Positions 1 to 64,000 of a stretch of DNA of 64,000 bases are shown in pieces. Location: NCBI RefSeq assembly GCF_900172295.1, contig NZ_FWFL01000005.1:248001-312000 (forward strand), read 5' to 3'. The stretch is from Roseovarius litorisediminis (GTDB taxonomy: Bacteria; Pseudomonadota; Alphaproteobacteria; Rhodobacterales; Rhodobacteraceae). A program made the position numbers and the translations under genes. The notes below the pieces were generated by a model. It was given only the letters and a program-made list of their open reading frames with translations. It searched no databases and was not told where the DNA came from. The first letter of the stretch is position 1, and each line of letters opens with the position of its first letter.

Positions 1-2046
<2,046 letters not shown>

Positions 2047-2098
2047 CAGAAAAGATCGCTGCAAGCAGAGCCAGACGCCTGGTCGATTCTGCCGGATC

Positions 2099-2269
2099 TT
2101 AATTGACGCAAACGGTGATTGTTTCTGACCCAACCGGCGGGTTGTGCGGAATATGGTTGATATCCCGCGATACCACTTTCACTGGCGATGTCACATTCGC
2201 ACCCTCCTGTATGTAGACAAAACAAACGGCCGACCCTTGCGGTGTCAGCGTTTCGCCAACACTTGCCAT
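2099..2269 (-). other. Possible small ORF or gene remnant, unrecognised
   Basis: The 485-base gap between fadH and the LysR gene holds no clear gene. On the minus strand one frame stays open for 80 codons from 2341 down to a TAA at 2099-2101, with an internal ATG at 2269 giving 56 aa. The peptide (MASVGETLTPQGSAVCFVYI at its start) has ordinary protein-like composition. There is no ribosome binding site before the ATG and I recognise no family. It may be the tail of a decayed gene or chance. Confidence 0.2.
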
Positions 2270-2531
2270 ATTCGTTACCGTAAAAATCCGACAACAAATG
2301 GCGTCACCAATCTTGGGTCCAAGGTGACTTCTCTCGTTATACTATTGGTTTATCCAGTGAGCTTAACTCGATACCCATGGGTTTCCAGTTTTTCACATTT
2401 CGGGGTTTCGACGGGATTTTGCTCCGAGCCGTTCCAAACAAAACCAAGATATTGTCTGGCGCGCGCCCCAGTTGTGCCCGATTTAGCAACAATAACTGCC
2501 GGTGTGAACTAAAGGACAGAGGTATCAATTA

Positions 2532-3437
2532 ATGGATCGCCTTACCGAAATGGAGGCCTTCGCCACGGTTGTGGATCAAGGAGGTTTCACAGACGCCGCC
2601 CGGAAGATGGGGATTTCAAAGTCCGCCGTCTCAAAACACGTCTCGTCTCTTGAGGCGCGTTTGGGGGCCCGCCTGTTGAACCGGACCACACGTCGCGTCA
2701 GCCCTACTGAAATAGGTTTGGCTTATTATGACCGTGCCTTGCGCGTTTTGAACGATGCGGGAGAGGCTGACGCCCTTGTAAGTTCGATGCAATCTGACCC
2801 GTCGGGTCTGTTGCGCATTTCAGTTGCAACCGATTTTGGGGTCAATCACCTCAGCCCGGTTTTAGGCCAATTTCTTGATGAATTCCCGGATATTACCGTC
2901 AATATGGTATTGAATAACCGCTATGTCGAATTGATTTCCGAAGGTTTCGACATGGCTATTCGTATTGGTGAGTTGGAAGACAGCACCCTACGCGCGCGTA
3001 AATTGACTGAGACCACAAAACGTATGATCGCCAGCCCAGCCTATTTCGCAAAATATGGCCGGCCAACCAAGATAGACGATCTCAATGATCACAAGCTTTT
3101 ACATTATTCCAGCCAGTCAAACGGATCTGTATGGAAACTAACAGCACCTTCTGGGGAGAAGCGCCAGGTCCGAACAGCAGGTGGGCTTTCGGTCAACGAT
3201 GGGCAGTCGCTTTTGAACGCCGCCATTTCCGGCCTTGGCATCGCGTATCTGCCAAGTTTCCTTTACTCTAAATCTCTGGAAGAAGGTTTGGTTGAAGATG
3301 CCATTCCGGAATTACCCGTAGAAACCCAAGGTATTTATGCGGTCTATCCGCCCGGAAGGTTTACACAACCCAAAGTGCGCGCTTTCATTGATTTTTTGGT
3401 ACATGCATTTGCTGATAAAGGCCCGACCGACTGGTAA
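2532..3437 (+). CDS. LysR-family transcriptional regulator
   Basis: 301 aa, the normal LysR length. Residues 1-60 form the winged helix-turn-helix (MDRLTEMEAFATVVDQGGFT, then ISKSAVSKHVSSLEARLGARLLNRTTRR). Residues about 90-295 are the periplasmic-binding-like effector domain. The MDRL...F..VV..GGF start and the KYGRPTKIDDL stretch are typical of the CrgA/AaeR-like subgroup. It is followed in the same direction by an FMN reductase gene beyond a terminator, so control of that gene or of the divergent upstream region is possible but not shown. Confidence 0.92.
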   Translation: MDRLTEMEAFATVVDQGGFTDAARKMGISKSAVSKHVSSLEARLGARLLNRTTRRVSPTEIGLAYYDRALRVLNDAGEADALVSSMQSDPSGLLRISVATDFGVNHLSPVLGQFLDEFPDITVNMVLNNRYVELISEGFDMAIRIGELEDSTLRARKLTETTKRMIASPAYFAKYGRPTKIDDLNDHKLLHYSSQSNGSVWKLTAPSGEKRQVRTAGGLSVNDGQSLLNAAISGLGIAYLPSFLYSKSLEEGLVEDAIPELPVETQGIYAVYPPGRFTQPKVRAFIDFLVHAFADKGPTDW

Positions 3438-3464
3438 CATTTTCCACTCATCTTCAGGTATCTT

Positions 3465-3496
3465 AACCCCGGACGTTTACTGCGCTCGGGGTTTTT
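3465..3496 (+). terminator. Rho-independent terminator after the LysR gene
   Basis: AACCCCG (3465-3471) pairs with CGGGGTT (3487-3493) across a 15-base loop and runs into a T stretch ending at 3496. It lies 28 bases after the LysR stop codon. Confidence 0.75.
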
Positions 3497-3632
3497 GATT
3501 TTGTGCGCCGTGGAAAAAATACCTGGTACAAAACTGCGTCGCACAAGAACTGTGCAACGCTGCATATTGCCTTGACCGTGATGGACCCTCAGATTGTCGT
3601 TAACAAAAAGGTCAATACGAAGGAAAATTCAA

Positions 3633-4178
3633 ATGACAAAGCCAACCTTGCTGGCGATCTCGGGTTCCTTGCGCAAAGGTTCCTTCAACAGAATGCTGAT
3701 GCATGAGGCTGCCAGGGCTTTTGGTGATGCCGAGGTGCTTGTAGCCGACCTGAACATGCCGCTTTATGACGGCGATTTGGAAGAGTCCAAAGGCATTCCC
3801 GCGCAAGTACAAGCGCTGGCTGATCAGATAAGTGCGGCGGATGCGGTTTTGATTTCGTCACCTGAATACAACAAAGGCATTCCTGGCGTCCTGAAAAACG
3901 CGCTGGACTGGGTAAGCCGCGTGCCGGGGGCTGTTCTGAACGGTAAACCAACCGTGGTAGTATCGGCGGCGGCCGGGCGTACCGGGGGCGAAACGGCACA
4001 ATTCATGGTGCTAAGCTGTTTGACACAGTTACAGGTACGCTTGATGCCAGGACCTTCGGTATTGGTGGCCGCAGCCAGCAATGAGTTTGACGAAAATGGG
4101 AACCTGAAGAATGAGCTCTATAAAAAGACGCTGACAACTCGGATGCAAGCCCTGCGTGCCGAGGTCGTGCCAACTTAG
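3633..4178 (+). CDS. NADPH-dependent FMN reductase / NAD(P)H:quinone reductase
   Basis: 181 aa flavodoxin-fold protein of the FMN_red family, which reduces FMN, quinones or azo dyes with NAD(P)H. The phosphate-binding loop GSLRKGSFNRML lies near residues 9-20, and SSPEYNKGIPGVLKNALDWVSR near 75-95 is the family's flavin and active-site signature. The ATG at 3633 is chosen because it begins at the conserved MTKPTLLAISGS and has AAGGA just upstream; the open frame extends to 3594 but that part is not conserved in appearance. It is separated from LysR by a terminator, so it probably has its own promoter. Confidence 0.87.
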   Translation: MTKPTLLAISGSLRKGSFNRMLMHEAARAFGDAEVLVADLNMPLYDGDLEESKGIPAQVQALADQISAADAVLISSPEYNKGIPGVLKNALDWVSRVPGAVLNGKPTVVVSAAAGRTGGETAQFMVLSCLTQLQVRLMPGPSVLVAAASNEFDENGNLKNELYKKTLTTRMQALRAEVVPT

Positions 4179-4199
4179 TTTCCACCCGAAAATATGAGA

Positions 4200-4604
4200 T
4201 CAATCAGCAATCATGTTCGAGATTTCCAAAAGGTTTTGATCAGGATCACGCAGATAGATTGATAGAATTGGCCCTGTTGACCCGGTTCGGGTAACAGGGC
4301 CATGTTCGATGGGAATGCGAATGGTTTCGAAGTGCTTTTGCCATTCTTCAATAGGCGTTTCACTTAAAAAGCACAAATCGGCTGAACCCGGCACTGGCCT
4401 GGCCGCCTTGGGTTCAAATTCAGCCCCAGCCCGGTGCAGGTTGATCTTCTGTGAACCGAATTTCAAGGCCCAGCGTGGCGCGCCCTTGGCAGGCGTGAAT
4501 TGTTCAGGGGCCATCCCCAGGACATCGCGGTAGAACGCAATGGTAACGTCCAGATCACCGACAGTCAGGACCAGATGATCTAGCGTGGATACCGCAGGTG
4601 GCAT
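4200..4604 (-). CDS. VOC-family (glyoxalase/bleomycin-resistance fold) protein
   Basis: 134 aa. One VOC module with paired beta-alpha-beta-beta-beta units: STLDHLVLTVGDLDVTIAFYRDVLGM at the N terminus and IYLRDPDQNLLEIS at the C terminus. The conserved metal-site residues His near position 10 and Glu in LLEIS are visible. Such proteins are glyoxalase-, dioxygenase- or resistance-type enzymes, and the substrate cannot be told from sequence. It diverges from the MaoC-like gene at 4648 with a 43-base shared promoter region. AAGGA lies upstream of the ATG. Confidence 0.85.
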   Translation of the reverse strand: MPPAVSTLDHLVLTVGDLDVTIAFYRDVLGMAPEQFTPAKGAPRWALKFGSQKINLHRAGAEFEPKAARPVPGSADLCFLSETPIEEWQKHFETIRIPIEHGPVTRTGSTGPILSIYLRDPDQNLLEISNMIAD

Positions 4605-4647
4605 TTTTTGGATTGTTCCTTTTTTGCCGGTATCTTAGCTTGCAAAC

Positions 4648-5442
4648 ATGAGCGAGGCCATCCAAACCCTTTCAGATGTTATCGACCCGGCCCGCGCCCG
4701 CGCAATGCAGGCCATTCTAGGCCATGACGTGGCAATTGAAAATGGGATGTCTTTGCCGCCCTTCTTTCATCAGCTTTATTTTTGGGATCCGCAGCCGCCC
4801 GAAAATCTTGGCCGGGATGGCCACCCAAAGGTGGGTGGCGTCATACCGGATATGGGTCTGCCAAGGCGCATGTGGGCTGGTGGGCGTTTGAAGTTTCATG
4901 CTCCGCTTATTGCAGGTCAAGGCGCTAAACGAGTGTCTTTCGTTGAGATGACAGAGCGAAAACAAGGGCGCAGCGGACCGTTGGGGTTTGTCACCTTGCG
5001 CCACGAAATCTGGCAAGAGGGGCAGCTGTGTATCACTGATTGGCAGGATCTGGTTTACCGCCAGGACCCCGATCGGGATGTGCCGAAACCAAACCCACCT
5101 GTGGCCCGTCAGGACGAAAAGGTTTGCCAGGTCCAGTGCTTTGATTCAACAATGCTTTTTCGTTACTCTGCACTAACGTTCAACGGGCACAGAATACATT
5201 ATGACATTGATTACGCCAAGAAAGTTGAGGGTTATGGTGGGCTGGTTGTCCATGGGCCATTGCTGGCTCAACTGTTGATTCTGCTGGCCGAGAAGCAGTT
5301 GGGTTCGCTGACAAGTTTCGAATTCCGGGCAACTGCTCCGTTACTGCATTTCGAACAGGCGCAGCTGTGTTGGATTGACGGCGCTGCCTGGGTACGCGGG
5401 CCAGATGGGCGGCAATGTATGCAAGCTCATGCTGTAGGGTAA
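4648..5442 (+). CDS. MaoC/HTD2-like acyl-CoA hydratase (mesaconyl-C4-CoA hydratase-like)
   Basis: 264 aa. It has the double hot-dog layout of FAS1-type dehydratase/MaoC proteins: an N-terminal half with PPFFHQLYFWDP and GGRLKFHAPL, and a C-terminal half with LFRYSALTFNGHRIHYDIDYA, then GLVVHGPLLAQLL. The RYSALTFN-H-IHYD motif is the hydratase active-site loop with Asp/His. This arrangement is that of mesaconyl-C4-CoA (and itaconyl-CoA-type) hydratases, which add water to an enoyl-CoA. No other pathway genes lie next to it, so the physiological substrate is uncertain. Confidence 0.82.
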   Translation: MSEAIQTLSDVIDPARARAMQAILGHDVAIENGMSLPPFFHQLYFWDPQPPENLGRDGHPKVGGVIPDMGLPRRMWAGGRLKFHAPLIAGQGAKRVSFVEMTERKQGRSGPLGFVTLRHEIWQEGQLCITDWQDLVYRQDPDRDVPKPNPPVARQDEKVCQVQCFDSTMLFRYSALTFNGHRIHYDIDYAKKVEGYGGLVVHGPLLAQLLILLAEKQLGSLTSFEFRATAPLLHFEQAQLCWIDGAAWVRGPDGRQCMQAHAVG

Positions 5443-5503
5443 ACCGTTCAGCTTGCAGGCCATTGGCCGTTTTTTCGGCTGACAGATGCGCATTCAGGAC
5501 GGC

Positions 5504-6535
5504 TCAGTAAGACGCTTCAGGCCGGAACCCTTGAGGGATTGTATCCATCCCTTCCAACATCAGGTCAGCCATGACTTGCCCCACTTTAGGCGCCATGCCA
5601 AACCCGATCTTGAAACCACCGTTGGCAATGAATTGCCCTGGGTTCAAAGGGTGTACTCCCAGCATCGGGGCGCGAGATCGGGAACGAGGCCGCACACCGG
5701 CCCACCGCTCAACCACGCGCGCGCCGTGTAGAATGGGCATGGCCTGCATCGCGCGCGCAATTACATCGTCCAGGGCTGTATCGGTGCTGGTGGGGTCGTC
5801 ATAATCGCGTTCACTGGTTGAACCGATCGCGATAGTGCCATCGTCATGCGGGACGACATGCACGCTGTCGGCAAAGATTTGAGGCAGTTCAGCGGCGTTG
5901 AAATGCAACAGCGCGCCCTGTCCTTTCACACCATTGCCGACAGTTCGGGTATGGGCGGCAGATAAATATTCCAGCCCGGCCACGCCGGTGGCCCAGATAA
6001 CCATACCCTGTGCGGTGCCTTCCTGCGTAATTGTGCCGCCACGCATACGGATGGCTTCCGCCAGGGAAGCACAGGCGCGGCGCGGGTGGATGCGGGCAGT
6101 CAGGGTGTCGCGGATCAGATAATCGGTAGGTGAAATCGGTGCCCAGTCGTGATCTTCGACACTGACAATCTGCCACTCGGCCTTGCCTTGCCAAAGCGCG
6201 CGTGCATTCTCAGCGCGTTGCCGGGCCATCTCGAGTGAATGCACATCCGGGATCGGTTGCAGCCGCCCCAGGCGGGCATAACCGGGCGATAGTCCCGATA
6301 CCTCTTGGACCCCGCGCCAAAACGCCTTTGCCATGATCAGACTTTCGAATTGAAACGCTTTCTTGTCATTCCAGTTTTCCGGTACATGCGGCGCCAATGC
6401 GCCCACAACGCCGCCCGAGGCACCAGCCGCAGGGCCGTCCGGGTCGATCACCTGCACGCGGGCGCCGCGTAACAGGCAGCTCCAGGCCACCGAAAGCCCG
6501 AAAATTCCAGCCCCCATCACAGTTACATCGACCAT
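5504..6535 (-). CDS. FAD-dependent oxidoreductase, MnmC(o)-like half
   Basis: 343 aa DAO-family flavoprotein. GAGIFGLSVAWSCLLRGARV near residues 9-28 is the FAD dinucleotide fold, and ERWAGVRPRSRSRAPMLG followed by NGGFKIGFGMAPKVGQVMAD is the C-terminal flavin-binding end. It diverges from mnmD; in E. coli the matching oxidase domain is fused to the MnmD-like methyltransferase as MnmC and converts cmnm5U34 to nm5U34 in tRNA. From that context I infer a tRNA role, but a free amino-acid or glycine oxidase-like function is possible. The start may instead be TTG at 6541, which has a better spaced GAGGGA. Confidence 0.8.
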   Translation of the reverse strand: MVDVTVMGAGIFGLSVAWSCLLRGARVQVIDPDGPAAGASGGVVGALAPHVPENWNDKKAFQFESLIMAKAFWRGVQEVSGLSPGYARLGRLQPIPDVHSLEMARQRAENARALWQGKAEWQIVSVEDHDWAPISPTDYLIRDTLTARIHPRRACASLAEAIRMRGGTITQEGTAQGMVIWATGVAGLEYLSAAHTRTVGNGVKGQGALLHFNAAELPQIFADSVHVVPHDDGTIAIGSTSERDYDDPTSTDTALDDVIARAMQAMPILHGARVVERWAGVRPRSRSRAPMLGVHPLNPGQFIANGGFKIGFGMAPKVGQVMADLMLEGMDTIPQGFRPEASY

Positions 6536-6599
6536 TGCCAAATTCTGTATCCCTCTTCATGGTCGCCACGATATAGACCCTCTTCTAAAGGATGCATCG

Positions 6600-7271
6600 A
6601 TGCAGAACCAGCGGGCTGAACTGGAATGGCGGGACGGCGATGTGCCGGCTTCAACCCGGTTTGATGACCCCTATTTCAGCCTGGACAATGGCATGGCAGA
6701 GACGCAGCATGTGTTTTTGTCCGGAAACGGTCTGCCGGAAAGATTTTCTGATGGCTTCCAAATTGCCGAGCTTGGATTTGGAACAGGTTTGAACCTGTTG
6801 GCGTCTTTGGCAGAATGGCGGTTGGCCGGGGTCCGTGGCGTTTTGCATTATACTTCGTTCGAGGCATTTCCAATGTCCGCGAACGAAATGGTACGCGCGC
6901 ACAAAGCGTTTCCTGAACTGACGGATATAGCTGCCGAACTGGCCCCGTATTGGCAAGAGTATCCCTCCCGGATTACCTTGCCTGATCTGGAATTCACTTT
7001 GATATGCGGCGATGCTCGGGAAACACTGCCCATTTGGAATGGGTGTGCGGATGCGTGGTTTCTGGATGGGTTTTCACCGGCTAAAAACCCTGAACTTTGG
7101 GAAGAAGGACTATTGGCCAGCGTTGGCGCACATACCGTGCCAGGGGGTACGATAGCCACCTATACCGCCGCGGGTTTTGTTCGGCGCGGGCTTGAGGCTG
7201 CGGGGTTTTCCGTTTCGCGCCGGCCGGGCTTTGGCCGCAAACGGCATATGACCGCGGCGGTGAAGAACTAA
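6600..7271 (+). CDS. mnmD: tRNA (5-methylaminomethyl-2-thiouridine)(34)-methyltransferase MnmD
   Basis: 223 aa, a stand-alone version of the methyltransferase half of MnmC. It methylates nm5(s2)U34 of tRNA using S-adenosylmethionine. Family marks are the N-terminal FDDPYFSLDNGMAETQHVFLSGN, the SAM loop IAELGFGTGLNLL near residues 57-69, and the catalytic-region WFLDGFSPAKNPELWE near 150. ATG 6600 is chosen because AAGGA lies about 8 bases upstream and the family signature begins soon after; the open frame runs further upstream over the divergent gene. The DMT transporter gene starts 2 bases after its stop, so the two are probably cotranscribed. Confidence 0.88.
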   Translation: MQNQRAELEWRDGDVPASTRFDDPYFSLDNGMAETQHVFLSGNGLPERFSDGFQIAELGFGTGLNLLASLAEWRLAGVRGVLHYTSFEAFPMSANEMVRAHKAFPELTDIAAELAPYWQEYPSRITLPDLEFTLICGDARETLPIWNGCADAWFLDGFSPAKNPELWEEGLLASVGAHTVPGGTIATYTAAGFVRRGLEAAGFSVSRRPGFGRKRHMTAAVKN

Positions 7272-7273
7272 CA

Positions 7274-8140
7274 ATGGGCGAACAAAACACCCGGTTCGGC
7301 ATTCTGCTGATGATTGCCACCACGATTGTCTTTGCGGCACAGGACGGAATTTCGCGCCACTTGGCCAGTGAATACAACGTTCTGATGATCGTGATGATTC
7401 GATACTGGTTCTTCGCAGCTTTTGTAATCACGGTTGCGGGGCGCAAGGCCGGCGGGGTGAGGGCGGCCGCTGCCACCGCGCAGCCGCTTTTGCAAGCGTT
7501 CCGGGCAGTGTTGTTGGTAGCTGAAATCTGCGTGATGATCCTGGGTTTTACTTTGCTCGGGTTGATCGAGGTACACGCGGTTTTCGCCTGTTACCCCCTG
7601 TTGATCGCAGCACTTTCCGGCCCTGTTCTGGGAGAGCACGTGGGCTGGCGGCGGTGGGCAGCAATCGGTCTGGGGTTTATTGGGGTGACCATCATCCTCG
7701 AGCCGGGTTTCGCCGTGTTCCAACCCGCGGCAGTCGTGCCTTTGGCAGCAGCATTGATGTTTGCACTTTATGGATTGCTGACCCGGTTTGCCGCGCGAAA
7801 GGACAGTGCGGCCACCAGTTTCTTCTGGACGGGCACTGTGGGCTCCGTTGCGATGACGGCGGTTGGTATGTGGTTCTGGGAACCGATGACGACCCCTGAT
7901 TGGGGCTGGATGGGCATTTTGTGTATTGCCGGGGCTTTGGGTCATTGGACGTTGATTAAATGTTACGAGGTTGCCGAAGCCAGCGCCGTGCAGCCTTTTG
8001 CTTACCTGCAACTTGTCTTTGCCAGTGCAATCGGAATAACCGTATTCAGCGAAACGATCAGGATGAATGTCGCGATAGGTGCGGGGCTGATTGTTGCAGC
8101 GGGGCTATTCACCCTTTGGCGACAGCGCAAAGTGAGATAA
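7274..8140 (+). CDS. DMT-superfamily (EamA) transporter
   Basis: 288 aa inner-membrane protein with about ten hydrophobic helices in two EamA repeats (roughly residues 8-140 and 150-285). The repeat end GFIGVTIILEPG and the second-half ETI...GAGLIVAAGLFTL are family-typical. Members export metabolites such as amino acids, but the substrate cannot be deduced. It starts 2 bases after mnmD and is probably carried on the same transcript. Confidence 0.87.
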   Translation: MGEQNTRFGILLMIATTIVFAAQDGISRHLASEYNVLMIVMIRYWFFAAFVITVAGRKAGGVRAAAATAQPLLQAFRAVLLVAEICVMILGFTLLGLIEVHAVFACYPLLIAALSGPVLGEHVGWRRWAAIGLGFIGVTIILEPGFAVFQPAAVVPLAAALMFALYGLLTRFAARKDSAATSFFWTGTVGSVAMTAVGMWFWEPMTTPDWGWMGILCIAGALGHWTLIKCYEVAEASAVQPFAYLQLVFASAIGITVFSETIRMNVAIGAGLIVAAGLFTLWRQRKVR

Positions 8141-8280
8141 TTTTCTTTCGAAAAGCAATAACTTGTATGGAATCGGTAACTGGCTTACGCTTTGTACATG
8201 GGCAGCGTTTTGGATACATCAGCGGTGCCTGAAGATTGGAATTGGCTGACCGGGATATCGTGGTCGGGATAGTGTTTGAG

Positions 8281-8688
8281 ATGCGTGTTAGATCAACAGT
8301 TAATGGCAAAAAGTCGATCGGGATTTTCCCGATGCTTCTGGTTTTGTTGTTGGCTGTACGGGTCGCGGCGTCACCAGCCATTCAATGTCAGCACGAACTT
8401 GCAGCGCAAACCGCGCGTACTGCTCAGGCCGTAACAGGTATTCCCTACTCGGTTGGTGATCTTTGTGGGTTGCCCCTTGTCGGCGATGGTCCCGAACATG
8501 ACGAAAATGTTCTGAATTCACTCTGTCCCTTCTTCATGGCGCCGGGCATTTTGCCGGCCAGCGAAGTTGTTTTTGGTTTTAGCGATCAGGTCTACTCTTG
8601 GAGCTGGCCACTGCCCGCTGCCGTCCATTCGGGTACTGACGCAGCTATTGCCGGATATGAGGCGCGCGCGCCACCAATCGGGTCTTAG
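8281..8688 (+). CDS. Small secreted or membrane-anchored protein, DUF2946-like
   Basis: 135 aa. A hydrophobic segment, IFPMLLVLLLAVRVAAS, at residues about 16-32 acts as a signal peptide or anchor. The mature part has three spaced cysteines (IQCQHEL, DLCGLP, NSLCPFF) with a histidine between the last two and ends in ARAPP. That pattern resembles DUF2946 proteins, which often sit near metal-related genes; this match is tentative. ATG 8281 places the signal at the N terminus, so the upstream frame from 8236 is left out. It precedes the outer-membrane-type protein at 8953. Confidence 0.5.
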   Translation: MRVRSTVNGKKSIGIFPMLLVLLLAVRVAASPAIQCQHELAAQTARTAQAVTGIPYSVGDLCGLPLVGDGPEHDENVLNSLCPFFMAPGILPASEVVFGFSDQVYSWSWPLPAAVHSGTDAAIAGYEARAPPIGS

Positions 8689-8952
8689 GTTCAACGCCCC
8701 TGTCCAGATTCCTGTTTTGAACCGGTGGTTGTGCGCCGGGATCCCTCTCCAGCGGGGTCACCTTCAAGTCTGGGCTACCTGATAGATATCTATCGGAATG
8801 CCAGCACGTCAGTGGTGTAAATTTTTGCACCAAAGTGTCACGGATCAGGCATCACCGGGATCGACGGACAGGGGCGTTGCTGAACGTCTGCTCACCATAA
8901 GACTATTAATACCCAGCCGCCATTTGGCTTGCTGAAACGAGAAGATCAGGAA

Positions 8953-10053
8953 ATGAAACCCCCCTTTTTTAATGCGCTTGTTTTAAGCGCAATGCTTGCC
9001 GCATCTGCGGCCCATGCCCATGGAGAAAAAACCCCTCCGACTGCCAGCGGTCCTGCCCCTCTTCGGGCGGATGGCCACGCCCCAATCAGCGTGATGGGTG
9101 AACACCGACACAAGACGGGCGAAGTGATGTTGTCCTATCGCTTTATGCATATGGACATGGATGGATATCGAAGCGGCACCAACAGGGTTGACCCAAATAC
9201 GATTGCCACCACCGTGCCGAACCGCTTTTTCGGCCTCCCAATGCAACCGCCTACTATCCGGATCGTGCCGACCAGTATGACAATGGATATGCATATGTTC
9301 GGGGCGATGTATGCCCCTAACGATCAGCTTACCTTAATGGCAATGATCCCTTATATCACCAAGAGAATGGATCACATCACGTTTGCAGGCCCCGCCGGGA
9401 CTACGGTGCTTGGCAATTTCTCGACTAAATCCGAGGGCTTGGGCGACATCAAGGTTTCAGCCCTTTATGGCCTGATGGAACGTGGCAATCACAAGGTTCA
9501 TCTGAATTTTGGCTTCAGTTTGCCCACGGGCTCGACCACTGAGCGCGCGAACGCTTTGGCGCCCACTGGGATGTTGATGAATGTACGTATGCCCTATGGG
9601 ATGCAACTGGGTTCGGGTACCTACGACCTGTTGCCGGGCATTACCTATATCGGCAAACAGGGCAATATCGGCTGGGGTGCGCAATTGACTGGCGTGGTCC
9701 GCACCGGCAAAAACAATGGCTATCGCTTGGGAAATGAGGCCAGGCTGACCGCCTGGACCAGCGTTCAACCGAAACCCTGGATCAGCCTGTCTGGCCGGAT
9801 CGAGGCAAAAACCGTGGGCGATATAAGTGGGATTGATTCCGAAATGATCGGCCCGTCACCAACGCTGAACCCGGACAACTATGGGGGTGAAACAGTGTCC
9901 CTTTTCGGTGGTGTCAATCTGATTGCTCAGCGTGGCGCAATGCGCGGTCACCGCTTTGCACTGGAGGTCGGCGCGCCAGTCTATCAGAATTTGAACGGAT
10001 TTCAGCTGGAAACGGACTGGACTCTGACAGCCGGCTGGCAATTGGCGTTCTGA
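8953..10053 (+). CDS. Outer-membrane beta-barrel 'transporter' (phenol MetA-type family)
   Basis: 366 aa. The first 20 residues are a clear signal peptide ending SAAHAHG. The remainder alternates aromatic and polar residues like a beta-barrel (LSYRFMHMDMDG, GLGDIKVSALYGLME, LNFGFSLPTGS). The opening is rich in His and Met (GEHRHKTGEVML, MTMDMHMFGAMY), which fits metal handling. It resembles the PF13557 'MetA-pathway of phenol degradation' barrel group. ATG 8953 has AGGAA upstream; a TTG at 8929 would add eight residues before the signal. Real function unknown. The 264-base gap before it shows no recognisable feature. Confidence 0.72.
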   Translation: MKPPFFNALVLSAMLAASAAHAHGEKTPPTASGPAPLRADGHAPISVMGEHRHKTGEVMLSYRFMHMDMDGYRSGTNRVDPNTIATTVPNRFFGLPMQPPTIRIVPTSMTMDMHMFGAMYAPNDQLTLMAMIPYITKRMDHITFAGPAGTTVLGNFSTKSEGLGDIKVSALYGLMERGNHKVHLNFGFSLPTGSTTERANALAPTGMLMNVRMPYGMQLGSGTYDLLPGITYIGKQGNIGWGAQLTGVVRTGKNNGYRLGNEARLTAWTSVQPKPWISLSGRIEAKTVGDISGIDSEMIGPSPTLNPDNYGGETVSLFGGVNLIAQRGAMRGHRFALEVGAPVYQNLNGFQLETDWTLTAGWQLAF

Positions 10054-10063
10054 GGTACAATTT

Positions 10064-10087
10064 TAGGGTGGTCTGGCGGCCACCCTA
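10064..10087. terminator. Bidirectional terminator hairpin between convergent genes
   Basis: TAGGGTGG (10064-10071) pairs with CCACCCTA (10080-10087) across an 8-base loop. It sits between the barrel gene (+) and the transglycosylase (-), overlaps the latter's stop codon, and has AT-rich sequence on both sides. Confidence 0.6.
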
Positions 10088-12058
10088 GTCTATTTTGTCA
10101 GCCAGACGCGCGACGCTGCTGCCGGTCAGCTCTTGACTAAAAGGTACAGGCAGCGGTTTTTCCCCTAACCGGGCACGGTAGACGGGAAGGCTTTCGGCAA
10201 CGCGCATGACATAGTTTCGGGTTTCTCGAAATGGGATGTGCTCGACCCAGTCGACAACTTCTTTTTCGTCTTTGCCGCGCGGATCACCAAACTGTTCAAT
10301 CCATTTCACAGGACGCCCAGGCCCAGCATTATACGCGGCGGATACCATCACCACATTGCCATCGAACCTATCGGCCAGTTGCGCCAGATAAGTTGATCCC
10401 AGCAAGGCATTGTAGCGCCAGTCACTCATTACACGGCCGCGCTGATGTTCCAGTTTCAAATCATTGGCGACATCACGGGCAGTTCCCGGCATCAACTGCA
10501 TCAGTCCTTGAGCGCCTGCGCCACTCACAACGTTGAAATCAAATTCGCTTTCGCGACGGGCGATTGCCAAAGCCAGTTCTGCCGGGACCGGTAGGGTTTC
10601 GTTGGTCATCGGGTGCAACGGGTAATACGGCCCCGGCAACACGATACCGCGCCGGGCGGCGGCCTTGCCCAGCATGACCTGAAGATGCGGTTGCTCCAGC
10701 TCCAGCAGCATCTCTCCCATTTGGCCCAGGCCTGTGCGATCCTGGATCTCTGACAAATGGGTAACGAATTGCTCGGCCAGGTTTAGCTGGCCGGTTGCCA
10801 ACGCCAGAACGGTTACCTCGTGCAGATCGGTTGCAGCAAAAGGGGCATCGCGCCAGGGGGGAAAGGAGTTCGTTCCGTCAAGCCTGGGATCTGCGGGCAA
10901 GGCTGCATGTTCTGCAGCCAGCAGGCCGTAAAAGCTGGTCTGGTGCTCTGCTCCGTGCGCATAGGCCAGTTGCGCTGCTTCGGGATCATTCAAGGCCTCT
11001 TGGGTGCGGCCAATCCAATATCCTGCTCGCCCCAACGAAATTGGCGAATTTACGGAAACTCGAAAACGCTGGAAATGATCTAGGGCCAATTCGGGTTCAT
11101 CCAGGTAGGTCAGCGCCAGATATCCCGAAAGCCATTCCAGATCCGCAAAGTTTGCACCATCGGTCAGTTGATGGGTTGCAGCTAGATCATAGGCTAGTTG
11201 CGCCTTACCCTCGCGCATCTGCGACCTGGCCAGTGCACGACGCCAGCCTGCCCATCGCTCGGGTTGCCCCAACCCCTCCTTGATGTGGCTTTGGGTTAGA
11301 ATCAGGTCAATCGCCGCCTCAGTCTTGTTGTTGCGGATGTGGCGGTTGAACAAGGCGTAAGCAACGTGGGGATCAGCCAGCATTTTCTTGGAAAGGGTCG
11401 CAAGATGGGCCTCCAGTCCCTTGCGATCACCTTCTACCATCTGACGGGTTTCGGCCAGCTTGCGCTGGTCCTCGGTAACAAGCGGCAGCATCTGTTGAAC
11501 ATCCCGCAGTCCACGCCAGAGCGCCATGTCCAGGCGGGCGGCATGGTGCGGCTCAAGCAATTTCGCATGCGCGTCGATAAAAGCGTCATGTTCTTCAGTG
11601 CTCAGGTCCATGGTCAGCCAGGCCTTAACAAGGCCGGCGTCTGCCTTGTCTGCCTTCCCCCGGGCAGTAAGAGCCCGAGCATAGTTTAGGGCGCCCGTCC
11701 CTGTTTGAGGGTGATACCCCTTATAGAACGTCAGCACGTCGTCAAAACGGGCTCGTGTAAGGGCGTCTTCGCTTTGCTGGCGCAAATAGCCAAGGCCTGG
11801 CCAGTGGGGATTACGCTTAATAAAATTCAGCACGTCAGCTGGAGAACCCTGACCTGCACGAAGGCGATACCATTCAATAAGATCGCGGGCCGCGTGACCG
11901 TCACGCGCCGCCAATTGCGCTGCAACCTCCCACCGACCGGCCTGCATGGCATGTAGTGCGCTGGCAAGCGGGCGGGGTGCAAGACGTGGCGTATCAGCCG
12001 CAAATCCCGGCCAAGCTGCAATGGTTAGCAACAAAACAAGCGTTAAGGCGCGCAACAT
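10085..12058 (-). CDS. slt: Soluble lytic murein transglycosylase (Slt70-like)
   Basis: About 657 aa, the size of the Slt70 family. It cleaves the MurNAc-GlcNAc bond of peptidoglycan in the periplasm, leaving 1,6-anhydro ends. A signal peptide lies at residues 1-20 (MLRALTLVLLLTIAAWPGFA). A long helical superhelix follows to about 480, then the SLT domain with the catalytic Glu in IARRESEFDF, GLMQLMPGTARDVA and ALLGSTYLAQL...YNAGP. The start is ambiguous among TTG 12076, ATG 12067 and ATG 12058; the last has GGGAA at suitable spacing. It is divergent from dapA across about 160 bases. Confidence 0.9.
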   Translation of the reverse strand: MLRALTLVLLLTIAAWPGFAADTPRLAPRPLASALHAMQAGRWEVAAQLAARDGHAARDLIEWYRLRAGQGSPADVLNFIKRNPHWPGLGYLRQQSEDALTRARFDDVLTFYKGYHPQTGTGALNYARALTARGKADKADAGLVKAWLTMDLSTEEHDAFIDAHAKLLEPHHAARLDMALWRGLRDVQQMLPLVTEDQRKLAETRQMVEGDRKGLEAHLATLSKKMLADPHVAYALFNRHIRNNKTEAAIDLILTQSHIKEGLGQPERWAGWRRALARSQMREGKAQLAYDLAATHQLTDGANFADLEWLSGYLALTYLDEPELALDHFQRFRVSVNSPISLGRAGYWIGRTQEALNDPEAAQLAYAHGAEHQTSFYGLLAAEHAALPADPRLDGTNSFPPWRDAPFAATDLHEVTVLALATGQLNLAEQFVTHLSEIQDRTGLGQMGEMLLELEQPHLQVMLGKAAARRGIVLPGPYYPLHPMTNETLPVPAELALAIARRESEFDFNVVSGAGAQGLMQLMPGTARDVANDLKLEHQRGRVMSDWRYNALLGSTYLAQLADRFDGNVVMVSAAYNAGPGRPVKWIEQFGDPRGKDEKEVVDWVEHIPFRETRNYVMRVAESLPVYRARLGEKPLPVPFSQELTGSSVARLADKID

Positions 12059-12220
12059 CTCTTGCATTTCCCGCAATTGCGAAGGATAGACATCGCCAGC
12101 CTAAGCGTGCACGCCGGGCCCGTCCATTCACAAAGCGGGCAGGTTGGCGGCAACCCGCTGAGGCGAACGCATTTGATGCCGGGCCTAATGTCCGCCACCA
12201 CGATATGAAAGGAGCGTGTC

Positions 12221-13096
12221 ATGTTCAAAGGATCTTTTCCTGCTTTGGTCACGCCGTTCAAGAACGGCGAACTGGATATTGAGACGCTCAAGAAGCTGGT
12301 CGAATGGCACATCGGTGAGGGCAGCAATGGTTTGGTACCAGTTGGGACAACCGGTGAAAGCCCGACCCTGTCGCATGAAGAGCATGAAACCGTGGTCGAA
12401 GAGGTGGTGCGTGCGGTGGGTGGTCGTATCCCTGTAATCGCAGGGGCAGGCAGCAATAACACGCTGGAATCCATCCGGTTTATGCAGCATGCCGAAAAGG
12501 TTGGTGCCGATGCGGCTCTGGTGGTCACCCCCTATTACAACAAGCCCACACAGCGCGGTTTGATCGCCCATTACACGGCTTTGCATGATTGCTGTGAGCT
12601 GCCGATCTTTATCTACAATATCCCCGGTCGGTCTGTTGTTGACATGACGCCCGATACCATGGGCGAGCTGGCAAAACTCCCTAGAATCATAGGGGTAAAG
12701 GATGCCACGGCGGATATGGCGCGGGTCAGTGAACAGCGGGCAAGCTGTGGCAAGGACTTTTTGCAGTTCTCGGCCGAGGATGCATCCGCACTTGGCTTTA
12801 ATGCCCATGGCGGCATTGGCTGTATTTCGGTAACCGCCAACGTTGCCCCGAAACTCTGCGCTGAGTTTCAGAACGCAACACTGTCCGGGGATTTTGCCAA
12901 GGGTCTGGAATATCAGGACAAACTTATGCCGTTGCACAAGGCGATCTTTACCGAACCGGGGCTGGTTGGCGCGAAATACGCCATGTCACGTCTGGGCCTT
13001 TGCAGTGAAGAGGTCCGCTCACCCCTGACCGGCCTGAGCGACGAAACCAAGGTTCTGGTCGAAGACGCCATGCGCCATGCCGGGCTGATAAACTAA
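12221..13096 (+). CDS. dapA: 4-hydroxy-tetrahydrodipicolinate synthase
   Basis: 291 aa, the standard length. It condenses pyruvate with aspartate semialdehyde, the first committed step to lysine and diaminopimelate. [12 protein letters not shown] begins the TIM barrel, [14 protein letters not shown] is the substrate loop, [10 protein letters not shown] carries the catalytic Tyr and [11 protein letters not shown] the Schiff-base Lys. AAAGGAG lies 8 bases before the ATG. Its neighbour, the lytic transglycosylase, also acts on the cell wall. The sequence just after its stop holds unusual GTACG palindromes. Confidence 0.95.
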
Positions 13097-13107
13097 ATCA
13101 GGGTTAC

Positions 13108-13187
13108 GCGTACGTTTCGTACGAATTGTACGTGGATTTCGTACGCCGTGCGGGGCATGGCGCAAAGAGAGCGTACGTTTCGTACGC
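13108..13187. repeat. Cluster of GTACG inverted repeats after dapA
   Basis: Six copies of GTACG lie within 80 bases. Two form near-identical inverted repeats: CGTACG-TTT-CGTACG at 13109-13123, and GCGTACG-TTT-CGTACGC at 13171-13187, whose 7-base arms pair perfectly. A third imperfect pair, CGTAC-GAATT-GTACG, spans 13118-13132. They start 11 bases after the dapA stop. No T-run follows, so this is not an ordinary terminator. It may be a repeated protein-binding site. The rest of the 273-base gap to the next gene shows only the ACGAGGAG ribosome site of the TPR gene. Confidence 0.6.
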
Positions 13188-13369
13188 AATTTCGGGTGTG
13201 GTGAAGCATCCTTGGGGTATTTTTGAACCTTTTTGAAGCGTTTCAGATAGCCAATAGACCGCTGTGAGCCCAAAGCCGACGGCGCCGCAAAGCGTTCAGG
13301 AAATATCTGGCCGGGCTGACTGAGCGTCGAGTTTGTGATATCGTTGATAAACCAACGAGGAGTATTTCC

Positions 13370-15004
13370 ATGTCAGATTATTTCAACTTGGGTAGCTACA
13401 GTCGCCCAGCAAGTGATGTTTCTGATGCACAAATGTGGTTTGATCGCGGCCTTGTCTGGCTATTCGCTTACAATCATGAAGAAGCCATTGTCTGTTTCGA
13501 AAAGGCGCTGGAGGCTGATCCAGCCTGCACTCTGGCACACTGGGGGATCGCCTATGCCATCGGTCCGAATTACAACAAACCATGGGAATTTTTTACTCCG
13601 GAGGAGAAGGCACCGGCCCTGGAACGCGCACACACAGCGCTTAAAGCGGGCCTCGCCCTGGAAAACGCCAAGCCGGTAGAGCGCGCCCTGCTCCAAGCGC
13701 TTGCGTCGCGCTACCCAACTGATCCGGAAATCGAAGATTACCAGCCCTTCAATGACGGGTTCGCAGCTGCAATGAAGCCAGTTTACGAGGCTAATTCCGA
13801 CGATCTGGATATCGCTTTTTCCTATGCTGAAGCGATGATGAACAGAACCCCTTGGCAGCTTTGGGACTTTCATAGGGGCGTTCCCAACCCTGATGCCTCG
13901 ACGCCCGAGGCGATGGCCGTGCTTGAGCGGGCTTTCGACCAAACCGCCGGGGCCTGGGACCATCCCGGTTTGCTGCATATGTATATTCATCTGATGGAGA
14001 TGTCGCCGCATCCTGAACGCGCCCTGCGCCACGGCGACCGCCTGAAGGACCTGGTGCCTGACGCAGGCCATTTGGTGCACATGGGAACCCACATCGATGT
14101 GCTGTGCGGTGACTACCAGAACGTCCTCTACAGAAATCTTGCGGCCGCCAAAGTAGATGAAAAATTCAAAGCCTACGCTGGTCCGGCAAATTTCTACGCG
14201 CTCTATCGTATCCATAATCTGCATTTCGCCTTTTATGGCGCAATGTTTCTTGGCCAGAAAGCCGCGGCGGTCGATGCAGCCTTACGTCTACGTGAAGAAG
14301 TTCCCGATGAGGTCGTACGCTCTTACCCCGATATCTTTGAAACCTTTGTGGCCGCTGCACCGCACGTCTACATCCGATTCGGTATGTGGTCCGAGATACT
14401 TGAACTCGCTCAGCCCGAAGACAAGGAATTGTATGTGACCACCAATGCCCTGATCTTCTATGCCAAGGCGGTGGCGCTTGCTAATCTCGGCCGACACGAA
14501 GAAGCCAAGGCTGCGATGGCGAGTTTTACTTCGGCCTATGCGAAGGTCCCTGAAAGCCGGATGCTGTTTAACAACAAGGCACGCGATGTTCTTGCCGTGG
14601 CCGAAGAGATGATGAAAGGGGAGATCGCCTTCAAAGCGGGTCGCCGCGAGGAAGGGCTGGACCATCTTCGCAAGGCCGTCGATCTGGACGACAATCTGGA
14701 ATACGAAGAACCTTGGTCTTGGCCACAGCCCACGCGCCACGCTTTGGGCGCACTGCTCATGGAAGCAGGCGAATACAACGAGGCCGAAGCAGCCTATCGA
14801 GCGGATCTGGGCCTGGATGGCAAACTACCGCGTCCAAGTCAGCACCCCCGTAACGTCTGGGCGCTGCACGGCTTGCACGAGTGTCTGGCAAGACGCGGCG
14901 AGAGTGTGGAGCTGCCGCATGTAAAGCTTCTACTTGATCAGGCTATTGCGCGCGCCGACATCCCGATCCGTGCAAGTTGCCTGTGCCGTGCCGCCGCTGC
15001 CTGA
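13370..15004 (+). CDS. Tetratricopeptide-repeat protein
   Basis: 544 aa with no signal peptide or membrane helix, so cytosolic. A TPR unit near the start is clear (WFDRGLVWLFAYNHEEAIVCFEKALEADPACTLAHWGIAYA), with weaker helical repeats through the protein and further units near 425-500 (KAGRREEGLDHLRKAVDLDD, MEAGEYNEAEAAYRADL). The stretch HPGLLHMYIHLMEMSPHPERAL with clustered His and Met is conserved-looking. Proteins of this length and start are common in bacteria but have no assigned function that I know. ACGAGGAG gives a strong ribosome site before ATG 13370. Confidence 0.85.
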   Translation: MSDYFNLGSYSRPASDVSDAQMWFDRGLVWLFAYNHEEAIVCFEKALEADPACTLAHWGIAYAIGPNYNKPWEFFTPEEKAPALERAHTALKAGLALENAKPVERALLQALASRYPTDPEIEDYQPFNDGFAAAMKPVYEANSDDLDIAFSYAEAMMNRTPWQLWDFHRGVPNPDASTPEAMAVLERAFDQTAGAWDHPGLLHMYIHLMEMSPHPERALRHGDRLKDLVPDAGHLVHMGTHIDVLCGDYQNVLYRNLAAAKVDEKFKAYAGPANFYALYRIHNLHFAFYGAMFLGQKAAAVDAALRLREEVPDEVVRSYPDIFETFVAAAPHVYIRFGMWSEILELAQPEDKELYVTTNALIFYAKAVALANLGRHEEAKAAMASFTSAYAKVPESRMLFNNKARDVLAVAEEMMKGEIAFKAGRREEGLDHLRKAVDLDDNLEYEEPWSWPQPTRHALGALLMEAGEYNEAEAAYRADLGLDGKLPRPSQHPRNVWALHGLHECLARRGESVELPHVKLLLDQAIARADIPIRASCLCRAAAA

Positions 15005-15514
15005 ACACGAAAATTACCTAAAGCGCTGTTTTTCTTAGCGGCGCTAGATACTTGTGATGTCGGCAAGCTTCGCTCGTCATCGGACTGCGGCTTAGTCCGC
15101 ATAGCAGTCATAGGTGCAGGTCGCACCGAATGATCGATTTGAGCCCTTTGCAGAACTGACACCTTGCCCGGAATCAAGGCGCACCGCGCCGCCGGGCAGC
15201 GCCCGACCGCCCCATGGGCGGGCGCTTTTGCAACGTTGAACTCCAATAAAATCGTTGGATGTTGGTTGCATGATAAAGCGACAGCCATGACCGGATGTGC
15301 GCCCACCCGCGGTCGGGCACCGTCCGGCACTCAACGGCAGCAATGTCCGCATAGCAGGCATCCAGCCCATCAAAACCGCGATGAAACCTGAGCGATTGCG
15401 TCAGATGACTGCTTTTGCCCAAAGCGGTCTTTCTGATCATGCCCGCTTCGCCTCAGCAGAATTAGGCCGTCAACTGCAACTGTGATACTCTGACCGCAAA
15501 CGGGGGGATGCAGC
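15005..15514. other. 510-base non-coding stretch with internal repeats
   Basis: No frame here looks coding. The 13-mer GTCCGCATAGCAG occurs at 15095-15107 and again at 15345-15357. GC-rich mirror-like stretches occur at about 15170-15230 (GCGCACCGCGCCGCCGGGC, then CCCCATGGGCGGGCGC). It resembles the dispersed intergenic repeats seen in Rhodobacterales genomes, but I cannot confirm copies elsewhere. The end of the stretch has a run of six G before the next ATG that may serve as ribosome site. Confidence 0.4.
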
Positions 15515-16387
15515 ATGGTTATGGAACAAGACGACGACACAGATTTCGTTAAATTCTGGAACGCGGTTCTGGAGCCAAAATTCACCAGATACCGGCATAT
15601 CCTGCAGGGCGGATTGTCACGCCATTCTGCGGCAGTCATCCCGAAGCTGCCGTTGAAAGAAGGCATGTCCGTGTTGGATGTTGGTTGCGGGTGGGGGGAC
15701 ATGTCGCTTCAGGTCGCCGAAATCGTCGGGCCGGAAGGCCGTATTCTTGGCATCGATTGCGTCGACGCGTTCATGGAAGAGGGAAGGAAAGACGCCGTCG
15801 CGAAAGGCCTGTCGAACGTTGAATTTTCCCGCGGTGACGCTGAGGTCGCGCTGCCCGAGAACGAGTTCGACTATGTTATTGCGCGATTTGGAACGATGTT
15901 CTTCACAAATCCGGTGGCGGCATTGCGGCGTATGCGTCTGGCACTTAAGCCCGGCGGGCAAATGACACATATTGTCTGGCGTCGGCGTGAAGACAATCCG
16001 GCATGGCAAAAAGCGAAAGACATTACGCTTCGACATCTTCCGCCCCCCGGTGAAGATGCCGACACCTGTGGACCCGGCCCATTTTCGATGGCAAATCAAG
16101 AAGTGGCAGGGCTCATGATGAAAAGTGCAGGGTATGAGGATGTTACATTCACGCGTGTGGATGAAAAGATCATGATCGGAACAACACCGGAAGAATGCAT
16201 CGCCTTTGCTTTGGCAATCGGTCCCGGAGGAGAGGTCTTTCGCGAGGCCGGAGAGGAGCTTGCTGAAGCCAAGCGTGCAGTGATCGAAAGTGAGATGCGT
16301 GAATATTTTGAAAGTCAAGAGCGGGACGAGGATGGCATATGGGCTCCCAGCTCATCGTGGGTGATATCCGCCCGCAATCCTGCCTGA
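15515..16387 (+). CDS. Class I SAM-dependent methyltransferase
   Basis: 290 aa. The Rossmann-fold motif I VLDVGCGWGDMSLQVAE lies near residues 56-72, motif II ILGIDC near 80, and FDYVIARFGTMFFTNPVAALRRMRLALKPGG around 117-147 covers motifs IV-VI. This is the ubiE/Methyltransf_11-type layout, acting on small molecules. A C-terminal helical region (about 215-275) is extra. The substrate cannot be told, and neighbours give no hint. It converges on the binding-protein gene across a shared terminator. Confidence 0.85.
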   Translation: MVMEQDDDTDFVKFWNAVLEPKFTRYRHILQGGLSRHSAAVIPKLPLKEGMSVLDVGCGWGDMSLQVAEIVGPEGRILGIDCVDAFMEEGRKDAVAKGLSNVEFSRGDAEVALPENEFDYVIARFGTMFFTNPVAALRRMRLALKPGGQMTHIVWRRREDNPAWQKAKDITLRHLPPPGEDADTCGPGPFSMANQEVAGLMMKSAGYEDVTFTRVDEKIMIGTTPEECIAFALAIGPGGEVFREAGEELAEAKRAVIESEMREYFESQERDEDGIWAPSSSWVISARNPA

Positions 16388-16478
16388 ACGCAATCTCATA
16401 CCTGCGCCGCCGCGGCTTACTTGAGCGTTGCCAAGATGGTTGGCTACTGGAAATCGGACGCAGGTCAATACACCAAAG

Positions 16479-16500
16479 GCCCCGGGCAATTGCCCGGGGC
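16479..16500. terminator. Perfect 22-base palindrome, bidirectional terminator
   Basis: The 22 bases from 16479 to 16500 equal their own reverse complement: nine GC-rich pairs (GCCCCGGGC / GCCCGGGGC) around an AATT loop. It lies between the convergent methyltransferase (+) and binding-protein (-) genes. T-poor flanks make it an atypical but very stable hairpin. Confidence 0.7.
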
Positions 16501-16508
16501 GATTTGTA

Positions 16509-17789
16509 TCAGAACGACCGGGTCGTGTAATCCACCTCGTCTGGATAAAGCGTGTCCTCGATTGAGGTTTTGTGGACACAGAGCAGGTTGCCGTTTGTCA
16601 CCTTGGAAATATACTGATGGCCGAACACCTGATGGGTCTTGCCGTTGAAGCGTTTGGCCCCCTGGGGGTGCGCGCGGCTATGGGGCATGTCGGTCATGGC
16701 CTCGACCGCTTCGATCAAAGCGGCACGGTCGGCGGGGCCGGTATAGCCCGCAGTCTCCATCCCTGCTTTGATGACATGCAGGGTTTCCCAACAGCCGAAC
16801 ATATGGGCGTAGGTGGATACATCGGTGGGGTCGCTGACCGAGGCCCCCTTGTCGTCCACGCCCACGGCTGCACGGTAGAACTTGTCATGCTCGGACTGGT
16901 CGGGTTGCGCCTCGCGCGGGTTGCCCTCCCAGAAATAGGTGCCTTCGAGGTATTCCAGGCCCGGGCTGCGGATATCCACCGCCTCGAGGCTGTCGATAAA
17001 GCCGAACATTTCGGGGCGTTGCGGCCCAAAGAATTCGCCCAGTTCCTTGACGAAGGTCAGAACGGCGGGGCCGACCATGACGTGATAGAGCACCTCGGTT
17101 TCGCGCGGGATCTTGGGGAAGTATTTGGTAAAGGATGTCTCGGACGGGGGAATGGCGATATGGGCCAGCACCTCGCCGCCCTGTGCCTCGATTGCCGCTG
17201 TGAAATAATCGCGGTGGTCATGGCCGAAGGCAAAATCGGGAAAGACCATGGTTACCTTTTTGCCAAGGTTCTGGGCCACGTAGGGGGCCATCGCCTGTAC
17301 CTGGCTTTTCACGTCCGTTATGCCGGGTTGCAGGGTATAGCGGTTGAGCATGCCGCTGGCCACGTGGTGGCCTTCAGAGACAACGAAATAGGGCAGTTTC
17401 AACTCGCCCGCGCGCGGGGACGAGCCAATAACCACGTGGCTGAAGAGTGTGCCAAAACCCACGTCGCAATTGTGCTGTGTGGCGAATTTTTCGACCACTT
17501 CGGCGCCGCGCTTGGGGTCGGTGCCGTCATCCTCGGCGACGACTTCAACCATGCGGCCGTTGATGCCGCCGCCCTGGTTGATCAGTTTGACGGCGGCGTC
17601 GGTGGTGCGGCCATACCAGCGGCCATAGGCAGCGCCGATACCGGTGCGGTGGACCTGAAAGCCGATCTTGATGGGTTCCGAGGTTTGCGCCTGCGCATAG
17701 CGCGCCCACATCGGCAGCGTGGCAGCGCCCGCACCGGCGGCTAGGGTTTTCAGCGCACCACGGCGGGTGGTTTTGGTGGAATTGGTCAT
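16509..17789 (-). CDS. ABC transporter substrate-binding protein (branched-chain amino acid/urea type)
   Basis: 426 aa. The N terminus, KTTRRGALKTLAAGAGAATLPMWARYAQAQT, looks like a twin-arginine export signal. The mature part is a type-I periplasmic binding fold: IKIGFQVHRTGIGAAYGRWYGRTTDAAVKLINQGGGINGR, then VVAEDDGTDPKRGAEVVEKFA. This fits the Peripla_BP_6 (LivJ/UrtA) family. ATG 17789 starts right at the export signal; the open frame continues 219 codons upstream but overlaps the next gene antisense and is not real. No permease or ATPase gene is adjacent, so it is an orphan here. It may share a transcript with the membrane protein upstream (98-base gap). Confidence 0.88.
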   Translation of the reverse strand: MTNSTKTTRRGALKTLAAGAGAATLPMWARYAQAQTSEPIKIGFQVHRTGIGAAYGRWYGRTTDAAVKLINQGGGINGRMVEVVAEDDGTDPKRGAEVVEKFATQHNCDVGFGTLFSHVVIGSSPRAGELKLPYFVVSEGHHVASGMLNRYTLQPGITDVKSQVQAMAPYVAQNLGKKVTMVFPDFAFGHDHRDYFTAAIEAQGGEVLAHIAIPPSETSFTKYFPKIPRETEVLYHVMVGPAVLTFVKELGEFFGPQRPEMFGFIDSLEAVDIRSPGLEYLEGTYFWEGNPREAQPDQSEHDKFYRAAVGVDDKGASVSDPTDVSTYAHMFGCWETLHVIKAGMETAGYTGPADRAALIEAVEAMTDMPHSRAHPQGAKRFNGKTHQVFGHQYISKVTNGNLLCVHKTSIEDTLYPDEVDYTTRSF

Positions 17790-17887
17790 GGCCTCAGGTC
17801 TCCCTGTCTGAGTTTTGGGGCGGTGATCTGCCCGCAATTGGCGTGAGTGTGCGAATTGAAGCGCGTGTTGTCCAGCGTTTTGACAGG

Positions 17888-19270
17888 CTAAAGCCCCCTG
17901 GGCGAAGCCAGAAGCCAGAGGCCAAAGAAGGTATAGGCCACCATGAATGCCGCCAGCGGAGCCTGCCCCAGAAGCGCACGACGGGTGCTGATGGCGCCGC
18001 GCAGGGCCAGGGCATGCGCCAGCAGAATGGCGATGACATGGCCCGCCACGACGGCGCCTGCCTGTGTCAGCCAGATCAGTTTGGCGGTACCGGGCGTATT
18101 GAAAAACCCGGTGGTCACGTAGAACTGGCCCAGACCCAGCAGATCGGCGCCGCTGGCCAGCGGATCGGTCAGGAACTTCAGCACATATTGGCCATCGACC
18201 ATGGCGCCGGGAAGGTAATGGGCTATATGATAACCAAGCGCTATGGGCAGGATCGAAGGCGCAAACAGGCAGAACGCGTGGGACAAAGGGCGGTGGGTGC
18301 CGGCGATACGTTCCCCCAGCCACAGACAGGTGGTGAAGGCCGTTATCAGGGTGATATTTGCCACGAACAACCCGGTCAGGTTCTGGGAGACAACAGCCGA
18401 GCGGCCGGGAAACTCCAGCGGATTGATACCCAGCAGGCCAAGCCACCAGAAGGTTTCATTCAGCCCGTCAAAGCTGCCGGTGGCCAGAAGGATCACGACA
18501 AGCAAGGCCAGACCCAGCCGGGGTGTGGGCCGAGTCAGCACCTGCCATCCGGGCAGGCCAAAAGCGAGGCGGCCATTGCGGCGACCGATGAGCGCCATAC
18601 GGGAATAGACGCGCATCACGATGGTGATCCCCTCGGCGCGAACCATCCAGGTGGGGCCAAAAAGGGATAGCCCGGCCAAGGTGAACAGCCAGTAAAAGCC
18701 GACAAATCCAGCAAGGCGGGTTGGATCGGCAGGCGCCAGATCGGCCAGCAAAAAGCAGGCAAACCCCAGAAAGCTGGCGATACCGGGCCCGTATCCGAGT
18801 ACACGCGGATAGCGCAGCGGCGCGCGTGTTTCGGCGAGCCGCCCAAGCAGGGCGGCGGGGCCTGTCCAGGGGTTGGTCCAGCGCCAGTGGTTTCCCAAAA
18901 GGCCTTGCAGCGCGACCAGAGCGATCCACCAGACTGTCCAGATAAACAGGGGCAACGGGTTGGCCAGGGGGTCATGCGGGCCGGTTAGGCCTCGCCAGAT
19001 CAGAAAGCCGAGGAAAACGGCGGACAGGCAACTGGCCAGGTGGCGCAGCGGTAATTTTCTGACGGGGACTGTTCGCAAAGGCCTGAAAAGCCTTTCCGCG
19101 ACCCAGTCGGGCAGCAGGGCCAGCAGCAGCACGGTCAGCGCCACCGAAGCCGCCCCGGCAGCGATGTAGATATCAGTGGGCAAAAGCAGGACGAACCCCT
19201 GCTCGGATGCATGTGCCAAGACAATGCCGGGCAGAACAACCAGAAACGCCAGAACTGTGATTGACCGCAT
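17888..19270 (-). CDS. Polytopic membrane protein, fenitrothion-hydrolase-annotated type
   Basis: About 460 aa with a signal-like N terminus (MRSITVLAFLVVLPGIVLAHASEQG) and some ten hydrophobic segments spread to the C terminus (FMVAYTFFGLWLLASPRG). Conserved-looking pieces are HASEQGFVLLLPT, NHWRWTNPWTGP and LGYHIAHYLP. Similar proteins are often database-labelled as fenitrothion hydrolase (Fed) membrane proteins, but I recall that from annotation only and would not infer the reaction. The start at 19270 has AAGG upstream; ATG 19288 is the alternative. It lies upstream of the orphan binding protein in the same direction, suggesting a joint role. Confidence 0.6.
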   Translation of the reverse strand: MRSITVLAFLVVLPGIVLAHASEQGFVLLLPTDIYIAAGAASVALTVLLLALLPDWVAERLFRPLRTVPVRKLPLRHLASCLSAVFLGFLIWRGLTGPHDPLANPLPLFIWTVWWIALVALQGLLGNHWRWTNPWTGPAALLGRLAETRAPLRYPRVLGYGPGIASFLGFACFLLADLAPADPTRLAGFVGFYWLFTLAGLSLFGPTWMVRAEGITIVMRVYSRMALIGRRNGRLAFGLPGWQVLTRPTPRLGLALLVVILLATGSFDGLNETFWWLGLLGINPLEFPGRSAVVSQNLTGLFVANITLITAFTTCLWLGERIAGTHRPLSHAFCLFAPSILPIALGYHIAHYLPGAMVDGQYVLKFLTDPLASGADLLGLGQFYVTTGFFNTPGTAKLIWLTQAGAVVAGHVIAILLAHALALRGAISTRRALLGQAPLAAFMVAYTFFGLWLLASPRGL

Positions 19271-19490
19271 GGCCTGCCTTTTTGTCATGGCCCGAGATTA
19301 CCCGCCACGTCGCGCAGGGAAAGGGGCAAATTGGCGCGTCCCTGATATCTCGCGGCGAATAAAAATACTGTGATACAACAGTTTGCGATACTTTGGATCC
19401 TGCCAATCCGGGTTAGTCTGGAAGATATTTTGGAATGCCCCGGTGTTGTTGCGGCGGGGCAAAGGCGCAAGCAGGAACCGGAGGGGCCGC

Positions 19491-20273
19491 ATGACCGTTC
19501 GTGAGGGCACAAGATTGGATGATGCTCTGGACTGGCTTGGGCGCCGGATGGCGCGCAAGCTGCGTAAACAAAGCTCGGGCTATGAACCCTATACGCCGTC
19601 TGACTTTGACACGCTGTGCCGCACGTTGAAGCCCGGTGATGTTGTGTTGATCGAAGGCAACGAACGTATTTCCAGCGCCATTAAATATCTGACCCAATCC
19701 ACCTGGTCCCATGCGGCGTTTTTTGTCGGCGATGCACTGCCGGACCCCGACGATGGGTCTGAACGGCCACGTCTGATTGAAGTCAACCTTGGGGAAGGAT
19801 GTGTGGCGGTGCCTCTTTCCAAATACGAGAGCTATAATACCCGTATCTGCCGGGCGACGGGCCTGACTGACGAGGGCCGGGCGGCTATTGTGGGGTTCAT
19901 GGTGGACAAGCTTGGGCTGCGCTATGATCTGCGCAACATTTTCGATCTGCTGCGGTTTTTCTTTCCCACGCCGCCTGTGCCTGTGCGCTGGCGGCGCAGG
20001 ATGCTGGCCTTTGGATCTGGCGATCCGACGCGGGCGATCTGCTCGTCCCTGATTGCGCAGTCATTTCAATCGATCCGCTATCCGATCCTGCCCGAGGTGA
20101 AGGTGGAAGGTGGACGGGGGGATTATGTGCGGCGGGAGATTTTTCATATCCGGCATCATTCACTGTTCACGCCGCGGGATTTTGACCTGTCGCCCTATTT
20201 CCGGGTGGTAAAACCAACGCTGGAGGAAGGGTTTGAGTATCGCAGCCTGAATTGGGGCGACGATGGACCGTGA
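19491..20273 (+). CDS. YiiX/YebB-like permuted papain-fold (C92/NlpC-P60 type) protein
   Basis: 260 aa cytosolic protein. The family's circularly permuted papain marks are present: LKPGDVVLIEGNERISSAIKYLTQSTWSHAAFFVG with the active-site His in WSHA (near residue 79) and the Cys in RAICSSLIAQSF (near 185). Members are thought to be lipid- or peptide-amide hydrolases. ATG 19491 is chosen over the upstream frame from 19383 because GGAGGGG precedes it and the domain starts soon after. It stands alone between the membrane protein (-) and the hydantoinase genes. Confidence 0.75.
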   Translation: MTVREGTRLDDALDWLGRRMARKLRKQSSGYEPYTPSDFDTLCRTLKPGDVVLIEGNERISSAIKYLTQSTWSHAAFFVGDALPDPDDGSERPRLIEVNLGEGCVAVPLSKYESYNTRICRATGLTDEGRAAIVGFMVDKLGLRYDLRNIFDLLRFFFPTPPVPVRWRRRMLAFGSGDPTRAICSSLIAQSFQSIRYPILPEVKVEGGRGDYVRREIFHIRHHSLFTPRDFDLSPYFRVVKPTLEEGFEYRSLNWGDDGP

Positions 20274-20331
20274 CGGGTCAGGGTGGGGTTTTCTGAATGA
20301 GCGGCTGCGCCGCGCCTGTCCGTTTTTGGAA

Positions 20332-20375
20332 TGAGGGACGCTGTCCCTCACGTTGAAACCTGGAAAGTTTCAACG
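20332..20375. repeat. Two back-to-back hairpins
   Basis: TGAGGGAC (20332-20339) pairs with GTCCCTCA (20343-20350), and directly adjoining CGTTGAAAC (20351-20359) pairs with GTTTCAACG (20367-20375). They lie 58 bases after the YiiX-like stop in a 231-base gap. The tandem layout is that of REP-like elements or a transcript end; no T-run follows. Nothing else is seen in the gap apart from the GC-rich leader of the hydantoinase gene. Confidence 0.55.
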
Positions 20376-20504
20376 AACCCTGAGATTCTTTCTTAGAAGA
20401 AATGCAGTGGGCCACCCGCCCGACGGTAAAACCGACAGGTGAGCAGCGTTGACTTTTGACCAGACCTCGCCAACTCTCGGGCCGGATGGCAGGGGCAGAG
20501 GCGC

Positions 20505-22562
20505 ATGGTGGAAAAACGATCAGGGCTGGTGGTTGGGATCGACGTGGGCGGGACCTTTACCGATCTGGTCGGGCTGGATCAGCACACCGGTGAGGTGCGG
20601 TTGGCCAAGGTGCCAAGCACGACAGATAATCAGGCTTTTGGTGTGCTGGAGGCGCTGGCAGCCGCCGGGTGTGATCTGCCTGCCCTGAGACTGATTGTCC
20701 ATGGCACCACGACGACCACCAATGCGGTGTTGGAGCGAAAGTTGAGCCGGACCGGGATGATCACCACGGCGGGATTTCGCGATGTGCTGGAGCTGGGACG
20801 GCGCACAAGGCCGCAGGCCTATGGCATGACCGGGCAGTTTGTGCCGATCATTCCGCGCGATCTGCGTCTGGAAGTGCCCGAGCGGGTGGATGCGGGCGGC
20901 GAGGTTGTAACACCCCTGGATGAAGCGGCTGTTCTGGTGGCGGGCAAGACTTTGCTTGAGGCGGGCTGTACCTCGGTGGTGGTGCATTTCCTGCATGCGT
21001 ATGCCAACCCTGATCATGAGCGGCGCGCCGGCGAGGTGCTGGCCACGATCTGGCCCAACGATCATATCACGCTTGGCCATGCGATTCTGTCCGAAAGCCG
21101 AGAGTTTGAGCGCGGGGTGACGGCGGCGGTGAATGCCAGCGTGCAGCCGATACTTGACAGTTATCTGCGGCGCTTGACCGAGGAGCTGGAGAAAGGTGGC
21201 TATCCCGGTGATGTGCTGGTGATGAATGGCAACGGCGGCATGGTGTCATCAAAACGGGTGGCGGCAGAGGCGGCCAAGACGGTGATGTCGGGCCCGGCTT
21301 CGGGGGTGATGGCGGCGGCCTATACGGGCCGTGTGGCTGGCCTGCCGGATCTGATCACTTACGACATGGGCGGCACCTCGACCGATGTGGCGCTGATCCG
21401 GGGGGCGCAGCCGGCAGTGTCTAACGAGATCGAGATCGAATATGCCATGCCGATTCATGTGCCGATGGTCGATGTCCGCACGGTAGGGGCTGGTGGCGGA
21501 TCAATCGCAAGGGTCAATGCTGCCGGGCTGCTGGAGGTCGGGCCGGAAAGTGCGGGGGCTGATCCGGGGCCAATCTGTTACGGGCGCGGCGGAACCGAGC
21601 CGACGATTTCGGATGCGAACCTGCTTTTGGGGCGGCTGAACCCCGCTCAGCTGGCCAAGACCCACGGGATTGACCAGGATGAGGTCGCGCACATTTTTGG
21701 CAAAAAGCTGGCCAGGCCCCTGGGGCTGACGGTGACGGAAGCCGCAGAAGCCGTGATAAGGTTGGCCAATACGAAAATGGCAGGCGCCACGCGGATGGTA
21801 TCGCTTTCGCTGGGCGCGGATCCAAGGGATTTTGCGCTGTTTGCCTTTGGTGGCGCAGGACCGCTGCATGCGGCGGCTTTGGCGCGGGAAATGGGTGTGC
21901 CGCATGTTCTGGTGCCGGCGCGCCCGGGGATTACAAATGCGATCGGCTGTGTCGTGGCTGACTTGCGGCATGATTTCGTGCGTACCATCAACCGGCCTGT
22001 GGATGCGCTGGAGCCGGGCAGGTTGGCCGAGATTTTTGCAGGCCAAGTGGCGGAAGGTGAACGTCTGATTGGCAAGGAGACAGTTGCGGTTCGCGAGATC
22101 AGACGCCTGTACAGCGTGGATATGCAATTTGTCGGCCAAACCCATCTGTTGCGGGTCGATCTGGAGAGGCCAGATGTGGACAATGCCACGCTGCGGCGTC
22201 TGTTTGAAGAGGCCTATTTCAGGCGGTTCCGGGTCGAACTGGCCGAAATCCGGGCCAATGTGGTGAACGCGAATTGTTCGGTAATCGGGGTGCGCCCGCC
22301 GCTGGATTTGTCGACCTTGATCGACCCGGCAGGGCGCAAGGATACGCTGGAGGCGGCGCAGACCGGGAGTCGGCAAGTGTGGTTTGAAGATCGCTGGTAC
22401 GAGACGCCGGTTTACTGGCGCGATCACCTGCCGCTGAACTTAAAGATGGAGGGGCCTGCGATCATCGAGCAGATGGATACAACCGTTTTGATCGAGCCGC
22501 ATGATCAGGTCGAGGGGGATGCGCATGGCAATCTCATCATTCGTGTTGGGGTTGCGGCATGA
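20505..22562 (+). CDS. Hydantoinase/oxoprolinase family protein, subunit A
   Basis: 685 aa. HyuA-type subunit of ATP-dependent N-methylhydantoinase, 5-oxoprolinase or acetone carboxylase-like enzymes. GIDVGGTFTDLVGLD (residues 10-24) is the ATP-binding phosphate-1 motif, HGTTTTTNAVLERK the hydantoinase A signature, and TYDMGGTSTDVALI the second phosphate motif. The C-terminal third has RRLYSVDMQFVGQTHLL, typical of the family. Its stop overlaps the start of subunit B by ATGA, so both are translated together. The exact ring substrate cannot be decided. Confidence 0.9.
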   Translation: MVEKRSGLVVGIDVGGTFTDLVGLDQHTGEVRLAKVPSTTDNQAFGVLEALAAAGCDLPALRLIVHGTTTTTNAVLERKLSRTGMITTAGFRDVLELGRRTRPQAYGMTGQFVPIIPRDLRLEVPERVDAGGEVVTPLDEAAVLVAGKTLLEAGCTSVVVHFLHAYANPDHERRAGEVLATIWPNDHITLGHAILSESREFERGVTAAVNASVQPILDSYLRRLTEELEKGGYPGDVLVMNGNGGMVSSKRVAAEAAKTVMSGPASGVMAAAYTGRVAGLPDLITYDMGGTSTDVALIRGAQPAVSNEIEIEYAMPIHVPMVDVRTVGAGGGSIARVNAAGLLEVGPESAGADPGPICYGRGGTEPTISDANLLLGRLNPAQLAKTHGIDQDEVAHIFGKKLARPLGLTVTEAAEAVIRLANTKMAGATRMVSLSLGADPRDFALFAFGGAGPLHAAALAREMGVPHVLVPARPGITNAIGCVVADLRHDFVRTINRPVDALEPGRLAEIFAGQVAEGERLIGKETVAVREIRRLYSVDMQFVGQTHLLRVDLERPDVDNATLRRLFEEAYFRRFRVELAEIRANVVNANCSVIGVRPPLDLSTLIDPAGRKDTLEAAQTGSRQVWFEDRWYETPVYWRDHLPLNLKMEGPAIIEQMDTTVLIEPHDQVEGDAHGNLIIRVGVAA

Positions 22563-24307
22563 GCCTTGATCTGATCACCCTGTCGGTCATTCAGGCGGGC
22601 TTGCAACAGGTCTGTGATGAAATGGACCTGAGTTTCAGCCGCGCGGCTTTTTCGCCGGTGATCGCCGAGGCGAATGACCGCTCGGACGGTATTTACGACG
22701 CGGTTGATGGTTCGCTGATTGCCCAGGGCGCAGGCGGGTTGCCGGTGTTTGTCGGCACGATGCAATATTCGACAGGCACCTTGATCGAAATGATCACCGA
22801 CGGACGTGTGGCTGCGCCGCAGCCGGGGGATGTCTATATCGTCAATGACCCGTATCTGGGCGGCACGCATTTGATGGATGTTCGGTTTGCACGTCCGTTT
22901 TATCGCAAAGAAGAATTGTTCTGCTGGCTGAGCAATACAGGCCATTGGCCGGACACAGGGGGTGCGGTGCCGGGCGGCTTTTCGGCCTCGGCAACATCGG
23001 TGGAGCAAGAGGGTTTGCGCCTGCCCCCGGTAAGATTGTTCAAGCAGGGGGTGATGGACACCGAGATTTACAGCATCATCTGTTCCAACATCCGGGTTGC
23101 TGATCAGCGGATTGGGGACGTCAAGGCGCAGGCTGCAGCACTTGAGATGGGCGAGACACGGCTGAACATGCTGATGGATCGGTACGGCGATGACGTGGTC
23201 CGTAAGGCAATCGCCGAGCTAAGACGGCGGGCGGCAGAGCAAATGCGCAGCTTTGTCAGTCTGATCCCGGACCGCGTGCACAGGTCAGTGGCCTGGATCG
23301 ACAGCGATGGCGTGGTGAATGAGCCATTGGCAATCCGGCTGGAAGTGCGCCGTGACGGGGATGGTCTGACCTTTGATTTTACCGGCTCAAGCGCGCCCTG
23401 TGCAGGGCCGATGAATTCGGTGCGGGCAACGACGTTATCCTCGGTCTATCTGGCGATGCGTCATATTTTCCCCGAGGTGCCGATCAGTGCGGGCGCGTTC
23501 GAGCCGCTGAACGTGACCGGGATTGAAGGCACGTTTCTGGATGCGCAGTATCCGCGTCCTGTGTCGGGATGCGCCGCAGAGGTCAGCCAGCGCATTGCCG
23601 AGGCGGTTTTTGCAGCCCTGGTCGAGGCGCTGCCAGACCGGGTAACGGCGGCGCCCGCAGGCACAAGTGGCAACTTTGCACTGGGCGGGCATGACCCGGC
23701 GCGGGGGCGTGATTTTGTGATGTATCAGTTGTCGGGCGGCGGCTATGGCGGGTATGTGGACGGTGACGGTCTAAGCAACGGGTGTTCGACCATCGGCATT
23801 TCCAAGGCCCCCCCGGTTGAGATCATGGAGCAGGCCTTTCCGGTACTTTATCACCGCTATGCGCTGCGCGAAGGGTCAGGCGGAGCCGGGGAACATCGCG
23901 GCGGTTTTGGGCTGGATTACGAACTGGAATTGCGACGTGGTCAGGCGCAGGCCAGCTTTGTAATGGATCATGGCCGGTTTGGGCCACAAGGGGCGCTGGG
24001 TGGCAGCGATGGCGCGCCCAACGAGGTGACCGTCTGGCAATCGGGCAAGCCCTATACGCCCGAGCATCTGTCGAAAGAACAGGACATTCCACTGACCCCG
24101 GGCGATCGGGTGCGGGTGAAAACGCCGGGCGGTGGCGGGTATGGTGATCCGTTCACCCGTGACCCGGTTGCGGTGGCCGAAGATGTGCGGCTGGGCCGAT
24201 ATACAGTGCAGCAAGCCGAGGCACTATTCGGCGTCGTTTTGGGCAACGCCGGGGAAGTTGACACCAAGGCTACTGCGGCGCGCCGAGGTGAACACCGGTA
24301 TGACTGA
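22559..24307 (+). CDS. Hydantoinase/oxoprolinase family protein, subunit B
   Basis: 582 aa, the HyuB partner. ITLSVIQAGLQQVCDEMDLSFSRAAFSPVIAEANDRSDGIYD, GDVYIVNDPYLGGTHLMDVRFARPFY, TGHWPDTGGAVPGGFS and the C-terminal PLTPGDRVRVKTPGGGGYGDP are all family signatures. It forms the catalytic complex with subunit A, whose stop codon it overlaps. Length is normal and no key motif is missing. Confidence 0.91.
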   Translation: MSLDLITLSVIQAGLQQVCDEMDLSFSRAAFSPVIAEANDRSDGIYDAVDGSLIAQGAGGLPVFVGTMQYSTGTLIEMITDGRVAAPQPGDVYIVNDPYLGGTHLMDVRFARPFYRKEELFCWLSNTGHWPDTGGAVPGGFSASATSVEQEGLRLPPVRLFKQGVMDTEIYSIICSNIRVADQRIGDVKAQAAALEMGETRLNMLMDRYGDDVVRKAIAELRRRAAEQMRSFVSLIPDRVHRSVAWIDSDGVVNEPLAIRLEVRRDGDGLTFDFTGSSAPCAGPMNSVRATTLSSVYLAMRHIFPEVPISAGAFEPLNVTGIEGTFLDAQYPRPVSGCAAEVSQRIAEAVFAALVEALPDRVTAAPAGTSGNFALGGHDPARGRDFVMYQLSGGGYGGYVDGDGLSNGCSTIGISKAPPVEIMEQAFPVLYHRYALREGSGGAGEHRGGFGLDYELELRRGQAQASFVMDHGRFGPQGALGGSDGAPNEVTVWQSGKPYTPEHLSKEQDIPLTPGDRVRVKTPGGGGYGDPFTRDPVAVAEDVRLGRYTVQQAEALFGVVLGNAGEVDTKATAARRGEHRYD

Positions 24308-24364
24308 GGTCGTGCCGGCCTGAGTGACCGGATAAAGAGAAGACACGATTTTTCTGCGGTGACG

Positions 24365-25816
24365 TTAGCCCTTGGCGCCCTGACCGCGTGAATAGACATC
24401 TTCGTAGCGCACAATGTCATCTTCGCCCAGATAGGCGCCGGTCTGGACCTCGATCAGGACCATGGGCAGTTTGCCGGGGTTTTCCATCCGGTGCACGGCC
24501 CCGAGGGGGATATAGACGGATTCATTTTCGCTAACGAGTTTGATCGTCTCATCAACGGTTACCTTGGCGGTGCCCGAAACAACGATCCAGTGTTCGGAGC
24601 GGTGCACGTGGCTTTGCAGGCTGAGGGCGGCACCGGGTTTGACGACGATGCGTTTGACCTGAAACCGGTCTGAGAGGGCCAGTGTTTCGAAATAGCCCCA
24701 GGGGCGGTGATCGCGGGCGAAACTTTCGGCCTGTGCCGCCTTTTTGTCGCGCAGGGTTTTGACGACTTTGCCGACATCCTGCGTACGGTTCATATCAGCC
24801 ACCAGCACGGCATCGGGCATTGCGACAACCATGATGTTTTCCAATCCCACGCCGACCAGTTGCAGCCCGTCATTTTCCGAGCGCAGCAAGGAATTCGAAC
24901 AGTCGATTGCCGTGGTCGGACCCGAGGTAGCGACGCCATTTTCGTCTTGCGTGCTTTCACGCAGAACAGCGGCCCAACTGCCCAGATCTGACCAGTGGCC
25001 GGTGAAAGGCACGACCGACAGATTGTCCGCCTTTTCCATCACGGCAAAGTCGATCGAGATACTTTCGGCGCGGCCCCAGGCGCCGGAGTCCAGCCGCAGG
25101 AAGCCAAGATCGGCCTGGGCGCCTGACACGGCGTCTTTCACGGCAGGGATCATGTTGGGGCTATGTGCTTTGTAGGCGGCAATGATATCGCGCGCGGCGA
25201 AAAGAAAAATGCCGCCGTTCCACAGGTAGTGCCCGGCCTTGAGCATGTCCGCGGCAGTGGCGGCATCGGGTTTTTCGACAAAGCGATTCAGTTCGATGGC
25301 CGCACCCGTGTCATCAGGCCGGGCTGCAAGATCAAGATATCCATAGCCGGTTTCGGGGTAGGTGGGAGAAATGCCAAAGGTCACCAGCCGGCCCGCTTCG
25401 ACGGCCTTGACCCCAGCGGCGACGGCGGCGTGAAACGCGTCGTGATCGGGGATAACATGATCGGACGGGGCCACCAGCAGGATCGCATCGGGATCGGTTT
25501 CGGCGGCATGAAGGGCTGCGGCCAGAATGGCGGGGCCGGTGTTGCGCGCCTCGGGCTCGATCAGGATGGCCCCGGGGTCAATCCCGCATTCAAGCAATTG
25601 TTCGGTGACCATAAAGCGGAAATCAGAGTTGGTGAGCACCAGCGGAGCGGCAAAGGAAACACCCCGGGAGCCGCCGCTGAGGCGTTTGGCGCAGGCCTGA
25701 AGCAGGCTTTCATCCCCAAGAATATGCGCGAACTGTTTGGGGTAGCTTTTGCGTGACAGGGGCCACAGACGGGTGCCGGAGCCACCGCAAAGAATAACAG
25801 GAGTAATCGTGTGCAT
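24365..25816 (-). CDS. manC: Mannose-1-phosphate guanylyltransferase / mannose-6-phosphate isomerase
   Basis: 483 aa bifunctional enzyme of the ManC/AlgA type, making GDP-mannose. The N-terminal nucleotidyltransferase has VILCGGSGTRLWPLSRKSYPKQF (residues 7-29) and FVEKPDAATA near 170. The C-terminal cupin (about 370-480) has RPWGYFETLALSDRFQVKRI, LSLQSHVHRSEHWIVVSGTA and ESVYIPLGAVHRMENPG with the isomerase metal-site histidines. It is the first gene of the polysaccharide locus and lies downstream of rmlA in the same direction, with a 161-base AT-rich gap that probably holds its own promoter. Confidence 0.94.
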   Translation of the reverse strand: MHTITPVILCGGSGTRLWPLSRKSYPKQFAHILGDESLLQACAKRLSGGSRGVSFAAPLVLTNSDFRFMVTEQLLECGIDPGAILIEPEARNTGPAILAAALHAAETDPDAILLVAPSDHVIPDHDAFHAAVAAGVKAVEAGRLVTFGISPTYPETGYGYLDLAARPDDTGAAIELNRFVEKPDAATAADMLKAGHYLWNGGIFLFAARDIIAAYKAHSPNMIPAVKDAVSGAQADLGFLRLDSGAWGRAESISIDFAVMEKADNLSVVPFTGHWSDLGSWAAVLRESTQDENGVATSGPTTAIDCSNSLLRSENDGLQLVGVGLENIMVVAMPDAVLVADMNRTQDVGKVVKTLRDKKAAQAESFARDHRPWGYFETLALSDRFQVKRIVVKPGAALSLQSHVHRSEHWIVVSGTAKVTVDETIKLVSENESVYIPLGAVHRMENPGKLPMVLIEVQTGAYLGEDDIVRYEDVYSRGQGAKG

Positions 25817-25977
25817 GTCTGCCCTTTGTCGCTGTAACTACTTTGCTGAGTTTATTTTACAGTTTCTTGACCAATGTAAGGCTATTTTTGCAACCTTTTA
25901 AGGCCATTGGATTTTCGGAAGGCTTTTGCCACAAGGAATTTTTGATGCCCGGCAATCGACACTTCGGGATTTGACCG

Positions 25978-26847
25978 TCACAAAAGCCGCTTCAGGTAGG
26001 ACCCATAGCTGCTTTTGGCGAAGAGATCGGCGCGAACCAAGAGTTCCTGATCGGTGATCCAGCCGTTTGCATAGGCGATTTCTTCGGGTGATCCAACCTG
26101 CTGGCCCTGGCGTTCGGACAGGGTGCGTACAAAATTGCCGGCGTCCAGCAGGCTGGCGTGCGTGCCGGTATCCAGCCAGGCGTAGCCACGGCCCATTTGT
26201 TGCACTTGCAGCGTGCCGTCAGCCAGGTAAAGCTCGAGCAGTGAGGTGATTTCAAGCTCGCCGCGTTCCGAGGGTTTGACCGTCCGGGCACGTTCGGGGG
26301 CGCTGCCATCCAGAAAATAAAGTCCCGTGACCGCATAGGACGAAGGCGGGTTCGCCGGTTTCTCGATAATGCCGCGCACGGTGCCATCGGGCGCGAAATC
26401 GACCACACCATAGCGTTCAGGATCGGACACACGATAGCCAAACACAGTGCCACCACTTTTCTGGGCATCGGCGGCGGCGAGTTGTTCGGGAAGCCCGTGA
26501 CCAAAAAAGATATTGTCCCCAAGGACCATCGCCGATGGCGCGCCGTTCAGAAAGGATTCAGCCAGCAGATAAGCCTGGGCCAGCCCATCGGGGCTGGGCT
26601 GTGCAATGTAGGTCAGGCTGAGGCCCCATTGGCTGCCGTCGCCAAGGGTGCGCTGGAACTGAGCCTGATCTGTGGGCGTGGTGATAATGGCAATGTCGCG
26701 AATGCCCGACAGCATCAGCACGCTGAGCGGATAGAAGATCATCGGCTTGTCGTAGATTGGCAAAAGCTGTTTGGATACGCCAAGAGTGATCGGGTAGAGC
26801 CGGGTGCCGGAACCGCCAGCGAGGATGATACCCTTGCGCATTGTCAT
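25978..26847 (-). CDS. rmlA: Glucose-1-phosphate thymidylyltransferase
   Basis: 289 aa, the standard RmlA length. It makes dTDP-glucose, the first step to dTDP-rhamnose. KGIILAGGSGTRLYPITLGVSKQLLPIYDKPMIFYPLS is the diagnostic nucleotide-binding start, with VLGDNIFFGHGLPEQL and GYAWLDTGTHASLLDA further along. ATG 26847 begins MTMRKG; codons upstream to 26880 are not family-like. The other three rml genes lie together 13.5 kb away on the opposite strand, so the pathway is split. Confidence 0.94.
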   Translation of the reverse strand: MTMRKGIILAGGSGTRLYPITLGVSKQLLPIYDKPMIFYPLSVLMLSGIRDIAIITTPTDQAQFQRTLGDGSQWGLSLTYIAQPSPDGLAQAYLLAESFLNGAPSAMVLGDNIFFGHGLPEQLAAADAQKSGGTVFGYRVSDPERYGVVDFAPDGTVRGIIEKPANPPSSYAVTGLYFLDGSAPERARTVKPSERGELEITSLLELYLADGTLQVQQMGRGYAWLDTGTHASLLDAGNFVRTLSERQGQQVGSPEEIAYANGWITDQELLVRADLFAKSSYGSYLKRLL

Positions 26848-27018
26848 ACCTGAAAATCCCTTTAATCGTTCAATTTGCACTTCTTTGCCAGCCCTGTCGA
26901 CCTGCGTCCACCCAAAATCTTGGCCGCGTAATCAAGGTGCGTACGCTGCCGGTGCATTTTCTTCATCTTTCGCAGCGCAGGTTTGCAGATATCCGAATTC
27001 AACCGTTGTGAGAGATTT

Positions 27019-28044
27019 ATGTCTGATACCTCCTCCATCCTGTCGCTTCCCTATCTACAGCCTTCGCAGGCGCAAAAACACGTCACCCACAACGAGGCGC
27101 TGACACAATTGGACGTGCTTGTTCAGCTGGTCGTCGAGAGTGTCGATGCGTTGGTGCCGCCTGCTGTGCCAGTTGAAGGCGAGACCCATGCGCTGGGGTT
27201 TGGCGCCAGTGGTGCCTGGGCTGGTCATGATGAAGAGATCGCCAGTTTTGCCGACGGGGCCTGGCACTTTGTGGCCCTGAAGGAAGGTTGGCGCGCATGG
27301 GCCAAAGACCGTCAGGAGTTGCTGAGCTGGAGCGCCGGTGCGTGGGTTCAGACCGGTGGGCAGCCGCAGAACCTGGATGGGGTCGGTATCAAAACGACGT
27401 CTGATTCCACCAACCGATTGGCGATACAATCACCTGCGACGCTGCTAAGCCACGAGGGGGCAGGGCACCAGTTGAAGGTGAACAAGGCCACCCTGGCGGA
27501 TACGGCATCGTTGCTGTTTCAGACCGGATTTTCCGGCCGCGCCGAGATGGGCCTGACAGGTAATGATGATTTTTCGGTCAAAGTTTCACCGGATGGTACG
27601 GCATGGACTGATGCCTTTACCGTAGATGCGGCTACCGGTTATATCGGGATCGGATCACAGACCCCGCCATCTCCGCTGACCATCGTCAAGAGTGCACCAG
27701 ATGCGCCGATTTCGATACGCCTGCAAAACTGGAGTGGCAACGCGTCGAAAATCGCCGCCGACAGAGGTTTGGTGTTCAGTGCCGATCACGATAATAATTC
27801 CGGCAACACCCAAAGCTTTATTTCCTTCGAGGTGGACGCCAACGAACACATGCAGATCCCGGCGAATGGCATAGTGGCAATTGGCCGGTCGGGTCCGGAT
27901 GTGGCACTTCATGTGAAAGACATACTGCGACTTGAGCCCCGGTCCGCAGAGCCTGTCAGCCCGCTGCAGGGCACTGTCTATTTTGACAGTAGCACAGCAA
28001 AACTGCGGTGTTATGACGGGAGTGCCTGGCAGAATTTGTTCTGA
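27019..28044 (+). CDS. DUF2793 domain protein (phage-tail-like)
   Basis: 341 aa. The N-terminal 100 or so residues are DUF2793: LSLPYLQPSQAQKHVTHNEALTQLDVLVQLVVES, then HEEIASFADGAWHFVALKEGWRAWAKDRQEL in the same layout. DUF2793 is found in prophage and gene-transfer-agent-type proteins. Residues about 150-330 look like a beta-rich fibre or cell-surface region (DGTAWTDAFTVDAATGYIGIGSQTP, ending GTVYFDSSTAKLRCYDGSAWQNLF). ATG 27019 is chosen because the domain begins there. No other phage gene is nearby. It may be a surface or adhesin component in the polysaccharide locus. Confidence 0.8.
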   Translation: MSDTSSILSLPYLQPSQAQKHVTHNEALTQLDVLVQLVVESVDALVPPAVPVEGETHALGFGASGAWAGHDEEIASFADGAWHFVALKEGWRAWAKDRQELLSWSAGAWVQTGGQPQNLDGVGIKTTSDSTNRLAIQSPATLLSHEGAGHQLKVNKATLADTASLLFQTGFSGRAEMGLTGNDDFSVKVSPDGTAWTDAFTVDAATGYIGIGSQTPPSPLTIVKSAPDAPISIRLQNWSGNASKIAADRGLVFSADHDNNSGNTQSFISFEVDANEHMQIPANGIVAIGRSGPDVALHVKDILRLEPRSAEPVSPLQGTVYFDSSTAKLRCYDGSAWQNLF

Positions 28045-28072
28045 AGAAATAGACATGCAAACCAGAATTTGG

Positions 28073-28099
28073 GGCGGTCCAACTCGGAACCGCCTTTTT
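28073..28099 (+). terminator. Rho-independent terminator after the DUF2793 gene
   Basis: GGCGGT (28073-28078) pairs with ACCGCC (28089-28094), with two further inner pairs, followed by five T (28095-28099). It lies 28 bases after the stop codon. Confidence 0.8.
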
Positions 28100-28198
28100 C
28101 CTCGCGGCGTGTGCTGCGGGAAAGCGGGCAAACAACTTTCATGACGTCCAATATGGTGCTATGGACCGCGCCATCCAAGATGCAGGCAAAAACACCAG

Positions 28199-28846
28199 AT
28201 GACCGTCGTCCTTGCAAAGTTCAAATTGTTTTACGGTGCGGTACCCAAAGCGGCCTGCACATCCATCAATCATATGTTTTTTCAGGCTGAGAACGGTTTT
28301 GAATTCCGGCCTTTTACAGCCAACGGCGTTCGAAAACACATACATAATGCTGCTTACCGACCCATGCTCAGGGCCAGGTATCCTGAGGCGCAAATCGAGA
28401 ATTTCCGCAGAGTTTCTGTGGTGCGTGATCCTGTCAAAAGATTTTTGTCTGCTTACAGCAACAGAGTCGTTGCTCTTAAGGAATTGTCGATGGAAATTGC
28501 AGGCGAGAAGCTGCGGGAGCTTGATCTGGCGCCCGACCCTGATTTGGATACCTTTATCGACAAGTTTGAAGGCTATGTTCAGGCGCATGATTCAATTTTC
28601 CACCACACCCGTCCGATGGCTGACTTTATTGGCGATGATGAAAAATACTTCACGCGGATATACAAAATAGAAGAGTTGGATGAATTCATGCAGGACATGA
28701 ATGATCACATGGGTACGAATCTTGAATTGGGGCGCATGCAGACTGGCGGTCCGAAAATTGGTATCGAAAGTCTCAAGCCGCAGCAGCTTGCCAAGTTGAA
28801 GAAGCTGAATGAAAAGGATTACGAAGCATTCAGTATTTTGTCCTGA
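28199..28846 (+). CDS. Sulfotransferase family 2-like protein
   Basis: 215 aa. It reads as a carbohydrate sulfotransferase using PAPS. The 5'-phosphosulfate loop YGAVPKAACTSINHMFF is at residues about 12-28 and the 3'-phosphate site VVRDPVKRFLSAYSNRV near 73-89. This is the Sulfotransfer_2 (HNK-1/chondroitin-type) pattern. Start ATG 28199 has only a weak ribosome site. It is the first of three sulfotransferase-like genes within 3.3 kb, suggesting that the polysaccharide made here is sulfated. The region seems more AT-rich than its neighbours, a possible sign of transfer. Confidence 0.8.
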   Translation: MTVVLAKFKLFYGAVPKAACTSINHMFFQAENGFEFRPFTANGVRKHIHNAAYRPMLRARYPEAQIENFRRVSVVRDPVKRFLSAYSNRVVALKELSMEIAGEKLRELDLAPDPDLDTFIDKFEGYVQAHDSIFHHTRPMADFIGDDEKYFTRIYKIEELDEFMQDMNDHMGTNLELGRMQTGGPKIGIESLKPQQLAKLKKLNEKDYEAFSILS

Positions 28847-28908
28847 TTGACTGGCTTCCTCAAACTGGATTTTCGGTCTGCGTGGTGAAAAAGCTTTAGA
28901 TCGCTTCT

Positions 28909-29649
28909 TTACTGGGCGCACAATTTCGACAAAAGCGCGATAGCCCGATCATAGTTAGGGACATATTTGCCAATTTCAGAAGACTTCTGCCCCTTTTCAT
29001 CAGAAAACTCCTCAAGACGTTCATCCTCGGCGTCAATCGCAATCCCCAGTGTTGCTGCGATATCAACGGCTTGCTTTTCTATTTTGGTGTCGCCGAAATA
29101 CAGCTCTTCAAACAGGTACCAGCCGAAATCAATCTGCCGGTTGCGTAGCAGGCTGAGCGTTTGACCCACCGAAAAATAGTCCATGCGCACGCGACCTCGG
29201 ACATTCTTCAGGTCGATAGGAGCGGGGGTAATTTCGCCCGAGATAATCCTGGGATAGATTTGGGCGGCAGCCTCGGGGCCCCAGGCCTGCGTTGAAATTG
29301 CCAGAAACAGGGATGCAAGGCGGCGCGTCTCGTCCCGGCGCAGCAGGACGATAAAGCGGTAATTGCGTTTAAGGCAGGCGTCAATCAGGGCGCGTGTAAG
29401 TTCGGGCGGCATGATTTCGACGCAATGCTTGATGTTCGGGCTTTGATCGAGGGCGGTGTCAATTGCGGCCTCCATCGCGGCGATATCACCGTCGTTCTGA
29501 AAGCTGCGCGTGATGTGGCCCAGAGACCTGTCAATATTGAACGGCTCGTGTTCAATGGTCGGAAAGCTGGATATCCTGGCAAGAAAAGAGGTCAGAGAGG
29601 TGCCGCCGGTTCGGCGAAGCGTCAAGATGATCCAAGGCCTCTCGTCCAT
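28909..29649 (-). CDS. Stf0-like sulfotransferase
   Basis: 246 aa. The N-terminal loop PWIILTLRRTGGTSLTSFLARI (residues 5-26) matches the phosphosulfate-binding loop, here RTGGTSL as in Stf0-type enzymes acting on sugars. NYRFIVLLRRDETRRLASLFLAIST near 96-120 is the likely 3'-phosphate site. It converges on the first sulfotransferase gene with a 62-base gap. The acceptor is unknown. Family assignment rests on these two motifs only. Confidence 0.72.
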   Translation of the reverse strand: MDERPWIILTLRRTGGTSLTSFLARISSFPTIEHEPFNIDRSLGHITRSFQNDGDIAAMEAAIDTALDQSPNIKHCVEIMPPELTRALIDACLKRNYRFIVLLRRDETRRLASLFLAISTQAWGPEAAAQIYPRIISGEITPAPIDLKNVRGRVRMDYFSVGQTLSLLRNRQIDFGWYLFEELYFGDTKIEKQAVDIAATLGIAIDAEDERLEEFSDEKGQKSSEIGKYVPNYDRAIALLSKLCAQ

Positions 29650-29741
29650 TGCTCAATGGTTCCCGGTACATAGTGAAAGCGTGCATCATCAGAACCACGG
29701 ACATTATTGATCCGCAATTGGAATCGCAAATGGAAATAAAT

Positions 29742-30167
29742 TCAATGCAACCCTTTGAAGCAATAGCGTGTTGCCCTGCTGCCAAAGCCTTGCGGGAAAC
29801 TGAAATCACCCACTGTCGGGTTGACCAGGAAGGTATTGAGAATCGTAATCGTATTCAGGTCGTCATCACCAGGGTCGTAGACGATGTTGTTGCCGGCCTG
29901 CGTGGATGGGGCAACAAAATCGGCGAAATTCCCGACTTCTGTGGTATCGTCGGCAAACCGCAGTAGATCGTACTCTATAGCGTACATCGCTGTTGAAAAG
30001 TTCTGGATCACGTCATTGCTGAAACAGGCGTCCGAGAAAACAAAGACATCTGCCCCTGCGGCAACGTTCCAGCAGTGCTTGGCCGGAGCGCTCAAAACTT
30101 CCGTGTGGAATGTTTCAGCTACATGGGAAACTGAAAAAAATGGTACGGTTATGCACCAATTGGCCAC
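29742..30167 (-). pseudogene. Decayed C-terminal fragment of an RTX/calcium-binding protein
   Basis: A 141-codon frame whose middle reads GADVFVFSDACFSNDVIQN and then YDLLRFADDT, NNIVYDPGDDDLNTITILNT and GDFSF. This is the order seen at the C terminus of haemolysin-type calcium-binding proteins (GGAGADVFVF...NDVI.DF....D...F...). Glycine-rich repeats that should precede it are gone: the sequence before GADVFVF has lost its GGxGxD pattern. No signal or full domain remains. It lies in a roughly 700-base stretch (29650-30358) between two sulfotransferase-like genes that is otherwise empty. I read it as a remnant, possibly left by rearrangement of the intact RTX gene near 33-36 kb. Confidence 0.5.
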
Positions 30168-30358
30168 AAATTATGACGTGACTTTGGCATTTCAGATCCA
30201 TGAAACTGTCGGGGCCCTTTCCCAAGGCTCGTGCTCAAGGAGTCCCAAAAACCTGTGGTCGCGCTCTTGACCGGCTAGGCCGACTGTTGCACAGACATTC
30301 ATGCGCAATGGCAATTTGGGGTAGTCCCAAGGAACGTTGATTGAGACAATCCGAAATC

Positions 30359-31441
30359 ATGACGAAAACCCTGATAATTCATATCGGCCATTACAAGACG
30401 GGAACCACAGCTCTTCAGGTGTTTCTTGAAGAAAATGCCCCGTTTCTGGAAACGATCGGCTGCGAATATTCTTTGGTTCGACTGGAGTATTCCAAGCATT
30501 CGGATTTTGCCTTTTCAATCCTGCGTGCTGCCGGTGTCGAGAATTTTATGCATGGTTATGGCAAACCCTACACCCCCAGGGAAATGTGGGGAGAACTGTT
30601 TGAGACGATCGAAAACTCAGACCTTGAAACCACCATCATCAGTTCCGAAGAGTTAATGCGCATCGGTCAGTTCCCGGCCGCTGCCAAAATACTTGGTGAC
30701 GTTCTGAAGGGCCGGCCTGAAGGTCTGAATGTCAGGGCAATCGTCTATTTGCGCGATCCGGCCTCACACCTTGAATCCTGGTACAATCAACTGATCAAAA
30801 TGGAATTTCCCCTGCCAGAGCTTAATCAGGCAGTCGATTGCGAAATCGAGGATATCCATTTTGACTACAGACGGGCAATCAACCCATGGGTCGATCTTCT
30901 GGGGCCGGAGAATGTGATTGTCCGCCCCTACATTGACGGACACGACGACCCTGCGGCCCTGCACCGCGATTTTCTGAAGGCAATCGGCGTCGAAACGAAA
31001 CAAGATCTGGCAGTGGAATTCGGCAACCTTAATCCACGTCTGGATGATCGGGCGATCGAGTTGTTGCGCCTGATGCAGAACATGGAGTTTCCACCGGTCA
31101 CGATAGAAAGAATTCGCACACAGTTACTATCCTACCTTGAGATTCAGGACGCCCGCGCATTGGAAAAGGGTGGAGGAATGGAAATGGTCCGTGCACGCGC
31201 GCGCGCCGGGGTTGAATGGCTTTCCGATCTGCCATTAAGCGCCATCCCCGTCGAAGATTTTACGAATGCTCTGCCTGAAGAAATACCGCAGCAAAAAGTC
31301 GAAACCAATCTGTTGATGGGGTTCATTTTTTCAGAACTTATTCGCCTTCGCCAACGCGTTAACCGCATCGAGGCCAAACAGGTCACTGCCCGGATCACTG
31401 AACTTGAGCGCAAGATTCAGGAACTGGAAGCGCGCGAATGA
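30359..31441 (+). CDS. Sulfotransferase-like protein with C-terminal coiled coil
   Basis: 360 aa. LIIHIGHYKTGTTALQVFLEE (residues 4-24) is the phosphosulfate loop, and AIVYLRDPASHLESWYNQLIKME near 130-152 the 3'-phosphate site. The last 45 residues (RLRQRVNRIEAKQVTARITELERKIQELEARE) form a predicted coiled coil, probably for self-association or binding a partner glycosyltransferase. ATG 30359 starts at the conserved motif; the frame extends only six codons upstream to a TTG. Its stop overlaps the glycosyltransferase start by ATGA, so both are translated together. Confidence 0.75.
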   Translation: MTKTLIIHIGHYKTGTTALQVFLEENAPFLETIGCEYSLVRLEYSKHSDFAFSILRAAGVENFMHGYGKPYTPREMWGELFETIENSDLETTIISSEELMRIGQFPAAAKILGDVLKGRPEGLNVRAIVYLRDPASHLESWYNQLIKMEFPLPELNQAVDCEIEDIHFDYRRAINPWVDLLGPENVIVRPYIDGHDDPAALHRDFLKAIGVETKQDLAVEFGNLNPRLDDRAIELLRLMQNMEFPPVTIERIRTQLLSYLEIQDARALEKGGGMEMVRARARAGVEWLSDLPLSAIPVEDFTNALPEEIPQQKVETNLLMGFIFSELIRLRQRVNRIEAKQVTARITELERKIQELEARE

Positions 31442-33027
31442 AAATTCTCTTTTACAATTGGGTTGATTATCTGGATGACGAAAAACGTGGCGGAGGTGTG
31501 GGCGTTTATCAGAAAAACCTGATCCACGCATTGGGTGATTCTGATGATGTTGAGTGCCTTTTTTTGTCGTCGGGTATTTCCTATGACCTGTTCGGAACAG
31601 CGCCGCGGTGGGAAAGGGTCAGGCACGGTAGCAGTGAAGATCGGAAGTTGCGATTTGAAATCGTCAATTCGGGTGTTCTGTCGCCAGCGCATCATTCATT
31701 TGGTGACGAAAGACAGATTGAAGACCGGGCGACGACTGAGGTCTTTTTCAACTTTATCCGCAAGAACGGCCCCTTTGACGTGGTACATTTCAACAATCTG
31801 GAAGGCCTGCCTGCCAAGGTGCTTTCCCTGAAAGAACTTTGGCCGGACACCCGTGTGGTTTTTTCCCTTCACAACTATTATCCGATTTGCCCGCAGGTGA
31901 ATCTATGGTGGCATGAAAAGGAAAACTGCCTGGATTTCGACGGTGGCCGACGTTGTACCGATTGTCTTGAGCATCGTCATGACGATCGAGTTGTACGTCT
32001 GGCAAATGCTGTTGCCTTTCGGCTGAAGAAACTTGGCATGCGCCCCGGGACATGGATTTTTGACCACGGTTTTGGGCCCAGCATGCGTTGGGCTGGTCGG
32101 AGTGTAAGACTATACAACCGACGTTTCAGAAAAAATGGAACGGGCGCGGCACCCAGGCAGGACAAGGTGAAAACCACAGGCTTGCTGGAACGGGTTGAAC
32201 CGGCTTACCCAAAGTTTGCCAGGCGGCGCAGTGCCATGGTGGAAATGATAAATACCTATTGCGACCATGTGCTTTGCGTTTCTGAAAAAGCTGGTGAAGT
32301 CGCTGCCCGGTTCGGCATTTCCCCGGCATTGATCAAGACAGGGTATATCGGAACCCGCCATGCTGAAAAGTTCGCGGCAACCTCGGCGGCGTCCAGTTTC
32401 GTCAAGCCGGATGGCACCGTCACCCTTGCCTATCTTGGGTATATGAGGCGCGACAAAGGATTTTTCTTTCTTCTTGATGCGCTTGAGGCGCTGCCGGTCA
32501 AGGACGCGGCCAGGATAAATGTCGTGATCTGTTCCAAGCTTGTAGACAGCCAAACGATGGACAGAATTACGCAGTTGTCAGAAAAGTTTGCGTCAGTTTT
32601 GTTTGCCGATGGCTATGCCCACGATCAGCTGGACGAGTTGTTGTCGGATGTTGATCTGGGCCTGATCCCGGTTTTATGGGAAGACAACCTTCCGCAGGTC
32701 GCGATTGAAATGCATGCGCGGCATATTCCTCTGATGACGTCAGATCTGGGGGGCGCGCAAGAGTTGGGGCGTTGCCCCGATCTTGTGTTCAAGGCGGGCG
32801 ATGTAAGCGATTTTGCAAGGGTATTAGGCAAAGTCCTGTCAGGAAAACTATCGATAGAGGCCTATTGGGCGGGGGCTATGGCCCCCTATACAATGGACGA
32901 CCATCTGTCGGAATTGCGCAAGCACTACGCTGTTCCTGCACGGCCCATTGCCCAAATGCCATCTGCCATGCCAGCCGGAAAACCGTTGCCGAAACCTGCC
33001 AAGAGAACAAACAGGGTTTTGTTGTGA
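31438..33027 (+). CDS. Family 4-like (group 1) glycosyltransferase
   Basis: 529 aa GT-B fold transferase. The N-terminal half has MKILFYNWVDYLDDEKRGGG, FDVVHFNNLEGLPAKVL and VVFSLHNYYPICPQ with a Cys-rich insertion (ENCLDFDGGRRCTDCLEH) also seen in similar transferases. The C-terminal half has VTLAYLGYMRRDKGFFFLLDALEAL, then LLSDVDLGLIPVLWEDNLPQVAIEM, which carries the nucleotide-sugar-binding end. ATGA overlap with the sulfotransferase-like gene indicates coupled translation. Donor and acceptor are unknown. Confidence 0.85.
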   Translation: MKILFYNWVDYLDDEKRGGGVGVYQKNLIHALGDSDDVECLFLSSGISYDLFGTAPRWERVRHGSSEDRKLRFEIVNSGVLSPAHHSFGDERQIEDRATTEVFFNFIRKNGPFDVVHFNNLEGLPAKVLSLKELWPDTRVVFSLHNYYPICPQVNLWWHEKENCLDFDGGRRCTDCLEHRHDDRVVRLANAVAFRLKKLGMRPGTWIFDHGFGPSMRWAGRSVRLYNRRFRKNGTGAAPRQDKVKTTGLLERVEPAYPKFARRRSAMVEMINTYCDHVLCVSEKAGEVAARFGISPALIKTGYIGTRHAEKFAATSAASSFVKPDGTVTLAYLGYMRRDKGFFFLLDALEALPVKDAARINVVICSKLVDSQTMDRITQLSEKFASVLFADGYAHDQLDELLSDVDLGLIPVLWEDNLPQVAIEMHARHIPLMTSDLGGAQELGRCPDLVFKAGDVSDFARVLGKVLSGKLSIEAYWAGAMAPYTMDDHLSELRKHYAVPARPIAQMPSAMPAGKPLPKPAKRTNRVLL

Positions 33028-33036
33028 TGGGCAAAG

Positions 33037-33062
33037 CCCCTTGTCCCCCTTGTCCCCCTTGT
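33037..33062. repeat. Short TTGTCCCCC tandem repeat
   Basis: The 9-base unit TTGTCCCCC occurs nearly three times in a row just after the glycosyltransferase stop and before the RTX gene end. It is likely a small slippage repeat between convergent genes. Confidence 0.6.
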
Positions 33063-33072
33063 GCCGCATCGG

Positions 33073-35924
33073 TCAGAGAAAGATAAAGTCTTGGTCGCCG
33101 ATCTGTGCTGACACGAGTCCCTCAAGCAACACGCTGCCGTCCTGCCAACTAAGAAAAAGCCCATCGGGCGTATCGTCAAAGGTGACAGACGCTGACGGTT
33201 TGGCAACGCTCAAAACATCAACATCCGGCGTGAAGTCAGTAATCCTGCGGTTGCCTGCCGCTACGCGGAAAACAAACACGTCGGCCCCGGCGCCCCCGTT
33301 TAGTTGGTCATCGCCGCCACCGGCGTCAATCGTATCGTTGCCCTGGCCGCCAAAAACTGTGTCGCGCCCATAGATATCCGACTGGTCAGAATCGACATAG
33401 GTATCGTTGCCGGCCTCAAGATAGGCCAGGTCGCGGCCCAAACCGCCATCAATCCAGTCGTCGCCGTCACCGCCAAATAACTTGTCATCGTGGCGCCCGC
33501 CAAACAGGCTGTCATTTCCTTCGCGACCGATCAGAAGGTCATTGTGCCAATTGCCATAGATCACGTCATCGCCGCCGCCGCCGTTGACCGTGTCATTGCC
33601 ATCACCGGCATAAATGGTGTCGGCGCCGTAATAGCCAGTTTGGTCATTGTCATCGAAGATATCGTCACCGGTCCCCAGATAGGCAACATCGCGACCGTTG
33701 CCGCCATCGACGACGTCATTTCCATCCCCGGCGTAGAGGGTATCAAACTGCCCGCCGCCGACCAGCAGGTCGTTTCCGGCACCTCCGGTCAGCACGTCAT
33801 GGCCATCCTGGCCATAGATCACGTCATCACCGCCGCCGCCGTTGACCGTGTCATTGCCATCACCGGCATAAATGGTGTCGGCGCCGTAATAGCCAGTTTG
33901 GTCATTGTCATCGAAGATATCGTCACCCGTCCCCAGATAGGCAACATCGCGACCGTTGCCGCCATCGACGACGTCATTTCCATCCCCGGCGTAGAGGGTA
34001 TCAAACTGTCCGCCGCCGACCAGCAGGTCGTTTCCGGTGCCTCCGGTCAGCACGTCATGGCCATCCTGGCCATAGATCACGTCATCGCCGCCGCCGCCGT
34101 TGACCGTGTCATTGCCATTACCGGCAAGGATCGTATCTTGCCCAAAAGCGCCAGACTCCGCACTATCTTGATAGGTGTCATTGCCAGAACCCAGACGGGC
34201 AAGGTCGCTTCCATCGCCGCCATCGACCGTGTCATCGCCGGCGCCGGAATCCAAAGTATCCTGGCCAGCCCCCCCAAAAGCCGGTCACCGCTGTCATAGC
34301 TGAAAATAAGATCATCGCCACTGAACGCTTCGATGACATCCTTTCCTGCGTGGCCGGTGATTGTATCATTTCCATTCGTTCCTTTGATGTTACGCTGAAC
34401 CAGCAACAGGGGCCTGTCCGGGCCATTCTGGATGGAAGCCAACACTGCTGCCCGTTCGAGCGGCGTAGAGTCATGGCTGTAAAGTTCCAACTGTTCGCCG
34501 CGCCATTCAATCACCGCGCCAAAGCTGGTCCTGGTAATGTTCAGAAATGTGGGATCGTAAAGAAATGGCAGCGCAGTCAGATCAAGGCGGTCCTGGACGA
34601 CGTTGAAGTCGGCAATGCGATCAACCGCGCCATCTGCATCAAGCACAAAAAGGTCGGCGCCTGCGCCCCCGGTAAGGGTATCCTGCCCGGCACCATCGAA
34701 AAGGATGTCGTCACCTGTCCCGCCAGAAATCCGGTCAATCCCGGCATTCCCGGACAGCAGGTCATCGCCTGCTGAACCAGACAGATCACCCGCTGCAGGC
34801 GCAGCGATGAAAACCGAACCGCTGTTGGCAACCGAAAAGGAAAGCTGCGTGATGCCGGCCTCGCCCTGACCAGCAACCAGTATCAGAACCTCGTCCCCGA
34901 TCTGCACCGCACTTATTGCGGATATGTTCTGGAGCCCGGTGAGATTGCTGTCGGCAAGGCTGGCAAGATGAACAAGGTGGCCGTGTGGCAACAGGGCCAG
35001 CACACTGATGCCATCATCCCCGCCGCCTGCGATGACATAGGTCAGGCCATTTACGGCAAGGGTCGCGACGCTCTGGACCTGGCCGAACCGTGTGTTGAGC
35101 GTGTCCAGTACATGATCCGTTGCAACCAGTTCACCCGTCGGCGTCAATCGCAGCACAGACAGGGCCCCCATTTCGCCGGTGGTGCTGGAAGACGCAACAA
35201 GCACATAGGCGTTACCCTGAACTGTAACAGCTTCGATTGCAGTGATTGCAGGCAGAAGACCAAGGCCATTTTCCGTTCCGATCACGCCGCGCAGTGTCAG
35301 TGCGCCCGTGCCGGGATCGACACTGTAACTACTCAAACCGGTTTCCGACCCGCTGGCAGCAACGACAAAATCGTTTTCGCTGAATCGAATGCTGGTCATT
35401 TCCGCAAGATCAAGCACATGGCTGTCGTCCCCGTCCAGCACCCGGGATACCTCGGCCAGGTTCCCAAGGCCGTCAGGCGCGTAGACGCCGATGCCCTGCC
35501 CATCTGCCATTGCCGCATAAACATAACCGGCGGCGGCAACATAAAGCCCACTGATCCCCGGCCCACCGTTAGCCGTCATTGAAATTTGCGTCTGTGCACC
35601 GATACCGTCCGATACAGTGGCTGTGTAGCCCCACAGCGCATTACCATCTGCAGCGCCAACCAGCAGAAGCGACTGCGCCCCAAGTTCCAGCAATGACAAG
35701 CCACCACTTAGCGCACCAATCGGCAGGTTTGGAAAGTACACCTCGTCAACCGGTACCGGCAGGCCGCCTTGAGAAAGAGCGTAACGCACCAATCCTCCGC
35801 CCGCGCCGGTGACAGACGTCAGGACCGGCCCGGCGCTGCCGGGCACGATATGCAGATCCACTATATTCATTGTCAGAGGTGAGGCTAACGCCCCGATCCA
35901 GCCCCCAACACGCAAATCAAGCAT
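33073..35924 (-). CDS. Large RTX calcium-binding protein, broken by a one-base frameshift
   Basis: Two overlapping frames (35924 to about 34275, then about 34269 to 33073) form one gene of about 950 codons once a single base is restored in the run of seven C at 34269-34275 (seven G on the coding strand). With eight G the sequence reads through as LLGGAGQDTLDSGAGDD, in register. N-terminal residues 1-380 look like a beta-propeller (VTSVTGAGGGLVRYALSQGG, GISVLALLPHGHLVHLASL). From about 385 there are GGxGxDxxx repeats (SGSAGDDLLSGNAGIDRISG) that bind calcium. Such proteins are normally secreted by a type I system; none is seen here. It lies beside the capsule exporter and may be a matrix or adhesin protein. 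ATG 35924 has AAGGA upstream. Confidence 0.8.
33553..34117 (-). repeat. 258-base tandem repeat inside the RTX gene
   Basis: The stretch beginning GTTGACCGTGTCATTGCC recurs at 33583, 33841 and 34099, spacing 258 bases (86 codons). The two full units differ by only a few bases, so one protein module, about GNDTVNGGGGDDVIYGQ... to ...DQTGYYGADTIYAGD, is repeated almost exactly. Confidence 0.85.
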
Positions 35925-36139
35925 TGCTCAATTCCTTGCCAACCTCTGGAAGCCCAAGGTGGACATGCAGCTTGAGACAAGCGTGCCGATATTCCGGCCA
36001 AAGTTTGGAATTTAGCAACAAATGATCGTGTTACGTTAATCTTGCGGCAGGGCGGTATTCACGCGCTGGCGTCTGGTTTCAGGGGAAAGCCGTAGGACTT
36101 ATACCACGCTGCCATGCAGTATGCTTAATGCCATCGTTG

Positions 36140-36793
36140 TCAGGACAAGAGTTTGCGGTGCAACGCGATTGCTTCGTCCAGGTCCTCAAAATATTCCAGA
36201 CGCCCGTTTTCCAGAACAATACCTGCGTCACAGAATTGCTTTATCTGTCTCATGTCATGACTGACAAGAATGGCGCTGCTGGACTTGACGCGTTCACGAA
36301 AGATGGCGTGGCTTTTTTTCCTGAAAGAGGCGTCGCCCACCGAAGTGACTTCATCCACAAGATAGGTATCAAACTGAATGCCCATCGAAGTACCAAAGCC
36401 CAACCGGGCCCGCATACCCTGAGAATAGGTGCGAACCGGCATGTAAAAATGTTTTCCCAACTCGGCAAAATTTTCCACAAAGGCCACAAGCGCATCCGTA
36501 TCAACGCCGTAAATCCGGGCGATGAAACGTACGTTCTGGGCGCCGGTCATTTCGCGGTGAAAGGACGAGCCAAAACCGACAGGCCATGAAATAGTCCCAT
36601 CACTTACGACCCGGCCCTTATTGGGCCGTTGGGTGCCGGCGATCAAGTCAAGCAGGGTAGACTTGCCAGCGCCATTGCGCCCCAACAAAGCAAGCGAGAC
36701 ACCGGTGGGCAGGGTCAGATTCAGGTTGTCGATAACCAGCTTGCGCTGCCCGCGTACCATAAAGCTTTTTGATAGGGATTCGAAGCGGATCAT
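36140..36793 (-). CDS. kpsT: Capsule polysaccharide ABC exporter, ATP-binding protein (KpsT-like)
   Basis: 217 aa. Walker A GRNGAGKST at about 37-45, signature YSQGMRARLGFG near 130, Walker B TYLVDEVTSVGD near 152. The short length and lack of an extra C-terminal domain match KpsT/CtrD of group 2 capsule export rather than the Wzt O-antigen type. It works with the KpsM-like permease. It follows the KpsE-like gene with a 20-base gap. The 215-base gap downstream to the RTX gene shows no recognisable feature. Confidence 0.92.
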   Translation of the reverse strand: MIRFESLSKSFMVRGQRKLVIDNLNLTLPTGVSLALLGRNGAGKSTLLDLIAGTQRPNKGRVVSDGTISWPVGFGSSFHREMTGAQNVRFIARIYGVDTDALVAFVENFAELGKHFYMPVRTYSQGMRARLGFGTSMGIQFDTYLVDEVTSVGDASFRKKSHAIFRERVKSSSAILVSHDMRQIKQFCDAGIVLENGRLEYFEDLDEAIALHRKLLS

Positions 36794-36813
36794 CGGCCCT
36801 GCGCCCTTTTAGC

Positions 36814-38229
36814 TTAGCTGCGATCACGGATGCTGTAATAAATCAGCGCCATGATTGACCAGCTCAGGCCAAGGAACAGCGCCGCCAGACCGGAAAGTAC
36901 AAACCGGCGGGGAAACTCGGATTCGTCGGCAAGCGTCGGTTTGATATAGGTCGCCAGATAGCGGCTTTGACGCGAGGCATTGGCGCGGGCGACATCCATC
37001 GCTGTCAGAGCGGCGCGGTAGGTTTCTTCAGCAACTTCCCGATCCACAGTCAGACTTTCGAACTCGGCAATCAGTGTCGGATAGTCTTCACCCAGTTCAC
37101 CTACGTCGTTGCCATCGCTTGCAAAGGTCTGACGTTCGTCGGCGATACGATCACGGATTACTTCGATCCGGCGACGTGCCTGCAGCAGGCGGGGGTCGTT
37201 GACGTTTGTAGTTGTCTCAAGCAAAAGATCGTTGTCAATAAGCGCCTCTGCGAGTTGCTGTTGCAGGTTATTGAGAACGCCCATTCGGCCCTGAATATCC
37301 GCAACCGGGTCGACAATCTGGGTTCTTGTACGGAACTGTGTCAACGCCTCGCGCGCCTGTTTCAGCCGGTCAATCGCTGCGTTCAGATCATCCACGGCAT
37401 ACCCCATGGCGTCGTCACGGGCGGCGGTATTGAGAGCGTTGATCATGTCCTGGCTTTCGCGCACGATCGCCTGGGTGATGCTCTGTGCCATCCCGGGATC
37501 AAATGCCATAACCTGAAGGTCGATCAGGCCTGTCGCCTGATCATGTGACACCCGCACGACGCGTTGCCAGTGCCACAGCAGATCTTCGTCGCTGGCGTCG
37601 GGCCAGAGCGAAAACAAAGGATCGCGTTGCCAGTTGGTTGCGTAGTAATCCTTGAGACCAAGTTCGGAATCGATTTTCTGAACGATTTCCTGACTTTGGA
37701 TGTATTCGAACAGAATGTTGCTGTCCGCAGAGGCGGGGGTGCTTGCGAATTGTGCCAACCCTCCCAAAAGGTCCGAGGCACCGCCGCTTTCTTCCTGGCG
37801 CACCGTAAAGCCCGTGTTCGAGCTGTATTGATCAACGGCAACCATCCAAAGATACAGCACAATCGCTGCCAGCGGCAGCAGAACCAGGACCGCAAAACTG
37901 GCAAGAAGGCCCCAATGGCGGCGATGCATGGTTGCAGTTTCCGCGATGGGAAGCACCTGAATAATGGGGGGTTGGGCAGGCCCTTGACCCTGTTGTTGCC
38001 CAGGCCCCGGATTTGGCCCCGGCTTTTTACCGGGTCCGGGTCTTTGGCCTTGTTGCGGGGCGTGCCCTTTATTGGGGCCTTGATCCTGATGCGGTAATGG
38101 ATTGCCGCCCGGGCCTTTGCCCTGCGGCCCCGCCGGTTTTGGCTGTATCGCCACTTGCCCTTTATTGGCGCCCCCTGGCTGGTTGTTGCCCACATTTGGC
38201 CTGGGATTTGTATTGTCGTTGTTTGTCAA
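36814..38229 (-). CDS. kpsE: Capsule export inner-membrane/periplasmic adaptor (KpsE-like) with disordered N terminus
   Basis: 471 aa. Residues 1-105 are rich in Pro, Gly, Gln and Lys (PGGANKGQVAIQPKPAGPQG, GPGKKPGPNPGPGQQQGQGP), predicted disordered and cytosolic. A membrane helix (LLASFAVLVLLPLAAIVLYLWMV, about 108-130), a periplasmic coiled-coil region (about 230-420) and a second helix (FVLSGLAALFLGLSWSIMALIYY) near the C terminus give the KpsE/BexC/Wzz-like hairpin. It would link the permease to the outer-membrane channel. The start is most likely TTG 38229 with AAGGG upstream, since no in-frame ATG occurs before the first helix. It is divergent from the permease gene. Confidence 0.85.
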   Translation of the reverse strand: MTNNDNTNPRPNVGNNQPGGANKGQVAIQPKPAGPQGKGPGGNPLPHQDQGPNKGHAPQQGQRPGPGKKPGPNPGPGQQQGQGPAQPPIIQVLPIAETATMHRRHWGLLASFAVLVLLPLAAIVLYLWMVAVDQYSSNTGFTVRQEESGGASDLLGGLAQFASTPASADSNILFEYIQSQEIVQKIDSELGLKDYYATNWQRDPLFSLWPDASDEDLLWHWQRVVRVSHDQATGLIDLQVMAFDPGMAQSITQAIVRESQDMINALNTAARDDAMGYAVDDLNAAIDRLKQAREALTQFRTRTQIVDPVADIQGRMGVLNNLQQQLAEALIDNDLLLETTTNVNDPRLLQARRRIEVIRDRIADERQTFASDGNDVGELGEDYPTLIAEFESLTVDREVAEETYRAALTAMDVARANASRQSRYLATYIKPTLADESEFPRRFVLSGLAALFLGLSWSIMALIYYSIRDRS

Positions 38230-38318
38230 TATCTTACCCTTTGGCGATCCGGTTTGATCTTAGCCTGTTCTTTCTACATAATCGCGCCAGGAAACGCTAG
38301 CATCGGAATTTAGGCCAT

Positions 38319-39140
38319 ATGTCCTCTGGTGACCCCCAAACCCAACCTCCGGCGCGAATAACTGGACTGCGAAGACGGCGCTTTGCAACGCCCCGCACAA
38401 TTACGGCTCTCATGCTGCGTGAGATGTCTACCCGCTATGGGGCGTCCCCCGGGGGGTACGCCTGGGCGATTGCCGAGCCATTGGGCATGATCATTATTCT
38501 GGGTGCCGCGTTTTCGTTGGTTTTGCGCACCCCATCGCTGGGCAGCAGCTTTCTGCTGTTTTATGCAACCGGGTTTCTGCCTTTCAACCTTTACCAAAGC
38601 CTGAATGGCATGATCATGCGGGCAATCTGGTTTTCCCGACCGTTATTGGGGTATCCGGCTGTCACGTGGATGGATGCGTTGCTGGCAAGGTTCATTCTGA
38701 ATTCTCTGACAGCGATTCTGGTCAGCTATATCCTTTTGGTCGGGATCATGATTGTTACCGAGACGCGCACCGTTCTGGATATGGGCCCGATTGTTCTGTC
38801 CATGGCCCTTGCCATGTTGCTGGGCCTTGGAACGGGCGCGCTGAATTGCCTTTTGATCGGATTGTTCCCTGTGTGGGAGCATGTCTGGTCAATTGCGATG
38901 CGCCCGATGTTTCTGATCTCCGCGGTCTTTTTCATTGTTGAAGATCTGCCCCCGTTTACCCAGAATCTCCTTTGGTACAATCCACTGGTCCATATCAGCG
39001 GTTTGATGCGGATGGGATTTTACCCGATGTATTCACCCGGCTATATCAGCGTAACCTATGTCGTTTCCGTTGCCTTGATCACCATGGCCCTGGGGTTTGT
39101 ACTTTTGGCAAGGTATCATCAGGACATCCTGAACCGGTAA
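38319..39140 (+). CDS. kpsM: Capsule polysaccharide ABC exporter permease (KpsM-like)
   Basis: 273 aa with six hydrophobic segments. The ABC2-type permease core has ALMLREMSTRYGASPGGYAWAIAEPLGMIIILG and the C-terminal FFIVEDLPPFTQNLLWYNPLVHISGLMRMGFYP, both typical of KpsM/BexB. With the KpsT-like ATPase it forms the channel moving finished polysaccharide across the inner membrane. It is transcribed away from kpsE-kpsT through an 89-base shared region. Confidence 0.92.
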   Translation: MSSGDPQTQPPARITGLRRRRFATPRTITALMLREMSTRYGASPGGYAWAIAEPLGMIIILGAAFSLVLRTPSLGSSFLLFYATGFLPFNLYQSLNGMIMRAIWFSRPLLGYPAVTWMDALLARFILNSLTAILVSYILLVGIMIVTETRTVLDMGPIVLSMALAMLLGLGTGALNCLLIGLFPVWEHVWSIAMRPMFLISAVFFIVEDLPPFTQNLLWYNPLVHISGLMRMGFYPMYSPGYISVTYVVSVALITMALGFVLLARYHQDILNR

Positions 39141-39182
39141 AAGCCCCAAAAGCGTTCATCTGTTAATCAAAGGGATTGTTGG

Positions 39183-40178
39183 TCAGGCCTGTTCTTGTGA
39201 CAGTGCGATCACCGCCGTGTGCGGGCGATCGGTTCTGCATCTTAGACCATCAAGAATTCCAACCCATAGCAAGCGCAGATAGCCCCGGCGCACGCCGCTG
39301 TGGTCGGCGACTTTCAACACCCATTTAGGCAAGATCAGCAACAGCAGAGGCCAGAACATCCAACCCGCAGCCATTCGGTACAGCATCATCAGATTCCGGT
39401 GGTAGTAATAGACTTTCCAAAGTTGGTTAAAACGCCGTCGCTCGCCGGAAAAGGTTGAACACGCGTGCTCAAAATGAATTTCGGGTTGAAAGGCGATGCG
39501 ACCGCCTTGCTGGCTGAGTCCAAGAGTGTAGATGCCGTCATCGCCGTAAACAAACAGGGCCGGATCCGGGTATCCGGCCATATCAATTGCCCTGCGGGAC
39601 AGGAAAAGACCGACGAATGAGGTGATATCGACATGGCGCGCAGTGCTACCTTTGTAGTCTGCTGGTTTCAGGTGAAAGCCGTCGCGACCTCCGCCCAGTA
39701 TCAGAGTGCGCAGAAACACCCGCAGGTGCCAGAACGGATTTCGTGAAGGGCGGTTCATATCGCATATCTCACCGCCTGGGAGATACACGGCTGACGCCAC
39801 CGCATCCCAGCCGGAATGATCAAGTTCGTGAAATTTTCTTATGGCATCTGTGGCGGGTCGCCCGTCGTCATCCATCACCACAACCCAATCGGGGTCAAAG
39901 GTGGATGCCGCCGCACGCAGGCCGGTTGAAAAACCGCCTGCACCGCCGCTGTTTGTCTTTTGGCGGATAACATGCAGCCTTGCATTTCCAGCTGTCTCGG
40001 CCTGCAACCATTCGGCGGTGCCATCTGAACTGGCATTGTCAACGACAACCACCGATGCAAGCAAACTGGCAGGGCTTTCAAGCAGCCGGGTGACCGTCTG
40101 CCGCAGGTGTTCCAGACGATTATACGTCACCACCACTGCAACCAGCCGGCCCGCTGTTTTCGCATCAAGGTCTGACAT
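39183..40178 (-). CDS. Family 2 glycosyltransferase, galactofuranosyltransferase-like
   Basis: 331 aa GT-A fold. VAVVVTYNRLEHLRQTVTRLLES and DNASSDGTAEWLQ form the nucleotide-binding half, WVVVMDDDGRPATDAIRK carries the DDD metal site, and VDITSFVGLFLSRRAI then YGDDGIYTLGLSQQGGRI the acceptor half. The GGAGGFSTGLR and H-E/D-D motifs recall GlfT-type galactofuranosyltransferases. The presence of glf in the same locus supports this, but it remains an inference. ATG 40178 begins MSDLD with GGTGA upstream; a TTG 12 codons earlier is less likely. Confidence 0.85.
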   Translation of the reverse strand: MSDLDAKTAGRLVAVVVTYNRLEHLRQTVTRLLESPASLLASVVVVDNASSDGTAEWLQAETAGNARLHVIRQKTNSGGAGGFSTGLRAAASTFDPDWVVVMDDDGRPATDAIRKFHELDHSGWDAVASAVYLPGGEICDMNRPSRNPFWHLRVFLRTLILGGGRDGFHLKPADYKGSTARHVDITSFVGLFLSRRAIDMAGYPDPALFVYGDDGIYTLGLSQQGGRIAFQPEIHFEHACSTFSGERRRFNQLWKVYYYHRNLMMLYRMAAGWMFWPLLLLILPKWVLKVADHSGVRRGYLRLLWVGILDGLRCRTDRPHTAVIALSQEQA

Positions 40179-40362
40179 ATTCACCGATTCTTTTTGCAGC
40201 GATTTCTTAAGCAAAACTCACAAATAGGGACTGGTGTCAAATACCTGTGGTGTTCCCAAACTCGCGTCGTTTCCTGTAAAGTGCCAGAAGCCTTTGTAAG
40301 CAGTGACAAAACCAAATGCAGTTGGTAAACGTCATCCATTATTGAGACAGGAGTTTTCGACG

Positions 40363-40932
40363 TTGCTGATTGAACCTACGGCTTTGCCCGGACTGGTTGT
40401 TTTGACGCCCGCGCGCTACGGTGATGCTCGCGGCTTCTTTTCCGAAAGCTGGAACCGCCAGAGAATGGCAGAGCACGGTCTGGATTTCGACTTTGTGCAG
40501 GATAATCACTCGCTTTCTGTGGCGCAGGGTACGGTGCGTGGCTTGCATTTTCAGACCCCGCCCCATGCGCAGGCCAAGCTGGTGCGTTGTGGGCGCGGGC
40601 GGCTTTTGGATGTTTCCGTAGACCTCAGAAAAGGGAGCCCTACCTTTGGCAAATGGGTGGGTATCGAACTGAGTTTCGAGAACGGCAAGCAACTGTTGAT
40701 TCCGGAGGGATTTGCCCATGGCTTTGTCACGTGTGTCCCTGATACCGAAATCATCTACAAGTGCAGTGATTATTACGCCCCCGAGTGTGACCGCAGCCTG
40801 CGCTTTGATGACCCCGAGATTGGCATCGACTGGGGAATAGATGCGGGCGAAGCAATCCTGTCTGACAAGGATGCCGGGGCGCCACTGTTGGCCGATCTGG
40901 ACAATCCGTTCATCTGGGAAGGCTCACAATGA
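40363..40932 (+). CDS. rmlC: dTDP-4-dehydrorhamnose 3,5-epimerase
   Basis: 189 aa from the start chosen. Cupin epimerase: [56 protein letters not shown] (with the catalytic His), and [29 protein letters not shown] with the active-site Tyr. Start TTG 40363 has AGGAG nine bases upstream and matches where the family usually begins; the frame runs back to a GTG at 40303. Stop overlaps rmlB by ATGA. Confidence 0.93.
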
Positions 40933-41984
40933 AACTGCTGGTGACCGGGGGGGCGGGGTTTATCGGGTCTGCCGTTGTGCGGCTGGCCGTATCGCGTGGC
41001 ATTGAAGTGGTTAATCTCGACGCGCTGACCTATGCCGCCTGCCTTGAAAACCTGGCCCCGGTGGCCGACAACCCGCTGTATCATTTCGTCAAGGCCGATA
41101 TCCGTGATCCGGACGCGCTTGAGACTGTATTTGATGCCCATCAGCCCGACGCAGTGATGCATCTGGCCGCAGAAAGCCATGTCGACCGTTCGATTGACGG
41201 GCCCGGTGCCTTTATCGAAACCAACGTTACCGGCACCTATAACCTGCTGCAGGCTGCACGTGCTTATTGGGAGGGGAAGGGCAGGCCGGATACGTTTCGG
41301 TTCCATCATATCTCGACCGACGAGGTGTACGGTACATTAGGCGATACCGGCCTGTTTACCGAAGATACGCCCTATGCGCCCAACAGTCCCTATTCTGCGT
41401 CCAAGGCAGCATCCGACCATCTGGTGCGGGCCTGGGCCGAAACCTATGGCCTGCCGGTGGTGATCACCAATTGCTCAAACAATTACGGCCCCTATCATTT
41501 CCCCGAAAAACTGGTGCCGGTGGTGATCCTGAATGCGTTGGCGGGCAAGCCGATCCCGGTTTATGGCAAGGGCGAAAACGTGCGCGACTGGCTGTATGTC
41601 GAGGATCACGCCGATGCTCTTTTGTGTGTGCTGAAAAATGGCGAACGCGGTCGCAGTTATAATGTCGGCGGCGAAAACGAAGCGAAGAACATAGATCTGG
41701 TGCGTATGATCTGCGCCATTCTGGACCGTCTGAAACCGGCCGAAACGCCCTATGCCGATCAGATCACCTTTGTCACTGACCGGCCCGGCCATGACCTGCG
41801 CTATGCTATTGATCCCACCCGCATCCGGACAGAACTGGGCTGGAAACCTTCGGTCACGCTGCAAGAGGGGTTAGAGAAAACCGTGCAGTGGTATCTTGAT
41901 AACGAGGCCTGGTGGCAGGCGTTGCAGGCGCGCGACGGCGTGGGCAAACGGCTGGGCACCGGCACATCAGGGCCCGCGAAATGA
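40929..41984 (+). CDS. rmlB: dTDP-glucose 4,6-dehydratase
   Basis: 351 aa extended [18 protein letters not shown] binds [18 protein letters not shown] carries the catalytic Thr, Asp and Glu, and [15 protein letters not shown] the Tyr-x3-Lys pair. Second enzyme of dTDP-rhamnose synthesis. Translationally coupled to rmlC before and rmlD after through ATGA overlaps. Confidence 0.96.
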
Positions 41985-42844
41985 AGCTGCTGGTGTTTGG
42001 CAAAACCGGTCAGGTCGCCACAGAACTGGCGCGCCTTGAAGGCGACGCATTTACCCAGGCGGTGTTTTTGCCCCGCGATCAGGCCGATTTGTCCGACCCC
42101 AAAGCGTGCGCGGCGATCATAACGGAGACGCAGGCCGACGCGGTGATCAACGCCGCAGCCTGGACTGCCGTGGACAACGCCGAAGAGCACGAGGCCGAGG
42201 CAATGGTCATCAACGCCGATGCGCCCGGCGCCATGGCGCGCGCCTGTGCGGACCGAGGCCTGCCGTTTCTGCATGTTTCGACCGACTACGTGTTCGACGG
42301 CGCGGGCGAGACCCCCAGGAAAGAAACCGATCCCGTTGCGCCGCAAAACGCTTATGGGCGCGGCAAGCTGGCTGGGGAAAATGCCGTGCGGGCGGCAAGC
42401 GGTCCGCATGCCATTCTGCGCACTTCATGGGTGTTTTCATCTCATGGGGCGAATTTTGTCAAAACCATGCTGCGCCTGTCCGAAACTTGCGACGCGCTGT
42501 CGATTGTAAGTGATCAGCACGGCGGACCAACCCCCGCGGCAGATATTGCTGCGGCACTGGTTAAGATGGCCCATGCCATGGTTCAGGGGCAGCCGGGCGG
42601 CACCTATCATTTCGCGGGTCAACCCGACACAACATGGGCCGGGTTCGCCCGCGAGATTTTTGATCAGGCGGGCAGGGATGTGACGGTGACAGGAATCCCG
42701 ACCCGAGATTTTCCGACGCCGGCCACGCGCCCGCTCAACTCGCGTCTGGATTGCAGCGCCCTGGCGGCTGATTTTGCCATTTCCCGACCTGACTGGCGGC
42801 AGGGATTGCACCACGTGCTGGACGAGATGAGGGGTAAAAACTAG
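41981..42844 (+). CDS. rmlD: dTDP-4-dehydrorhamnose reductase
   Basis: 287 aa. [15 protein letters not shown] is the NADPH loop, [34 protein letters not shown] holds the Tyr-x3-Lys active site and the family's VFDG motif. It performs the last step to dTDP-L-rhamnose. The ATG at 41981 overlaps the rmlB stop by ATGA; the frame extends further upstream only inside rmlB. Order here is rmlC-rmlB-rmlD, with rmlA elsewhere. Confidence 0.95.
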
Positions 42845-42946
42845 GGTGATGACAAGGCCGCCCGATGCGCAGGGACCGGCCGGTATGGGGGCATCAATGG
42901 CTGTATCCGACACTCCTGCACGACAACGCCTTGCACAGGCCGGGCG

Positions 42947-44812
42947 ATGAGCCTGCCAAAGGTTTCAGTCATAGTGCCGGTCTACAACGTGGCCGACCAT
43001 GTTGCGGCCTGTATAATGTCGGTCGCAGAACAGAATTTTACCGATTTCGAGGTTATCGTCGTCAACGACGGATCAACAGATGGCAGCGACCGGATCGCCC
43101 GCAAGATCGCGGCAGGGGATCCGCGCTTTAGTTTTATCGACCAGCCCAATGGTGGCCTTTCAAAAGCCCGCAATACCGGGATCGACGCCGCCCGTGGTGC
43201 ATTTGTGGCCTTTGTCGACAGTGATGACCGGGTGGCGCCCGATTACCTGTCAGAGTTGATGACCGCCCTGCACGAAAGTGGTGCTGATTGGGTCTCCTGC
43301 GCTGTAGGATTCTGCCATCCGGGTGCTGCACCACAACCCCATTCCGCCGTTCACGGGGCACCTTCGGTTTCGCCCGAAACACCGCCCGAGCGGCATGATT
43401 TCAGCGACTGGCGTGAGGTTGCACGCCATTTTCCCTCGGCGTGGAACAAACTTTATCGCCGGTCCCTGATTGGCGACATCCGGTTTGATGAGGATCTTCT
43501 GTATGAAGATCACGCATTTTTCTGGCGCTGCGCTGAAAAAACGGATCATCTCTTGCGCCTCTCCAAATCCCTTTACCTGCAGACACAGGGGCGTGAAGGG
43601 CAGATTACCCGGGATGGCTCGGACCGGGTATTCGAGCAATTTACAGTTTTGGATAGCCTGGCCGATATCGTCGCAGTGTCGGGCAAATCGGGCGGGGCGC
43701 AGGCGCTGGCACAGATTGCCACAAGGCTAAGTTTTGAGCGGTCTACGGCAATTACCGATCCGAAACGCCGGGTTCATTTTTTAAACAGGGCGCGCGACTG
43801 GTTAGCAGGTTGCGCCTTGACGCCTGATGCTGCTTTGGGTGTTCCGGCCAGCTGGATCAGTTCCCTGCAGGGGCGTATTCCGGTGACCATTGTCATTCCC
43901 AGCGACGGCAACCCCGGTCCTTTATGCGATACGCTGACCGCTCTGTCTGCCCAATCCCTGCGCGAGACTGAAATCCTTGTTGTTCCCGACGAGAGGCGCA
44001 CCACCGCAGGGTCTGATACATACGCGGCAATTCTTGCAGAGACCCGATCCCGCCCAAATGTCGCGGTTGTGGCTGGTGCATCGGGTGTACCGGACGCGCG
44101 CAATCGTGGGCTAGTCGCTGCCCGCGGTGAAACGGTTGTTTTTCTGGACGCCGGCGACAAGGTGCCGCCGCAAGCGCTTATGGCTTGGCACAATCAGTTA
44201 CACCTGGCCGACGCAGACATGGGGTTTTCGCGATTTTTCATGGGCGGAAGTAATACGCCTCATGAGGGTCTGCATGACCATACCGGAATCGCACCCGAAC
44301 GGCGAAATTCTGAAACAGGGTTTGAACCGGATACGGGCGACGCCCTTGAAATCCATGCCCATCCTTCGGCCAAGATTTTCAAACGTGATTTTCTGCTGCG
44401 TCATGCGATCACCTTTGCGGACCATCCGCTGTCGTCCTGGGGGTTTTTAATTGCGGCTGTGACGCAGGCCTCGCGGATTGTGGGGTTGCGTGGGCATCCG
44501 GCACGTATCGCTGTCCGACCTGAAACGCGGATATTTTGGCGAGCTCCGGTCGAAGCGGCGCAATTGGCTGCTGCGTTAGAGTCGATTGCACATACCCTGC
44601 CGCCTGATGTCCTGCCTGAAGGCTGGCAGGCCCGGCTATGGGCGCGCGCCATCTGGGAAAAAGTGAATTTCGCCGATTTCCAGACGCAGGCCGCACGCGA
44701 CGCATTCGAAGCGGACGCCGGGGAAATTTCCGGCCAGATCCCCGGACTGGCGCAGACACAATCGCTTGATCCTTTCATTGGCCCGCGGGTTCGCCGAATT
44801 CTGGGCCTGTGA
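42947..44812 (+). CDS. Double-domain family 2 glycosyltransferase
   Basis: 621 aa. The first GT-A domain (about 5-250) has VSVIVPVYNVADHVAACIMSV, VNDGSTDGSDRIAR and the metal motif DSDD at 91-94. The second (about 305-520) starts VTIVIPSDGNPGPLCDTLTALSAQSL but its motif reads DAGD at 401-404 instead of DxDD, so this half may be inactive. It may be a polymerase-like or bifunctional transferase of the polysaccharide. It follows rmlD by 102 bases, in the same direction and probably on the same transcript. Confidence 0.85.
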   Translation: MSLPKVSVIVPVYNVADHVAACIMSVAEQNFTDFEVIVVNDGSTDGSDRIARKIAAGDPRFSFIDQPNGGLSKARNTGIDAARGAFVAFVDSDDRVAPDYLSELMTALHESGADWVSCAVGFCHPGAAPQPHSAVHGAPSVSPETPPERHDFSDWREVARHFPSAWNKLYRRSLIGDIRFDEDLLYEDHAFFWRCAEKTDHLLRLSKSLYLQTQGREGQITRDGSDRVFEQFTVLDSLADIVAVSGKSGGAQALAQIATRLSFERSTAITDPKRRVHFLNRARDWLAGCALTPDAALGVPASWISSLQGRIPVTIVIPSDGNPGPLCDTLTALSAQSLRETEILVVPDERRTTAGSDTYAAILAETRSRPNVAVVAGASGVPDARNRGLVAARGETVVFLDAGDKVPPQALMAWHNQLHLADADMGFSRFFMGGSNTPHEGLHDHTGIAPERRNSETGFEPDTGDALEIHAHPSAKIFKRDFLLRHAITFADHPLSSWGFLIAAVTQASRIVGLRGHPARIAVRPETRIFWRAPVEAAQLAAALESIAHTLPPDVLPEGWQARLWARAIWEKVNFADFQTQAARDAFEADAGEISGQIPGLAQTQSLDPFIGPRVRRILGL

Positions 44813-44945
44813 CAGGACCAGATCTTCAGGAAGATAAAGAATTAAACCCCCGGATGTGCGGACTAAGGTTTGCGTCCCGGTTAAAATATCGTCAAAAAGG
44901 AATAGGCGACGACCCTTATCAATGCGGGTTGTGAGGAGTTACAAG

Positions 44946-47900
44946 ATGTTTGATTTCCGGACGATTGGCGGTGCAGATTTCGGCTATTTGGTGGACTTTT
45001 CCGAATATGACTATGCCAATGTATCTTTTTTCGACAAGCACCGGAAAAACATCCCCTTTCACCTTTCGTTGCGGCGCAAAACCGGACTTGCAGTTATCAA
45101 TACACGGCTGGATGGCACGTGGGCCGACGAGATTTACAAGGAAGTGACCCTCGCCCGCCGGGGCGACAAGGTGACAATAAATTTTGAAAAGAATGATTTT
45201 GTTTGCGTTCGTCTGAACGGCAACGATCTGTTTAGTTTTGAAGGTGATTTTGCCGGCCTCAGCGAAATCCAGCTTGTTGAGTTCAATGGCGGCCTGGTAC
45301 AGGACAGCCTTGAAGTTCAGGGCCCGGCAAACAAAAACCGCGAAAGTCTGGGCAGTCTTGAGCTTGCCGGATATCTTGATATTCAGGGCTGGTCCATCGA
45401 CCCCGGACTGCCGCGCCAAAACCCTGAGATAACGATTGAAGGGCTGACCGAAGCCATCCTGGTTGAACGTAGGCCAATGCTGAATCTGGCTGCGGCGCAT
45501 GGCTTGTCTGATCCTCAGGTTGGTATCTATGCAGTTTTGCCCGGGCGTATATGGGAGGCAGCGCCAGACGGCGAAAATCTTACAATCAGCCTGAGTAACA
45601 ATGGTTTTGCTTGTGGCAAACCGCTGATCCTGACCCGCAAAGAGGTTCTTCAGCGGATCGAACGTATGTGCCGTCAGGACTCGGCCGAAAATAATACCTT
45701 TGAGCAACTTCTGGCGATAGAACATGTTCACTTTGGTGAATTTTGGGAGGCCCTGTCGCCACACGCGCAGGCCGTACTGCAAAAAGCAGCGACAACATTC
45801 GGGGTTTCCGACTTTTTGAACACCTCTGATACCGGTGCGGTACGTGTTCAACCTGAAGAACCCGAAAGCCGTTTGCTTGGAAAAATACGGGGCTTGTACG
45901 CTGAATACCTGTCGCAGACACAGAACCCGGATCGCATCGCGATTTTGGGAAAACTGCTTGACGACTACCCGCTGGCGCCTGCCAGGCTGCACGAGTTGGT
46001 TTTAACTCTCACCGAAGAATTCTGCCAGGCAGGCAGCTTTCACGAGCTTTATGGTCTTGCGCATTCTTATGGTCTAAGGGGATTTGGGCCCGCTGAAGAC
46101 AATTGGCGGAATACGTCAACTTTGCCGTACCTTTGCCGGGAAGGACGCCTGGAAGACGCGCAGGCGCTTATGTGGCAAATTGCAAATACTCATGGCGAAG
46201 GTGGTAGGAAAAGCGGGTGGCTGGTAACTTCCGCTCTGAATTGGAGCATCAGATTCTTCATAACCGAGTGCAACACGCCGTCCAAATTTGATTATCTGAA
46301 GCAATTCATCTACGCATTTTTCGCTTTGGTTGATAAATGCAGTCTTGCCTATTTCGATTTCACCCCAAGTACCGAATTGATCGATGCCACTACAACGTTG
46401 CTATCAAACTCAGACCGTTTGCCGGAAGATTTTGGCGGCGAAATTGAAACATTTGCGCTGCGGGTTTTTGGGCTTTCAAACCATTTTTGGGAACGGGTCG
46501 CCGACGAGATATCCAACGGCAACATAGAACCCAGTCCGCGCCTTGAAACGGGTGCGTCCTGCTTCGATCTGATGCGTCAACGTATGTCCGACAAGACTGT
46601 GGATGTTGAACCTGCCCTTGCCTTTTTCCAAGCTTTCAAGACCGTGGATGTAGAAAGATTCCGGCTCGAGCTTCTGGGCCCGCTCGGACTCCAACGACCA
46701 AAGGACAAGGATATTCTTGATGCTCTGCTGATATCAGGGCGAGACCCCTCTGAAAGTGTGATGCGGTACCTTGGTTTTCCGGGCGTGCAAGCCCCTAGAT
46801 CAGGCGCTTTGGACATGGTTGCTCGTGATGCCGTACGTGCTCGATACCTCAAGTCAAAAAAGGCGCCATATTATAATCTGCAGTTTGATATCAGTCGGTA
46901 TATTATTGATTTTACTGCCAGTTTAGACACCAAAGACAGCGGAAATCGAGTTGAATCCCTCAGGGCAATTTTGGATAGAATTCAGCTGCTTTCGTCAAAG
47001 CAAAGCGAGTTTCTGGGCATCGGGATGGCGATCAATCTTTTTCAGTTACTGATTAAGATCGACCGCGAAGATCTGGCGCTGCATGTCATGGCCTGGATCG
47101 GGGCAATCCGGGCCGAACTTCCGAAAGAGCAACAGGTAGGCCTGTTTGAAGCACCCGCAATACATTGCGCGCTGATGTCATTGCATGTGACGGCTGAAGG
47201 GCTTGGTAGTGAACTGGGGCACAGTGTTTCCCGCTTGTTCCCGCGCTTTGACCCAAAGGCGATAGATCTGCCTGTCGGCGGGCCCATGGCAAAGCAAAGG
47301 AATGCTGGCTCGGCTTTGTTTGACACGCTTGTGGTGGTATTCTCGTGTAAGCAAAATCTCAACAGCCGCGTGGCCAGCATGCGCGACGGCTGGTTGTCCA
47401 AACTGCAAGAACTGGGTGTCCCCTTTCTGGTGGTTGTCGGTGACGGCGAGGGGCAGCTGGTCGATGACGTGTTACATGTCGATGCCAGTGACAGCTACGA
47501 AGGGCTTCCGCAAAAAACGCTGGCCTCGGTCAAGTGGGTCTACGAGAACACGTCGTTTTCGCATATGTTCAAGATTGATGATGATTGTTTTCTGGACCCC
47601 GAAGAATTTTTCCTGTCACAAAGCTATCGCAAATTTGACTATTACGGGCGGCGTCTGGAGCGGGTTTTGGGCCAGATGGACAGAACATGGCATTTCTCGA
47701 AATCCACCTCTGAGCGGGGTCGCAAAGAACTGGACAAATCCCCCGAGCCTTCCGAATACGCCGATGGTGGTAGTGGATATGCGCTTAGCCGCAAAGCCAT
47801 GCAATGCATCACCCGCAACAGCCAGACGGAAGCGGGCCAACGGCTTGTCAGTGCCAGTTTCATGGAGGACAAGACCGTCGGTGACCTGCTTGCAATGAGC

Positions 47901-49049
47901 AACATTCGCGTTGCAGACGAAGACTATTACGTGTCCATTCGCAGACGCAGTTACAAAGACGCCACACCGGTGGCGATGTGGGAAAACAGTTTCAATGCAG
48001 GGTCGTCAACGCCGGTCAAGCAGGTGCATCTTGATAATCAGGCCGATCAGAAATCCGCCTTTCAGGGTTTGAAATCCTCGGGGCTTTTCCCCAAGAAAAT
48101 CTGGCCCACCTATGGCAAGGCCCGTCTGGGCGACGCCACCAATATTCTGGAACTGATCAGCGATCAGAGCAAACTTGAAAAGCTCAACGCCGAGCCGCTG
48201 GCTGTTGTTGCCTGTGTGCGCAACGAAATGTTCATGCTGCCGCATTTCCTGGCGCATTATCGCAAATTGGGCGTTAAGGCCTTTCTGGTAGCTGACAACT
48301 GCTCTGACGATGGCACGCTGGATTACCTGCTGGATCAACCGGATGTGGCAGTTTTTTCGGTCGATACTCTTTACAAAGATTCGCAGTATGGCGTTGCCTG
48401 GCAGATCAACATTCTGGCCAATCTCAGGGTGGGCCGCTGGTCTTTGCTGGCCGATGCTGACGAATTACTGGTCTATCCGGGTTGGGAAAAGACCAAACTG
48501 CCGAAACTTCTTGCGGGCCGCGATTACAAGGACACTGATGCCGTCCGGATCTTAATGCTGGACATGTATCCCCAGAGGCGGCTGAGTGACGTAGAATTCA
48601 AAAGTGGCGATCCGTTTTCTGAGGCAGGTTTCGTTGATAAAACCCCCTTCATCGACAACCCTTCGGGGCGAGGCCCGTTTTCGGATGGCCATACGGTTTC
48701 TTCGGCGCTGCGTCACCGGTTGTTGCCGTCATCGCGGCGCGATCTGTTTGTGGCGCAAAAAATCGCCCTGCTGAAATACAAACCCTGGATGCGGCTTTCG
48801 GCCGGGCTTCATTATGTCGCTGATGTCAAACAGGCCCAGGCCGAAATGATCTTTGGGCATTTCAAATATAATGCCCATTTCCGGCAAAAGGCCTTGGCCG
48901 AAGTGGCCCGGGGCCAGCATTTCAATAATGCCGAAGAGTACCGCCGATACCTGGCGCTTACTGCGGAAGGTCGGGAAGTGATATATGATCCGGCAGTGTC
49001 GGTGCCCTGGCGCGAGTGTGAAACTGTAAAGCGCCTCTTGAAATGCTGA
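44946..49049 (+). CDS. Very large three-module protein: galectin-like + GT31-like + GT2-like
   Basis: 1367 aa. Residues 5-120 look galectin-like: H39-L-S-L-R43, N52, W59-A-D-E62 and N91 fall in the order H-x-N-x-R...N...W-x-x-E of galectins, with Asn replaced by Ser41 and the final Arg missing. Residues about 138-235 (LELAGYLDIQGWS...) are a second beta-rich unit; 240-780 is helical and unrecognised. Residues about 790-1040 resemble family 31 galactosyltransferases: D849-SYEGLPQKT, K876-I-D-D-D880 and YADGGSGYALS. Residues about 1080-1340 are GT2-like: VACVRNE near 1090, D1170-A-D1172-E1173. ATG 44946 is chosen because GAGGAG lies 8 bases upstream. No signal peptide or membrane helix, so cytosolic. 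It lies between the double GT2 and glf genes. Confidence 0.75.
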   Translation: MFDFRTIGGADFGYLVDFSEYDYANVSFFDKHRKNIPFHLSLRRKTGLAVINTRLDGTWADEIYKEVTLARRGDKVTINFEKNDFVCVRLNGNDLFSFEGDFAGLSEIQLVEFNGGLVQDSLEVQGPANKNRESLGSLELAGYLDIQGWSIDPGLPRQNPEITIEGLTEAILVERRPMLNLAAAHGLSDPQVGIYAVLPGRIWEAAPDGENLTISLSNNGFACGKPLILTRKEVLQRIERMCRQDSAENNTFEQLLAIEHVHFGEFWEALSPHAQAVLQKAATTFGVSDFLNTSDTGAVRVQPEEPESRLLGKIRGLYAEYLSQTQNPDRIAILGKLLDDYPLAPARLHELVLTLTEEFCQAGSFHELYGLAHSYGLRGFGPAEDNWRNTSTLPYLCREGRLEDAQALMWQIANTHGEGGRKSGWLVTSALNWSIRFFITECNTPSKFDYLKQFIYAFFALVDKCSLAYFDFTPSTELIDATTTLLSNSDRLPEDFGGEIETFALRVFGLSNHFWERVADEISNGNIEPSPRLETGASCFDLMRQRMSDKTVDVEPALAFFQAFKTVDVERFRLELLGPLGLQRPKDKDILDALLISGRDPSESVMRYLGFPGVQAPRSGALDMVARDAVRARYLKSKKAPYYNLQFDISRYIIDFTASLDTKDSGNRVESLRAILDRIQLLSSKQSEFLGIGMAINLFQLLIKIDREDLALHVMAWIGAIRAELPKEQQVGLFEAPAIHCALMSLHVTAEGLGSELGHSVSRLFPRFDPKAIDLPVGGPMAKQRNAGSALFDTLVVVFSCKQNLNSRVASMRDGWLSKLQELGVPFLVVVGDGEGQLVDDVLHVDASDSYEGLPQKTLASVKWVYENTSFSHMFKIDDDCFLDPEEFFLSQSYRKFDYYGRRLERVLGQMDRTWHFSKSTSERGRKELDKSPEPSEYADGGSGYALSRKAMQCITRNSQTEAGQRLVSASFMEDKTVGDLLAMSNIRVADEDYYVSIRRRSYKDATPVAMWENSFNAGSSTPVKQVHLDNQADQKSAFQGLKSSGLFPKKIWPTYGKARLGDATNILELISDQSKLEKLNAEPLAVVACVRNEMFMLPHFLAHYRKLGVKAFLVADNCSDDGTLDYLLDQPDVAVFSVDTLYKDSQYGVAWQINILANLRVGRWSLLADADELLVYPGWEKTKLPKLLAGRDYKDTDAVRILMLDMYPQRRLSDVEFKSGDPFSEAGFVDKTPFIDNPSGRGPFSDGHTVSSALRHRLLPSSRRDLFVAQKIALLKYKPWMRLSAGLHYVADVKQAQAEMIFGHFKYNAHFRQKALAEVARGQHFNNAEEYRRYLALTAEGREVIYDPAVSVPWRECETVKRLLKC

Positions 49050-49162
49050 CTCAGAGCACACCTGCCAACCCTGTGGTTTGGTCCAGGTCCGGAAGGTTGG
49101 TTTTTGGGGCCGGGTCAGGGTGATACAATATTTCAGGCGCCAAACAAGATGTCCCGGATATT

Positions 49163-50534
<1,372 letters not shown>

Positions 50535-50551
50535 AATTGAAAAGCCGCGAC

Positions 50552-53095
50552 TTACCCGCCTGTCAGCGCCGCCAGCAGATCTTTGGCAAGCGGTTTAGCC
50601 TTACCGGTGCTGGTCTGGCGCCAATGTTGGCTGCCCAGTTTTGCGCTTAGCCGGTTGTGCATGACGATTTCGCGCTCGGCTTTGCCCCCTTCCAGAATGC
50701 GGATCGCGTGAGTTCCGTTGTCCGCAACCCTCTGAGCCAGAATATGGGTGACCGACCGGCTGAGCAAACCGGGGCCCGTTTTCGACCATGTCGTTTCATT
50801 GGAACGCTGCAATAAAGCGCCCCGCGCCCGGCGCGCGGCCAAGATCAAGGCGGGGTGGCCTGGCTGAGATGCGATAAAGTTATTCCCTACCGCGTTGCCC
50901 AAGGCCTCGTGAAACAGGACCAGACCATTACCGGGGGCAAGCAACTGAGTCAGATCGCCAACCAGCCGGTCATCAGCATCCGCCCAGATGCCGCCGTAAC
51001 GGGTCAGCAGACACAACCGCAGCAGATCAGCCTCTTCTGCGGGATTGTTTGCCAGGTTAAAGGCCTGCACCCATTTTGGACCAAAACTTTTGCGCAACAG
51101 CGCCAGCGCGCCGGGGCGGTCATAAACCTGCCAGTCTATCCCCGGCAAGTCCTGCCAGCTTTGCATCAGGCGGTCCACCTCGCGGGGTCGGTCAGATCTG
51201 TCCCAGTATTGATAGATCTTCGCCGGGATGGGGCGGGCCTGATCAGGGTTCGGCTGCCGCCTCTCGTCCTGCATCCATTCGGCCAGAAAACGCAGCGCCG
51301 CGATATTGGATCGGGGGCGCTTCAGCACCTCCTCGGCCAGACGGTCCACTCCCATGGGTTCCGATGCAAAATTCAATCCATTGCGATGTTCGATTTCCAG
51401 CTCGCCGTAAAGCTGGCCATTTAACGATATCGACCAATGGGGATGTCTGTCCGTAGACAGGTTGTCATTGTAAGTGCGCTCGAATCTGGCCTTTTCATAC
51501 AGGCCCAGAGAAATGTACTGGCGCAGTAAATCCGCAGCATGATAGCGGCTTTCGGGGTCCAGTTTTCTGGCTTCGTTTACGGCGGCCTCGGCCCGGGGCA
51601 GATCAGCCTTGTGAACATATAAACTGGCTGTCATCTGCCATTGCCGCATCCGGGCAGATTTGGCTGGATGGGGTTGATCCTTGATCAGCTTCAGGGCGTC
51701 ATCAAATCGGCCGCTTTTTATCAGTGCCTGAACCAGAAGGCCCTGTAATTCCATCGCCAGAGGCCAACGTCGCAGGGCAAAGCGCAAATAGCGGATTGCC
51801 AATCCCAACTCGGCCAGACCGACCAACGCCCGGGCAATGAACGCACTGCGCTGCACGGTTGCGGTGCGATTGGTGGGCGTGCGCAGATGTGCCAGCATTG
51901 CATTGTAATCCCCAACTGCATGCAGGCTGCTGGCAATGGCATTGACCGCCCGTGGCTTTGGCGTGTGCCCCAAAAGCTTATTCAGCATTTCGGGCTCTGG
52001 TGGCAGGTCGCCTTGTTCCAGGGCAAAAAGCAGCATCTGCCTATTTCCCGGGAATTGCGCAAGACACCGCCGGATCACGTCCTCGCGTTCTTCATGGCGT
52101 TTCAACAAGGTCAACTGCCGGGCCAGTTCGACATGCATTGCAGCCGAAGCACCGCCTTCATCCAAGAGGTGTTGAAGTTGCATTACCATGTTTTCCGAAT
52201 GGCCCAGTACTGTCATCAATTGACCATATTCAGCAACAAGGCCCGGGGCCTTTCCCAGGTCAAAATCGCGCATCACGGCTTCGGCCAGTTTCAGCTCGCG
52301 TTGCTGGGTCAGCAAACTGGCCAATTTCAGCCTGGACCTGTTATGCTGGGGGTGGTCACTTAACCAGTCCGTCAGCGCTTTGATTGCTTCAATAAAACGG
52401 GCCCCGGCCGTCAGCGTGTCTATCTGCACCATGAGATATTCAAAGTTGCCCGGAGCCTTCTGGCGAACCTTGGTGATCAGCGTCTGTGCCTGCACCAAGT
52501 CACCATTTTGCAACGCCAAACGGGCCAATACGGCGCTGCAGGCAGGGTTGTCGGGCTGCTTCTTGAGCAGGGAACGGGCCACGGTCCCGGCTTCGTCAAA
52601 TGCCAGATCCTGGAGCAGCGCTTGTGCTAGGCGCGCCTGATATTCTGCGTTGTCCGTCATTTTGGCAGCGGCCCGCCTGAAATGTTTCACCGCTTGTGAA
52701 TTTTGCCCCGCCGCCTGCAGGGCTTTGCCCCGGATAAAAAGATATCTCGCGGTTTGTGCATCGGTTGCTGCAGTGATTTCATCGGGCAGTTGGGCCAGGT
52801 CCACCGGCCGTCCCTGTTTCAGATCAAGGTCGGCAATCTCGCTCAGCAGGATCGGGTTTTGGGGCTCAATTTCCAATGCCCGTTTTGCGCAACGTCGGGC
52901 TAGTTCTGGCATGGCTGCGCGCCCTGCTAACCTTGTGGCGCGCAAGAGTGGCTGAACCTGCTTTATCACCTGCAGCGTGTCACTGGTGATTTCCTTCAAT
53001 ACTGTCTGCGCTTTTTTCTGACTGCCCGAATCCAGCTGGGCCAGCGCCCGGTTCAGCAAATTGGGCAGGGGGGGCGGGGTGGGTTTTTTGGTCAT
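50552..53095 (-). CDS. TPR-repeat protein with C-terminal sugar-binding-region glycosyltransferase
   Basis: 847 aa. Residues about 1-590 are TPR-like helical repeats (NPILLSEIADLDLKQGRPVDLAQL, YQARLAQALLQDLAFDEAGTVARSLLKKQPDNPACSAVLARL). Residues about 620-840 are a GT-A transferase of the DXD sugar-binding region/GT32 type: IPAKIYQYWDRSDRPREV, then DLLRLCLLTRYGGIWADADDRLVGD with the D-A-D metal motif near 700. TPR-fused transferases of this kind glycosylate polysaccharide or protein. It is transcribed opposite to glf, with a 17-base gap at the convergent ends. No signal peptide, so cytosolic. Confidence 0.8.
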   Translation of the reverse strand: MTKKPTPPPLPNLLNRALAQLDSGSQKKAQTVLKEITSDTLQVIKQVQPLLRATRLAGRAAMPELARRCAKRALEIEPQNPILLSEIADLDLKQGRPVDLAQLPDEITAATDAQTARYLFIRGKALQAAGQNSQAVKHFRRAAAKMTDNAEYQARLAQALLQDLAFDEAGTVARSLLKKQPDNPACSAVLARLALQNGDLVQAQTLITKVRQKAPGNFEYLMVQIDTLTAGARFIEAIKALTDWLSDHPQHNRSRLKLASLLTQQRELKLAEAVMRDFDLGKAPGLVAEYGQLMTVLGHSENMVMQLQHLLDEGGASAAMHVELARQLTLLKRHEEREDVIRRCLAQFPGNRQMLLFALEQGDLPPEPEMLNKLLGHTPKPRAVNAIASSLHAVGDYNAMLAHLRTPTNRTATVQRSAFIARALVGLAELGLAIRYLRFALRRWPLAMELQGLLVQALIKSGRFDDALKLIKDQPHPAKSARMRQWQMTASLYVHKADLPRAEAAVNEARKLDPESRYHAADLLRQYISLGLYEKARFERTYNDNLSTDRHPHWSISLNGQLYGELEIEHRNGLNFASEPMGVDRLAEEVLKRPRSNIAALRFLAEWMQDERRQPNPDQARPIPAKIYQYWDRSDRPREVDRLMQSWQDLPGIDWQVYDRPGALALLRKSFGPKWVQAFNLANNPAEEADLLRLCLLTRYGGIWADADDRLVGDLTQLLAPGNGLVLFHEALGNAVGNNFIASQPGHPALILAARRARGALLQRSNETTWSKTGPGLLSRSVTHILAQRVADNGTHAIRILEGGKAEREIVMHNRLSAKLGSQHWRQTSTGKAKPLAKDLLAALTGG

Positions 53096-53188
53096 CTGGC
53101 CGTTTGTCCATTTTTCATGTTAACCGGGCGCCGCAGCTGGGATGACCCGACAAAAGCGTCATTTCAATTTCTTATACAGAGCCAAAGA

Positions 53189-54529
53189 TCAGCTTTCTTG
53201 CCTTACCGCTTCCACAATCCTGTTTACAACCTTGTCCAACAGCGCCGGATCTACCGCCTCGCCCATGACGCGGATCAACGGCTCGGTTCCCGACTTGCGG
53301 ATCAATAGGCGCCCCTCGCTGCTTAATTCGGATTCACCTTTGGCAATAGCTTCTTGTACTAAAGCCGATTCAAGCGGAGCTTTCCCGGCATCATAGCGCA
53401 CGTTAATCAGCTTTTGGGGCACCGGGTCGAACACACGTGCCAGTTTGCTGGCCTTCTGGCCCGTTTCAACCATGCAGGCCAGAAACTGCAGCGCCCCGAT
53501 CAGCCCATCCCCGGTGGTGGCGTAGTCTGTCATCACGATATGACCAGACTGCTCACCCCCCAGTGTGTGTCCGTTGGCGCGCATTTCCTCGACGACATAG
53601 CGGTCACCCACGGACGTGCGTTTCAGCGCGATTCCCTGATCGTTCAGATAGCGCTCAAGCCCGAGGTTTGACATCACCGTCGCCACCAGGGTGTTGCCGG
53701 CCAGCCGGCCCTCCTGGGCCCAGCGGCTGGCGATCAGGCCCATGATCTGGTCGCCATCTGCCACATGGCCGGTTTCGTCGATCAAAACCACGCGGTCGGC
53801 GTCGCCATCCAGGCAAATGCCGATATCTGCACGCGTCTCGACAACCTTTTTGGCGGCCGCCTCGGGGTGGGTCGATCCGCATTCAAGGTTGATATTGGTC
53901 CCGTTGGGTTCGATCCCCATGGCGATCACCTCGGCGCCCAATTCCCACAGCACTTCGGGCGCTGTGCGATAAGCGGCTCCGTTGGCGCAATCCACCACGA
54001 TCCGCAGCCCATCCAGCCGCTTGCCGCGTGGGAAGGTGGTTTTGGCATATTCAACATAGCGCCCGCGCGCATCATCGAACCGTCTGGCACGACCGATGTT
54101 TTCCGGCGCTGCCGGGGTCACGCCCTTGGCCAAAATGGATTCGATCCCCGCTTCAGCCTCATCGCTCAGTTTGAAACCATCCGGGCCGAACAGTTTGATG
54201 CCATTGTCGCTGGCGGGGTTGTGACTGGCCGAAATCATCACGCCCACATCGGCGCGCAGGCTGTTGGTCAGATAGCCCACCGCAGGCGTCGGCACCGGCC
54301 CCAGCAAAAATACATTCATGCCGGTCGAGGTAAATCCGGCCGTCAGGGCATATTCGATCATGTAACCTGACAGGCGCGTATCCTTGCCGATCACCACGCG
54401 GTGTTCCTGCTGGTCACGTCGGAAATACCGACCGGCGGCAGCGCCCAGACGCAAAGCCATATCCGCTGTCATCGGCCAGCTGTTGGCACGCCCGCGAACG
54501 CCATCCGTGCCAAAGAGTTTCTGTGACAT
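53189..54529 (-). CDS. glmM: Phosphoglucosamine mutase
   Basis: 446 aa. Converts glucosamine-6-phosphate to glucosamine-1-phosphate, toward UDP-GlcNAc for wall and surface polysaccharide. [16 protein letters not shown] is the family start, [15 protein letters not shown] carries the phosphoserine loop, DGDADRV binds metal and GEQSGHI and [12 protein letters not shown] are the sugar and phosphate loops. ATG 54529 has AGGAG upstream; the frame extends 50 codons further, which is unlike the family. Divergent from ugd. Confidence 0.95.
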
Positions 54530-54719
54530 CGGGTTACTCCTACTCGTGTCCTGCCCGGGCCCGACCGGGACCTTGTTGACTCCGACTCTTAACCGCCACG
54601 ATCGTGCCTGTCCAATACCTGCAACACCGATGCTTTCCCGGAGGTCCGGTATGTTGACTAATGTGCGGGGTGACCGCATTAAAGGCCAAGGCTAGGTTGG
54701 AATTCAAAAGGCGGATTTT

Positions 54720-56060
54720 ATGAAAATTGCAGTGATCGGAACGGGCTATGTCGGGCTTGTTTCTGGTGTTTGCTTTTCCGACTTCGGTCACGACGTGGTA
54801 TGTGTTGACAAAAATCCCGACAAGATCGCGATGCTTGAACGCGGAGAAGTTCCGATTTTCGAACCCGGCCTTGATCAGCTGATGGCCAGGAATGTCGAGG
54901 CTGGTCGTTTGTCGTTTACCACCGATCTGGCTGCGGCGATCAAGGGGTCCGAAGCCATTTTTATCGCGGTCGGGACACCTACGCGGCGGGGTGACGGACA
55001 TGCTGACCTGACCTATGTGATGGCCGCCGCTGAAGAGATTGCTCAGATTGCCAGCGACTATGTCGTCATCGTTACCAAATCCACCGTGCCTGTGGGCACC
55101 AATCGTCAGGTCAAGCAGGTGGTCAAAAAGGCCAACCCTGATCTGGATTTCGACGTCGCCTCAAACCCCGAATTCCTGCGCGAAGGGGCAGCCATTGACG
55201 ATTTCATGAAGCCCGACCGCGTCGTTGTTGGCGTCCAGTCCGAGCGCGCCGCCGAAATCATGAACGAGGTTTACCGCCCTCTCTATCTGCGCGACTTTCC
55301 GATTCTGACCACCGATCTGGAAAGCGCCGAGATGATCAAATATGCCGCCAATGCCTTTCTGGCGGCCAAGATTACCTTCATCAATGAAATCGCTGCGCTC
55401 TGTGAGCGAACTGGTGCAGACGTAAAGCAGGTCAGCCATGGCATTGGCCTTGATGGCCGTATCGGTAACAAGTTCCTGCATGCCGGGCCAGGGTATGGCG
55501 GCAGTTGTTTTCCCAAGGACACCAAGGCGCTGGCGCGGATTGGCCAAGAGCACGGATTGCCGATGCAGATCACCGAAACGGTGATCAAGATCAACGAAGA
55601 GGTCAAGCGCCGGATGATCGACAAGCTGCTGGATCTGTGCGGCGGCTCTTTCAACGGCAAAACCGTCGGCGTTCTGGGCGTGACGTTCAAGCCCAACACC
55701 GACGATATGCGTGACGCCCCGGCGTTAACCATCATCCCCGCACTGGTGGGCGGAGGTGCCAAGGTGCGGGTGACCGACCCCCAAGGCCGCCACGAGGGTG
55801 AGGCCCTTTTGCCCGGCGTCTCGTGGGTTGAGGATCCTTATAAATGCGCCAACAATGCCGATCTGCTGGTTATTTTGACCGAGTGGAACGAATTCCGCGC
55901 GCTTGATCTCAAACGCATCGCCAAAAAGATGGCCACCCGGCACCTTGCCGACCTGCGCAACATCTATTCGGTAAAAGACGCCAAACGCGCCGGGTTCGAC
56001 GCTTACGAAAGCGTCGGCCGCGCCGGGTTTGAGCGCGCATCCGAAAAGGGCAACGACTGA
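54720..56060 (+). CDS. ugd: UDP-glucose 6-dehydrogenase
   Basis: 446 aa. Makes UDP-glucuronate, a common acidic capsule sugar. MKIAVIGTGYVGLVSGVCFSDFGH is the NAD loop, ASNPEFLREGAAIDDF the domain link, and GPGYGGSCFPKDTKALA carries the catalytic Cys. The C-terminal GVTFKPNTDDMRDAPAL closes the second Rossmann half. Its nearness to the polysaccharide genes implies an acidic sugar in the product. Confidence 0.95.
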   Translation: MKIAVIGTGYVGLVSGVCFSDFGHDVVCVDKNPDKIAMLERGEVPIFEPGLDQLMARNVEAGRLSFTTDLAAAIKGSEAIFIAVGTPTRRGDGHADLTYVMAAAEEIAQIASDYVVIVTKSTVPVGTNRQVKQVVKKANPDLDFDVASNPEFLREGAAIDDFMKPDRVVVGVQSERAAEIMNEVYRPLYLRDFPILTTDLESAEMIKYAANAFLAAKITFINEIAALCERTGADVKQVSHGIGLDGRIGNKFLHAGPGYGGSCFPKDTKALARIGQEHGLPMQITETVIKINEEVKRRMIDKLLDLCGGSFNGKTVGVLGVTFKPNTDDMRDAPALTIIPALVGGGAKVRVTDPQGRHEGEALLPGVSWVEDPYKCANNADLLVILTEWNEFRALDLKRIAKKMATRHLADLRNIYSVKDAKRAGFDAYESVGRAGFERASEKGND

Positions 56061-56098
56061 ATTTTACCTGAAAGGGCAGGGTTGTTATGCGGACGAAG

Positions 56099-56120
56099 AG
56101 GAAGTTCCCGGCTTCCTTTT
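56099..56120 (+). terminator. Weak terminator after ugd
   Basis: AGGAAG (56099-56104) pairs with CTTCCT (56112-56117) across a 7-base loop and ends in TTTT. It lies 39 bases after the ugd stop. Confidence 0.55.
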
Positions 56121-56192
56121 GTTGACGTAAGTCAAAGCATTCATCGCCATCTCTGATACTTTGTCGAAAAGAGGCTGCGTCGCGAGGATTAT

Positions 56193-56480
56193 GTGTTTCG
56201 CTTCCGTTTTAGGAGTTATAATGGCGGGTCGCTGGTATTGCTTGGTTCAACTATGCTGGCAATTCCTGCTCTATTTGTTTTGGGCGGCTACTTTGAAGAT
56301 TACCTCCCTAATTTTGTTTTAGAATTTGGTCGCGGTATATTGATCCTCTACACTTATCAAGCTGCATTCGCGGCACACAGCTTTGGTGAGTGGGTCTTAA
56401 ATCTACCCTACATGATAGCTCTTGGCTCGCTAGCTGTAGGGATATTTCTCGAATTTTTGGCGCGTCGAAATTCCAATTAA
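56193..56480 (+). CDS. Small two- or three-helix membrane protein, unrecognised
   Basis: 95 aa. Hydrophobic segments lie at about residues 13-32 (LVLLGSTMLAIPALFVLGGY), 41-60 and 71-88 (MIALGSLAVGIFLEFL). The start is GTG 56193 with GAGGA close upstream; an ATG two bases earlier is in another frame. The stretch is AT-richer than the flanks. No family recognised. The 132-base gap before it contains the ugd terminator. Confidence 0.45.
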   Translation: MFRFRFRSYNGGSLVLLGSTMLAIPALFVLGGYFEDYLPNFVLEFGRGILILYTYQAAFAAHSFGEWVLNLPYMIALGSLAVGIFLEFLARRNSN

Positions 56481-56575
56481 ATCAATTGCCAACCTCGCGC
56501 GGTGAGGAAAAGCAATTTGGACCGCATTGGGCTCACAGCGGTCATTGGCGCTTTTGGTCACATAAAAATCGTATC

Positions 56576-57721
56576 TCAAAGAATGATATCTTCAATCGTT
56601 TTCGGATGCTGTGTGATCTGCTCATAGCCGTCTTCGGTGATGATAAAACTATCCCCTACCTGCGCGCGGAATGTCTGAACCGAAACCGATCCATCCACCG
56701 CCAGCACCATACCCGGCTGCAGAATGGTTTTATCCCCGGTTACCAGCTGGGGTTTTTCAAGAAAACTATACCCCGTCGCCCGCCCGCATCGAAACGGGTA
56801 ATCATACCCCGCACCCTGAATAACCTCGGCATAGGCCGTGTGCACGCTTTCCGCCGTCACACCGGGGCGCAACGCCTTCAATGCCGCCTGCTGGCTGGCC
56901 AAAGCCACCTCATAGACCGCAGCCTGTGATTTATCCGCAATCTCACCAATCCAGAAGGTCCGGTCAAACCCCAGCTTGAAGCGGTGAAAATTGGTCATAC
57001 CGCAAAAGCACAGGAAAACCGGTTCGCCGTGTCGCATAACCCGCGTGGTGGCGCGGTGATGGGTTTTGGTGATCGTATCCCCCGACGCCATGATCTGCAG
57101 GAAATGGGTATTGGGTGACATGTCGGCGTCAACGTAATGCGCCGCCAGCAGTTCGGCCGCTTTGCGCGTGCCCGCCTGAGAGGTCGCGATTGCCACCTCG
57201 TATTCCGGTACGCCATCGCCAATGGCCGCGCGGCCTGCGGCCATCATTGCCGTGGCCACCTCACCGGCGTGACGCGCCTGTTGCAGCTCGGGCCCGGTTT
57301 TGATCATCCGCATATCGGCCAGAATGGGCGTCACATTGCCCAGCTTTGCTGCGTCAACCAGCGTGTCCACATAGCCGCGCACCAATGGTGGCATATGATC
57401 CGGTTCAATCGCGACACGCGCAGTGCCAGACAGGGCGGCAGGCAGCTCTTCGCGCCATTCATTCCCCGCACCATCATTCCACGGCGCGACGCGATCCACC
57501 TGTGCAGCGGCTTCGGCCATCACAAGGTCGATTGTTGGGGTGATCAGCAGCGTATCGCCATCGCGCGACACCATAAGGATTGTCGGGCGGCCAAATTCCA
57601 TATGCAGGTAATCGTAGTAGCCGGTCAGGTAATAAACGTTGTCGTCATCAGTGATCAAAGCAACATCAATACCCGCCTCGGCCATCCGGCGCCGCAATGC
57701 TGCCATGCGTGTTTCATACAT
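56576..57721 (-). CDS. Creatinase/aminopeptidase-fold (M24 family) hydrolase lacking usual metal ligands
   Basis: 381 aa. The N-terminal domain (MYETRMAALRRRMAEAGIDV, NVYYLTGYYDYLHMEFG) and the C-terminal pita-bread domain (about 150-380, ILQPGMVLAVDGSVSVQTFRAQVGDSFIITEDGYEQIT) are M24-type. At the places where aminopeptidases have Asp, Asp, His, Glu and Glu, it reads GFDRTFW, RCGRATGYS, AVDG and AQVGDS, so the metal site seems lost, as in true creatinase. Activity is unknown. Start ATG 57721 is used; the ORF extends 40 codons upstream over the next gene. It overlaps the stop of the upstream M20 gene by 8 bases, so the two are cotranscribed. Confidence 0.78.
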   Translation of the reverse strand: MYETRMAALRRRMAEAGIDVALITDDDNVYYLTGYYDYLHMEFGRPTILMVSRDGDTLLITPTIDLVMAEAAAQVDRVAPWNDGAGNEWREELPAALSGTARVAIEPDHMPPLVRGYVDTLVDAAKLGNVTPILADMRMIKTGPELQQARHAGEVATAMMAAGRAAIGDGVPEYEVAIATSQAGTRKAAELLAAHYVDADMSPNTHFLQIMASGDTITKTHHRATTRVMRHGEPVFLCFCGMTNFHRFKLGFDRTFWIGEIADKSQAAVYEVALASQQAALKALRPGVTAESVHTAYAEVIQGAGYDYPFRCGRATGYSFLEKPQLVTGDKTILQPGMVLAVDGSVSVQTFRAQVGDSFIITEDGYEQITQHPKTIEDIIL

Positions 57722-58880
57722 CGGGATCGCCCTGTAATTGCTGCTCGACCAGTGAAACCCAATAGGATGACCCCGGGACAAGGGCGGCGTCGTTGAAATC
57801 ATAATCAGCCGAATGCAGCGGTCGGGCAAAGCTGCCTTCAACCCCGTTGCCCATCAGCACAAAAGCCCCCGGCACCGCATTGGCCATATGCGCAAAATCT
57901 TCCGAGAACAGTTTGGGAGGGCAATCGCCATCCACCCTGTCGGCCACTCCGTGAGCCGCCTCAACAGCAGCCCGGGCCGCGCCGGACGCGTTGATTGTCG
58001 GTGGAAAGATCGTGTTATAGCTGACCGTGCCGCTTACCCCGTGGGCGGCACATATCCCATCGACGATCATACGCATCGACGCCTCGATCCCCGTATTCGT
58101 TTCAGGTGTCAGCGCCCTTGCATCGCCGCTTAAGGTGGCGCTTCCGGGCAGGACATTTCGTTTGCCGTCGGTGATAAATTCAGTAACAGACACGACGCCA
58201 TTTTGCGCCGGGTCCAGCTTGCGGGCGACAATGGTTTGCAAGGCGCCCACCACCTCGGCCCCAACGGTAATCGCGTCGACACCCATATGGGGCAGGGCGG
58301 CATGCCCCCCTCGCGCGGTGATCTTTATCTCGAACAGCGCCTCGCTTGCGGTGATCGGCCCGGCGCGGGTGGCAAAATGGCCCACCGGCATGCCGGGAAT
58401 ATTATGCATGCCAAATACCTCATCCACCGGGAATTGCGTGAACAGGCCATCGGAAATCATCGCGGCGGCGCCTTCGCCAAATTCCTCGTTGGGCTGGAAA
58501 ATGAACACGGCCCGCCCATTGAATTCGCCGTGGTTCGCCAGATATTTTGCAGCCCCCAGTGCCATGGCCATATGCCCGTCATGGCCACAGGCGTGCATCT
58601 GCCCGTCGGTTTGTGATCGGTATTTAAATGCGTTAGCCTCGTGAATGGGTAGGGCATCCATGTCGGCGCGGATGCCGATGCTGCGCGTGCCGTTGCCCTT
58701 CTGCAAAATGCCGACAACCCCGGTCTGGCCCAGCCCGCGATGAACCTCCAGCCCGAAGCTGGCCAGCAGATCCACCACTAGGTCCGAGGTGCTGTTCAGG
58801 TCAAACTGCAATTCAGGCCGGCGGTGAAAATCATGCCGCCAGGCGGTCATTTCATCTTGTAGCTGCGTCGTCTTGAGCAT
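57714..58880 (-). CDS. M20-family amidohydrolase/aminoacylase
   Basis: 388 aa, related to hippurate/IAA-amino-acid hydrolases. Metal-site motifs are present: HACGHDGHMAMAL near 95-107, FQPNEEFGEGAAAM with the catalytic Glu pair near 130, FGMHNIPGMPVG, and a terminal HSADYDFND. The dimerisation lid (about 175-290) includes RGGHAALPHMGVDAI. It removes an acyl or amide group from an unknown N-acyl compound. ATG 58880 has GGGAG upstream. It precedes and overlaps the M24-fold gene, so both probably act on one substrate. Confidence 0.87.
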   Translation of the reverse strand: MLKTTQLQDEMTAWRHDFHRRPELQFDLNSTSDLVVDLLASFGLEVHRGLGQTGVVGILQKGNGTRSIGIRADMDALPIHEANAFKYRSQTDGQMHACGHDGHMAMALGAAKYLANHGEFNGRAVFIFQPNEEFGEGAAAMISDGLFTQFPVDEVFGMHNIPGMPVGHFATRAGPITASEALFEIKITARGGHAALPHMGVDAITVGAEVVGALQTIVARKLDPAQNGVVSVTEFITDGKRNVLPGSATLSGDARALTPETNTGIEASMRMIVDGICAAHGVSGTVSYNTIFPPTINASGAARAAVEAAHGVADRVDGDCPPKLFSEDFAHMANAVPGAFVLMGNGVEGSFARPLHSADYDFNDAALVPGSSYWVSLVEQQLQGDPDV

Positions 58881-59000
58881 CGCGGTCTCTCCCTTCGTGG
58901 CGCCACCCTGTCGGAATTCCTTTTTGCGCTCAAGCGTTATGGTCATCCTCGTCCGTTCCAGCGTAAACTTTGGCCCAATAGGTGTGAATGAGGAAAACCA

Positions 59001-59744
59001 ATGAAAACTGCCGTTGTCACCGGCGCCGCCCGCGGGATTGGGCTGGCCACTACCAAACAGTTCCTGGATCAGGGGTGGCGTGTTGTCATGATTGATCGCG
59101 ATGCGCCTGAACTGGAAAAGGCAGCCACGCCGCTGAAGGATGTCGATTCGGTCATCTGCGACGTGTCACAACCCGGGCAGGTCGATCAGATGGCGGCCTA
59201 TCTGGCGGAAAGCTGCGCGAGCATTGATGCGCTGGTGAATAATGCAGGCGTGGCTGATTTCGGCCCCCTTGCCGAAACGGATTTCTCCCGCTGGCGCACC
59301 GTGATGGAAACCAATCTGGATGGTGTTTTTCTGATGTCGCAGGCGCTGCGGGACAAGCTGTGCACTGCCAAGGGGGCGATCGTTAACATCGCATCAATCT
59401 CGGGTCTGCGCGCGTCAACCCTGCGGGTGGCCTATGGCACATCGAAGGCGGCAGTCAAACACCTGACCCAGCAGCAGGCGGTGGAACTGGGCGAATATGG
59501 CGTGCGCGCCAATTGCGTCTGCCCCGGCCCGGTGGCGACCAAACTGGCGATGGCGGTGCATTCGCCCCAGATCATTGCCGCCTATCACGACGCAATTCCG
59601 CTTAACCGCTATGGCACCGAGGATGAGATTGCGGCGGTCATCACCTTCCTGTGCTCGGACAAGGCCAGCTATGTCACCGGTCAGATCATCGCGGCAGATG
59701 GTGGGTTCGAGGCCACAGGCATCGGCCTGCCGGCACTGCGCTAG
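59001..59744 (+). CDS. Short-chain dehydrogenase/reductase
   Basis: 247 aa. TGAARGIGLATTKQFLDQG is the NAD(P) loop, NNAGVADFGPL the adenine-region motif, SISGLRA the catalytic Ser, YGTSKAAVKHLTQQQ the Tyr-x3-Lys, and ASYVTGQIIAADGGFEATG the C-terminal signature. The cofactor loop and length are standard; the substrate is unknown. Divergent from the M20 gene by 120 bases, so possibly part of the same pathway. Confidence 0.9.
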   Translation: MKTAVVTGAARGIGLATTKQFLDQGWRVVMIDRDAPELEKAATPLKDVDSVICDVSQPGQVDQMAAYLAESCASIDALVNNAGVADFGPLAETDFSRWRTVMETNLDGVFLMSQALRDKLCTAKGAIVNIASISGLRASTLRVAYGTSKAAVKHLTQQQAVELGEYGVRANCVCPGPVATKLAMAVHSPQIIAAYHDAIPLNRYGTEDEIAAVITFLCSDKASYVTGQIIAADGGFEATGIGLPALR

Positions 59745-59869
59745 GTCTTTGGGAATTGTGCGGCGGGTTCCCATTCGCAAAGACATGTGTGACCTTTAGT
59801 GGGTCATTGTTACCCACCGTTTAAAACGCCTCAGAGTCCACTGCGAAAACCTGAACGGAGAGTTACATC

Positions 59870-60289
59870 TTGGGAAATGTCCTGGTGCCTGAACTGGCCG
59901 TATCTGACTGGCGTGTTTCAAGGCGGTTCTATTGCGACATCCTTGGCTTTGAATGCCTGTATCAACGCGAGGAAGATGGATTTTGTTATTTGAACCTGGG
60001 TGGAGCGGAACTGATGATTGATCAGATCGGCCTTGGACGGGATTTCGACGATGGCCATTTGCCGAAACGATACCCTTTTGGAAAAGGTCTCAACCTTCAA
60101 ATCAAAGTTCCGCAAATTCAGCCTATGATAGATGCCCTGTCGGCCGCCAAATGGCCGATTTTTCTGGGCCCGGAAGATAAATGGTACCGCAAGGATCGTG
60201 GTGAAGTGGGGAACCGGCAGTTTATCGTTGCGGATCCTGATGGCTACCTGCTTCGTTTCTTCGAAGATCTTGGCTGGCGCAGAATCTAG
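59870..60289 (+). CDS. VOC-family (glyoxalase-fold) protein
   Basis: 139 aa. VPELAVSDWRVSRRFYCDILGFECLYQREEDGFCYLNLGGAELMIDQ is the first half-module and NRQFIVADPDGYLLRFFEDLGW the second, with the Glu/Asp ligand region in LLRFFED. The VPEL...F.C.VLGF layout recalls bleomycin-resistance proteins, but a catalytic role is equally possible. The only plausible start is TTG 59870, with GGAG eight bases upstream. Confidence 0.82.
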   Translation: MGNVLVPELAVSDWRVSRRFYCDILGFECLYQREEDGFCYLNLGGAELMIDQIGLGRDFDDGHLPKRYPFGKGLNLQIKVPQIQPMIDALSAAKWPIFLGPEDKWYRKDRGEVGNRQFIVADPDGYLLRFFEDLGWRRI

Positions 60290-60364
60290 CCCCTGATCTA
60301 TCGTGAAAAGCGTGCAATTCAAATTTCAGGTTGGCTGGTGTGGGTCCTGAATGCCCGGCATCTG

Positions 60365-60760
60365 TCACCAATCACCCTGCTTGCCCTTCAGCACTTTGAA
60401 AGGTTCCAGGTTCTCACCATTCACCCAGGCAAATCCGTCGTTGGTCATTACAATCGTATAGGGCGTCCAGTCTGTGCTGCGCCACCAGCTGTCATACTGG
60501 TTGGTGTCGGCCCGGACCCTCCATTTACCTTCGTCAGGCCGCCCGCCTTCGGGGGCATAAATTGTGCGCCCGTTTTCAAAGTAATATTGACTGTAATTTG
60601 ATCCCGCCCATGTACCAACAATGGTGTTCCCGGACAACAATTCCTGAATTTGCGCCGCATTTATCTGAATGGCCAGGGGCTTGTTCCCTGCGCCGTTGTC
60701 CGCCTGCGCAGGAAACGCCAACGCGGTCATGGCAAGGGTCATGAATAATCTGCGATACAT
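60365..60760 (-). CDS. Small secreted protein, unrecognised
   Basis: 131 aa with a clear signal peptide (MYRRLFMTLAMTALAFPAQA) and a mature part rich in Trp and Tyr (IVGTWAGSNYSQYYFENGRT, YDSWWRSTDWTPYTIVMTND). This looks like a small lipocalin-like or DUF995-type beta barrel, a tentative reading. GGAGGA six bases before the ATG is a strong ribosome site. It stands between the VOC gene (+) and glycerate kinase (-), the latter 58 bases upstream in the same direction. Confidence 0.72.
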   Translation of the reverse strand: MYRRLFMTLAMTALAFPAQADNGAGNKPLAIQINAAQIQELLSGNTIVGTWAGSNYSQYYFENGRTIYAPEGGRPDEGKWRVRADTNQYDSWWRSTDWTPYTIVMTNDGFAWVNGENLEPFKVLKGKQGDW

Positions 60761-60818
60761 ATGAAATCCTCCGGATGTAAGGCCTTAGATTCTTGCATTT
60801 CAAATGGCGTTTGGCGAT

Positions 60819-62072
60819 TCAGTTTCTTGTGGGTGAAACAAGAATAGCCCGAAAATCGTTGACATTGGTCAGCGTTGGCCCGGTCACTACCTGATCGCCG
60901 ATCCGTCCGAAATACCCATGCGCATCATTGCGTGCCAATGCCTCGGCGGCATCGGTGCCTCTGCTCAGCGTGTCCGGCGTGATCACGGCGCCTGCAACCT
61001 CGGCTGCGCCATCCACGCCGTCGGTATCGCAGGCAATGGCATAAATGTCGTTTGTCCCGTTCAACGCCAAAGCCAGGGCTAGCGCAAATTCCGCATTGGG
61101 CCCGCCCACACCATCGCCGCGCCGGGTCACTGTCAGTTCGCCGCCGGACAGCAGCAGCACCGGCGCATCGCTAGGGTCCAGACCCTCCTGTATTTTCCAG
61201 GCCATCTCGGCCTGCCCACGCGCCACATCCCGTGCCTCGCCTTCCAGTGCATCACCGAGCATTTGCACATCAACGCCCTCGGCGCGCGCCAAAGCCGCCG
61301 CCGCTGCCAGCGATTGCGAGGGGGCGGCATAAATCACATTCTCCACCCGGGTCAGCCGTTCATCGCCGGGGTCAATCACCTGTCGTGGCCCCTCCAGTAC
61401 TGCTTGCACTGAGGCAGGCATGGCAATTCCGTGCTGCTCCAGAATTGCCCGCGCATCAGCGGGCGTGCTGGTATCGCCTACCGTGGGGCCTGAGCCGATC
61501 ATCGCCGGGTCATCCCCCGGCACGTCTGAGATCATCAGCGCCAGCATACGTGCCGGATACGCCGCTGCTGCCAGCTGACCACCTTTCACCCGGCTGAGAT
61601 GTTTGCGCAGGGTGTTCATCTGTCCGATCGCAGCCCCCGAGGCCAGCAGCGCCTGATTGACTGCCTGTTTTTCTTCCAGCGAAATATCACCGGCGGGCTG
61701 CACCAACAGGGCCGAGGCCCCGCCCGAGATCAGCGCCAGCACCATGTCGTCTTTGCCCAGTCCGCTGACCAGATCCAGCATCCGCCGTGTAGCGCGCAGC
61801 CCGGACTCGTCGGGCACCGGATGCGCGGCTTCGACAATCTCGATACCCTTGCAGGGGCGGGCGTAACCATAGCGGGTGATCACCAACCCCTGGCAGGGGC
61901 CATATTGCGCCTCGACTGCCTCGGCCATACGCGCACTGGCCTTGCCTGCGCCAACCACCACCAGCCGCCCGCCCGGACGGGGTGGCAGCGCATGGTGCAG
62001 GCTTTGCATTGGATCGGCTACCTCGACCGCACGGTCAAAGAGGCGCCTGAGGAAGGGCAGAGGGTCTTGCAT
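60819..62072 (-). CDS. Glycerate 2-kinase (MOFRL-type)
   Basis: 417 aa, the TtuD/GckA family that phosphorylates glycerate to 2-phosphoglycerate. The N-terminal LVVVGAGKASARMAEAVEAQYG and ISGGASALLVQPAGDISLEEKQ are family-typical, as are RKHLSRVKGGQLAAAAYPA, SDVPGDDPAMIGSGPT, and the C-terminal MOFRL region with PVLLLSGGELTVTRRGDGVGGPNAEFALALAL and CDTDGVDGAAEVAGAV. Start ATG 62072 has AAGGATG upstream. Confidence 0.92.
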   Translation of the reverse strand: MQDPLPFLRRLFDRAVEVADPMQSLHHALPPRPGGRLVVVGAGKASARMAEAVEAQYGPCQGLVITRYGYARPCKGIEIVEAAHPVPDESGLRATRRMLDLVSGLGKDDMVLALISGGASALLVQPAGDISLEEKQAVNQALLASGAAIGQMNTLRKHLSRVKGGQLAAAAYPARMLALMISDVPGDDPAMIGSGPTVGDTSTPADARAILEQHGIAMPASVQAVLEGPRQVIDPGDERLTRVENVIYAAPSQSLAAAAALARAEGVDVQMLGDALEGEARDVARGQAEMAWKIQEGLDPSDAPVLLLSGGELTVTRRGDGVGGPNAEFALALALALNGTNDIYAIACDTDGVDGAAEVAGAVITPDTLSRGTDAAEALARNDAHGYFGRIGDQVVTGPTLTNVNDFRAILVSPTRN

Positions 62073-62401
62073 CGGGCATCCTTATCTTATCGTCGCCTCA
62101 CCCTAACCGCCCTTCGGCGTCTGAAACAGGCCATTCGCGGCACCTGTCGCATCATATCCGCAGCCTTTACGTTGTTAAGCGGAGTGCGCAGGCGCACGCT
62201 CTTTTTTTGACTGACGCGAGGGGCGGCGTTGGGCAGATCGACTGGCGGTGCTGTGTCGGGCAGTCGGTGCAGATGAGTATTTGGGGAAAAGCGAAAGCAG
62301 GAGGCTGGCCAAGTCTTCATCCTGCTTTAATTGCCGGATGAGATGCGCCACGCAACGACGCCGCCTTGACAAACAAGGGGCGGCGCGCGACAGACGCGGC
62401 T
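62073..62401. other. 329-base divergent gap before crcB
   Basis: No gene or recognisable riboswitch is seen between the glycerate kinase and crcB. The one clear structure is a hairpin at 62182-62208. Several short frames cross the gap but none looks coding. Confidence 0.5.
62182..62208 (+). terminator. Orphan terminator-like hairpin upstream of crcB
   Basis: TGCG (62185-62188) pairs with CGCA (62193-62196) around CAGG, extended by GAG/CTC with a two-base bulge, and followed by seven T (62202-62208). No plus-strand gene ends just before it, so it could end a short leader or small RNA about 190 bases before crcB. Confidence 0.4.
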
Positions 62402-62779
62402 ATGTTCATGACCTTTCTGTCCGTGGCCCTTGGTGGCGCAATCGGCGCCTGCCTGCGCTTTGGCTCTGGCCTGGCGATTCTGCGTCTGGGCGGTACCAAT
62501 TTTCCGTTAGGGGTTTTGTTCGTCAATATTGTTGGATCGTTTGTGATGGGGGTCTTTGTGGTGTATTCCTTTCATCGGGATGTTCAGTACCTCAATCCCT
62601 TTGTGATGACCGGGGTCTTGGGCGGTTTCACCACTTTCTCGGCCTTTTCGCTTGAGGCGTTTACGTTGTTTGAGCGGGGTCAGTTCGCGGCGGCTGCGGC
62701 TTATGTGGCGCTGTCGGTCGGGGTTTCATTGGCCGCATTGGTGCTGGGCGTCTGGCTGGCAAGGGGGATCTGGGCATGA
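62402..62779 (+). CDS. crcB: Fluoride ion channel CrcB/Fluc
   Basis: 125 aa with four membrane helices. GGAIGACLRFGSGLAI, VNIVGSFVMGVFVVY and GVLGGFTTFSAFSLEAFTL are the fluoride-channel signatures, the last with the Phe box. It exports toxic fluoride as a dual-topology dimer. The ATG at 62402 starts just before the first helix; a TTG at 62366 is less likely. Its stop overlaps the pseudouridine synthase start by ATGA. Confidence 0.92.
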   Translation: MFMTFLSVALGGAIGACLRFGSGLAILRLGGTNFPLGVLFVNIVGSFVMGVFVVYSFHRDVQYLNPFVMTGVLGGFTTFSAFSLEAFTLFERGQFAAAAAYVALSVGVSLAALVLGVWLARGIWA

Positions 62780-63819
62780 GCCGGGTACAAACGTTCAACG
62801 TAACCGCCGATGCCGCCGATCAGCGGCTGGACCGCTGGCTGCGTCATTATTTCCCGCATCTGGGACAGGCACGGATCGAGAAACTTTGCCGCAAAGGCGA
62901 GATCAGAGTGGATGGCGGCCGGGTAAAATCCAACACCCGCCTGATCGAGGGACAGCAGGTGCGCATTCCGCCGCTGCCCGAACCGGGTGAGAGGCCAACC
63001 TATGACCAAACCCGTATTTCGGACGCTGATGCCAGGTTCATCCAGTCCTGCGTGATCTACCGCGATGACGATATCATCGCGCTCAATAAACCCCCCGGCC
63101 TGCCAGTGCAGGGCGGCAGTAAACAGACCCGGCATGTCGATGGTCTGGCCGAGGCGCTGCGCTTTGGGATGGAAGAAAAACCGCGGCTGGTGCATCGCCT
63201 TGATAAGGATACTTCGGGTGTTTTGATCCTGGCCCGCACGCGCCTTGCCGCCAAGGGGCTGACCGCCGCCTTCCGCCACCGTGCCACGCGCAAGATCTAC
63301 TGGGCTGCCGTCGCCGGCGTGCCCAATCCACGCATGGGCACGATCAAATACGGGCTGGTCAAGGCCCCGGGGCACGGGGCCAAGGGTGAGGGCGAAAAAA
63401 TGCTTTGCCTGCACCCCCGCGACGTCGACAACACACCTGGCGCAAAAACTGCCACGACCGACTATGCGGTGATCGAGGCTGCGGGCAGCCGGACCTCGTG
63501 GGTGGCGCTGATCCCCGTCACTGGCCGGACCCACCAGCTGCGTGCGCATATGGCCGAGATCGGCCATCCGATTATTGGCGATGGCAAGTACGGTGGTTCG
63601 GGTCAGGAGAATCTTGGGGATGGCTGGGGTGCGCAGCTGGGCGGTGATATCAGCCGCAAACTGCATCTGCACGCGCGCTCGCTCAAGATCGAGCACCCGG
63701 TCACACGCGCCATCCTGCATCTTACCGCCCCCTTGCCTGATCATATGGCGCGCACCTGGGATACTTTTCAGTGGATCCCCTCCGAGGCCCCCGAAGACCC
63801 GCTTGAGGATATGGCATGA
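62776..63819 (+). CDS. rluC: RluA-family 23S rRNA pseudouridine synthase (RluC-like)
   Basis: 347 aa. An S4 RNA-binding domain at residues about 13-75 (ADQRLDRWLRHYFPHLGQARIEKLCRKGEIRVDGGRV) is followed by the synthase domain with HRLDKDTSGVLILARTRLAAKGL (catalytic Asp) and GRTHQLRAHMAEIGHPIIGDGKYGG. It makes pseudouridine in large-subunit rRNA. ATGA overlaps link it to crcB before and the HAD gene after. Confidence 0.93.
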   Translation: MSRVQTFNVTADAADQRLDRWLRHYFPHLGQARIEKLCRKGEIRVDGGRVKSNTRLIEGQQVRIPPLPEPGERPTYDQTRISDADARFIQSCVIYRDDDIIALNKPPGLPVQGGSKQTRHVDGLAEALRFGMEEKPRLVHRLDKDTSGVLILARTRLAAKGLTAAFRHRATRKIYWAAVAGVPNPRMGTIKYGLVKAPGHGAKGEGEKMLCLHPRDVDNTPGAKTATTDYAVIEAAGSRTSWVALIPVTGRTHQLRAHMAEIGHPIIGDGKYGGSGQENLGDGWGAQLGGDISRKLHLHARSLKIEHPVTRAILHLTAPLPDHMARTWDTFQWIPSEAPEDPLEDMA

Positions 63820-64000
63820 CCCGCGCCTTGCGGCTTATTATATTCGATGTCGACGGGACGCTGGTCGATAGTCAAAACGACATTCTGGGTGCCATGACCC
63901 ATGCGTTTGAACGTGCTGGTCAACCGGTGCCGACGCGGGATGAAACCCTTGGCATCGTCGGCCTTTCGCTGGATGTGGCGATCCCCCGGCTGGCCCCCTT
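63816..64000 (+). CDS. HAD-family hydrolase (phosphoglycolate-phosphatase-like), cut by window end
   Basis: Only the first 61 residues are seen: MTRALRLIIFDVDGTLVDSQ with the nucleophile motif DVDGT, then NDILGAMTHAFERAGQP and the cap-domain start TRDETLGIVGLSLDVAI. The overlap with the rluC stop (ATGA) and the crcB-rluC-HAD order mark one operon. The 3' end lies outside the window. Confidence 0.87.
   Translation, partial: MTRALRLIIFDVDGTLVDSQNDILGAMTHAFERAGQPVPTRDETLGIVGLSLDVAIPRLAP

Follow-up and report, generated by a model that had tools for sequence, protein, structure and literature searches.

The open reading frame at 44946-49049 on the forward strand of the window (the whole 64,000-nucleotide stretch of Roseovarius litorisediminis DNA analyzed here) was uninterrupted and encoded a protein of 1367 aa in which a galectin-type domain, whose sugar-binding fold is known chiefly from animals and fungi, is fused to two sugar-transferring domains. 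By predicted fold and by profile this protein is a galectin, and its profile matches place it in PF01762 and PF13704 as well. Its likely role is in making a surface polysaccharide that is exported, with the galectin part predicted to hold the growing chain. The parts of the gene and protein were as follows:

44933..44938, + strand: GAGGAG, by its sequence a likely ribosome-binding site for the ATG at 44946
44946..45329, + strand: galectin-type domain, residues 1-128, sugar-site residues H39, S41, R43, N52, W59 and E62 (45060-45131)
45345..45635, + strand: second beta-rich domain by model secondary structure, residues 134-230, no family assigned, no Pfam match
45636..47300, + strand: connecting region, residues 231-785, starting helical (model helices 231-259), no Pfam match
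47301..48170, + strand: GT31 domain, residues 786-1075, DDD 878-880, GG 941-942, MED 973-975, H1028
48171..49049, + strand: GT2 domain (PF13704), residues 1076-1367, DADE 1170-1173

The start at 44946 was chosen because GAGGAG lies at 44933-44938 and at least 90% of the 39 relatives aligned share its Met, and a longer frame from a GTG at 44856 was set aside on these grounds. Pfam placed PF00337 at residues 25-116, PF01762 at 835-988 and PF13704 at 1092-1189, and an NCBIfam search with the protein gave no match at E 1e-3. Structure prediction covered residues 1-260 and 786-1367; the connecting region is likely a scaffold. No membrane anchor was seen by hydropathy alone, the best 19-residue mean being 1.39.

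An earlier note, made from the sequence, had described a galectin-type N terminus with H39-x-S-x-R43, N52 and W59-x-x-E62, and every residue it cited, from H39 to DADE 1170-1173, was found at its position in the translation. The PF00337 profile scored 21.1 bits (E 2.2e-4) on the whole protein, just below the cut-off of 22.1, 24.5 bits on residues 1-260 alone, above the cut-off, and 25.9 bits in the genome search. At E 0.001 the genome yielded no PF00337 or PF01762 match besides this protein, and PF00337 matched 41 of 66 aligned rows at E 1e-3. Structure prediction and fold search, set beforehand as the decisive check on the N terminus, returned a galectin beta-sandwich, in agreement with the profile. 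Chance resemblance was rejected by alignment, fold search and the site-conservation statistic. For that statistic, the six galectin-site positions held conservation ranks 1-6 among 128 columns (66 rows; hypergeometric 1.8e-10). A protein search gave 503 relatives at E 1e-3, and among the 120 examined (own copy included) H39 was kept in 119, S41 in 119, R43 in 118, N52 in 114, W59 in 119 and E62 in 114. A scan of named genomes gave 127 related loci, of which 80 were kept; in these plus the window's own copy (81 rows) the HSRNWE set was intact in 70, with three rows truncated, three changed at S41 only and five with at least two changes.

Beta-galactoside binding by the galectin domain is predicted from its sequence. 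In galectin numbering, which we take to be H44, N46, R48, N61, W68, E71 and R73, the family carries Ser at the usual Asn46 position and is variable at the Arg73 position, and H, R, N, W and E are near-invariant. By alignment, the Toxascaris leonina galectin (PDB 4hl0) likewise has H-x-S-x-R in its first domain; it differs from our protein in being a nematode protein with two galectin domains and no enzyme domains. The replacement of Asn46 by Ser would also suit a galectin domain that serves only as a structural or docking module without sugar binding, as would the altered site in 5 of 78 rows and the presence of GRIFIN among the best Foldseek rows for the N-terminal domain, GRIFIN being related to galectins but, in some species, a weak binder or none. 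However, these six positions outrank all others of the 128 in conservation, while the domain as a whole drops to 19-48% identity with the window copy (35 aligned relatives). Because a pure scaffold would not keep its sugar site above its core, we regard a docking-only domain as quite improbable and retain the sugar-binding reading.

The transferase half was assigned with the same tools. PF01762 scored 40.2 bits against a cut-off of 23 and matched 55 of 55 aligned rows at E 1e-3, and the predicted structure of the region matched the GT31 fold. The GT31 motif series proposed earlier (D849-S-Y, KIDDD 876-880, GGSGYALS 941-948, MED 973-975) was in place. Whether residues 790-1040 were GT31 or GT2 had been set as a refuting test; profile and fold both returned GT31 for residues 786-1060, and GT2 identity for these residues was rejected. 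The second transferase, recognized in the earlier note by DADE 1170-1173, proved to be a PF13704 GT2 domain (78.5 bits, cut-off 27.5). The GT-A parts of B3GNT2 are described as a DxD, a Gly-rich loop, an xED base and a C-terminal His (PMC7948508), and the corresponding parts were placed here by sequence order rather than superposition. These sites were strongly kept (DDD 81/81, G941 81/81, G942 76/81, MED 81/81, H1028 81/81). Among the matches listed, the best fold match was GalS1, the poplar beta-1,4-galactan synthase (PDB 8d3t), a GT92 enzyme with an N-terminal CBM95; unlike our protein it has no GT31 domain and its binding module is CBM95. PF01697, which we take to be GT92, was not among the four Pfam families matching the protein at E <=1. 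By analogy, because the fold neighbours are B3GalT5/6 and GalS1, the GT31 domain would form a beta-1,3 linkage, and the galactosyl bond made by the GT2 domain would be beta-1,4.

We lean somewhat towards a protein that works in the cytoplasm within a polymerase of capsule type, the galectin holding a growing beta-galactoside chain and the two transferases adding sugars in turn. The basis for this reading is the identity of the domains, the near-invariant sites of the galectin and of both GT-A transferase domains, the association with a GT2-GT2 protein and a KpsM/T/E-like locus. As a cytosolic polymerase component it would make a product containing beta-galactoside, binding of that product by the galectin domain would render the enzyme more processive or select the acceptor, and the polymer would exit through the ABC exporter. 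The broader proposal, that bacteria own a working galectin in a lectin-guided polymerase gripping the chain that GT31 and GT2 extend, and that the galectin-GT31 pairing was reached independently of plants, is one we hold more tentatively, at slightly less than an even chance.

Its nearest functional counterparts among known systems are the chondroitin-type or capsule copolymerases; its two key domains are shared with plant GALT1-6. The human chondroitin synthase CHSY3-CHPF (PDB 9q8z, 9o4g) gave the top Foldseek rows, with alignment over both transferase domains; it differs in a poor whole-chain superposition (rmsd 22-23 Å) and in having no galectin. The second transferase domain of CHSY3-CHPF belongs to another family. 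The E. coli K4 chondroitin polymerase (2z87) and the Pasteurella heparosan synthase (8vh8), also among the Foldseek matches, resemble it in having more than one transferase activity per chain. We know of no galectin or GT31 domain in multi-domain bacterial capsule polymerases such as these, a group that also includes the polymerases of PMC5974469.

In the plant GALTs the galectin domain comes first, and our protein is alike in having galectin and GT31 in one chain with galectin first (its PF00337 match being marginal on the whole protein). GALT1-GALT6 are described as GT31 enzymes with PF00337 and PF01762 and as predicted type II Golgi membrane proteins, with GALT2-6 being hydroxyproline O-galactosyltransferases (PMC4687291). 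The plan of these enzymes, to which the earlier note had likened the protein, was not closely matched: about 660 residues separate galectin from GT31, an extra transferase lies behind and hydropathy revealed no anchor. On these features the protein is not built like a plant-type GALT. The same three differences stand against descent from a plant-like galectin-GT31 enzyme by inter-kingdom transfer, which could be argued from GALT1-6 likewise combining both families in a single chain (PMC4687291) and from a patchy spread (PF01762 in 15 out of 292 genomes from the order and in 0 of 10 same-genus genomes listed); we consider such descent highly improbable.

The surrounding genes were as follows:

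26983-28044, + strand: DUF2793 protein among the sugar genes
28199-28846, + strand: sulfotransferase (PF03567)
30341-31441, + strand: second frame near the sulfotransferase, weak PF13469 match (E 0.076)
33073-35924, - strand: two overlapping RTX-repeat frames, adjoining the export genes
36140..36793, - strand: KpsT-like export ATPase, 217 aa (PF00005; teichoic acid/galactan/Vi export ATPases at E 1e-35 to 2e-22, all below NCBIfam cut-offs)
36814..38229, - strand: KpsE/CtrB/BexC-like export protein (TIGR01010, E 2.2e-61, 208 bits, below the cut-off of 437.5)
38319..39140, + strand: KpsM-like ABC-2 permease (PF01061; NF050053 KpsM at E 7.6e-21, below cut-off)
39183..40214, - strand: GT2, nearest NCBIfam model the GlfT1 galactofuranosyltransferase (E 1.7e-18, below cut-off)
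40303..42844, + strand: rmlC, rmlB and rmlD for dTDP-rhamnose supply (PF00908, PF16363/PF01370, PF04321)
42947..44812, + strand: upstream protein with two GT2 stretches (PF00535), by Pfam and an architecture scan of relatives
49338..50534, + strand: UDP-galactopyranose mutase, GLF (TIGR00031, 316.2 bits, above the cut-off of 303.75)
50552-53095, - strand: protein of 847 aa rich in TPR repeats, with a C-terminal DXD sugar-transferase domain (PF04488)

The cluster spans both strands and also holds PGM and a UDP-glucose/GDP-mannose dehydrogenase. Further upstream of the export genes lie ManC, the sulfotransferase and a nucleotidyl transferase (25978-26880) that could be rmlA. The exported glycan may be sulfated, given the PF03567 sulfotransferase and the weak PF13469 frame. 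Relatives of KpsM, KpsT and KpsE, the traits of an ABC-capsule locus, were all present by E-value and all below NCBIfam cut-offs. Raw counts in the 54 loci with enough flank were at least two Kps-like genes in 30, none in 23, GLF in 21 and GT4 in 39.

A product other than capsule, with the galectin selecting that acceptor, is unlikely in our judgement; it could be an O antigen leaving through the ABC system, a glycolipid, or an exported protein of the kind encoded by the nearby RTX frames. The rmlBCD genes, GLF and ABC-2 exporter are compatible with an O antigen as well, yet the ATPase is short at 217 aa and lacks the C-terminal extension that O-antigen Wzt carries. RTX-like frames occurred in 22 of the 54 loci besides the two beside the export genes, but RTX repeats are common and easily match one another. 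KpsC/KpsS (PF05159) was absent from the 64-kb window, which favours a non-capsule product, and the KpsE/CtrB/BexC-like protein in the locus speaks against one. Elsewhere in the genome PF05159 gave five matches in two frames (contig C34:289353-293526) that flank a Poly_export match and may mark a second capsule locus. The neighbouring mutase bears out the earlier claim of a galactofuranose-making locus. One transferase domain might then use its UDP-galactofuranose in place of galactopyranose, with the galectin binding another part of the polymer, a variant raised on account of AfGfsA among the fold matches; we rate it as decidedly improbable and continue with the capsule-type polymerase and a beta-galactoside product.

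The gene upstream is likely the protein's partner, as judged from sequence, because a relative of the GT2-GT2 protein formed one chain with the target's counterpart, at its N terminus, in 23 of 77 loci and was encoded immediately upstream in the same direction in 32, giving 55/77 fused or adjacent. These 77 were the loci with a long frame, L055, L072 and L090 being dropped as cut. Fused products ran to about 1800-2060 aa, with up to four transferase stretches and the galectin in one chain. Two further loci, L063 and L065, were scored 'none' in the architecture count, since their frames read long upstream, and 'adjacent' in the tree; by eye both have the GT2-GT2 gene upstream, beyond the 55. 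L019 and L023 carry it behind the target gene on the opposite strand. In a tree built by a quick method with no bootstrap, the fused, adjacent and no-partner states were clustered and at least three changes were forced for 'fused'. The one-chain galectin-GT31-GT2 order given in the earlier note stands; the complete machinery seems to extend to the upstream protein.

Pairing of galectin with GT31 was the regular layout throughout a bacterial family (503 proteins, 120 of them examined; 127 genome loci, 80 of them kept). The earlier note had called this a eukaryotic arrangement, which is right for plants and wrong as an exclusively eukaryotic trait. Known GT31 enzymes are mostly eukaryotic. A wide distribution of galectins across fungi and animals has been described (PMC13084444), and PF00337-type lectin domains have been counted in cyanobacteria (PMC10655256). 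The protein database already annotates PF00337 and PF01762 together on many relatives, one of which is named 'Galactose binding lectin-like'. A bacterial galectin-GT31 protein was the subject of no title or abstract start among the matches listed in literature searches; the individual parts are known, and none of those matches describes the bacterial assembly. In 292 genomes of the order PF00337 occurred in 12 and PF01762 in 15, all 12 falling within the 15, and in the 12 the two domains shared one frame of 1364-2085 residues. Of 398 genomes from across the phylum, two carried PF00337, and both belong to the same family as the window. The locus is likely accessory, as neither domain occurred in the 10 other same-genus genomes listed. 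A galectin-domain query built from 35 of the 80 loci plus the window, with the five altered-site rows excluded, found no stand-alone galectin-domain relative at E 0.01 among 669 candidates, in a search that needs shared exact words and missed eukaryotic galectins too, so that this negative carries little weight. The GT31-domain search returned 27 proteins, 160-503 aa long, and several of these carried a 'partial' label or came from short contigs.

By title, carriers among the 80 kept loci were nearly all Rhodobacterales. Outliers were L066, L067, L076, L087 and L091 (Bordetella petrii, Methylobacterium, Methylobacter, Sulfurisoma and Azonexus), with the complete HSRNWE site in L066 and L067. 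Five loci (L056, L071, L074, L076 and L087) had at least two galectin-site residues changed and both transferase active sites kept; relatives with an altered galectin site and intact transferase sites provide a ready natural comparison.
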